This document shows, one piece after another, positions 1 to 34,313 of a stretch of 34,313 nucleotides of DNA. Numbering within the stretch: the first letter of the stretch is position 1; the number at the start of each line of letters is the position of its first letter. Source of the stretch: Streptomyces sp. SID3343 (GTDB taxonomy: Bacteria > Actinomycetota > Actinomycetes > Streptomycetales > Streptomycetaceae). Where the stretch lies: assembly GCF_009865215.1 (NCBI RefSeq), contig NZ_WWJX01001326.1:1-34313 (forward strand), given 5' to 3'. Made by a program: the position numbers and the translations under genes. Under the pieces are notes generated by a model. It was not told the DNA's origin and searched no databases. It saw only the letters and a list, made by a program, of their open reading frames with translations.

Positions 1-44
1 ACAGCCCGCGCCCGCAACGGACCGCTCGCCGCGACCGATCGTGC

Positions 45-1079
45 TCAGGTCTGCCCGGCCAGCGCGCGCAAGCCGGCCGCGGCCAGCGGTGCGGGTGCCC
101 GGCCCACGGTCTCGAAGCCGGCCCCCCTGGTCAGGCCCAGGCGGAAGCGGGCGTGGATCCCCTCGGCGATGACCGCGGCCTTGAAGTAACCGAGGGCGAG
201 GTAGAAGCCGAGATCGCCCAGGGCGCGCCCGCTCGTGAGGCCGTAGCGGTGGGCCAGTTCGGCGGGGGCCGGGAGGCGGTCGCTGGTCGAGGCGGCCGCG
301 TCCCCCAACACCGGGGCGAAAGCCGGGTCCGCGTACGCCAGATGCAGACCCAGGTCGGCGAGCGGATCGCCGAGCGTGGCCATCTCCCAGTCCACTATGG
401 CGCGTATCTCCGTCGGATCGTCTGGGGCCAGGATGGCGTTGTCGATCCGGAAGTCGCCGTGCACGATCGAGACGCCGCTCTCCGCCGGGCACACCCGGGC
501 GAGCCCGGCGTGCAGGGCGTCGAGGTCGGCGAGGTCGCGGGTGTGTACCCGGTGCCACTGGTCGTACCAGCGCCCGACCTGCCGGGCGAGGTAGCCCTCG
601 GCTCGGCCGAAGTCGGCGAGTCCGACCGAGTCGGGATCGACGGCGTGCAGACGGGCCAGGGTGTCCACGAGGGCGTAGGCGCAGCCGGCGATCCGCTCGT
701 CCGACAGGCTGTGCAGTTGCTCGGGGGTCCGGATGACGGTTCCCTCGACGTACTCGACCACCGAGAACGGCACGCCCAACAGGGCCGCGTCACCGAAGGC
801 GACGGCGCGCGCCACCGGGACCGCGTTGCCGGCGAGTGCGGAGACGACCCGGTACTCCCTGGCCATGTCGTGCGCGGACGGGGTCAGCCCGCCCAGGGGT
901 GGGCGACGCAGTACCCAGTCGGTGTGTCCGTCGGTGACCTTGTAGGTCAGGTTGGACCGTCCGCCGTGCACGAGTTCGGCGGCGAGTTCGCCGCGGAAGT
1001 CGGGCACGTGGTCCGCGAAGAAGCGCTTGAGCAGTGGCAGATCCAGTCCGTCGACGCCCGCTCCCGGGTCCGCTTTCAC
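45..1079 (-). CDS. APH-family phosphotransferase (ACAD10/11 kinase-like)
   Basis: A 344-residue protein of the aminoglycoside phosphotransferase/choline kinase fold. Visible motifs are the nucleotide loop GGRSNLTY (39-46), the Brenner-type catalytic loop HGDFRIDN (207-214) and the metal-binding aspartate in IVDWE (D230). The GTG start at 1079 is chosen because it overlaps the stop of the upstream acyl-CoA dehydrogenase gene as GTGA, implying translational coupling. In animals this domain is fused to an acyl-CoA dehydrogenase in ACAD10 and ACAD11, and Pseudomonas LvaA is a relative that phosphorylates 4-hydroxyvaleryl-CoA. By inference this enzyme phosphorylates the hydroxyl of a hydroxyacyl-CoA so that its partner can process it. 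Antibiotic resistance is unlikely given the neighbour. The domain call is secure; the substrate is inferred. Confidence 0.88.
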   Translation of the reverse strand: MKADPGAGVDGLDLPLLKRFFADHVPDFRGELAAELVHGGRSNLTYKVTDGHTDWVLRRPPLGGLTPSAHDMAREYRVVSALAGNAVPVARAVAFGDAALLGVPFSVVEYVEGTVIRTPEQLHSLSDERIAGCAYALVDTLARLHAVDPDSVGLADFGRAEGYLARQVGRWYDQWHRVHTRDLADLDALHAGLARVCPAESGVSIVHGDFRIDNAILAPDDPTEIRAIVDWEMATLGDPLADLGLHLAYADPAFAPVLGDAAASTSDRLPAPAELAHRYGLTSGRALGDLGFYLALGYFKAAVIAEGIHARFRLGLTRGAGFETVGRAPAPLAAAGLRALAGQT

Positions 1080-2269
1080 CGGGCGGTCGCCGCCTCGTGC
1101 CGGCGGACGACTCGACGGGCGATGGCCCAACGGTGGGTTTCCGAGGGGCCGTCGTAGATCCTGAACGGTCGCACCTCGCGCAGGAAGCGCCCGAGCAGCG
1201 CGTCGCCGGACACGCCGAGCGAGCCGCAGATCTGCAACGAGCGGTCCACCACGCGCCAGACGGCCTCGGCGCAGAAGGTCTTGGCGATCGAGGTCGAGTG
1301 GGCGGCGGATCCGCCCTGGTCGAGGTCCGCGCACGCCTGCAGGATCAGCCCGTGGGCGGCGGCGATGTCGATCTCGTTGTCCGCGATCATCGCCTGGGCC
1401 ATGCCCAGGTCGGCCAGCCGCGAGCCGAACAGTTCGCGCCCGGTCGCCCTGGCCACCGCGATGTCCTGGGCCCGGCGGGCGATGCCGAGCCAGCGCATGC
1501 AGTGCGTCGTACGCGCGGGACCGAGCCGGACCCGGGCGTAGCGGAACCCTTCGTCGACCTCCCCGAGCACGGCGTCGTCGGAGACGAGGCAGCCGTCGAG
1601 CAAGAGTTCGACGTGTCCGCCGAACAGGCTCTCGTCGAGCGTGTCGATGTGTCGGACGACCTTCATGCCCGGGTTCGAGGCTTCGACCAGGAACATGGTC
1701 GCGCCCCCGGCGTCGCCGGGAGCGCCGGAGGTCCGCGCCATCACGATGGCGAAGGCGGCGCCGTCGGCGCCGGTGATGAACCACTTGTGGCCCTCGATGC
1801 GCCAGCCGCCCGGGACGCGTTCGGCCCGGGTGGTCAGGGCGCCGGCATCCGACCCGGCCCCCGGAGCGGGCTCGGTCATCGCGAAGCAGGACCGCACGTC
1901 ACCGGTGGCCAGAGGGCGTAGGTAACGCTCCTTCTGCTCGGGTGTCGCGATGGCCTCCAACATGTGCATGTTGCCCTCGTCGGGAGCCGCGATGTTCAGG
2001 GCCAGCGGGCCGAGCAACGAGTAGCCGGCCTCCTCGAAGACGAACGCGCGGTCGCGCATGTCCAGGCCGTGCCCGCCGAACTCCGTCGCCACGTGCGGCG
2101 CGAACACGCCGGCCTCGCGGGCTGCCTGCTGAAGTTCCAGCCGGATCGCCTCGGAGCTCGGCACGCCTCGATGGCGTTCCTCGATCGGAAGCACCGTCCG
2201 CCGGACGAACCGCGCGGTCCGTTCGGCCAGTTCCGCCGCGAACGGACCGGGTGTGAGATCGACTGCCAT
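1076..2269 (-). CDS. Acyl-CoA dehydrogenase, ACAD10/11-like
   Basis: A 397-residue FAD-dependent acyl-CoA dehydrogenase with the flavin-binding signature CFAMTEPAPGAGSDA (about 128-142), the KWFITGA segment (162-168) and the C-terminal motif IYDGPSETHR. In classical family members the last motif carries the catalytic glutamate (YEGT); here it is aspartate (D373), as in the YDGP/DGPDEVH forms of ACAD10/11-type enzymes. The ATG at 2269 has GGGAGGG just upstream. It is the first gene of a two-gene unit with the phosphotransferase. By analogy with LvaC and ACAD11 it may act on a 4-phosphoacyl-CoA in rearranging a hydroxyl from carbon 4 to carbon 3; an ordinary alpha,beta-dehydrogenation is the alternative. 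A TetR operator lies 12 bp upstream of the start. Confidence 0.9.
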   Translation of the reverse strand: MAVDLTPGPFAAELAERTARFVRRTVLPIEERHRGVPSSEAIRLELQQAAREAGVFAPHVATEFGGHGLDMRDRAFVFEEAGYSLLGPLALNIAAPDEGNMHMLEAIATPEQKERYLRPLATGDVRSCFAMTEPAPGAGSDAGALTTRAERVPGGWRIEGHKWFITGADGAAFAIVMARTSGAPGDAGGATMFLVEASNPGMKVVRHIDTLDESLFGGHVELLLDGCLVSDDAVLGEVDEGFRYARVRLGPARTTHCMRWLGIARRAQDIAVARATGRELFGSRLADLGMAQAMIADNEIDIAAAHGLILQACADLDQGGSAAHSTSIAKTFCAEAVWRVVDRSLQICGSLGVSGDALLGRFLREVRPFRIYDGPSETHRWAIARRVVRRHEAATAR

Positions 2270-2280
2270 GAACCCTCCCA

Positions 2281-2298
2281 GGCTAATGATCGTTAGCC
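2281..2298. promoter_or_regulatory. TetR operator candidate O1
   Basis: GGCTAATGATCGTTAGCC is an inverted repeat with 6-bp arms GGCTAA/TTAGCC around a 6-bp centre. It sits 12 bp upstream of the dehydrogenase ATG and shares the CTAA-N6-TTAG core with a second palindrome 78 bp away, next to the divergent TetR gene. Confidence 0.7.
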
Positions 2299-2359
2299 GA
2301 CCATAGCAGGGCTCCGCCTTCGAATCGCAAGTAGGAGAATCGAGGAGATAGAGTCCGGA

Positions 2360-2375
2360 GCTAAGAATTGTTAGC
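2360..2375. promoter_or_regulatory. TetR operator candidate O2
   Basis: GCTAAGAATTGTTAGC is an inverted repeat of the same CTAA-N6-TTAG form as the one at 2281-2298. It ends about 21 bp before the TetR start, which fits autorepression of the regulator as well as control of the divergent dehydrogenase-kinase unit. Confidence 0.7.
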
Positions 2376-2396
2376 CCATCGTTCACGCCCGGGAGT

Positions 2397-2987
2397 GTGC
2401 TCTTGTCCGGCTCGCCACGATCCGAGGCCATCCGTGCCGCCGCGTTGGATCTGTTCACCCGGCTCGGCTACGAGGCGACGACCATGACGGACATCGGCGC
2501 CGCGGTCGGCATCCGCGGCCCCAGCCTGTACAAGCACGTCTCGTCCAAACAAGACCTGCTGGTGCAGATCACCCGCAGCACCATGGACGACCTGCTCGCC
2601 GCGCACCGGGCGGCCGTCGCGACGACGGACGACCCGGCGGAGCGGCTGCGGCGCGCCACCGAGACGCACGTGCGCTACCACGCCCGACACCGCCGAGAGG
2701 CGTTCGTCGGCACCCGCGAACTGCGCAGTCTCGTGGAGCCCCATCGCGCGGAGGTACTGGCGCGACGAGCGCAGTACGAGGCGTGCTTTCGCGACCTGAT
2801 CACCGCCGGGGTGAACGCCGGCCGATTCCGGGTCGCGTCCGCGCGATTGGCCTCCTACGCCATCCTGGACCTGGGTATGGGCGTCGCCGTATGGTTCCGC
2901 GAGGACGGCGAGATCACCGAGGAAGCCGTGGTGTGGGAGTACGGCGAAATCGCCCTGCGCATCGTCGGCGCGAACGCCTCCCGATGA
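2397..2987 (+). CDS. TetR/AcrR-family transcriptional regulator
   Basis: A 196-residue repressor with a typical N-terminal TetR DNA-binding domain. The helix-turn-helix spans roughly residues 29-50, with TDIGAAVGIRGPSLYKHVSSK as a near-canonical recognition region, and a variable ligand-binding domain fills the rest. The GTG at 2397 is nearly adjacent to the only Shine-Dalgarno-like sequence (GGGAG, 2391-2395), so the in-frame TTG at 2403, with a 7-nt spacing and two fewer residues, may be the true start. The gene is divergent from the acyl-CoA dehydrogenase-kinase pair. With two matching palindromes in between it is the obvious local regulator, probably released by an acyl-CoA ligand (inference). 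Confidence 0.9.
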   Translation: MLLSGSPRSEAIRAAALDLFTRLGYEATTMTDIGAAVGIRGPSLYKHVSSKQDLLVQITRSTMDDLLAAHRAAVATTDDPAERLRRATETHVRYHARHRREAFVGTRELRSLVEPHRAEVLARRAQYEACFRDLITAGVNAGRFRVASARLASYAILDLGMGVAVWFREDGEITEEAVVWEYGEIALRIVGANASR

Positions 2988-3048
2988 CCCGGCCGCATCG
3001 ACTCGACCGCACCGACCCGAGCTGCACCACGCCGGGTGAGACACACAA

Positions 3049-3060
3049 TGAGGAAACTCT
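3049..3060. promoter_or_regulatory. GntR-type operator candidate, site A
   Basis: TGAGGAAACTCT fits the form W-GAG-N4-CTC-W. It lies about 140 bp upstream of the GntR-family gene and is the first of six similar sites in the window. Confidence 0.45.
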
Positions 3061-3134
3061 TTCCCACGCACCGTTGGAACAGTGCAGATCAGTGCGGAGC
3101 CTATGCCCGGTCCGCTAACATGGGCACCCAGGAA

Positions 3135-3146
3135 AGAGTGTTCTCA
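3135..3146. promoter_or_regulatory. GntR-type operator candidate, site B
   Basis: AGAGTGTTCTCA fits W-GAG-N4-CTC-W. It lies 54 bp upstream of the GntR-family start and 86 bp centre to centre from site A, a position compatible with autoregulation. Confidence 0.55.
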
Positions 3147-3199
3147 ATCAACCACCAAGTTACTGCGGCGATGATTCCCAGACGAGACGGGTCCTGTCC

Positions 3200-3955
3200 A
3201 TGACAAGCGCCGAGAAGGCGACTCGACAGACACCGGAGGGTGCGGGAGGGGGCCGGCGGCTCGCCGAAACCGTGGCCGGGCTGATCGAGAAGGACATCAT
3301 CAAGGACGGCTGGCGTACCGGGACGGTCCTCGGTTCCGAACGGGACCTGATCGAACGCTACGGCGTGAGCCGTGCCGTGTTCCGCGAAGCCGTACGGCTC
3401 GTCGAGCACCATCAAATGGCGCGCATGCGGCGGGGGCCGGGCGGCGGTCTCGTCGTCACCGAACCCGACCCCGGCATCGTCCGCGATGCCGCGCGGGTCT
3501 ATCTCCGGCACGCGGCCGTCAGCCGCCGACAGATGTTCGACGCGAGAATGGCCCTCGAACTCGCGGGTGTCACCGCCGCCACCGAGAAGCTGACCGAGCC
3601 CGGCATCGCTTTGCTCACGGACGCGCTCGACACCGAGCAGGAGCTGATGGACCGCGGCGTGACGCTCGGCCACGCACGCAATCTCCATCGGGTGATCGCC
3701 GAACTCGCCGGCAACCCGGCCATCACCCTCTTCGTCGAGGTGCTGTCCCAGCTCGACCAGGACATGGTGCAGCACGAGTGGGAGAGTGCCGACGAACCGG
3801 ACGAGGAACATCGCGACACCGCGGTCCGGTCCCACGAGGCACACCGCGCGATCGTGGCGGCGATCGTGGCCGGCGACGCTCCGCTCGCGCAACACCGGAT
3901 GCGTCGGCACCTGCAGGGCATCGCCGAACTCCTGCAGAACGAGTCCCCGGGATAA
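3200..3955 (+). CDS. FadR-type GntR transcriptional regulator (FCD domain)
   Basis: A 251-residue GntR-family regulator. Residues about 18-88 form the winged helix (LGSERDLIERYGVSRAVFRE, then the wing RRGPGGGLVV). Residues about 105-240 form an all-helical FCD ligand domain with candidate metal-binding histidines in NLHR (H163), SHEAHR (H215) and RRHL (H237). FadR/FCD regulators usually sense acyl-CoAs or organic acids. The gene is monocistronic, ends in a strong convergent hairpin, and has two W-GAG-N4-CTC-W palindromes upstream. The same palindrome recurs in the divergent promoter regions at 4925-5643 and 15330-15663, so it may control the surrounding catabolic operons as well as itself (inference). 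Confidence 0.92.
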   Translation: MTSAEKATRQTPEGAGGGRRLAETVAGLIEKDIIKDGWRTGTVLGSERDLIERYGVSRAVFREAVRLVEHHQMARMRRGPGGGLVVTEPDPGIVRDAARVYLRHAAVSRRQMFDARMALELAGVTAATEKLTEPGIALLTDALDTEQELMDRGVTLGHARNLHRVIAELAGNPAITLFVEVLSQLDQDMVQHEWESADEPDEEHRDTAVRSHEAHRAIVAAIVAGDAPLAQHRMRRHLQGIAELLQNESPG

Positions 3956-3974
3956 GTGGGTTGCCGTACCACGG

Positions 3975-4011
3975 CCGGCGGCCGTCGACCGACACGGTCG
4001 ACGGCCGCCGG
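3975..4011. terminator. Convergent hairpin terminator
   Basis: A perfect 16-bp stem (3975-3990 with 3996-4011) closes a 5-nt loop GACAC, between the ends of the converging GntR and cyclase genes. There is no T-tract, as is common for actinomycete terminators. Confidence 0.75.
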
Positions 4012-4045
4012 GCCGACGGGAAAGCGCCTGATCCGTCAGGTCACT

Positions 4046-4924
4046 TCACGTCACGGCGATCGGCCGAAGCGGTGAGCCGGTACCGCCGCGAATGGTGAGC
4101 GGCAGACCTATGAAGAGGAAGCTGGAGACCTTGTCGGCGGCCAGGGCCTCGCAGTTGACCCACTCCATGATGTGCATCCCCCGCTCGTGGAGCAGGTACA
4201 GGTGCACGGGGAACGGGTTGCCCGGCACCGGTGACGGCATGACCTCGAAGGACAGGGTGTCCGCGCCGACGTAGCGGGCGCCCTGCGAGACGAGCCACCG
4301 CGCCCCGTCCAGGGCGACGCCGCTGCCGTCGCCGAGCTTGCGAATCCGCCTGATGTCCGGCCAGTACTTCATCTGCCCGGTGCGAACCAGCACGATGTCG
4401 CCGTCCTGGACGGAGACGTCGGCGGCCTCCGCAGCCGCCCGCAGGTGCTCCTCGCCGATCGCGAAGTGCGGCGGCAAGATGTCGAGGCCGAGCGCGGCGG
4501 GAACGTCGAGCAGTACTCCGCGCCCGATGACGGGGGCCAGCTCCGAGGCGTCACCGCGTTCGGCGCCGTAGTTTCCCAGCGCGTCGTTCGCCGACACACC
4601 GCCGTGCCATTCGTCGTTGTCCCCGCAGGTGATGTGGCAGAGGGCGTCGATGTGGGTCCCGGTGTGCAGGCCGCCGGAGACGAACTCGGAGACGTAGCCG
4701 ACCTGGGCCTGGTTCTCGTCGGGGTTGTCGAACGGGAACTCTCCGGTGGTTCGCTGACCCTGCGGGGAGCTGTAGGTGACCACCTCGAAACGCGGATAGC
4801 CGCCGAAGGCCGGCATGTGCCGCCACCAGCCCGAGGACAGGTCGTACACGGTGCCCTTCGTGGGAATGCCGAGATTGCGCAGGAGGTCGTCCGCGCCGTC
4901 GCGCGGCCGGGTCGGCGAGTCCAT
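4046..4924 (-). CDS. Metal-dependent cyclase-family hydrolase (PF04199 type)
   Basis: A 292-residue protein of the putative cyclase/kynurenine formamidase superfamily. The diagnostic metal-binding motif HxGTHxDxxxH is present as HTGTHIDALCH (residues 87-97). Family members open or hydrolyse cyclic amides and lactone-like rings; isatin hydrolase and kynurenine formamidase are known examples. The ATG at 4924 is chosen because the protein is of normal family length from there and the upstream extension is low-complexity. It is divergent from the thiolase-like/DUF35/ligase operon and shares its promoter region, so a ring-opening or lactone-hydrolysis step in the same pathway is plausible. The substrate is unknown. 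Confidence 0.88.
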   Translation of the reverse strand: MDSPTRPRDGADDLLRNLGIPTKGTVYDLSSGWWRHMPAFGGYPRFEVVTYSSPQGQRTTGEFPFDNPDENQAQVGYVSEFVSGGLHTGTHIDALCHITCGDNDEWHGGVSANDALGNYGAERGDASELAPVIGRGVLLDVPAALGLDILPPHFAIGEEHLRAAAEAADVSVQDGDIVLVRTGQMKYWPDIRRIRKLGDGSGVALDGARWLVSQGARYVGADTLSFEVMPSPVPGNPFPVHLYLLHERGMHIMEWVNCEALAADKVSSFLFIGLPLTIRGGTGSPLRPIAVT

Positions 4925-5170
4925 GGGGTGTCCCTTTCGCGAGCTGGAGAGTGGTCCGAACGCTGTTGCCGATGTAGTCGTGGCCGACCCGCGCCCAACG
5001 GCCGGCACTGCCGTACCGGCGGCCGGCGGGCGGGGCGAGGGCGAGACACGGCGCCCCGAGGCGGCCGGCGGGAGTGTCACGCGACCTTCACGCAGCAGGC
5101 CCCGTCCGCCCCGGACGGCAGCACGGCCGGCGCCCACAAGGTCCCGACAAGGCTTCGACTCCACGATATT

Positions 5171-5182
5171 TCAGTGTACTCA
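5171..5182. promoter_or_regulatory. GntR-type operator candidate, site C
   Basis: TCAGTGTACTCA matches the AGAGTGNACTCT-like consensus imperfectly, with C for G at the second position. It lies on the cyclase side of the divergent region and is the weakest of the six sites. Confidence 0.35.
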
Positions 5183-5276
5183 TCACGTTGAGGCCGGTCC
5201 AGCCCAGGGGAGAACAGCGGGGTCTGCGGCATGCCTACCCCAACTGCGACCGAATCTCTTGCAGCAGAACCCCTAA

Positions 5277-5288
5277 AGAGGATACTCT
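5277..5288. promoter_or_regulatory. GntR-type operator candidate, site D
   Basis: AGAGGATACTCT, extended to AAAGAG-GATA-CTCTTT (5275-5290), is a perfect 6-4-6 inverted repeat on the thiolase-like side of the divergent region, 106 bp centre to centre from site C. Confidence 0.55.
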
Positions 5289-5643
5289 TTCATCGTCTTC
5301 CTTGCGTAGTCGCAAAGATGCCCGCGGTGGTCGCCTCGGCCGTCGCGGTAGCGAGCTCTTCGGCACGAACTCCCGGCGCGAACCCCGTTCTCCCACCCCC
5401 GTTCCCCACCTCGGCGCGGCGGTCCGAGAGCGCCGACCGCCGGTTCCGGATGCGGGAATCGACGAGATGGCACGGTGCGCCGGCCGACACCTCTCACAAG
5501 GAGACATCCACACTTGATCCCGCGGAGCGCTCGGACGGACCCGGCGCCGGCAGACCGGAGCGCAACGCCGGAGCCCGACCCGGCGGCGCACCACCGGCAC
5601 GGGCGTCCGCCCCGCGCACATCGATCACACGAGGGAGATTCCC

Positions 5644-6786
5644 ATGGCGAAGGACATCGGGCGCGCCCTGCAAAGCGTCGCCGTCGTCGGCGCCTACAAC
5701 ACCCCCCAGGCGCGTTCACTGCCCGGACACACGTCCTCGTCGGTGACCCTGGACGCGGCCCGCGGGGCCTTGGCGCAGGCCGGTCTGCGCATGCCGGACG
5801 TCGACGGCTTCAACGTCACCGTCGGAATGGACGCCGAAGCGAGCGCCGCGTTCGCCTATGACGTCGGCGCGACCGGTTTTTGGATCGGGCGGGAGATGGA
5901 CGGCGTCCAGGCCGTCATGGAGGCCGCTCTCGCCGTCGCGGCGGGCGAATGCGACGTGGCGCTGATTGCCAGCGGCCAGGCTTCCATCTACACCGACCGC
6001 GATTCCACCGCCCCCTGGACACGGCCGACCAACGAGTTCATCGAGACGTGGGGTCTGCACACCGCGGTCGAATGGGCGCTGCCGGCCCAGCGCTACCTGC
6101 ACGAATTCGGTGTGAAACCCGAGGACCTGGCGCACATTCCGGCGACGATCCGAAACTACGGGGCGGCCAACCCCGAGGCCGTGTACCACGGGCGCGGCCC
6201 GTTCACCGCCGACGACATCCTCGCCTCGCGGATGGTCGCCTCCCCGTATCGGCTCCTCGACTGCGCCACGACCTCCGAGGGCGGCAGCGCCGTCGTGCTC
6301 ACCACGATGGAACGCGCCCGCGATCTACCGACGAAGCCCATCCGGCTGCTCGGCGGCGGGCGGGAGGAATGGGGGCCGACCTACGTCAACCCACCGACCT
6401 ACACCCGGACCGGGATGGTGGGACGCCGCGCCGCCGCGGCCGCGTTCGCGCAGGCCGGGATCGCTCGCGAGGACGTCGACGTGTTCGAGGTCTACGACAA
6501 CTTCACCTACGAGGTCGTGCGCTATTTCGAGGCGTACGGCTACTGCGGGCCGGGCGAGGGAGCCCAGTTGCTGACGCCCGAGAACATTCGCCTCGACGGC
6601 CGATACCCCATCTGCACCGACGGTGGGCTCATGTCCCACTCCCACACCGGCTTTTCGCAACTCACCCAGAAGGTGGTGCGAGCCGTACAGCAACTACGCG
6701 GCGAAGCGAAGGTGAACCAGGTCGCCGGCGCGAAGGTCGCCTTGGCGAACTGGCCCAAAGGTCTCCTGCTCATGACTTCGGAGTGA
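5644..6786 (+). CDS. Thiolase-superfamily lipid-transfer-like protein (Ltp2-type candidate)
   Basis: A 380-residue thiolase-fold protein of the SCP-x/lipid-transfer group. The nucleophilic cysteine expected near residue 85 is absent (WIGREMDGVQA). The C-terminal CxG cysteine motif is also missing, while the TDGGLMSHSHTG segment (325-336) keeps the histidine position. YDNFTYE (284-290) lies where related retro-aldolases use tyrosines. Cys-less members that pair with DUF35 proteins, such as Ltp2 with ChsH2 in steroid side-chain degradation, cleave a beta-hydroxyacyl-CoA by retro-aldol chemistry rather than thiolysis. The DUF35 gene follows after 3 nt, so an aldolase complex is the best inference. 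A non-catalytic or condensing role is the alternative. Confidence 0.85.
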   Translation: MAKDIGRALQSVAVVGAYNTPQARSLPGHTSSSVTLDAARGALAQAGLRMPDVDGFNVTVGMDAEASAAFAYDVGATGFWIGREMDGVQAVMEAALAVAAGECDVALIASGQASIYTDRDSTAPWTRPTNEFIETWGLHTAVEWALPAQRYLHEFGVKPEDLAHIPATIRNYGAANPEAVYHGRGPFTADDILASRMVASPYRLLDCATTSEGGSAVVLTTMERARDLPTKPIRLLGGGREEWGPTYVNPPTYTRTGMVGRRAAAAAFAQAGIAREDVDVFEVYDNFTYEVVRYFEAYGYCGPGEGAQLLTPENIRLDGRYPICTDGGLMSHSHTGFSQLTQKVVRAVQQLRGEAKVNQVAGAKVALANWPKGLLLMTSE

Positions 6787-6789
6787 CCA

Positions 6790-7203
6790 GTGTCAACCGA
6801 CCCCCTGCACCGGCCCGTTCCCGTACCGACACGCCTGTCCGAGCCGTTCTGGCGCGGCTGCGCCGAAGGAAGGCTGTGCTACCAGCAATGTGCCGACTGC
6901 GGCGGATCCGTGTTCAAACCACAGGACTTCTGTCCGCACTGCCTGTCCTCCCGGCTGACCTGGCAACAGGGTTCGGGCAACGGAGTGGTCTACAGCTTCT
7001 CGGTGGTGTGGCGACCCCAGACACCCGCCTTCGAAGTGCCCTACGTCGTCGCCATCGTCGAACTCGACGAGGGCTGGCAGATGATGACCAACATCGTGAA
7101 CTGCGACGTGGACGCCGTGTATTGCGGAATGCCCGTCTCCGTGACGTTCTCCCCGATCTCGGACGACGTGGCGCTCCCGTTCTTCGAGCCGTCCGCGAGG
7201 TGA
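6790..7203 (+). CDS. DUF35 OB-fold / zinc-ribbon acyl-CoA-binding protein
   Basis: A 137-residue protein with an N-terminal rubredoxin-like zinc ribbon (C34-x2-C37 and C48-x2-C51: CADC...CPHC) followed by a C-terminal OB-fold, the standard DUF35 architecture. Such proteins are obligate partners of thiolase-like enzymes and help bind the CoA moiety. The GTG at 6790 follows the thiolase-like stop by 3 nt, so the two are almost certainly co-translated and probably form a complex. It is part of a three-gene operon with the acyl-CoA synthetase downstream. Confidence 0.92.
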   Translation: MSTDPLHRPVPVPTRLSEPFWRGCAEGRLCYQQCADCGGSVFKPQDFCPHCLSSRLTWQQGSGNGVVYSFSVVWRPQTPAFEVPYVVAIVELDEGWQMMTNIVNCDVDAVYCGMPVSVTFSPISDDVALPFFEPSAR

Positions 7204-7249
7204 GCGCAGCCGGCGCGACAGTGAAGTCCAGGGGAAGGGCGGACGGCAC

Positions 7250-8830
7250 ATGACGAACGAGATGGTCTTTTCCGAACTGACTCCGGTGGCCTTCGCCGAG
7301 CGCGCCGCCAAGGTGTTTCCCGATCGGCTCGCGGTGGTCGACGGCGGCCTGCGGTACTCCTACGCCGAACTGTGGCAGCGAGTACAGGCGTTGGCCGGTG
7401 TGCTCACCGAGTACGTGCGCCCGGGGGACCGGGTCGCCGTACTGGCCCCCAACACCCATGTGCTGCTCGAAGCACACTACGGGGTCCCGCTGGCCGGCGC
7501 GGTGCTCGTGGCGCTCAACACCAGGCTGTCGCCCGCCGAGACCGCCTACATCCTCGACCACAGCGGGGCGAGCGTGGTGATCGTGGACGCCGACTGCCGT
7601 GAGGCGTTGACCGAGGCGCTCAAGCACAGCACGGTTCGCCCGACGGTGATCGACTCGGGTGGGCCCCGGGACGAGTACGAATCACTGGTGACGGGCGCCA
7701 CCGCGCAGGCGACGGCGGTGACCGACGAGAGGTCCCTGCTGTCGATCAACTACACCAGCGGTACCACCGGACGGCCCAAGGGCGTGATGTACCACCATCG
7801 CGGCGCCTACCTCCAGGCGTTGGCGATGGCATACCACGCCAAACTGGACACGTCGTCGCGCTATCTGTGGACGCTGCCGATGTTCCACACCAACGGCTGG
7901 TGCTTCCCGTGGGCGGTGACGGCGGCCGGCGCGGTGCACCACTGCCTGCGCAAGGTCGACCCGGCGCAGATCTGGCGCGCCATCCACGAGGACGGCGTGA
8001 GCCACTTCTGCGCCGCGCCCACCGTGCTGGCCATGCTCGCCGAGGACCCCGCCGCGGCGGTGCCGGCACCTCGTCCGGTGCAGGTGTTCGTCGGCGGAGC
8101 GCCTCCCTCCCCGGCACTGCTCGCCAAGACGGACAGGCTCGGCATCCACACCCGTCATCTCTACGGGCTCACCGAGACCTTCGGCCCGGCCGTCGTGTGC
8201 GAGTGGCAGCCGGAGTGGCACGCGTTGTCGCCACAGTCGCGCGCACCGCTGGTGGCTCGCCAGGGCATCGCCAACATCGTCGCCGAACCGCTGCGGGTGG
8301 TCGATGCCCGCGGAGCGGACGTGCCGGCCGACGCGAGCACGCTCGGCGAGATCCTGCTGCGCGGCAACAACCTGATGCTGGGCTACTACCGCGACGACGA
8401 GGCGACCGCGGCCGCGGCGACCGCCGACGGCTGGTTTCGTTCGGGCGATCTGGGCGTCATGCATCCGGACGGTTATGTCGAACTGCGCGACAGGGCCAAG
8501 GACGTCATCGTCTCCGGCGGCGAGAACATCACCTCCGTCGAAGTGGAGAACGCCCTCGCCGAACACCCGGCCGTACTCGACGCCGCGGTCGTCGCGATGC
8601 CGCACCCGAAGTGGGGCGAAGTGCCGGTCGCGTACGTCACGCTCCGGACCGACGCTTCGATCGAGGAAGCCGAGCTGATCGCTTTCGTGCGAGAGCGAAT
8701 CGCGAGGTTCAAAGCGCCGCACCGGGTGATCTTCGGCGTGCTGCCCAAGACCTCGACCGGAAAGATCCAGAAGGACCTGTTGCGCGGACGAGCCGTACAC
8801 CCCCCACTCGACCGACCTCGACGTCGGTGA
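7250..8830 (+). CDS. Acyl-CoA synthetase (AMP-forming)
   Basis: A 526-residue ANL-superfamily ligase that would activate a carboxylic acid to its CoA thioester through an acyl-adenylate. Core motifs are intact: the P-loop YTSGTTGRPKG (168-178), YGLTETFGP, the hinge region GWFRSGDLG...GYVELRDRAKD with SGGENI, and the C-terminal catalytic lysine in PKTSTGK (K505). The length is normal for medium/long-chain or FadD3-like enzymes. It follows the DUF35 gene after 46 nt and is followed by a hairpin terminator. It is probably the entry enzyme, or a re-activation enzyme for an intermediate, of the pathway encoded around it. The substrate is not predictable by eye. Confidence 0.93.
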   Translation: MTNEMVFSELTPVAFAERAAKVFPDRLAVVDGGLRYSYAELWQRVQALAGVLTEYVRPGDRVAVLAPNTHVLLEAHYGVPLAGAVLVALNTRLSPAETAYILDHSGASVVIVDADCREALTEALKHSTVRPTVIDSGGPRDEYESLVTGATAQATAVTDERSLLSINYTSGTTGRPKGVMYHHRGAYLQALAMAYHAKLDTSSRYLWTLPMFHTNGWCFPWAVTAAGAVHHCLRKVDPAQIWRAIHEDGVSHFCAAPTVLAMLAEDPAAAVPAPRPVQVFVGGAPPSPALLAKTDRLGIHTRHLYGLTETFGPAVVCEWQPEWHALSPQSRAPLVARQGIANIVAEPLRVVDARGADVPADASTLGEILLRGNNLMLGYYRDDEATAAAATADGWFRSGDLGVMHPDGYVELRDRAKDVIVSGGENITSVEVENALAEHPAVLDAAVVAMPHPKWGEVPVAYVTLRTDASIEEAELIAFVRERIARFKAPHRVIFGVLPKTSTGKIQKDLLRGRAVHPPLDRPRRR

Positions 8831-8840
8831 CGAAAGACGT

Positions 8841-8865
8841 CCGGAGCCGCCGCGGGCGGCTCCGG
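8841..8865 (+). terminator. Hairpin terminator after acyl-CoA synthetase
   Basis: An 11-bp perfect stem, CCGGAGCCGCC / GGCGGCTCCGG, with a GCG loop starts 10 nt after the ligase stop. A second GC hairpin (8905-8911 with 8919-8925) follows. Both fit the end of the thiolase-like/DUF35/ligase operon. Confidence 0.65.
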
Positions 8866-9110
8866 TCGGCACCGCGCCGCTTCCCGCGCGGGCGCTGAAT
8901 CCACGCCCGGCCCCCGGAGCCGGGCAGTCGGCTCTCCGCCGCACGCCTTGGCGGAAACCACACCGATCGCTCGTTTCGTCGCTTGGCCACCGGCCGGCGA
9001 CACGCACGACTGCCACAGCCTCAAACCCCTGGCCCGAGCCCTGTTTCGCCCCTCGGCACAGTACGTCGGGCGCGGAGGGTTCGGAGCAGGGCCGTGGATC
9101 GGGAGGAAAC

Positions 9111-10175
9111 ATGACCAAGAACAAGAGACTGCTTGCGTTCGCGGCCGCCTTTTCGATGACCCTGGTCATCGGCGGCTCGGCGACCACGACCGCAGCCGGC
9201 ACGACCGACGGCCAAAGCGCCGACTCCGCCGCCGACCGAGGACGGGGAACGTCGGGACCGCGCGAGGTCCGGGCGACCTCGATCGCCCAGGTGGCGCCGT
9301 TGGACCCGCCGACACCGTTCGGGCAGGTGACCGTCCTGGAGGGGCCCGCGTTCGGACCCGACGGTCGGCTGTACTTCGTCGACCTCACCGCGCCGGCGGG
9401 ACAGCCCAAGATCCTTCGCTTCGACCCGCGCACCAAGACCACCCGGCCCGTCTACACGGACGCCACGAGCGGTTTCTCGTCCCTACAGTTCAGCCCGGTG
9501 GACGGGAAGATCTACGTCACCGACTTCCACAACGGCAGGATCGCTCGGCTCGACGCCGACGGCACCGGCTTCACCACGGTCTTCTCCGGGACGGTGGCCG
9601 GTCGCCCGATGGTGCCCGACGACATCGCGTTCGACACGTCCGGCGCGATGTACGTCGCCGACTACCAGGGCTCGCCGTGGAACCGGATCGGTCGGGTCGT
9701 GCGCCTGGACGCCGACGGCGGCAACCCGATCGTCCTGCAGGACGGCCTCTCCGCTCCCAACGGCATCTCGTTCACCCCGGACTTCTCCGGCCTGTGGGTG
9801 AGCGAGTACAGCCTCGGCCACGAGGACCACTTCACGCTGGCACCCGATCACAAGAGCGTCGTCGAAAGCCGCGTCGCGATGACCTCCGACATCGGCATCC
9901 ACGGCTTCGACTCCAACTCCGTCGACGCCGCGGGCAACGTGTATCAGGTGGTGATCGGCTCCGCGAACATCCTGGTGTGGAACAAGAGCGGGGAGCGGAT
10001 CGGCACGATCGTGGTACCGAACCGGTCCAGGGAGACGCAACTGGTCTCGAACGTGGTGATCAAGCCGGGAACGACGCAGGGATACATCACCGTCGGCGGC
10101 GACACCGGCGGCTTCATCTACGAGTTCCGGGCCTTCGCGCAGGGGATTCCGCAGTCCAACGGCGGAGGCGCCTGA
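9111..10175 (+). CDS. Secreted SMP-30/gluconolactonase-like beta-propeller
   Basis: A 354-residue protein with a Sec-type signal peptide (basic MTKNKR, hydrophobic 7-22, small residues to about 29), a low-complexity linker to about 60, and then a six-bladed SMP-30-like propeller. Repeated blade motifs include FGPDGRLYFVD, FSPVDGKIYVTD, FDTSGAMYVAD and VDAAGNVY. Likely metal ligands by family pattern are E77 (LEGPAF), N217 (APNGI) and D267. Family members hydrolyse lactones or phosphoesters. Here it would act outside the cell, perhaps opening a lactone before uptake, although a non-enzymatic binding role is possible. The ATG at 9111 has GGGAGGAAAC upstream. It stands alone between a terminator and a convergent hairpin. 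Confidence 0.85.
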   Translation: MTKNKRLLAFAAAFSMTLVIGGSATTTAAGTTDGQSADSAADRGRGTSGPREVRATSIAQVAPLDPPTPFGQVTVLEGPAFGPDGRLYFVDLTAPAGQPKILRFDPRTKTTRPVYTDATSGFSSLQFSPVDGKIYVTDFHNGRIARLDADGTGFTTVFSGTVAGRPMVPDDIAFDTSGAMYVADYQGSPWNRIGRVVRLDADGGNPIVLQDGLSAPNGISFTPDFSGLWVSEYSLGHEDHFTLAPDHKSVVESRVAMTSDIGIHGFDSNSVDAAGNVYQVVIGSANILVWNKSGERIGTIVVPNRSRETQLVSNVVIKPGTTQGYITVGGDTGGFIYEFRAFAQGIPQSNGGGA

Positions 10176-10280
10176 CCGAACCGGCGAGTGAACCCGCCGC
10201 CGATGGGGGAGTCGTGATGACCCGCGCGAAGCGAGGGGCAGCCCGCCTCGCGCGCCGGTGGCCGCGGCCGTGACACCCCG

Positions 10281-10325
10281 ATGCCCGCCCGGTGACGATC
10301 GATTCGGTGATCACCGGGCGGGCAT
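10281..10325. terminator. Bidirectional hairpin terminator
   Basis: A perfect 15-bp stem, ATGCCCGCCCGGTGA paired with TCACCGGGCGGGCAT, encloses a 15-nt loop (10296-10310). It lies between the converging propeller and acyl-CoA dehydrogenase genes and can serve both strands. Confidence 0.8.
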
Positions 10326-10351
10326 CCTTGCTCTCGTGAACAGCGCGCCGG

Positions 10352-11479
10352 TCAGCGTTTGCCGTGGAGACCGAACGCCTGTCGCGCGACGAGTCCGCGC
10401 ATCACCTCCGACGTTCCGCCGCCGATGGTCTCCAAAATCGCCTGCCGCCACATGAACTCGACGTCGGTGCCCTTGACCAGGGCCTCGGTCGATCCGAACT
10501 CCATGGCCGAACGGGCGATCTCCTGGGTGAGCAGCGTCCCGGCCAGTTTGTGATAGGCCGCCGGGACCGCCGAGGGCTCACCACTGATGATCTCGCCGAG
10601 CAACGCCAGCCCCAGCGCCTCGGCCTCCGCCACCTTCACGGCGAGGTCGAACAGCCGCCGACGCACGACGGGATCCTCGCCCAGGCCCGATGTGCGCACC
10701 CAGTCGACGAGGTCCTGAAGATCGCGCCGAAGCCGCTTCGGGGGGAACTGGACGTGGCGTTCGACCGCCAACGCGGATGCGACGACCTGCCACCCGGCAT
10801 TCTCGTCCCCGACACGATTGTCGACCGGCACCCGCACCCCGTCGAACCGGACCTCGTTCAGACGCCCGCCCTCGTGCGTGGGGATCGGCGAAACCGACAC
10901 CCCGGGGTGGTCCAGCGGCACGATCAGGACGCTGAGACCGCGGGCCCGGCTGTCCGCAGCACCGGTACGGCAGAGCAGCCAGATGTAGTCGGCCCAATGC
11001 GCGTTGGACGTCCAGCACTTCGCGCCGTTGATCTCGTACTCGTGGTCGGAGACCAACTCCGCCCGAGTCCGCACCGCGGCCAGGTCGGAACCGGCATCCG
11101 GCTCGGAGTAACCCAGCGCGAAGTTGATCCGGCCGAGCCGAAGCCCCGGCAGAAAGCGTTCGCACTGCCGAGCCGTACCGTGTGTCATGAGCGCCTTGGC
11201 CACCAGACCCGGTCCCATCGGTGGGCGGGCGGCCCGCGCGTAGGCCATCTCGTCCCACAGGATGAACTCGTAGGCGGGTGACAGACCCCTGCCGCCGAAC
11301 TCGACCGGCCAGGACAGCGACAGCCAGGCACGCTCTCCGAGCGCCCGGTAGAGCCGGCGCACGCCCTCCGCGGTGTTCTCGCCCCGATGGAAGAAACCGT
11401 TCAGATCCCGATGGTCGGCCAGGAATTCGAGGACCTCGCCGCGGAACTCCTCCTCCTCGGGAGTGAATCCGAAATCCAT
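10352..11479 (-). CDS. Acyl-CoA dehydrogenase, catalytic-type subunit
   Basis: A 375-residue FadE-type acyl-CoA dehydrogenase with the flavin-binding motif LGYSEPDAGSDLA (122-134) and the KCWTSNAHWAD segment. Near the C-terminus it has IGGGTSEV rather than YEGT, so the base is expected in helix G, as in isovaleryl-CoA dehydrogenase; the candidate is E240 in ALAVERHV. It is the last gene of the five-gene minus-strand operon and starts 1 nt after the enoyl-CoA hydratase stop. Its likely partner is one of the two roughly 310-residue dehydrogenase subunits upstream, by analogy with alpha2-beta2 FadE heterotetramers of steroid catabolism (inference). Confidence 0.9.
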   Translation of the reverse strand: MDFGFTPEEEEFRGEVLEFLADHRDLNGFFHRGENTAEGVRRLYRALGERAWLSLSWPVEFGGRGLSPAYEFILWDEMAYARAARPPMGPGLVAKALMTHGTARQCERFLPGLRLGRINFALGYSEPDAGSDLAAVRTRAELVSDHEYEINGAKCWTSNAHWADYIWLLCRTGAADSRARGLSVLIVPLDHPGVSVSPIPTHEGGRLNEVRFDGVRVPVDNRVGDENAGWQVVASALAVERHVQFPPKRLRRDLQDLVDWVRTSGLGEDPVVRRRLFDLAVKVAEAEALGLALLGEIISGEPSAVPAAYHKLAGTLLTQEIARSAMEFGSTEALVKGTDVEFMWRQAILETIGGGTSEVMRGLVARQAFGLHGKR

Positions 11480-11480
11480 C

Positions 11481-12314
11481 TCAGTCGTCCTCGCCGGCAG
11501 CCGTCGTCCACTTCGGTTCGCGCCCCTCGGTGAACGCCCGGGGGCCCTCCTTCGAGTCGGGGTGCGCCCAATGCATCCGCAACAGCGCCCACCCGTACTC
11601 GCACGCCTGGGCGTATCCCATCTCCAGCGATCCCCAGATCGCCTGCTGCGAAAGCGACACGGCGGCCGGGGAGTTCTTGGCGATCGAGTGGGCCATCTCC
11701 TCAGCGGTGTCCATCAGCCGGTCGGGAGCGACCAGTTCGTCCACCAACCCCAACTGGTGGGCGCGCTCGGCGGGCATCCGATAGTCCTTGCCCATCAGCG
11801 TCATCCGCAGCGCGGAACCCAGCGGTAGACGCTTGGCGAGACCGATGTTCTCCATCGCCCCCACCAGGCCCACGTTGACGTGGGTGTCCATGAAACTCGC
11901 CGTCTGCGAGGCCACCACGATGTCGGCGTCGACCACGAAGTGCAGTCCGGCACCGGCCGCGAGGCCGTTGACCGCGCTGATGACCGGCTTCCACACCCGG
12001 TTCTGCCGCGGCGACCAGAAGACCTCATCCGTCAGCGGCCCCGTGCCGGTACTCATACCCCCACGGCCGGCGACGGCGTTGACATCCGCGCCCGTGCAGA
12101 AGTGCCGCTCGCCGGCACCGGTGACGATGGCCACCCGAATCCGCGGGTCGTCGCGGACCTCTTCCCACACCGACTTCATCCGCGGCATCATCGTCCCGGT
12201 CAGGGAATTGCCCTTGTGCGGCCGGTTGAGCGTGACATATGCGATGTGCCCGCGCTTTTCGAAAAGCACCTCGGGCGTCTCGACGTCCACCGAAGGATTT
12301 TGATCCTGTGTCAT
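11481..12314 (-). CDS. Enoyl-CoA hydratase/isomerase (crotonase family)
   Basis: A 277-residue crotonase-fold protein. Oxyanion-hole segments are visible as GERHFCTGADV (68-78) and NGLAAGAGLHFVVDADIVVAS (116-136). The catalytic glutamate positions of classical hydratases are not clearly kept (THVNVGLVGAMENIG), so it may be an isomerase, hydrolase or a hydratase with altered geometry. The ATG at 12314 overlaps the upstream dehydrogenase stop (ATGA), and its own stop lies 1 nt before the next dehydrogenase. It is embedded between acyl-CoA dehydrogenase subunits, which suggests it acts on their unsaturated product. Confidence 0.88.
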   Translation of the reverse strand: MTQDQNPSVDVETPEVLFEKRGHIAYVTLNRPHKGNSLTGTMMPRMKSVWEEVRDDPRIRVAIVTGAGERHFCTGADVNAVAGRGGMSTGTGPLTDEVFWSPRQNRVWKPVISAVNGLAAGAGLHFVVDADIVVASQTASFMDTHVNVGLVGAMENIGLAKRLPLGSALRMTLMGKDYRMPAERAHQLGLVDELVAPDRLMDTAEEMAHSIAKNSPAAVSLSQQAIWGSLEMGYAQACEYGWALLRMHWAHPDSKEGPRAFTEGREPKWTTAAGEDD

Positions 12315-13258
12315 TGTGGGCCTTTCTCCGAATACATCGCCAACACCTGTCGGCCTATGTCGTTTTCGTGGGCCGGCACGAGCGAGAGCTGCCTGATGCG
12401 CTGCGCGATGTGGCCGACCGGCCCTTCGACGGCGTAACCCATCGCACCGTGGGTCTGATGGGAGACGAAGGCCGCCTCCATCGCGGCACGCGACGCCGAC
12501 AGACGCGCGGCGACCGCGAGAGCCGCGCCTTGGTGATGCCCTTGGTCGATCGCTCGCGCCGCCACCTTGATCAGCTTTTCCGCGGCTTCCAGGCCGAGGC
12601 CGGTGTTCACGATCGGATGGGCGACGGCTTCGAACGTGCCGATGGTGCGGCCGAACTGCACTCGGGTGCGCGCGTGCTCGACGGCGGCGTCCAGGAGGCG
12701 CTTCCCGGCGCCCCACAGATAGCCCGCGAGCGCCGTGTTCGAGAAATCGGTTCCCTCCGAAACACGTTCCAGCGGGCGGACGCGCTCCAGCGAGACCCGC
12801 CCCCACGGTTCGTTTCCGAGGGTCTCCACCGGCTCCACCGCGCCTGCGGCCCGTGCGAGCCACGCCCCCTCGCCGTTCGACTCGACGAACACGTCGGCGA
12901 TCGGAGCCCACGGCATCAGCGGTGGACACCCGACGGAGACCAGACTTTCGCCGGAAGCCAGGGCAACCGCCGCAACGGCGGGCAGAGTACGCGTCGCGAA
13001 GAACGTCCCGGCCACCGGCCCGGGGGCGAAGGCACGCCCCAACTCCATCGCGACGGCCGCGATCTCGCCTGCCCCGCCGCCCTCCTCCGGCACGGCCAGT
13101 GACAGCACGCCGAGCTCGGCCAGTCCCCGCCAAAAGGGCCACGGAAACGAGCCGGAACCCGCCCGTTGAACCTCTTCGGTGCACGTGTCCAGGCAGTAGC
13201 GACGGACGGATTCGGCCAGCGACCTCTGCTCCGTGGTGAAGGCGACCGGCTCGCTCAT
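12311..13258 (-). CDS. Acyl-CoA dehydrogenase-like subunit, short (beta-type)
   Basis: A 315-residue acyl-CoA dehydrogenase homologue, shorter than the usual 380-400 residues. The N-terminal helical domain and the C-terminal helical domain (RTRVQFGRTIGTFEAVAHPI, HQTHGAMGYAVEG) are recognisable. The central beta domain is shortened, and neither the YEGT glutamate nor a clear helix-G glutamate is seen. Such short FadE proteins form heterotetramers with a full-length catalytic partner, as in FadE28/FadE29-type complexes. The ATG at 13258 overlaps the upstream stop as ATGA, and its own stop overlaps the hydratase start the same way, so translation is coupled throughout. Confidence 0.88.
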   Translation of the reverse strand: MSEPVAFTTEQRSLAESVRRYCLDTCTEEVQRAGSGSFPWPFWRGLAELGVLSLAVPEEGGGAGEIAAVAMELGRAFAPGPVAGTFFATRTLPAVAAVALASGESLVSVGCPPLMPWAPIADVFVESNGEGAWLARAAGAVEPVETLGNEPWGRVSLERVRPLERVSEGTDFSNTALAGYLWGAGKRLLDAAVEHARTRVQFGRTIGTFEAVAHPIVNTGLGLEAAEKLIKVAARAIDQGHHQGAALAVAARLSASRAAMEAAFVSHQTHGAMGYAVEGPVGHIAQRIRQLSLVPAHENDIGRQVLAMYSEKGPQ

Positions 13259-14184
13259 GCGGCTGCCACTCCCCACCGTGCCGCCACCACCGCGCGTCGA
13301 TGGCTGCGCAGGCCCCCGAGTTCGGCTCTGAGCGCCTGCAGGCGAAGCGTCCACAGGTGGAGATCGTGTTCCCGGGTCAGGCCGACGGCGCCGGTGATCT
13401 GATGCGTTTCGCGCGTCAGCCGGTGCAGCGCGCTCATCGTGTGCGCGGCCGCGACGGCGGAGGACTCCGCGGGAGCGCCGTGGAACGCGGCCTCGTAGAC
13501 GAGCCAGCGCGCGCCCTCCACCAGCACGCTCAGCTCGGCCAGGCGATGCTGCAACGCCTGGAAGGAACCGAGCGAACGCCCGAACATCTTGCGGTCTTTC
13601 GCGTACTGAACGGTGAGATCCAGCGCCTTTTGCATCATCCCGAGCGCTTCGGCGGACACCCCGATCCGCCACCAGTTCGTCATGCTCGCGGCCGTCCCCG
13701 GAGCCAGGTCGCGCCCTTCGCCGGGCACCACGCGGGCCAGCGGATAGCCGTACGCCGACGGCACCGGCGTCGCGTCCCGGGGACTCAGGCGCGCGGTGCT
13801 GCACCGGTCGGCTCCCGCGACGAGGATGTGGCGGGCCTCGCCGCCGTACCGTACCGGGCTCGTGTTCTCGACGGCGGCCAGTACGACCGGCCCCTCGGCG
13901 GCCGGCAGCCCGAGGGCCGGCAGCACCAGCAGGTGCGGCACCGCGGTGATCGCGCCGAGTTCGCCGCTGATCTGCTCGATCGCCAAAGTGGCTTCCAACG
14001 GTCCCGCACTGGGGTCGTCGAACAGGTCGAGGAACCCGCCTCCACGCAGCTCGGATTCGAGCGCATGGTCGTACGTCCCGTCGGCGGCGAGTTCTCGGCA
14101 TCGCTGCATTCCGGCGTGCCGGTTCAGCAGGGAGCGTAGGGCGTCCCGCAGCGCGCGTTGGGTGTCCGATCGTTCGAAATCCAC
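13255..14184 (-). CDS. Acyl-CoA dehydrogenase-like subunit, short (beta-type)
   Basis: A 309-residue acyl-CoA dehydrogenase homologue with the same shortened architecture as its downstream neighbour. The C-terminal domain is recognisable from QYAKDRKMFGRSLGSFQALQ and THQITGAVGLTREHDLH. No catalytic glutamate is evident at the usual positions. The GTG at 14184 follows the stop of the 380-residue dehydrogenase by 2 nt, which makes that protein its natural partner in a heteromeric enzyme. The long upstream open frame is not used; it lies inside the neighbouring gene. Confidence 0.87.
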   Translation of the reverse strand: MDFERSDTQRALRDALRSLLNRHAGMQRCRELAADGTYDHALESELRGGGFLDLFDDPSAGPLEATLAIEQISGELGAITAVPHLLVLPALGLPAAEGPVVLAAVENTSPVRYGGEARHILVAGADRCSTARLSPRDATPVPSAYGYPLARVVPGEGRDLAPGTAASMTNWWRIGVSAEALGMMQKALDLTVQYAKDRKMFGRSLGSFQALQHRLAELSVLVEGARWLVYEAAFHGAPAESSAVAAAHTMSALHRLTRETHQITGAVGLTREHDLHLWTLRLQALRAELGGLRSHRRAVVAARWGVAAA

Positions 14185-14186
14185 GG

Positions 14187-15329
14187 CTATTCCTTCGGGA
14201 GTTTCAGGATCAGGCGGGTGATCAGGTTGAGTTGGACCTCGTAGCTTCCCGCGGCGATGCCGGCGCCGAGCGAGTTGCGGAACTGCGCGTCGCCCACCGA
14301 TTTCTCGACCAGGGCCTCGCTGCCCATGACGTCGAGCGCGAGGTCGCCGACGGCACGCTCGGCCTGCACCATCGCCGCGCGGGCCTGGTAGGCGAGGGGG
14401 GAGGGCTCCTTGGCCTTGGCGCGCTCGTCGATCACCCGGTAGACCAGCACACGGGCCGCCTCGCACAGCGCCCTGGCCTCGCCGAACTGCTCCTGGATTC
14501 CCGCGTCCGCGAGCAGGTCGGCCGTGCGGCACCATTCGGCGAGTCCGTCGAGGACCCGGGCGGCGCGCGCGTACCGCGGCGCACCGACGCGCTCGTACGC
14601 GAGCGTCCGCCGGACGATGTCCCAGCCCTTGTTCTCCTCGCCCAGCAGGCAGTCGGCGGGCACCCTGACGTCGGTGAGGAACACTTCGTTGAACGAGTGC
14701 GCTCCGACGAACCCCTCGATCCTGCGTACCTCGACGCCCGGCGTGTTCAGCGGCAGCAGGAAGACGGAGATACCGTCCCGGCCGTCCGCCACCGATCCGG
14801 TGCGCGCGAGGAGGAAGCAGTAGTCGGCCTCGTTCGCGTACGAGGTCCAGATCTTTTGACCGTTGAGGAGGTAACCGTCGCCGTCGCGCGTCGCGCGCGT
14901 CCTCAGCGCCGCGAGGTCGGTGCCGGCCTCCGGCTCGGAGAAGCCCTGGCACCAGAAGACCTCGCCGCGGGTGATCGGCGGCAGAAGGGCCTTCTTCTGT
15001 TCCTCCGTGCCGTACTTGATGATGGCGGGGCCGACCCAGTTCACGTTCATGTACTGGGGCCCGCGCGGTTCCCCGCGCTTCCACATCTCCTCGCCGAGCA
15101 CGAAGTGCTGCCAGGCTCCCTGACCGCCGCCGCCGTACTCCTGTGGCCAGTGCGGGGTCAGCCATCCCTCGGCTGCCAGGACCCGGACGAAATCCTTCGA
15201 GAAGTCGGAGTGGACGGCGCTGCCGAGACCGTACTCGGAACGCGTCCAGCCCTTGGCCAGTTCACGATCCAAAAAGCCGACGAGGTCGCTCCGAAACGCG
15301 GCGTCCGCTTCGCCGAACGCGAACTCCAT
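14187..15329 (-). CDS. Acyl-CoA dehydrogenase, catalytic-type subunit
   Basis: A 380-residue FadE-type dehydrogenase. The flavin-binding segment is CQGFSEPEAGTDLA (127-140), the substrate/FAD region is NGQKIWTSYANEADY, and the C-terminus reads AAGSYEVQLNLI in place of YEGTSEIQ. The expected base is E246 in TLAYERVG, the helix-G position used by isovaleryl-CoA dehydrogenase and FadE29-like subunits. The ATG at 15329 has an excellent GGGAGG ribosome-binding site 5 nt upstream. It opens the five-gene operon running down to 10352 and is divergent from an acyl-CoA synthetase, with two GntR-type palindromes in the shared promoter region. Confidence 0.92.
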   Translation of the reverse strand: MEFAFGEADAAFRSDLVGFLDRELAKGWTRSEYGLGSAVHSDFSKDFVRVLAAEGWLTPHWPQEYGGGGQGAWQHFVLGEEMWKRGEPRGPQYMNVNWVGPAIIKYGTEEQKKALLPPITRGEVFWCQGFSEPEAGTDLAALRTRATRDGDGYLLNGQKIWTSYANEADYCFLLARTGSVADGRDGISVFLLPLNTPGVEVRRIEGFVGAHSFNEVFLTDVRVPADCLLGEENKGWDIVRRTLAYERVGAPRYARAARVLDGLAEWCRTADLLADAGIQEQFGEARALCEAARVLVYRVIDERAKAKEPSPLAYQARAAMVQAERAVGDLALDVMGSEALVEKSVGDAQFRNSLGAGIAAGSYEVQLNLITRLILKLPKE

Positions 15330-15437
15330 GAGTTCCTCCCTGTTACTGCGATCATGCGTCCTCGACACGGTGCCCTCGAAGAGGCGCACCTGCGGGGTGT
15401 CGAGTCGATGGGATCCCATCGAAGAGATGGTTCGAAA

Positions 15438-15449
15438 AGAGTACACTCT
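15438..15449. promoter_or_regulatory. GntR-type operator candidate, site E
   Basis: AGAGTACACTCT is a near-perfect palindrome with 5-bp arms AGAGT/ACTCT, 109 bp upstream of the ACAD operon start. Confidence 0.6.
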
Positions 15450-15574
15450 ATTCAACGGAGCGACAAGGCAGCCCCTGTGCCTGCGGGAGCGGTGTGAGAG
15501 ATCCACGGTGCTCGACCTGCCGAAAGGGCCGACTGCTCCCTCGGGGCAATGCGGCGCCAGTCGCGCACGTCATA

Positions 15575-15586
15575 TGAGTGCACTCT
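15575..15586. promoter_or_regulatory. GntR-type operator candidate, site F
   Basis: TGAGTGCACTCT contains the perfect 10-bp palindrome GAGTGCACTC, 78 bp upstream of the acyl-CoA synthetase ATG and 137 bp centre to centre from site E. Confidence 0.6.
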
Positions 15587-15663
15587 AAAGGAGATCGGAG
15601 CGCTAGCCTGCCCACGCAGGGCCCGCGCGGCGCGCGCCGGCCGACGAGCAGGGGAGCGACCCG

Positions 15664-17202
15664 ATGAGTCATGAACTGACACTGCCCAACTGGCTGCGCA
15701 CGATCGGCGCCCAACGGCACGGCGCGCATCGACGAGCGCTGCGCGACGACGCCGGCGAGCTGACCTTCGCCGAACTGGTGGACACGATGGACCGCGTCGC
15801 CGCCGGCCTGAAGGACGCGGGTCTGCGTACGGGCGACCGAGTCGTCACCGCGATGGAGCCGTCGATCCCGCACACCGTGGTCATCCTCGGCGCCCTGGCC
15901 GCGGGCATGGTGGCCGCACCGCTCAACGTCCGCCTGACCGGGCCCGAAGCCCGCGCCTACCTCGCACCGCTCGACCCGAGCGTCGTGATCGCCGACCCCA
16001 CCTACGTCGCCCTGGCCCGGGAGACGGGCCATCGCGTGATCGAACTGCCCACGGCCGCCGATCACCTGCCGATGGCGGAGCGCATGGCACCCCTGAGCGG
16101 TCGAGGCGTCGTCCCGCCACCCGTCGCCGAGGAGGCCAGGGCCGTCGTCTTCGCCACCGGCGGCACGACCGGGACACCCAAGGGCGCGTTCCACACCCAT
16201 CGCAGCCTGTGGCTCTGGCTGAACACCTGCGCGCACGGCAACCCGCGCACGTCCACCGACGTCGAACTGTTCTTCTCGCCCTTCTTTCACATCACGCTCG
16301 GCACCAACCTGCTGGCCCCGCTGTTCGCCGGCGGAGAGGTGCTGATCCAGCGGCGGTTCGACGCCGGCGCGGCGCTCGCGGCGATCGACGCCGGCGCCAA
16401 CCGGCTGATGGGCGCGCCGACGATGTTCGCCGCGCTGCGCGGCCACCCCGCGTTCGCGACGACTCGCCGGGAGAACGTCACGGCGATCCGATTCGGGTCC
16501 GCGCCGTCGACCGACGGCTTCGTTCGCGACCTGCTGCGCGACTTCCCCAACGCCCGAATCCGCGCCGGATTCGGCGCCACCGAATTCGGTTCGGTGATGG
16601 GGTCCGATCACGAGGACCTGCTGGCCGGTCGCTTCACCGGGGTGGGCCGGCCCCTTCCCGGGGCGACGGTGCGCATCCTCGGCCAGGACGGCCGGGACGT
16701 CCCAGTCGGCGCCGTCGGCGATCTCGTCGTCGCCTGCCCGTGGCAGACCCGCGGGTACTACGGACTCGCGAAGGAGACCGAGGAGACGTTCCGCGCGGAC
16801 GGGGTGCACATCGGTGACCTGGCCGCCCGCACCGAGGACGGCTGGGTGCTCATCGCCGGTCGCAGGAAGGAGATGATCACCAGCGGTGGTGAGAACGTCT
16901 ACCCGCGGGAGGTGGAAGAGGTCGTCCTTCGCCACCCGCAGGTGGCCGACGCCATCGTGTACGGCCTGCCCGACGAACACTGGGGGGAGAGGGTCGAGGT
17001 GGGCATAGTGCCCGTCCGCGGCGGCGCGGTGGGGCTGGAGGAGCTACGCGCCTTCTGCCGGGCGCGGTTGGCCGGCTACAAGATCCCCAAGCGGCTGCGT
17101 CTGCTCGACTCGATCCCGCTCACCTCGAACAACAAGCCCGACCGGCGACGGGCACGCGCACACGCCCTCGCCGAAGACACGCGCACCGACGCCGAAGCCT
17201 GA
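15664..17202 (+). CDS. Acyl-CoA synthetase (AMP-forming), second
   Basis: A 512-residue ANL-superfamily ligase. The P-loop is FATGGTTGTPKG (163-174), where the usual YTSG is FATG. Other core motifs are GFGATEFG, the RKEMITSGGENVYPREVEE hinge segment, and a C-terminal lysine in LTSNNKPDRR (K491) where most relatives have SGK. The ATG at 15664 has GGGGAG upstream. It is monocistronic, divergent from the ACAD operon and ends at a strong convergent hairpin. It is clearly different in sequence from the ligase at 7250, so the locus encodes two activation steps, perhaps for the primary substrate and a later intermediate (inference). Confidence 0.93.
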   Translation: MSHELTLPNWLRTIGAQRHGAHRRALRDDAGELTFAELVDTMDRVAAGLKDAGLRTGDRVVTAMEPSIPHTVVILGALAAGMVAAPLNVRLTGPEARAYLAPLDPSVVIADPTYVALARETGHRVIELPTAADHLPMAERMAPLSGRGVVPPPVAEEARAVVFATGGTTGTPKGAFHTHRSLWLWLNTCAHGNPRTSTDVELFFSPFFHITLGTNLLAPLFAGGEVLIQRRFDAGAALAAIDAGANRLMGAPTMFAALRGHPAFATTRRENVTAIRFGSAPSTDGFVRDLLRDFPNARIRAGFGATEFGSVMGSDHEDLLAGRFTGVGRPLPGATVRILGQDGRDVPVGAVGDLVVACPWQTRGYYGLAKETEETFRADGVHIGDLAARTEDGWVLIAGRRKEMITSGGENVYPREVEEVVLRHPQVADAIVYGLPDEHWGERVEVGIVPVRGGAVGLEELRAFCRARLAGYKIPKRLRLLDSIPLTSNNKPDRRRARAHALAEDTRTDAEA

Positions 17203-17208
17203 CCGGGC

Positions 17209-17250
17209 CGTCCGCGTCCGCGCCGGCGGGCGGCGGCGCGGACGCGGACG
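17209..17250. terminator. Convergent hairpin terminator
   Basis: A perfect 17-bp GC-rich stem (17209-17225 with 17234-17250) and 8-nt loop lie between the converging acyl-CoA synthetase and MaoC genes. Confidence 0.75.
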
Positions 17251-17271
17251 ACCCGGGAACGACGCTCGGGA

Positions 17272-17730
17272 TCAGGGGGCGTAATGGGTGAGGGACTCGG
17301 CGACGCAGACCGGCTTCGCCGATCCTTCGACCTCGAAGGTGAACGCGCGGTGCATCCGGACCGCGCCCCCGCCGGCCTGGTGGACCTCGGTGACCGAGGC
17401 GTGCAGCCGGACCCGGCTGCCGACCGGCGTCGGCGCCGGGAAACGAACCTTGTTCACCCCGTAGTTCAGTGCCATGCCCACCCCCGTGACCTGGATGAGC
17501 TCGGCGAGCATGGGCACGTGCCAACCGAGGATGAGATAGCCGTGCGCGACGGTCCCCCCGAACGGGCCGTTCGCCGCCCGTGCGACGTCGGTGTGGATCC
17601 ACTGGTCGTCACCCGACACCCGGGCGTACGTGTCGACGAGTTCCTGGGTCACCTCCTTCCACCGCGAGTGCCCGAGATCGCGGCCGGCCAGCCTGGTGAT
17701 CTCCGGTATGCCGTCGACGATCAATGCCAC
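17272..17730 (-). CDS. MaoC-like (R)-specific enoyl-CoA hydratase
   Basis: A 152-residue single hot-dog-fold protein. The hydratase-2 signature is visible as SGDDQWIHTDVARA with the catalytic Asp-His pair at D41 and H46, followed by FGGTVAHGYLIL. It would add water across an enoyl-CoA double bond with R stereochemistry. The GTG at 17730 gives normal family length. It lies 88 nt downstream of the thiolase gene on the same strand and is probably co-transcribed with it. Its presence beside a crotonase and a 3-hydroxyacyl-CoA dehydrogenase means both hydratase types are available locally. Confidence 0.9.
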   Translation of the reverse strand: MALIVDGIPEITRLAGRDLGHSRWKEVTQELVDTYARVSGDDQWIHTDVARAANGPFGGTVAHGYLILGWHVPMLAELIQVTGVGMALNYGVNKVRFPAPTPVGSRVRLHASVTEVHQAGGGAVRMHRAFTFEVEGSAKPVCVAESLTHYAP

Positions 17731-17818
17731 AGTGAGCTCCGCTCTGGTGGAGGGGTTCCGGGAAAGGTGGGGGTGTGGGGGCGCAGCAGGGCCTCGCGAC
17801 GGCGTGTGTACGAGGCGA

Positions 17819-19042
17819 TCAGGAAGCGACGCGCTCGAACACCGCGGCCAGGCCCTGCCCGCCGCCGATGCACATCGTCGCCAGGCCGTAGCGGGCCTGC
17901 CTGCGCCGCATCTCCCGGGCCAGGGTGGCCAGGACGCGCGCCCCGGTGGCGCCGACCGGATGGCCCAGCGAGATGCCGGAGCCGTTCACATTGACGCGTT
18001 CGTGGTCGGCCTCCGTCAGACCGAGCGTCCGCGTGCAGGCGAGAACCTGCGCGGCGAAAGCCTCGTTGAGCTCGATGAGGTCCATGTCGGACAGCGACAA
18101 TCGCGCCTTGTCGAGAGCGGCCCGCGTCGCCGGCACCGGCCCCAGGCCCATCGTCTCGGCGGCGACGCCGGCGCGGGCGAAGGACACCAGGCGCACCAGC
18201 GGAACCAGGCCCAGCCGCTGTGCCGTGCGCGCGCTGGTCACCAGGCACGCCGCGGCGGCATCGTTTTGGCCACTGGCGTTTCCGGCGGTGACCGTCGCCT
18301 CCGAATCGCTCTCGCGCATGACCGGCCGTAGCGCCGCGAGCTGCTCCGCAGTGGTGTCCGGGCGAGGGTGCTCGTCCTGACGAACCACCACGGTGCCGCG
18401 GCGTCCGCGCACCAGGACGGGCACGATCTCGTCCTCGAACCGCCCGGACGCCATGGCCGCGCCGGTGCGCTGCTGGGAGCGCAGGGCCAACCGGTCCTGA
18501 TCCTCCCGGGTGATGGCCAACGCGCGCCGCAGGTTCTCCGCCGTCTCGATCATGCCGCCCGCGACCTGGTGACGGATGCCGCCGGCGGTGACCCGGCCGC
18601 GCGCCAAGGCGTCGTGCAGCCGCAGGTCCGGGGTCTTGATCCCCCACCGACCCTCGTGCGTGTAGTACGGGGCCGCGCTCATCACGTCGACTCCGCCGGC
18701 GATGACGACGTCACTGAAGCCGCAACGAATCTGCATGGCCGCGTCCAGCACGGCCTGCAGCCCCGAACCGCACCGGCGGTCGACCTGTGATCCGGTCACC
18801 GAGTCGGGCAACCCCGCGTCGAGTGCGGCGACTCGCCCGATCGCGGGCGCGTCGCACGTCGGGTAGGCGTGCCCCAGGATCACCTCGTCGATCCGCTCGG
18901 GGTCGATGCCGGTGCGGGTGACGATCTCGGAGACGAGACCCGCGGCCAGCGCGGCCGGACGCATGCCGGCGAGAGCGCCGCCGAAGCGACCGATCGGCGT
19001 GCGCAGCGGCTCGCAGATGACGACATCGGACTGCTCGCGCAT
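17819..19042 (-). CDS. Acetyl-CoA acetyltransferase (thiolase)
   Basis: A 407-residue canonical thiolase with all catalytic elements: nucleophile C91 in RRCGSGLQ, H361 in NGSGISLGHPVGATG, and C391 in MCIGGGQG; NEAFA is also present. It would cleave a 3-ketoacyl-CoA by thiolysis, unlike the Cys-less relative at 5644. The ATG at 19042 is the N-terminal start that aligns with the family. Upstream, at 19123-19147, lies a 25-bp element matching one in front of the 3-hydroxyacyl-CoA dehydrogenase gene, so both are probably controlled by the LysR regulator encoded between them. Confidence 0.94.
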   Translation of the reverse strand: MREQSDVVICEPLRTPIGRFGGALAGMRPAALAAGLVSEIVTRTGIDPERIDEVILGHAYPTCDAPAIGRVAALDAGLPDSVTGSQVDRRCGSGLQAVLDAAMQIRCGFSDVVIAGGVDVMSAAPYYTHEGRWGIKTPDLRLHDALARGRVTAGGIRHQVAGGMIETAENLRRALAITREDQDRLALRSQQRTGAAMASGRFEDEIVPVLVRGRRGTVVVRQDEHPRPDTTAEQLAALRPVMRESDSEATVTAGNASGQNDAAAACLVTSARTAQRLGLVPLVRLVSFARAGVAAETMGLGPVPATRAALDKARLSLSDMDLIELNEAFAAQVLACTRTLGLTEADHERVNVNGSGISLGHPVGATGARVLATLAREMRRRQARYGLATMCIGGGQGLAAVFERVAS

Positions 19043-19122
19043 GCGATGGCCTTTTCTGGACGGAGGGGATCAGGCCCCTCGTGGACGCGTCCAGCCGACC
19101 TTCGCAGCCGAATACCCGGTTG

Positions 19123-19147
19123 GTCCAATACCTGATTCGGGTCACAC
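19123..19147 (-). promoter_or_regulatory. LysR-site candidate, thiolase side
   Basis: Plus-strand core GTCCAATACCTGATT followed, after four bases, by TCACAC. The same element in opposite orientation is at 20131-20155, with 22 of 25 positions identical. Relative to the thiolase gene it has the same orientation as the other copy has to its gene, about 80 bp upstream of the start. Confidence 0.6.
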
Positions 19148-19173
19148 CGAGACGTGATCGGTCTCAATGTCCG

Positions 19174-20067
19174 TCAGTCGGGTGTGGGAAGCGCCCGCTC
19201 GGCGACCGCCAGAACGGTGCGCAGCGCGGCGGACGGGTTGTCGGTGCGCCAGGCCAGCGCCGACCGGAGTCGAATCGGCGGGCCCGCCGGCGGCCGGTAC
19301 ACCAGGCCGGTCTGTTGGATGTGCCGGCACGAGGTGAGCGTGAACGTGATGCCCACCCCCGCGGCGACCAGGGCCAGGATCGTGTGCGAGTCCGGTGCCT
19401 CCTGAACCACCCTGGGCGTAAACCCCGCGGCCTCGCACACCCGCACGGTGGCGCTGCGGACGGACGACCCCGCGTTGGCCGGAAAGCTGACGAACGCCTC
19501 CTCGGCCAGGGCGCCGAGCGGAATGCGGTCGTGGTGCGCCAGCGGATGATCCGAGGGCAGCGCGCAGATGAGCTCCTCCTGGTCGATCACCCGCGTCCCG
19601 ACGCCGGGCCTGACCACCGGCAGCCGGACGAAACCCAGGTCGAGCGCCCCCTCGGCGACCTGTTCCAGGGCGACGTCGGCGTACGTCTGGCCGGTCAGGA
19701 CCAGTTCGATACCGGGGTGGGCCGCCCGGACCGCCCGGGTCAGCCGCGGCAGGGTCTCGTGGCTGGAGGCCCCGGCGAATCCCACGGTGACCCGCCCGTA
19801 CTCGCCCTGTCCCGCGGCTTTGGCGGCGCGCGCGGCGATGTCGACGTCCTGCAACACCGTCCGCGCCGGCCCGAGGAAGGACCGACCCGCGCTGGTGAGC
19901 CGGACCGAGCGGGTGTTGCGTTCGAAGAGTTGGACGCCCAGTTCCCTTTCGAGCCGCCGAATCTGCTGGCTGAGCGGCGGCTGGGCCATCCGGAGCCGCT
20001 TGGCGGCCCGGCCGAAGTGCAACTCCTCGGCCACGGCGACGAAACCCGTCAGGTGACGCAGCTCCAC
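19174..20067 (-). CDS. LysR-family transcriptional regulator
   Basis: A 297-residue LysR-type regulator with an intact N-terminal winged helix-turn-helix (residues 1-60: LTGFVAVAEELHFGRAAKRL, PPLSQQIRRLE, LGVQLFERNTRSVRLT) and a periplasmic-binding-protein-like effector domain (about 90-295). It resembles the BenM/CatM-like subgroup in the pattern HFGRAAKRLxMAQPPLSQQI. The gene lies between a co-oriented thiolase gene and a divergent 3-hydroxyacyl-CoA dehydrogenase gene. A near-identical 25-bp element occurs in front of each, so it probably activates both in response to a pathway intermediate (inference). Confidence 0.93.
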   Translation of the reverse strand: MELRHLTGFVAVAEELHFGRAAKRLRMAQPPLSQQIRRLERELGVQLFERNTRSVRLTSAGRSFLGPARTVLQDVDIAARAAKAAGQGEYGRVTVGFAGASSHETLPRLTRAVRAAHPGIELVLTGQTYADVALEQVAEGALDLGFVRLPVVRPGVGTRVIDQEELICALPSDHPLAHHDRIPLGALAEEAFVSFPANAGSSVRSATVRVCEAAGFTPRVVQEAPDSHTILALVAAGVGITFTLTSCRHIQQTGLVYRPPAGPPIRLRSALAWRTDNPSAALRTVLAVAERALPTPD

Positions 20068-20130
20068 GGCGCTCCTCCGTATCCCGGGCCCGGTCGGCGC
20101 CCGTGCTCGATTGATCTCTTCGACGTCTCA

Positions 20131-20155
20131 GTGTGAGCTTAATCAGGTATTGGAC
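20131..20155 (+). promoter_or_regulatory. LysR-site candidate, dehydrogenase side
   Basis: GTGTGAGCTT followed by AATCAGGTATTGGAC is the reverse complement of the 19123-19147 element at 22 of 25 positions. It lies in the 218-bp region between the LysR start and the 3-hydroxyacyl-CoA dehydrogenase start. AAT-N5-ATT within it could be a LysR-type dyad. Confidence 0.6.
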
Positions 20156-20285
20156 ACCACTCAATGCCGCCGGCAGCGTGGGGGGACCGCCGCACCCGCC
20201 GAGGGCAGCACCCATGCCAACCATGGGTGCCCCCAAGGCGATTCGACGCCGGCCCCGTCCACCCGCGTTCACAGGAGAGCCCCCC

Positions 20286-21821
20286 ATGCGCATCAGGATC
20301 GTCGGCGCCGGAGTCATGGGCCGAGGCATCGCCCAATGGGCGGTGACCGCCGGCCACACCGTGGAACTGTGCGACGCACGCCGGGAATCCGTGGGTCAGG
20401 CGCTCGACTTCGTCGCCGACATGCTCCGGCGCGCGGTGGACAGGCAGCGGATCACGCCGGCGAACGCGGCGGCCGCCGTCGAGCGGCTCGTCCCCCTGGA
20501 CTCGCCCACGGCACCCGGCGACACGGTGGAACTGGTCATCGAGGCCGTCCGCGAAGACCTCGTCACCAAAGCCGAACTGTTCGGCGAACTGGAACGCGTC
20601 CTGCCACCGGAGACGGTGTTCGCCACCAACACCTCCTCCCTGTCGGTCACCCGGATCGCGGCAACGTTGACGGACCCCGCACGGCTCGCCGGTCTGCACT
20701 TCTTCAACCCGGTACCGCTGATGAAGATCGTGGAGATCGTCCCCGGAGCCCTGACCCGCCCGGACATCCCGCCCGCACTGACCGCCCTGGTGCGCGGGAG
20801 CGGGCACGCCGCGGTGACGGTCGCGGACACCCCCGGGTTCCTGGTCAATCACGCCGGTCGCGGCCTGGTCACCGAGGCGCTCGCGCTGTTGGAGGAGTCC
20901 GTGTCCGACCCGGCCGGGATCGACCGGATCGCCCGCGACGTGCTCGGACTGCGCATGGGGCCCTTCGAGCTGATGGACCTCACCGGCCTCGACGTCAGCG
21001 CCACGGTCAACGACTCCATCTGGCAGGGGTTTCGACACTCCGACCGACTCCGACCCTCCTTCCTCACCGCCAACCGGGTGGACGCCGGGCTGCACGGCCG
21101 CAAGACCGGACGCGGCTTCTACTCGTACACCGACGAGAGCACCGCACTCCCGGCCGAACCGCCGATCACCGGGGACGCCGACCGCCCGGTGTGGGTGGCC
21201 GGCGCCGGGCCTGACGCCGACGCGTTGCGGCGGGCACTGGCCGGCGCGCGACTCGCGCCGCTCGACGGGCCGAACGACTGGGCCGACCCGGTGGTGCTGG
21301 TCCCCACCTGGGGAACCACCGCGGCCGCCGCGGTCGCCACCGACCGGCTGCCCGCCCGCCGCACCTTCGGCGTGGACCCGCTGTCCCTGACCGGCCCCCG
21401 CAGGGTGCTGGCGGTGACGCCCGCCGCGGATCCCGCCGCGGTGCGCGACGCGCGGGCCGTCCTGGCCCGGGCCGACGAATCCGGACAGCCCCCGCACGTC
21501 AGCGTCGTACGCGACACCGCGGGCTCGGTCGCCCAACGGCTGGTGGCCTCGATCGTCTCGGTCGCCGCGTCCATCGCCGAGCGCTCCATCGCCGGCCCCG
21601 AGGACATCGACCGCGCGGTCACCGCCGCACTCGGCTACCCCCTCGGCCCCCTGGCGTGGGGCGAGAAGATCGGGGCGCCGCGCGTGCTCGCCCTACAGCA
21701 GGCCCTGCACCGTACGACCGGTGACCCCCGCCACCGGCCGACCCGCTGGGTCACCGAACGCGCGCAACTCGGCCTGGCCCTCACCGAGCCCGGCACCGCG
21801 CCCGCCGACGCGGCCCTGTGA
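20286..21821 (+). CDS. 3-Hydroxyacyl-CoA dehydrogenase (PaaH/FadB-like, two C-terminal domains)
   Basis: A 511-residue NAD-dependent dehydrogenase. The Rossmann motif GAGVMG (7-12) is followed by D30, which favours NAD over NADP. The catalytic pair is in HFFNPVPLMKIVE (H138 and E150). The first 3HCDH C-terminal domain spans about 180-285, and a second, diverged copy spans about 415-505 (DTAGSVAQRLVAS... GYPLGPLAWGEKIG), as in PaaH-type proteins of about 500 residues. The ATG at 20286 is chosen over upstream in-frame codons because GGAGA lies 9 nt before it and the Rossmann motif then starts at the N-terminus. It is first in an operon with ACAD and F420-oxidoreductase genes. Confidence 0.92.
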   Translation: MRIRIVGAGVMGRGIAQWAVTAGHTVELCDARRESVGQALDFVADMLRRAVDRQRITPANAAAAVERLVPLDSPTAPGDTVELVIEAVREDLVTKAELFGELERVLPPETVFATNTSSLSVTRIAATLTDPARLAGLHFFNPVPLMKIVEIVPGALTRPDIPPALTALVRGSGHAAVTVADTPGFLVNHAGRGLVTEALALLEESVSDPAGIDRIARDVLGLRMGPFELMDLTGLDVSATVNDSIWQGFRHSDRLRPSFLTANRVDAGLHGRKTGRGFYSYTDESTALPAEPPITGDADRPVWVAGAGPDADALRRALAGARLAPLDGPNDWADPVVLVPTWGTTAAAAVATDRLPARRTFGVDPLSLTGPRRVLAVTPAADPAAVRDARAVLARADESGQPPHVSVVRDTAGSVAQRLVASIVSVAASIAERSIAGPEDIDRAVTAALGYPLGPLAWGEKIGAPRVLALQQALHRTTGDPRHRPTRWVTERAQLGLALTEPGTAPADAAL

Positions 21822-21858
21822 CATCCCTTCCCACCCACCGCCACACCAAGGAGACGCC

Positions 21859-23019
21859 GTGCTCGCACGGGATTTCGGCCTGACCGAGACACAACGCGAC
21901 ATCAGGGCCATGGCCGCGGACTTCGTCGACGCGGAGATCGCCCCGAACGCCCGCGACTGGGACCGTGCCGAGCGAGTCGACCCCGGCATCGTGCGAAGGC
22001 TCGGCGAACTGGGGTTCCTGGGGCTGACGATCCCGGAACAGTACGGCGGCGTGGACGCCGACATGCTCTCCTACGTCCTGGTCACCGAGGAACTCGGACG
22101 CGGCGACTCCTCGATTCGCGGGATCGTCTCGGTCTCCCTCGGACTCGTCACCAAGACCATCGCCGCGCACGGCACCGAGGAACAAAAGCAGCAATGGCTG
22201 CCCCACCTGGTGCGCGGCGACGCGCTGGGGTGCTTCGCCCTGACCGAACCCGGCTCGGGGTCCGACCCGGCGTCCCTGTCGACCCGGGCCGTGCGCGACG
22301 GCCGGGACTGGGTAATCAGCGGCAGCAAGACGTTCATCACCAACGGCACGTGGGCCAAGGTCGCGCTCACCTTCGCCCGCACGAGCGACACCGGCATCAC
22401 CGCCTTCCTGGTGCCCACCGACTCGCCCGGGTTCACCGCTTCGGAGATCCACGGCAAGCTCGGCCTGCGCGGCCAGCCGACCGCCGAACTCACCTACGAC
22501 GCCGTGCGCGTTCCGGACTCGGCGCGCCTGGGCGAGGTCGGCAAGGGCTTGCGCATCGCCCTGGGAGCACTGTCGCGAGGACGCGTCTCCGTGGCCGCGG
22601 GCGCGGTGGGCGTGGCTCAGGCGTCGCTCGACGCGGCCGTGCGCTACGCGACCGAACGGACGCAGTTCGCAAAGCCGATCGCCTCTTTCCAACTCGTGCA
22701 GGAGTTGCTCGCCGACTCCGCCGTCGCGGTGACGGCCGCTCGGCTGCTGACCCACCGGGTCGCCCGGATGGTGGACGCCGAAGTCGATTCGAAGGACTAC
22801 GCCGTGGACGCCTCCATGGCCAAGTACCACGCCAGTGAGACGGCCGTGCGGGTGACCAACGACTGCCTGCAGGTCTTCGGCGGCTACGGGTACATCGACG
22901 AATACCCGCTCGGGAGGTACCTGCGGGACGCGCGGGTGCTCACCCTGTACGAAGGCACCAGCCAGGTGCAGAAGCTCATCATCGGCCGCGACCTCACCGG
23001 CGTGAACGCCATGGTCTGA
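21859..23019 (+). CDS. Acyl-CoA dehydrogenase, short/medium-chain type
   Basis: A 386-residue classical acyl-CoA dehydrogenase. Visible motifs are the flavin motif CFALTEPGSGSDPAS, KTFITNGTWAK, RTQFAKPIASFQLVQ, QVFGGYGYIDEYPLGRYLRD, and the catalytic glutamate in LYEGTSQVQ (E365). In contrast to the other dehydrogenases in the window it has the textbook base and length, so it is probably a stand-alone homotetramer. The GTG at 21859 has AAGGAGA 4 nt upstream. It lies 37 nt after the 3-hydroxyacyl-CoA dehydrogenase gene, in one operon. Confidence 0.94.
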   Translation: MLARDFGLTETQRDIRAMAADFVDAEIAPNARDWDRAERVDPGIVRRLGELGFLGLTIPEQYGGVDADMLSYVLVTEELGRGDSSIRGIVSVSLGLVTKTIAAHGTEEQKQQWLPHLVRGDALGCFALTEPGSGSDPASLSTRAVRDGRDWVISGSKTFITNGTWAKVALTFARTSDTGITAFLVPTDSPGFTASEIHGKLGLRGQPTAELTYDAVRVPDSARLGEVGKGLRIALGALSRGRVSVAAGAVGVAQASLDAAVRYATERTQFAKPIASFQLVQELLADSAVAVTAARLLTHRVARMVDAEVDSKDYAVDASMAKYHASETAVRVTNDCLQVFGGYGYIDEYPLGRYLRDARVLTLYEGTSQVQKLIIGRDLTGVNAMV

Positions 23020-23062
23020 ACGATTGCCGCCGCCGTCGCCGCCACGCAGGGAGAACTCGTAC

Positions 23063-24118
23063 ATGACCACCTACCCGCGCCCCACCGGGCCGCTGAAACT
23101 GGACGCCGCGATCGGCACCGCGCCGCGGATCGTCGAGGCCGCGGTAACCGCCGAACGGCACGGCATCCACCGGGTCCTCGTCCCCGAGACCGCCCAGGAT
23201 CCCTTCCCGCTGCTCGCGGTGGCGGCGTCTCGCACCACCACCGTCGAGGTGGCCACCGGGGTGGCCATCGCCTTCGCCCGCACACCGATGACGTTGGCCT
23301 CCAGCGCCTGGACACTTCAGGGCATCTCCGGCGGTCGCGCCGTGATCGGCCTGGGCTCGCAGATCAAGGCACACATCACCCGCCGCTTCGCGATGCCGTG
23401 GTCCAGTCCGGCGGCCCGGATGAAGGAGTTCGTCAGCGCCACCCGCACCATCTGGAACAGCTGGCAGACCGGCGCGGAACTCGACTTTCGCGGCGAGTTC
23501 TACAGCCACACCCTGATGAACCCGTTGTTCGACCCCGGCCCGCTGGAGCAGGGCGAGCCGCTCGTGCTCATCGCGGCCGTCGGACCGCTGATGGCGGCCA
23601 CGGCCGGCGCGGTCGGCGACGGCGTGATCTGTCACCCGTTCGGCACGGCGCCGTATGTCACCGAGCAACTCGCCCCGGCGGTGCTGGCGGCCCGCTCCAA
23701 GGCCGAGGCCGAGCAAGCCCCGTGGACCAAGCGGCCGTTCGAGATCGCCGGCAACGTGTTCGTGGTCACCGGCCGCACCGAGCAGGAGTACGAGCACAGC
23801 CTTGCCGGTGTCCGTGAGCGCCTGGCCTTCTACGGATCCACCCCGGCCTACCGGGCCGTGCTGGAGCACCACGGGTGGGGCGCACTCCAGGAGGAGTTGC
23901 GCGCGCTGTCGCTACAGGGTCGCTGGAAGGAGATGGGTCGGCTCGTCGACGACGACGTGTTGAACGCCTTCGCGGTGGTCGCCGAGGACCCCGCCACGGC
24001 GGGCAGACTCGTTCGCGAGCGCTACACCGGCGTCTACCACCGAGTGTCGGTGGCGCAGGCCCCCGAGTCCGACCCGGCCCTCGCGCTGGATGTCCTCGAC
24101 GGCATCCGCCACGGCTGA
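23063..24118 (+). CDS. LLM-class F420-dependent oxidoreductase (MSMEG_2256-like)
   Basis: A 351-residue luciferase-like TIM-barrel flavin/F420 oxidoreductase. The sequence from residue 10 (LKLDAAIG...RIVEAAVTAERHG) and the block GRAVIGLGSQIKAHITRRFA (about 90-109), MPWSSPAARMKEFV and HTLMNPLFDPGP match the F420-dependent MSMEG_2256-type subfamily pattern. The ATG at 23063 is preferred to an upstream in-frame start because GGGAG lies 9 nt before it. It is last in the operon with the 3-hydroxyacyl-CoA dehydrogenase and ACAD genes. It may perform a redox step on a ketone, alcohol or enone of the substrate. Cofactor assignment rests on subfamily resemblance, not a seen binding residue. Confidence 0.88.
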   Translation: MTTYPRPTGPLKLDAAIGTAPRIVEAAVTAERHGIHRVLVPETAQDPFPLLAVAASRTTTVEVATGVAIAFARTPMTLASSAWTLQGISGGRAVIGLGSQIKAHITRRFAMPWSSPAARMKEFVSATRTIWNSWQTGAELDFRGEFYSHTLMNPLFDPGPLEQGEPLVLIAAVGPLMAATAGAVGDGVICHPFGTAPYVTEQLAPAVLAARSKAEAEQAPWTKRPFEIAGNVFVVTGRTEQEYEHSLAGVRERLAFYGSTPAYRAVLEHHGWGALQEELRALSLQGRWKEMGRLVDDDVLNAFAVVAEDPATAGRLVRERYTGVYHRVSVAQAPESDPALALDVLDGIRHG

Positions 24119-24136
24119 ACCGACCACCGCGAACGG

Positions 24137-26368
24137 CTACCGGGGTGCGCGGGCGGTGCTCGGGCTCGGGCCGGGTCGGTTCGGTGCGGCGGTGGCCGCG
24201 CAACGTCGGCACGAGCGATCCGAGCGGTCGCAGTGGCCACACGACGGGCAGATGTGGGTACGGGCGCGAAGGTGACACGGTTCGGCCAGCAGATCCTGGC
24301 CGAACGTGTGATCCAGATGGTCCCCGTGACCCCCGGTGCCGCGGTCCGCGCCGACGGCGAGCAGGACCGCGTACGACGTACCGCACCGGCCGCAGCGGCG
24401 GTTCTCCCAGGACACTCCGCACGAGCACACGCAACGGTAGGTGAGGCCGTCACGCGCCTGGAAGTCCCGGGCCCGTGCGGTGCACACGGGACAGCTCGGC
24501 AATCGCCCCAATTCGTCGACCGCGTCGCGCAGTTCAAACTCCAGCGGATCCGGCGCGTGGAGCCCGCCGGCACCTCGGCGGCCCGGGGCGCCTCCCGCGC
24601 GCAACGAGCGCAGTGTGGTCGCCAGCGTTCGCCACTGGGCCTCGGACGGCGGCCGGGTCGGCAACAGGCTCTCGTCGGGGCCCACTTCGAGCCAGTCGTG
24701 ATTTTCGGCGAGTCGACGGGCCAGGCCGGACGGACAGCGCACCGACCGGGGATAGTCGGCGAGCGGTGCGCAGTCGAGGGCCGTGCGCAACAGCCTGGCC
24801 ACCCGCGTGACGCTGTCCACGTCGGTGGGCCCGACCGGGACCAGGGCGGGTAGCGCGCGGCCGTCCCCACGGGTCCCGTGGGTGCTGTGCGCCGCGGCGC
24901 GCACGGCAGGCGGCAGCCGAGGGCGTTCGCCCGGATCGGCAGGGTACAGGACGGCCACGCGCGGTTCGGGCGGCGTGGGTTCGGATGGACGCGGTGCGGA
25001 GGGCACCTCGGGGGAGGGGACCCACAAAGTCTCCAACCACGCCTGCACGGCCCCCGGTTCGGGCACGGCGGTGACGGCGTGCGCGAGCGGGACCACGCGC
25101 AGGGTCGGTCGGGCGTCGACCACGAGCGTGAAGGTGTCGTCCGCGAGGTCTCGACGCAGGACGACCGATGCGTGTCGGTGATGGTGGAAGCCGAAGTCGT
25201 CGAAGCCGGGGGCACTGTCGAAGCCGTCGGCGTTGTCGGAGTCCTCGGTGCCCGGTGATTTCGGGGACAGACCGAGTTGTTCGAGGGCTCGGACCAGGAG
25301 CAGCAGGGAGAACTCGGAGAACGCGCGGCACCACACGTCCGTCTCCCCGGCCGCGTGGGATCGGTCGCGGGTTGCGTGCAGCCGCACGTGCGTGTTCCAC
25401 AGCTCGTGGCAGCGGCGGTAGTCGTCGTGGTTGGCGAACAGGTTCGTCGGGCGCAACTGCGGCCGGCCGTCGTAGGGAACGCGGATCGCGCGGCGCAACG
25501 GCGAGTCGAGCAGCGGGCCGAGTCGGTGTCGCAGGGTTTCCAGGCGGGCGCGAGCGGCATCGACGCGTTCGGGGAGCCGCGGATCGGCGAGCAGTACGGC
25601 CAGGGTTCGGTAGTGGTTGTTCCGATCCTGCCATCGCGGCCGGTCGGCGGTCTCGGCCAACAGACGTCGGCCGCGTTCGACCAGCCGGCCGATGCTGTCG
25701 AGTTCGGCGACGCGCGCCGCCACGTGCTGCCACAGGCGGTCGAGGAGCGCCGCCACCACCCGATTCTCGTACAGATCGTAGTCGGGCACCTGGATCGGGA
25801 CGAGCAGCCTGGAAGGTTCGACGCCGTGCAACCGGCGGGCGGCCCACGTCTCGGAGTGCGCCGACAGGTGTACCGCCGTACGCCACGTGATCCGTCGGGC
25901 GCGACCGGCCCGCACCAGGACGTCCTCGGTACGCAGACGCGCGTACGGAGACGCGCAGACCCGCTCCAGACCGCCGAGTTCCGCGCGGATCGCGTCGTCG
26001 AGCGGGTGCGGATCCAACCGGGTGTCGTCGTCGGCGATCAGCGGCGGTGTCGCGGCCCATCGCGCCGGCGACGCACCGTCGCGACGATCGGCGGTCACCG
26101 CGTTCGCGATGCGCACCACGTTGTCGAGGATCAACGGACCGGGCAGCGCCCCGGGACCGTGCTCGCCCTCCCACCGGAGGGGGCCGGCCGCTCGCTCGGC
26201 GCCACGAAGGGCTGCCGCGTCGACAGCGACCCCGCCCGCCGGTGGGGCGCTCGGCTCGGCTCCCGGGTCGTTCACGAGTACGTATCGGCCGAGCAGCGAA
26301 CGCCCCGTCGGGGCGGCGACGCGACGTCCGGTCAGTCGGTCCCTCGGCGTCTCGGCGGAGCTCACCAC
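24137..26368 (-). CDS. DUF2357 (McrC-related) protein with C-terminal zinc ribbons
   Basis: A 743-residue protein. The segment VPDYDLYENRVVAALLDRL (194-212) and PTNLFANHDDYRRCHELW (307-324) resemble the DUF2357 domain found next to PD-(D/E)XK nucleases of the McrC group. Where the nuclease core should follow, the nearest match is TLVVDARPTLRVV (414-426), D-x-R rather than D-x-K, so catalysis is doubtful. The C-terminus carries thirteen cysteines in tandem zinc-ribbon pairs (CPVC 626, CVCSC 646, CGRC 659, CPSC 707, CRRC 720), suggesting nucleic-acid binding. The start is GTG 26368, or GTG 26365 which overlaps the upstream stop as GTGA. Last gene of the defence-like operon, following its AAA+ partner as McrC follows McrB. 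Function is inferred. Confidence 0.75.
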   Translation of the reverse strand: MVSSAETPRDRLTGRRVAAPTGRSLLGRYVLVNDPGAEPSAPPAGGVAVDAAALRGAERAAGPLRWEGEHGPGALPGPLILDNVVRIANAVTADRRDGASPARWAATPPLIADDDTRLDPHPLDDAIRAELGGLERVCASPYARLRTEDVLVRAGRARRITWRTAVHLSAHSETWAARRLHGVEPSRLLVPIQVPDYDLYENRVVAALLDRLWQHVAARVAELDSIGRLVERGRRLLAETADRPRWQDRNNHYRTLAVLLADPRLPERVDAARARLETLRHRLGPLLDSPLRRAIRVPYDGRPQLRPTNLFANHDDYRRCHELWNTHVRLHATRDRSHAAGETDVWCRAFSEFSLLLLVRALEQLGLSPKSPGTEDSDNADGFDSAPGFDDFGFHHHRHASVVLRRDLADDTFTLVVDARPTLRVVPLAHAVTAVPEPGAVQAWLETLWVPSPEVPSAPRPSEPTPPEPRVAVLYPADPGERPRLPPAVRAAAHSTHGTRGDGRALPALVPVGPTDVDSVTRVARLLRTALDCAPLADYPRSVRCPSGLARRLAENHDWLEVGPDESLLPTRPPSEAQWRTLATTLRSLRAGGAPGRRGAGGLHAPDPLEFELRDAVDELGRLPSCPVCTARARDFQARDGLTYRCVCSCGVSWENRRCGRCGTSYAVLLAVGADRGTGGHGDHLDHTFGQDLLAEPCHLRARTHICPSCGHCDRSDRSCRRCAATAAPNRPGPSPSTARAPR

Positions 26369-28785
26369 ACCCCCCGGTCACGGATCTCGTTTTCCAGGAA
26401 TTCCAGCGCGTCCGTGGGAACGCTCGTGGTGCTCAACCGTGGCCAGGCCTGCTCGATCTCGGCCTGGATCTTCTCCAGTCGGGGCGCCGCGACCTCCCGG
26501 CGACCGCGTACCTTGCGCAGGATCCTGGTGGTGAGCAGATGGTCCGCGGCCTCGCCGATGTCACCGCCACAGGCCCGCACCACCGGCACGAACTCGCGTG
26601 CCTGGCGCGGGAGTCGGCTGCCCCACGAGACCTGTAGGTCGCGCCGCAGGACGTTGCCCAGTTCGTCGTCCAAAAAGGCCAGAACGGTCTCGGCGTCCTG
26701 GTGATACCGCTCGCGCGCGTCCGCGAACGCCTTCGACAACGCCTCCATCGAGAGCGGGGCGATCGGTCCGGCCCGGGGCGGGCAAAACGACACCGGCCGG
26801 TCCGGCAGTTCGAGCACGTGGGCGCGGTCGTACGTCTTGTCCGCGAAGGTCACCGTCGTCTCGTCGTTGTTGGCGGTCCCGATGAACCACACGTTGTCGG
26901 GCAGCACGAGAGCACGCCCCTCGTGCAGCAGACGCGGCGCGGGACCCACCTCCGAGGTCGTCAGGGGCAGGATCTGTGGGCCGCGCGCCCGCATCTCCAG
27001 GGCGTGCAGCACATCGCTGAAGTACTGCTCAGGGTGGGACAGGTTCATCTCGTCCAGCACCACGAGGAAGGGCCTGGTCCGAAACGCCGGAAGTTGTGCC
27101 CGATACAGCGCCTGGGTGAACTCGCTCTCGTAGAACTTGCGCTCGAACGCGTTGTAGTAGCCCATGAGATCCTGGGGCCCACGCCATTCGGCCGCCACCG
27201 CCACGGTCGCCGAGCCCGCGCCGATGGCCTTGGCGAATTCGAGCGGGAGCGCGGTCTTGCCGATGCCGCTGATGCCCTCCAACAGGTGGAGGCGACTCGC
27301 CGCCAGTCCGCCGAGGAAACAGCGCAGGTCCCGTTCGGAGTAGAACAGGCCCTTGCGACGGGCGATGTCCTCGCGGATCCGGACGGCCAACGCGGCGAGA
27401 TCGGGGACCTTGGCCGACAGTTGGGGCTGCTCGGCGAATCCGGCCCGCTCGTCCAGGGCCGTGCACGCCGGGAAGGCGGACCGATGCTCGGGATCGGCCT
27501 GTAACTCGCCGTATCGAGCCGCCTGTTGGGCTATCTCGGTGCGCAGCACGTTGTTCAGCCCTTCGAGTGCCTGGTTCACCACCCGATTGGTCTCGCGTTC
27601 GGCGACCGCGATACGACCGGACGCGAGCAGGCGCCGATGCTCCTCGTTCTGCCGCAACAGTTCCTCGCGTTCGGCGACCCACTCCTGATGGCGAAGTTCG
27701 AGTTCGCGCAATCGCTCCTGGTCCTCCGGGGGACGGGCGGCCAAGGTGTGGCGCAGTTCCCGGTGGTCGGCGCGCAGGCGTCGCAACTCCGCGGCGACCT
27801 CGGGTATCGATCGGCCCTCGAAATCCAGCGCCGCCGCGTCCAGGGCGGCGAGTTGCCGGCCCCGCTCCTGCGCGATCTCGACCGCCTGACGGTGTCGATC
27901 CCGCCAGGCGTCCCGTTCCAGACGACAGGTTTCGAACTCCAGGGCAACGCTCGCCTCGGCCTGGCGGCGCACGTCCACGCGCTCGGATTCCACCTCCTGC
28001 TCGCGTGCGTCGAGCAGTCGCTCGCGTCGTTCGTGAGAGCGCTCGCGCTCCTCGATGCGCGCCTCGGCCGCGTCGAGCCGCGCGGACCGCGAGTGGAACT
28101 CGGTCTCGGCCGCGCCACGCCGATCGGCGATCTCCTCGTCCCGGCGCCGCGTCTCGGCGTCCGCGGCGGTACGCAACCGCGCCAACTCCTCGCGCAGGCC
28201 CGCGATCCGGTCCCGGCGATACTCGGCGAAATCGGTGTGCGCTTGCTGCTCCAGCTCGAACAGGCGGGCCTCGTCGGCGGCACACCGGCGGATCCGCTCG
28301 ACGAGTTCGGCCTCGCGCTCGTCGATCCGGCTTGCTCGCGCCCGCAGCGCGTCCTCGTCCGCCGCCACCCCCTCGACCCGGGCCCGATGGGCGACCTCCC
28401 GGCGCTCCTCCTGTTCCGCGAGGTCATTGCGGGCGCGTTCCAGGCGCCGGATCTCCTCCCGGTGCTCCTGCTCCCGCCGCCGCGCCAGTTCCCGGGCCCG
28501 GAGCGCCTGTTCGACCGCGGCGCGCAGGTCGTCCACCCCCACCTCCTCGGCGACGTCGTCGATGTCGACGTCGTCGCCGAACGACGGTTGCTCGGGCGCC
28601 GAATCCCGCTCGCCCGCGGTGAGCGCGTACGCCTGCTCGACCAGCGCCACCGCGTCGTCGGCCGTCGCGGGCTCCCGGTCGCTTCCGCGCTCGTCGCCGG
28701 GGCCCGGATCCCGGGCTCCCGCAGCGGCCGAACCGGAACCGCGTTGCACGCGGACCCGGTGTGCGGACTTGGGACGTTTAGGCAT
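26362..28785 (-). CDS. Coiled-coil McrB-like AAA+ NTPase
   Basis: An 807-residue protein. Residues 1-85 are low-complexity and acidic. About 86-430 is an Arg/Glu/Ala-rich heptad-like region expected to form long coiled coils. About 465-800 is a McrB-like AAA+ domain: Walker A GISGIGKT (504-511), Walker B FLVVLDEMNLSHPE (573-586), sensor region WFIGTANNDETT (633-644) and YDRAHVLELP. The McrB GTP signature MNxxD appears as ANNDE, so guanine specificity is uncertain. The ATG at 28785 overlaps the previous gene by 8 bp, and the stop overlaps the DUF2357 start. A coiled coil fused to a McrB motor, beside a McrC-related protein and a UPF1-like helicase, is the pattern described for coiled-coil nuclease tandems (CoCoNuTs). 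Confidence 0.85.
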   Translation of the reverse strand: MPKRPKSAHRVRVQRGSGSAAAGARDPGPGDERGSDREPATADDAVALVEQAYALTAGERDSAPEQPSFGDDVDIDDVAEEVGVDDLRAAVEQALRARELARRREQEHREEIRRLERARNDLAEQEERREVAHRARVEGVAADEDALRARASRIDEREAELVERIRRCAADEARLFELEQQAHTDFAEYRRDRIAGLREELARLRTAADAETRRRDEEIADRRGAAETEFHSRSARLDAAEARIEERERSHERRERLLDAREQEVESERVDVRRQAEASVALEFETCRLERDAWRDRHRQAVEIAQERGRQLAALDAAALDFEGRSIPEVAAELRRLRADHRELRHTLAARPPEDQERLRELELRHQEWVAEREELLRQNEEHRRLLASGRIAVAERETNRVVNQALEGLNNVLRTEIAQQAARYGELQADPEHRSAFPACTALDERAGFAEQPQLSAKVPDLAALAVRIREDIARRKGLFYSERDLRCFLGGLAASRLHLLEGISGIGKTALPLEFAKAIGAGSATVAVAAEWRGPQDLMGYYNAFERKFYESEFTQALYRAQLPAFRTRPFLVVLDEMNLSHPEQYFSDVLHALEMRARGPQILPLTTSEVGPAPRLLHEGRALVLPDNVWFIGTANNDETTVTFADKTYDRAHVLELPDRPVSFCPPRAGPIAPLSMEALSKAFADARERYHQDAETVLAFLDDELGNVLRRDLQVSWGSRLPRQAREFVPVVRACGGDIGEAADHLLTTRILRKVRGRREVAAPRLEKIQAEIEQAWPRLSTTSVPTDALEFLENEIRDRGVW

Positions 28786-30406
28786 GCGCTGGTGGTCCTT
28801 CCCGTTCCGGGGTGAGCAGTAGTACGGTCCGGCCGGCGTCGAGAGCCAGGTTCCGGCACAGCTCGACCAGCTCCGGCGCGGACGGTGAACGCTCGCTGTG
28901 CGCACCGCCGTTGCGCACGGAGTTGATCGTTTGGAGCTCGCTCAGCAGGGCGGGTCGACGGCGGGCGAGGTCGCGCAGCGGGTGGCGGTGTCGGTCGGGT
29001 GCGGCCGCGTCCGCGGCGGCGATCAGCGCCCACGGCACGATGTCCTTCGGCGAACCCTTGGCCACGCGCGCGGACACTTCCCTGTCCAGGGCCGCGGGTC
29101 GCTCCCGTGCATCGCGCAGGACGGTGTTGAGCCGCCGGATCACCTGGGTGTCACCGAACAGGTCGGTCAGATCGGTCAGGCCCACGTCGGCCGCGTAGCC
29201 GCGAAGACGTGCGCGCGTGCCGGTGTCGGTCAACGCCCCCGCCGCGGCCAACCAACCGGGTACGACCGGGCGGTACTCGTCGACCACGCGCCGAAACAAC
29301 TGCTCGTAGGCGCGGACGGTGTCGCGTACCACCGTCTCCACGGCCGCCGCCTCCTCGCCCCGGGCGATGCCGTCCGCGACGCCGAGCAGCAGTTCCATCA
29401 TCTGCGGGTGTCGTCGGATGTCCTCGCCCAGCCGCTCCACCAACGCGGCTTCGGCGCGCCGACGCACCTGTCCGGCCAAGCGCGCGTAGCGCGCGTGCAG
29501 ACGCGTGTCGGCGGCTCGGGTGAGGCCGGACAGATCCTCGGCCAACCGCGGGTCCGCGGGCAGTCGACCCAGGATCAACTGCTCCAGCATCAAGGCCGGG
29601 TCCAGACCGAACGGGTCCCGAACCAGGCGCCGGGCCGGGCCCTCCCCGCTCCCGCCGTCGAGCTCGACCCAGGTCAGCAGGTACTCGGCGGTCGGCGGCC
29701 GGATGTCGGCGATCCGCGAGACGTCCTCGGGAAGCCGCCATTCGGTGTGCATGGCTTGGAGTTCCTGATCGGCCCGGTAGGCCTCGGGGCTCGGCTCGGC
29801 GGATTCGGCCGAGCGCGCCGCGGTCTGTTCCGCCCGGGCCAGGCGGTGTGCCCGAATCGCGTCGACGACCTGTTCGACCCGCGGCGGCACGGGCCGCGTC
29901 GGCGGCTGCGCGATCACGTAGGCCGTCTCGCGGCGAGGGTGGCCCGCGCCGGCCAACCGCAGATCGACCTCGTCCCGGCGTACCCGTGCCACCGGTTGGA
30001 CCCGAAGTTCGGTGGACACGCGCGGCCACAGCTCACCGGTCGCCGGATCCTGGAAGACGTGCGTCACCACCAACTCGGGCGCTCCGACGACCGCGTCCGA
30101 CGTGGTGGCGCGCCGCCCGGCGCTCGTCGGCGCACCCGAGGCGTCCAGTTGCCCGCCGGCCCGCAACTGCCGCATCACGTAGGCGCACAGGTCGACGTCC
30201 TGATGGATCCGCCGGGCCACCTCACCGGGTTCGCGCAACCCCGCGCGGCACAGCGCCAAGATCACCTTCTCGAAGATGTCCAGTCGTCGGACACGCACCA
30301 CCGGCGCCGTCACCCGGTAGACCCACACCGGCCAGCACAGGAACAACAACCCCCGACCCCGAGGCGGTTCGTGCAACAGCAGGACACCCCGCTCGACATG
30401 AAACAC
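28778..30406 (-). CDS. Unknown protein with winged-helix-like N-terminus and HEPN-like RNxxxH motif
   Basis: A 542-residue, mostly helical protein that I do not recognise as a named family. Residues about 44-92 (FEKVILALCRAGLREPGEVARR, VMRQLRAGGQLDASG) look like a winged helix. A middle helical region spans about 265-450. Near the C-terminus SVRNGGAHSERS contains R498-N499-x3-H503, the Rx4H pattern of HEPN ribonucleases, followed by a helix as expected. The GTG at 30406 abuts the helicase stop (TGAGTG), and its own stop lies inside the AAA+ gene, so it is coupled to both. If the HEPN reading is right it would be an RNA-cleaving or RNA-sensing component. The gene is secure; the function is tentative. 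Confidence 0.8.
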   Translation of the reverse strand: MFHVERGVLLLHEPPRGRGLLFLCWPVWVYRVTAPVVRVRRLDIFEKVILALCRAGLREPGEVARRIHQDVDLCAYVMRQLRAGGQLDASGAPTSAGRRATTSDAVVGAPELVVTHVFQDPATGELWPRVSTELRVQPVARVRRDEVDLRLAGAGHPRRETAYVIAQPPTRPVPPRVEQVVDAIRAHRLARAEQTAARSAESAEPSPEAYRADQELQAMHTEWRLPEDVSRIADIRPPTAEYLLTWVELDGGSGEGPARRLVRDPFGLDPALMLEQLILGRLPADPRLAEDLSGLTRAADTRLHARYARLAGQVRRRAEAALVERLGEDIRRHPQMMELLLGVADGIARGEEAAAVETVVRDTVRAYEQLFRRVVDEYRPVVPGWLAAAGALTDTGTRARLRGYAADVGLTDLTDLFGDTQVIRRLNTVLRDARERPAALDREVSARVAKGSPKDIVPWALIAAADAAAPDRHRHPLRDLARRRPALLSELQTINSVRNGGAHSERSPSAPELVELCRNLALDAGRTVLLLTPEREGPPAHA

Positions 30407-33400
30407 TCAGCGCCCCCGAGCCGATCCGTCGATGGGCAACAACACCCCGTCGTCGCCCTGGCACATGCTCAGGAAGTCGGTGAGGGCGGCCACTTCCGGC
30501 GGAGCGACGTCGGGCCGAAACATCGCGTCGTCGCCGGCCACGACGAGCAGCCGTTGCTGCCGACTCAACGCGACACACATGCGATTGCGCAGCGTCAGGT
30601 GACCGTACGCACGCCGCACCCATTCGACATACGCCGAGTGTCGCGCGTGGTCGGGCTCACGCGCGGCCGCCTTGTCCGGCGATATCGCGGACGAGCGGGT
30701 CACCGACAGGAACGAGACGTCGAACTCCTTGCCCTGAAAGGCGTCCACCGTGCCGACCAGCAGGCGGGTACGTTCCGCGCCGTTCGCATCGCGCAACAAC
30801 GCCTCCACCGGTCGATACCCGCGTCCGCTGCGCACCGCGAGCCCGACGGCGACCAGTTCGTGCCACAACAGCCGCACCTGCGCCGCGTAGAAGCTGATCA
30901 CCCCGAACGTGAGGTCGGGTCGATCGGTGGTCAACCGCTTGAGCTCCGCGGCGATCCGTTTGGCCTCCACCGGGCGGGACTTGCTGCGCCCGGCCACCTC
31001 CCGGCCGGCTTCGCCGGGAACGCGCAGCCAGGCCGCCGGACGGTCGGCGTATCCCGGCAGGCCGTGCGCGAACGCGGAGTCCGGTTTGGGCGAGGCGAGC
31101 GCGCCGTCGTAGAAGTTGCGGCCGACGAAGTCGCCGAGTGTGCGATGCATCCGAAACTGGGTGTCGAGTCGGACCGCGCGCGGCGCCTTGGGATCACGGG
31201 CCAGCAGGCGATACAGCTGCTCGAAGACACTGCGCCGCAGGGTGTCGAGCTCGTCGGTGCGTTCGCGGTCCCGCAGTTCCCGTTCGATGTCCGGCTCCAG
31301 CATGTGCGGGAGCTGGCGGTGATCACCGACCAGCACGATGCGGCGGGTCGCCATGGTGAGCGGAATCAACAGGTCGAGCGGGTTCGCCCGGGCCGCCTCG
31401 TCCACGATCACGGTGTCGAACCGCACCGGCCCCGAACTCACCTCCTTGGCACCCGCCACGCCGCGCGAGTCGGCCTGTTGACAGGTCGCGGCCAACGACG
31501 TGGTGTAGAGCCGCAGTGTGTGCAGGACCGCCTGCGGGTCGCCGCGCAGGTCCTCCAGGTAGTCGGCCAAGGCTCGGTCCACGCCTTCGTCGCCGTCTCG
31601 GACGCGATCCTCCAGTTCCGCGACGACGGTGTCCAGCAGTCCGAGCACGTCGGCTCGCGGATACGGCTCGACCAATCGTCGGGTGGGCACGAGCCGATCG
31701 AGCAACGCCGCCCGAACCTCGGCCAGTTCGGCCAAGAACGACGGGACGATCCCCTCGGGAGCCTCGGCGGCGCGCCGGACCACGTCCACGTGGGCGGGGT
31801 CGATCGCATCGACGCGCCGCAGCCGCGCCAGCGCGACGGCCGCGGTGAGGGGGCCGTCGTCGGCGAACGCGGCCGGCACGTCGCGCAGGCCGCGGACCGC
31901 GCGCAGCGTGCTTTCGCGCGTGGGGTCCACCTGTAGTCGCGCGGTGCGACGGAGCACGTCCAGGTCGGTTCGAAGATCCTCCAGTTGCTCGACGAGAGAG
32001 TCGGAGCACAACCCGCGCACCCGGGTGACGACGCGTTCCAGCAGCGCCGGCAACTCCTCGACCGCAACCGGGGCCAGCGCGTACTCGCTCGCCTGGCGGG
32101 CGACCTCACGCAGCGCCAGGGTCAGCCTGCCGCCGAGACTGCCCTCCAACTCGGCCTCCAACGCGTTCAGCGTCTCGAAGCGCCAGGCCGCGACGTGTTC
32201 CATCGAGCCGCGATCTCGCGAGTCCACTTTGATCGCGGGCAGATTCCACACCTTCGAGCGCTCGACCAGATTGTCCACGGCCGCGTGTTGGAAGCTGGTC
32301 AGCAACATGCTGCGGCTGACCACCGCGTGCGCCTTTCCCTGCTCGGCGAGTCGCACCTGGAGAGCGGCGATGAGCTGCGTCTTGCCGGTGCCGGGCGGGC
32401 CCTGGATCACCGCGACGTCCGGGGTGTTCAGCGCCGTCTCCAGGGCCAGGCGCTGAGCCGGGGTGGGTTCGCCCTTGAAGCAGGCCCACGCGGCCGGACT
32501 GTACTCGCGAATCGGTGGGTGTTCGCGGCCTCGCACCGACTGCCCCTGCAGGAGCGGAAGCAACTGGGGCAGCGGGATGTCCTCCCGAAGCACCCGGTCC
32601 AGCGCCTTCCGACGCCGCTCCAGGCGCCGTCGATCGCCGGCCGTCGCGGCGTACAGAAATCCCGGTGCCGCGGGCAACGCCCGGGCCAGACTCGGCCCCA
32701 CGCCCGCGACCCGGCGCTCGCGGTCCGTCGAGCGCAGATCCACCGTGCCCTCGGGCTCGTCGACGGCGACCACCACGCCGACGTCCTCACCGCGGCCGAC
32801 GGGAAGCGACAGCAGGCCGCGATCGTCGGCGAAGGCACCGCCGGGGTGAGTGCCGTCCAACCCGTCGGGCCGATCCCGAGCACACTCCAGCTCGAACTCC
32901 TCGCCCGCCTCGACCGATTCCGCCAGATGCCGCAGCATCGCCCGTTGCCGCGCGCCCCCCTCGCCCTCGACATCGAGCCGAAAGCGCAGCAACTCGGGGG
33001 AGCCGTCGACGCGTTCGCAGTACGCGTACTCCAGGCAACCGAACTCGCGCACCCGGCCGAGTGCGTAGCGATCCTCCAGATTCTGATACTCGCGCCAGCG
33101 GGCCAGGAAACTGTCGTCCCGCTCGCCCGCCTCCAGTCGGCGCAACTCGCCACGCATCCGCTCGCGCAACAGCGCACCGACGGAGGCGTCGGTGAAGTCG
33201 AGATCGCCGTGCACCAGAACCAGCCGTTGGCCGTCCTGCGGCAGCATGTCGTGCCGGCGGATCCCGGTGACCCGCCATCCCAGTTCCGCGCGAGCGAGGT
33301 CGACGACCAGTCCGCCGCCCACGAGCCGGCCCGCCTCCGGCTCGGATAATTCCTGGCCGGGCCGGGCCAGGACGAAGAAGCGACACGGCGCGGGTCCGCC

Positions 33401-33886
33401 GGGCAACGCCGGCAGCGAGACGCGCTCGCGCAACAGGGCCGGCACGCCGGTGCCCGCCCCGTCGCGCGCGCCGCCTTTGGTGACCCGGCGCAGCACGTCG
33501 ATCATCCGGTCGTCGAGGCCGATGGTCATCCTCGTCGGCCAATGCCGGGTCGTGTCGAACACGTGTGCTCGCACCCGTAGCCACGAGTGCTTCGGCCGAT
33601 CCCCCTCCTCGTGCGAGTACACGACCGCGACCGTCGCGGAGGTCTCCCGGACGAGCCGGTGCAGCAGTTCCGCGTCGGCGGCGCCGCGCGGTCGCACCGG
33701 CCAGGACGGCCCGCCGTTCGCGTGCGGCAGCCAGGCCGACACGATCGTCGCGTCGCGGGTGAGCACCACCTCGCGCCCGACCGGGTCGGGCGGCAGCGGT
33801 TGCGAGACCGGGCCTGACAGTTCCACGAACAGCGGCCGGCCGGGCAGCGGGCCGAGGATGCCCTCACCGCCCGGGTTCCCGCTCAT
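30407..33886 (-). CDS. UPF1/Dna2-like superfamily 1 helicase
   Basis: A 1159-residue protein with about 470 residues of unassigned N-terminal sequence followed by a complete SF1B helicase. Motifs seen are Walker A GPPGTGKT (496-503), motif II VDEAA (828-832), motif III GDHRQLP (854-860), motif IV QFRMH (910-914), motif V VGTVDAFQGKEFD (1044-1056) and motif VI NRMCVALSRQ (1101-1110). About 280 mainly helical residues separate motif Ia from motif II. No phospholipase-D-type nuclease motif is visible. UPF1-like enzymes unwind RNA or DNA. The ATG at 33886 overlaps the upstream stop as ATGA, and the stop directly abuts the next gene, placing it firmly in the defence-like operon. Confidence 0.92.
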   Translation of the reverse strand: MSGNPGGEGILGPLPGRPLFVELSGPVSQPLPPDPVGREVVLTRDATIVSAWLPHANGGPSWPVRPRGAADAELLHRLVRETSATVAVVYSHEEGDRPKHSWLRVRAHVFDTTRHWPTRMTIGLDDRMIDVLRRVTKGGARDGAGTGVPALLRERVSLPALPGGPAPCRFFVLARPGQELSEPEAGRLVGGGLVVDLARAELGWRVTGIRRHDMLPQDGQRLVLVHGDLDFTDASVGALLRERMRGELRRLEAGERDDSFLARWREYQNLEDRYALGRVREFGCLEYAYCERVDGSPELLRFRLDVEGEGGARQRAMLRHLAESVEAGEEFELECARDRPDGLDGTHPGGAFADDRGLLSLPVGRGEDVGVVVAVDEPEGTVDLRSTDRERRVAGVGPSLARALPAAPGFLYAATAGDRRRLERRRKALDRVLREDIPLPQLLPLLQGQSVRGREHPPIREYSPAAWACFKGEPTPAQRLALETALNTPDVAVIQGPPGTGKTQLIAALQVRLAEQGKAHAVVSRSMLLTSFQHAAVDNLVERSKVWNLPAIKVDSRDRGSMEHVAAWRFETLNALEAELEGSLGGRLTLALREVARQASEYALAPVAVEELPALLERVVTRVRGLCSDSLVEQLEDLRTDLDVLRRTARLQVDPTRESTLRAVRGLRDVPAAFADDGPLTAAVALARLRRVDAIDPAHVDVVRRAAEAPEGIVPSFLAELAEVRAALLDRLVPTRRLVEPYPRADVLGLLDTVVAELEDRVRDGDEGVDRALADYLEDLRGDPQAVLHTLRLYTTSLAATCQQADSRGVAGAKEVSSGPVRFDTVIVDEAARANPLDLLIPLTMATRRIVLVGDHRQLPHMLEPDIERELRDRERTDELDTLRRSVFEQLYRLLARDPKAPRAVRLDTQFRMHRTLGDFVGRNFYDGALASPKPDSAFAHGLPGYADRPAAWLRVPGEAGREVAGRSKSRPVEAKRIAAELKRLTTDRPDLTFGVISFYAAQVRLLWHELVAVGLAVRSGRGYRPVEALLRDANGAERTRLLVGTVDAFQGKEFDVSFLSVTRSSAISPDKAAAREPDHARHSAYVEWVRRAYGHLTLRNRMCVALSRQQRLLVVAGDDAMFRPDVAPPEVAALTDFLSMCQGDDGVLLPIDGSARGR

Positions 33887-34313
33887 CGCGCACTCGTGCG
33901 CTGGGCGGCGAAGCGCAGGAACCGGTGCACCCGGTCCGGCGGTCCGAACCGCACGGTCCAATGCCCCGCCGCCGAGATCGGGACCTCGACGGCCTGGCCG
34001 CGGTGCAGCGCGAGCCGGCGATCCTCGACCGGATGAGCGAGGTGCACCGGGTGTCGGCTCGTCGACTCGACCGTCACCGTCGACACTCCGTCCCACCGCG
34101 CGACCGCGATCACCTCCTGCGCCTCGACCGTTTCCCCGGACGGACCACCGTCCAGGCACACGAGCGCGTCCCGCGCGCGAACGGCGACGGGTTGCCCGGC
34201 GGTGAGCACCAAGGTCGCCAACCGCCCGGTCTCGCCGCCCGCAGCCAACCCCGGCACCCGCGCCCGAGCCGGCACGCACGCGTACGCGTCGAGCCGCGCC
34301 AGCAGCGGCCGTG
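33883..34313 (-). CDS. Partial protein of unknown function, start beyond window
   Basis: The last 142 residues of an open frame that runs off the right edge. The first in-window start codon is GTG at 34275, but coding-like sequence (RPLLARLDAYAC) continues upstream of it in frame, so the gene is probably longer. The visible part looks beta-rich (LATLVLTAGQPVAVRARDAL, EVIAVARWDGVSTVTVEST, HWTVRFGPPDR) with no motif I can name. Its stop overlaps the helicase ATG (ATGA), which makes it an upstream member of the same operon. No function is proposed. Confidence 0.65.
   Translation of the reverse strand, partial: RPLLARLDAYACVPARARVPGLAAGGETGRLATLVLTAGQPVAVRARDALVCLDGGPSGETVEAQEVIAVARWDGVSTVTVESTSRHPVHLAHPVEDRRLALHRGQAVEVPISAAGHWTVRFGPPDRVHRFLRFAAQRTSAR

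Follow-up and report, generated by a model that had tools for sequence, protein, structure and literature searches.

A probable Type II CoCoNuT operon in Streptomyces sp. SID3343 and its actinomycete relatives

We read the minus-strand genes at positions 24137-34313 of contig NZ_WWJX01001326.1 from Streptomyces sp. SID3343 (the window, i.e. the whole stretch analysed, comprises 34,313 nucleotides) as part of a defence operon of the Type II CoCoNuT (coiled-coil nuclease tandem) class that belongs to an actinomycete clade, with the order VWA - kinase - cnuH - cnuE - cnuB - cnuC, and put the probability of this overall reading at about 0.82. That the genes themselves are a kinase C-terminus, CnuH, CnuE, CnuB and CnuC of Type II is a still firmer assignment, of which we are very confident. 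Gene content, order, overlaps, motifs, homology and recurrence of the operon are directly established. Since the Type II class was described in 2024 (Bell et al., PMC11090510), the operon is not a new kind of system. In the main text of that study, CoCoNuTs are presented as predicted RNA-targeting McrBC relatives in a wide variety of bacteria, termed "uncharacterised" by their describers, and we found no mention of Actinomycetota there.

Layout of the operon

The segment holds five minus-strand genes, each overlapping or abutting the next. Judged by the open reading frames and the starts of relatives, the stop of the partial ORF and the helicase ATG share the letters ATGA, the GTG start of the HEPN-motif gene lies right behind the helicase TGA, and overlaps of 8 bp and 7 bp join the AAA+ gene to the HEPN-motif gene and the DUF2357 gene to the AAA+ gene, respectively; all four spacings had been given correctly in an earlier reading made from the sequence only. 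The AAA+ gene starts at ATG 28785, the longer listed frame from GTG 28905 being an overlong start by comparison with relatives. The same reading had placed a functionally unrelated catabolic cluster alongside, and an acyl-CoA catabolic cluster indeed adjoins the operon. The features, with the evidence for each, are as follows.

33883..34313 (partial ORF 33883-34311), minus strand: C-terminal part of a TerY-P-type Ser/Thr kinase gene, truncated by the contig end (tblastn, STK profile, C570 fragment)
30407..33886, minus strand: cnuH, UPF1-like SF1 helicase with N-terminal extension, 1159 aa, ATG start (Pfam AAA_11/AAA_12; SMUBP-2/UPF1 chains; long Type II CnuH matches)
32381..32401, minus strand: CnuH Walker A GPPGTGK, residues 496-502 (alignments)
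28778..30406, minus strand: cnuE, wHTH and C-terminal HEPN-motif protein, 542 aa, GTG start (alignment; profile match to Type II CnuE)
28898..28915, minus strand: HEPN motif RNGGAH, R498-H503 (conservation among rows)
26362..28785, minus strand: cnuB, long helix-prone (putative coiled-coil) N-terminal region and McrB-like GTPase domain, 807 aa (AAA_5; PADLOC PDC-M26A, 7.1e-37; alignment; tree)
26860..26871, minus strand: NxD GTPase signature N639-N-D-E (row conservation)
24137..26368, minus strand: cnuC, 743 aa, with DUF2357 (McrC N-terminal), an apparently degenerate nuclease region and zinc ribbons at the C-terminus (DUF2357 match; alignment; Type II profile)
24200..24493, minus strand: CnuC zinc-ribbon cysteines C626-C723 in CPVC, CGRC, CPSC, CGHC and CRRC (sequence motifs)

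The partial ORF, rightly called partial but left as an unknown protein in the sequence-only reading, codes for the C-terminal end of a Ser/Thr kinase. Direct matches are weak (tblastn 2.5e-4 and 2.6e-4 to the kinases of actinomycete loci L017 and L021; STK profile 2.7e-4), and the call is made despite this because position supports it, as does another contig of this genome, C570. The latter ends within the matching N-terminal part of a kinase (stretch L029, up to 11136), which shares 47% identity with the L017 kinase across residues 7-327, and a VWA gene lies beside this front part at the contig end. In the SID3343 kinase Ser replaces the catalytic-loop Asn, so its activity is uncertain.

The core proteins compared with Type II and Type III-A

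The sequence-only reading had proposed a defence-type operon related to McrBC, with a hunch that it was a CoCoNuT. Its constituents, a UPF1-like helicase, a HEPN motif, an McrB-like AAA+ protein and a DUF2357/zinc protein, are all present, and the hunch was borne out: gene content, motifs, profiles and the CnuB tree match Type II. As in the Type II systems of the PMC11090510 main text, overlapping frames encode CnuH, a CnuE with one RxxxxH motif and an NxD CnuB; a CnuC that joins DUF2357 to an apparently degenerate nuclease region and to zinc ribbons completes the likeness, together with TerY-type VWA and kinase genes upstream. The SID3343 operon differs in that neither a PP2C phosphatase nor an RtcR-type activator was found at it.

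CnuH shows the large insertion after Walker A that marks the Type II UPF1-like SF1 helicase: 326 residues separate Walker A from the DEAA box, compared with 323-343 in 13/14 other CnuH rows (the Deinococcus row was unreadable by pattern). Its N-terminal part is homologous to that of Type II rows (hhalign probability 99.9, 4.5e-33) and also to that of III-A rows (98.3, 1.4e-14); according to the main text of PMC11090510, the CnuH N-termini of both types carry SmpB-like and RTL domains.

CnuE has a single RxxxxH motif, like the Type II CnuE with its one HEPN domain, a correspondence at the level of the motif, with the fold predicted. R498, N499 and H503 are invariant in 5/5 aligned rows, and a HEPN Rx4-5H motif occurs in 14 of 15 CnuE rows. 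The CnuE profile aligns with Type II over nearly its full length, and with III-A only to column 492 of 706. The Pfam match of the wHTH is weak (0.021).

CnuB carries the McrB-like GTPase with NxD motif that is a feature of Type II; NxDE is found in all 18 CnuB rows, among them III-A and further NxD rows. Its residues 61-420 consist of 67-82% helix-forming letters with few Pro or Gly, and 0/12 windows exceeded z 2 in a heptad test; no Pfam family covered the N-terminal region among matches up to E 1. Type II CnuB is described in the PMC11090510 main text as having a long N-terminal coiled coil, without CSD or YTH.

Type II CnuC has DUF2357 and two or three CPxC-type zinc motifs, and lacks an Hsp70 unit. 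The SID3343 protein corresponds to this: DUF2357 matches at E 4.9e-4, sub-threshold for Pfam, and no Hsp70 family is among its Pfam matches up to E 1. Its cysteine motifs are two CPxC and further CxxC, with C626, C629, C648, C650, C659, C662, C698, C707, C710, C713, C720 and C723 invariant in 5/5 rows. Across W324-E655, the five-row alignment has no invariant D, E or K, which fits a dead nuclease, and the McrC-nuclease Pfam family is not among matches up to E 1. A residual acidic site is possible in the nearest relatives, because D418, E481 and D518 are invariant in their four-row alignment. Judging from these alignments, the CnuC nuclease is probably dead and its zinc ribbons kept. Compared by profile, CnuC aligns with Type II across 579 columns (7.4e-75), and with III-A across only 141 (probability 41).

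The structure and profile comparisons suggested in the sequence-only reading led from CnuH to SMUBP-2/UPF1 chains, and for the other three proteins to no McrB, McrC or HEPN chain. Profile searches of solved structures returned four matches up to 0.01 for CnuB (best 9.8e-4; helical proteins, no McrB), one for CnuC (0.47; no McrC chain) and one for CnuE (0.38; no HEPN chain). AlphaFold models from shallow 3-/4-row alignments reached a mean pLDDT of 47.6 for CnuE and 56.1 for CnuC, with 0/132 and 0/141 Foldseek matches in the PDB at E <= 0.001. Nearly all of the first 86 CnuC residues lie below pLDDT 50; the main text of PMC11090510 gives Type II CnuC an N-terminal IG-like beta-sandwich. Because the two models are poor and without PDB match, the HEPN, IG-like and PD-(D/E)xK folds remain predictions.

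With Type III-A the operon shares CnuH, the first HEPN part of CnuE, an NxD CnuB and TerY-P. However, III-A CnuE has two HEPN domains, and III-A CnuC has Hsp70-like and HEAT parts and no zinc ribbon (main text of PMC11090510); in three plasmid III-A rows these proteins measure 657-718 and 1104-1348 aa, whereas those of SID3343 have 542 and 743 aa. Comparison with the published subtypes, another suggestion of the first reading, therefore favours Type II; III-A is rejected on account of the lack of a second HEPN, a CnuC whose length leaves no room for an Hsp70 unit, and the profile matches.

Recurrence and alternative readings

Homologues of the four complete proteins stand in the same order in 6/6 other complete actinomycete loci (L017, L019, L020, L021, L050, L051), so the gene set is not a chance assembly. 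The sequence-only reading had made its claim depend on such co-occurrence, and this check did not refute it. Identities to the window proteins are 28-45% in four of the six; the remaining two loci are 89-99% identical to L020. Type II gene order also occurs in five plasmid loci from Deinococcus, cyanobacteria and betaproteobacteria, the Type II and III-A labels of plasmid rows being our own, by gene order and size rather than from the accession list of PMC11090510. In the CnuB tree, eight actinomycete rows form one clade (99/98), which joins the five Type II rows to the exclusion of the three III-A rows (100/99; labels by gene content). The CnuH tree likewise unites seven actinomycete rows (100/100) and does not resolve Type II and III-A as separate groups.

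The operon is patchy: 0/3 congeners carry it, and a housekeeping role is rejected on that ground. All three do have an orthologue of the RibD-like neighbour, at 75-82% identity. Around these, 20-kb stretches gave no other match to the C570 end or the window at 1e-20, and since only the RibD-like gene matched, no empty site can be demonstrated. A tRNA scan of the window and L029 found none, and two sets of 18 and 65 candidate stretches yielded no confirmed viral contig.

The sequence-only reading had considered the gene set a distinct variant, but both of the traits it cited are already described for Type II in PMC11090510: CnuE as a wHTH-HEPN protein of its own, and an McrC nuclease that has been inactivated. 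A case for a new CoCoNuT variant could still be built on the clades of CnuB and CnuH and on the upstream genes. None of seven actinomycete operons, the window included, has a PP2C next to its VWA and kinase genes, as opposed to four of the five plasmid Type II loci; the actinomycete operons would then be a subtype with a VWA-kinase pair and a phospho-switch working one-way or using a housekeeping phosphatase. Yet the core of CnuH, CnuE, CnuB and CnuC is standard Type II, Nostoc locus L038 likewise lacks PP2C, and the SID3343 kinase, with its substituted Asn, is of doubtful activity. Nor is the missing RtcR-like gene a mark of distinction, for it was not found in the fetched stretches of 3/5 plasmid Type II loci either. 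According to the main text of PMC11090510, moreover, the TerY-P triad of VWA, phosphatase and kinase is frequent in Type II and not a core component. We thus regard a new variant as unlikely.

A conventional McrBC type IV restriction system that cuts DNA, to which the adjacent McrB-like AAA_5 and DUF2357 proteins might point, is highly improbable given the NxD rather than NxxD motif, the unconserved nuclease residues and missing McrC-nuclease match of CnuC, and the helicase and HEPN-motif partners at every complete locus.

Just as improbable is a Mokosh system with additional genes. Mokosh type I (MkoA/MkoB) also has a UPF1-like helicase adjoining a wHTH-effector gene, and a Ser/Thr kinase, which in L054 forms one protein with the helicase. 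CnuH matches PADLOC MkoA at 2.2e-77 with 259 bits, while the IGHMBP2-type helicase family of NCBIfam reaches 108 bits, and actinomycete CnuE N-termini match those of MkoB (hhalign probability 93). By sequence, CnuH is accordingly related to MkoA, and the CnuE N-terminus, more weakly, to MkoB. However, CnuE has no MkoB match in PADLOC, no match to MkoB is seen with the CnuE rows from plasmid Type II loci (probabilities 5 and 13), and CnuE ends in a HEPN motif, whereas the MkoB C-terminus of L054 resembles DrmC/MkoC. The Mokosh loci L052 and L054 lack the McrBC pair, which is present at every complete locus of our set, and in the operon kinase and helicase are separate genes; type I Mokosh, a kinase-helicase MkoA plus MkoB without McrBC, is therefore rejected.

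Proposed mechanism and implications

Following the published Type II model (PMC11090510) and the protein families, the VWA/kinase pair would sense or license the response, and CnuH would move on RNA, coupled to CnuE. CnuB, stimulated by CnuC, may form an assembly that recognises a target or stalled complex, and the predicted HEPN domain of CnuE would be the working RNase, cutting phage and/or host RNA and so causing phage block or dormancy. We lean moderately towards such an RNA-cutting mechanism; the RNA-directed action named in the sequence-only reading is likewise a prediction. One Type II CoCoNuT of P. aeruginosa protected PAO1 against at least one phage (PMC12735699), and by analogy we infer that the SID3343 operon may have anti-phage activity as well.

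A bolder idea, which we put forward tentatively and consider less probable than not, is that the actinomycete Type II CoCoNuTs are one lineage with a phosphatase-less phospho-switch, i.e. a one-way and possibly suicidal trigger, and at the same time that their kinase-CnuH-CnuE half represents a Mokosh-related engine coupled to an McrBC-like GTPase pair. Either way, the actinomycete clade makes complete operons available in Streptomyces hosts, and those without PP2C are natural systems for probing the role of the phosphatase. Besides, the clade may provide a link to Mokosh, another defence system in which a helicase and an effector of this kind are paired.

Gene layout and assignment to Type II

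The five minus-strand genes at 24137-34313 are a real and well-conserved operon, and it is a Type II CoCoNuT; the sequence-only reading had rightly suspected something CoCoNuT-like, and the reading frames of the window reproduce the five genes and the spacings described there. By comparison with relatives, cnuH (UPF1-like helicase) starts at ATG 33886, in an ATGA overlap with the stop of the partial gene, and cnuB (McrB-like AAA+ GTPase) starts at ATG 28785, not at GTG 28905 further upstream. The window is the entire contig C532 of an 11.06-Mb draft genome of 1,645 contigs, and a scan of ten frames at 5644-24118 reveals an acyl-CoA catabolic cluster (thiolases, AMP-binding ligases, acyl-CoA dehydrogenases and a luciferase-like monooxygenase).

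CnuH matches Pfam AAA_11/AAA_12 and, as a profile, the SMUBP-2 and UPF1 chains; CnuB matches AAA_5. DUF2357 in CnuC stays below threshold (4.9e-4, 19.8 bits against the Pfam cut-off of 23.3), and the sole Pfam match of CnuE is a weak wHTH (0.021). PADLOC assigned CnuB to PDC-M26A (7.1e-37) and CnuH to MkoA (2.2e-77), with no match for CnuE, CnuC or the partial gene. Profile comparisons tell Type II from III-A, the plasmid rows being typed by us from gene order and size after PMC11090510 rather than from its supplementary list: CnuB scored 1e-129 against Type II versus 3.3e-34 against III-A, CnuC 7.4e-75 over 579 columns versus 2.8e-4 over 141, CnuE 6.4e-48 over 479 columns versus 1.7e-19 for a match that stops at column 492 of 706, and the CnuH N-terminus 4.5e-33 versus 1.4e-14. 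In the CnuB tree, eight actinomycete rows form one clade (99/98), which joins five Type II plasmid rows in a 13-row group (100/99), with three III-A rows separate (100/99). Seven actinomycete rows are likewise one clade in the CnuH tree (100/100), where III-A falls unresolved among Type II rows; several deep forks are open, and the Nostoc rows are long. All 18 CnuB rows carry NxD followed by E, and since these include III-A, Synechocystis and Lactococcus rows, the motif marks a wider clade.

The partial gene weakly matches the C-terminal part of the kinase in Paractinoplanes deccanensis L017 (2.5e-4) and in L021 (2.6e-4), as well as the kinase profile (2.7e-4). An N-terminal kinase part, 47% identical to residues 7-327 of the L017 kinase, lies at the extreme end of contig C570 of the same genome (which ends at 66136); ahead of it lie a VWA gene (L029:9103-10074, with a best VWA E-value of 1.8e-5) and, on the opposite strand, a RibD-like gene. 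The ends of C532 and C570 have no exact shared overlap of at least 4 bases, so we infer their adjacency from gene content only. In this C570 kinase (L029:10182-11135), Ser replaces the catalytic-loop Asn kept in the 14 other rows, and by our reading its glycine loop is unusual; the enzyme may be weakened or partner-dependent. In P. deccanensis a DEAD/DEAH helicase (L017:254-2368) sits immediately upstream of the VWA gene.

Another contig, C297, is identical to window 22940-34313, a shared terminal stretch of 11,374 bases, and diverges within the end of an acyl-CoA dehydrogenase gene. Past this point it carries a reading frame that we read, outside any family search, as parallel-beta-helix-like. 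This could reflect a region assembled twice, a mixture of strains or a true second copy.

Distribution in actinomycetes and on plasmids

A search for related loci returned three, in P. deccanensis (L017), Actinoplanes solisilvae (L018) and Streptomyces californicus (L019). CnuE matched in 3/150 relatives and in 3/396 phylum, 7/394 family and 5/394 class genomes, samples that overlap and each count the window's own genome, the family and class figures also taking in the partial or weak matches L052-L054. The operon was absent from all three congeners searched. Ten actinomycete loci outside Streptomyces sp. SID3343 were examined, and six hold the complete VWA-kinase-cnuH-cnuE-cnuB-cnuC operon (L017, L019, L020, L021, L050, L051); L018 starts within cnuB, at a contig start, and L052 and L054 are helicase/wHTH pairs without McrBC. 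L053 (9215-10434) holds no more than 326 residues of helicase and 71 from the N-terminal part of CnuE, without CnuB or CnuC; it is the closest relative seen (59% identity over 326 residues of CnuH, 65% over 71 of CnuE) and looks like a decayed remnant.

CnuB matched 264 of 72,556 plasmid records at 1e-5; 25 of the 30 matches listed span at most 40% of the query. Eight such loci were opened: five carry the cnuH-cnuE-cnuB-cnuC operon with VWA and kinase (L034-L038), two have McrB in a different setting (one in Lactococcus and one, with phospholipase D, in Synechocystis), and L040 is unannotated yet holds CnuB- and CnuH-like stretches. As plasmid queries, CnuE found only two records, both within L034-L038, and CnuH found 159; among four of the latter that were opened, three resemble Type III-A (L055-L057) and one something else.

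Active-site motifs and proposed mechanism

The operon's gene content and motifs can be read directly. Among 15 aligned CnuE rows, the HEPN motif is Rx4H in 12 and Rx5H in two; in Deinococcus CnuE (L034:9748-11211) it is missing at the aligned place, in an otherwise complete operon. CnuC W324-E655 contains zero invariant D, E or K in a five-row alignment, two rows of which are close relatives, and the protein retains its cysteines. When nearer relatives are aligned in four rows, D418, E481 and D518, though no K, are the same in all of them, and for this reason the CnuC nuclease is only likely to be dead.

Our best guess, from this anatomy and the published model, is that the system targets RNA, possibly abortively, with the CnuE HEPN domain acting as the RNase. 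Its presumed steps would include sensing and RNA binding, as well as GTPase-driven assembly, cleavage and an outcome for the cell; the predicted structures of CnuE and CnuC were of no help with mechanism. According to PMC12735699, all tested systems except JukAB, Type II CoCoNuT included, clearly protected PAO1 against at least one phage.

PP2C and RtcR genes not found, and similarity to Mokosh

A profile of PP2C, the phosphatase of the VWA-phosphatase-kinase triad, was built from seven rows, which it recovers by construction, and it had no match in the seven actinomycete operons, that of this genome among them, in the stretches fetched (flanks of 0.7 kb to more than 15 kb). The VWA and kinase frames are close-set and leave no space for a phosphatase gene between them. 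Nostoc L038, a plasmid Type II locus, likewise lacks PP2C, so the absence is not unique to actinomycetes. A search of the actinomycete stretches for an RtcR-like gene found none, and the loci of Deinococcus, Pseudanabaena and Nostoc gave none either; the profile matched only the two rows used to train it and two CARF proteins from III-A loci.

PADLOC matched the L054 and L052 pairs to MkoA (1.3e-208 and 1.2e-109) and MkoB (4.5e-73 and 5.8e-15) of Mokosh, and L052:6399-10641 and L054:6302-11307 are actinomycete Mokosh-like helicase-MkoB pairs. Actinomycete CnuH matches the L054 and L052 proteins across the helicase core (5.6e-35 and 3.1e-30), and the kinase shows an 86-column match to L054 (probability 96.7) versus no match to L052 (0.4). 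The N-terminus of actinomycete CnuE matches the MkoB N-termini (92.7 and 92.6), whereas CnuE rows from plasmid Type II loci fail to match MkoB (5.4 and 13.1). Among the papers searched, PMC12735699 alone contains both names, and its relevant passages mention CoCoNuT and Mokosh as separate systems; the word Mokosh is absent from the main text of PMC11090510 and from the accessible part of PMC12458937. The remaining interest of this operon lies in the PP2C-less actinomycete clade and in the link to Mokosh.
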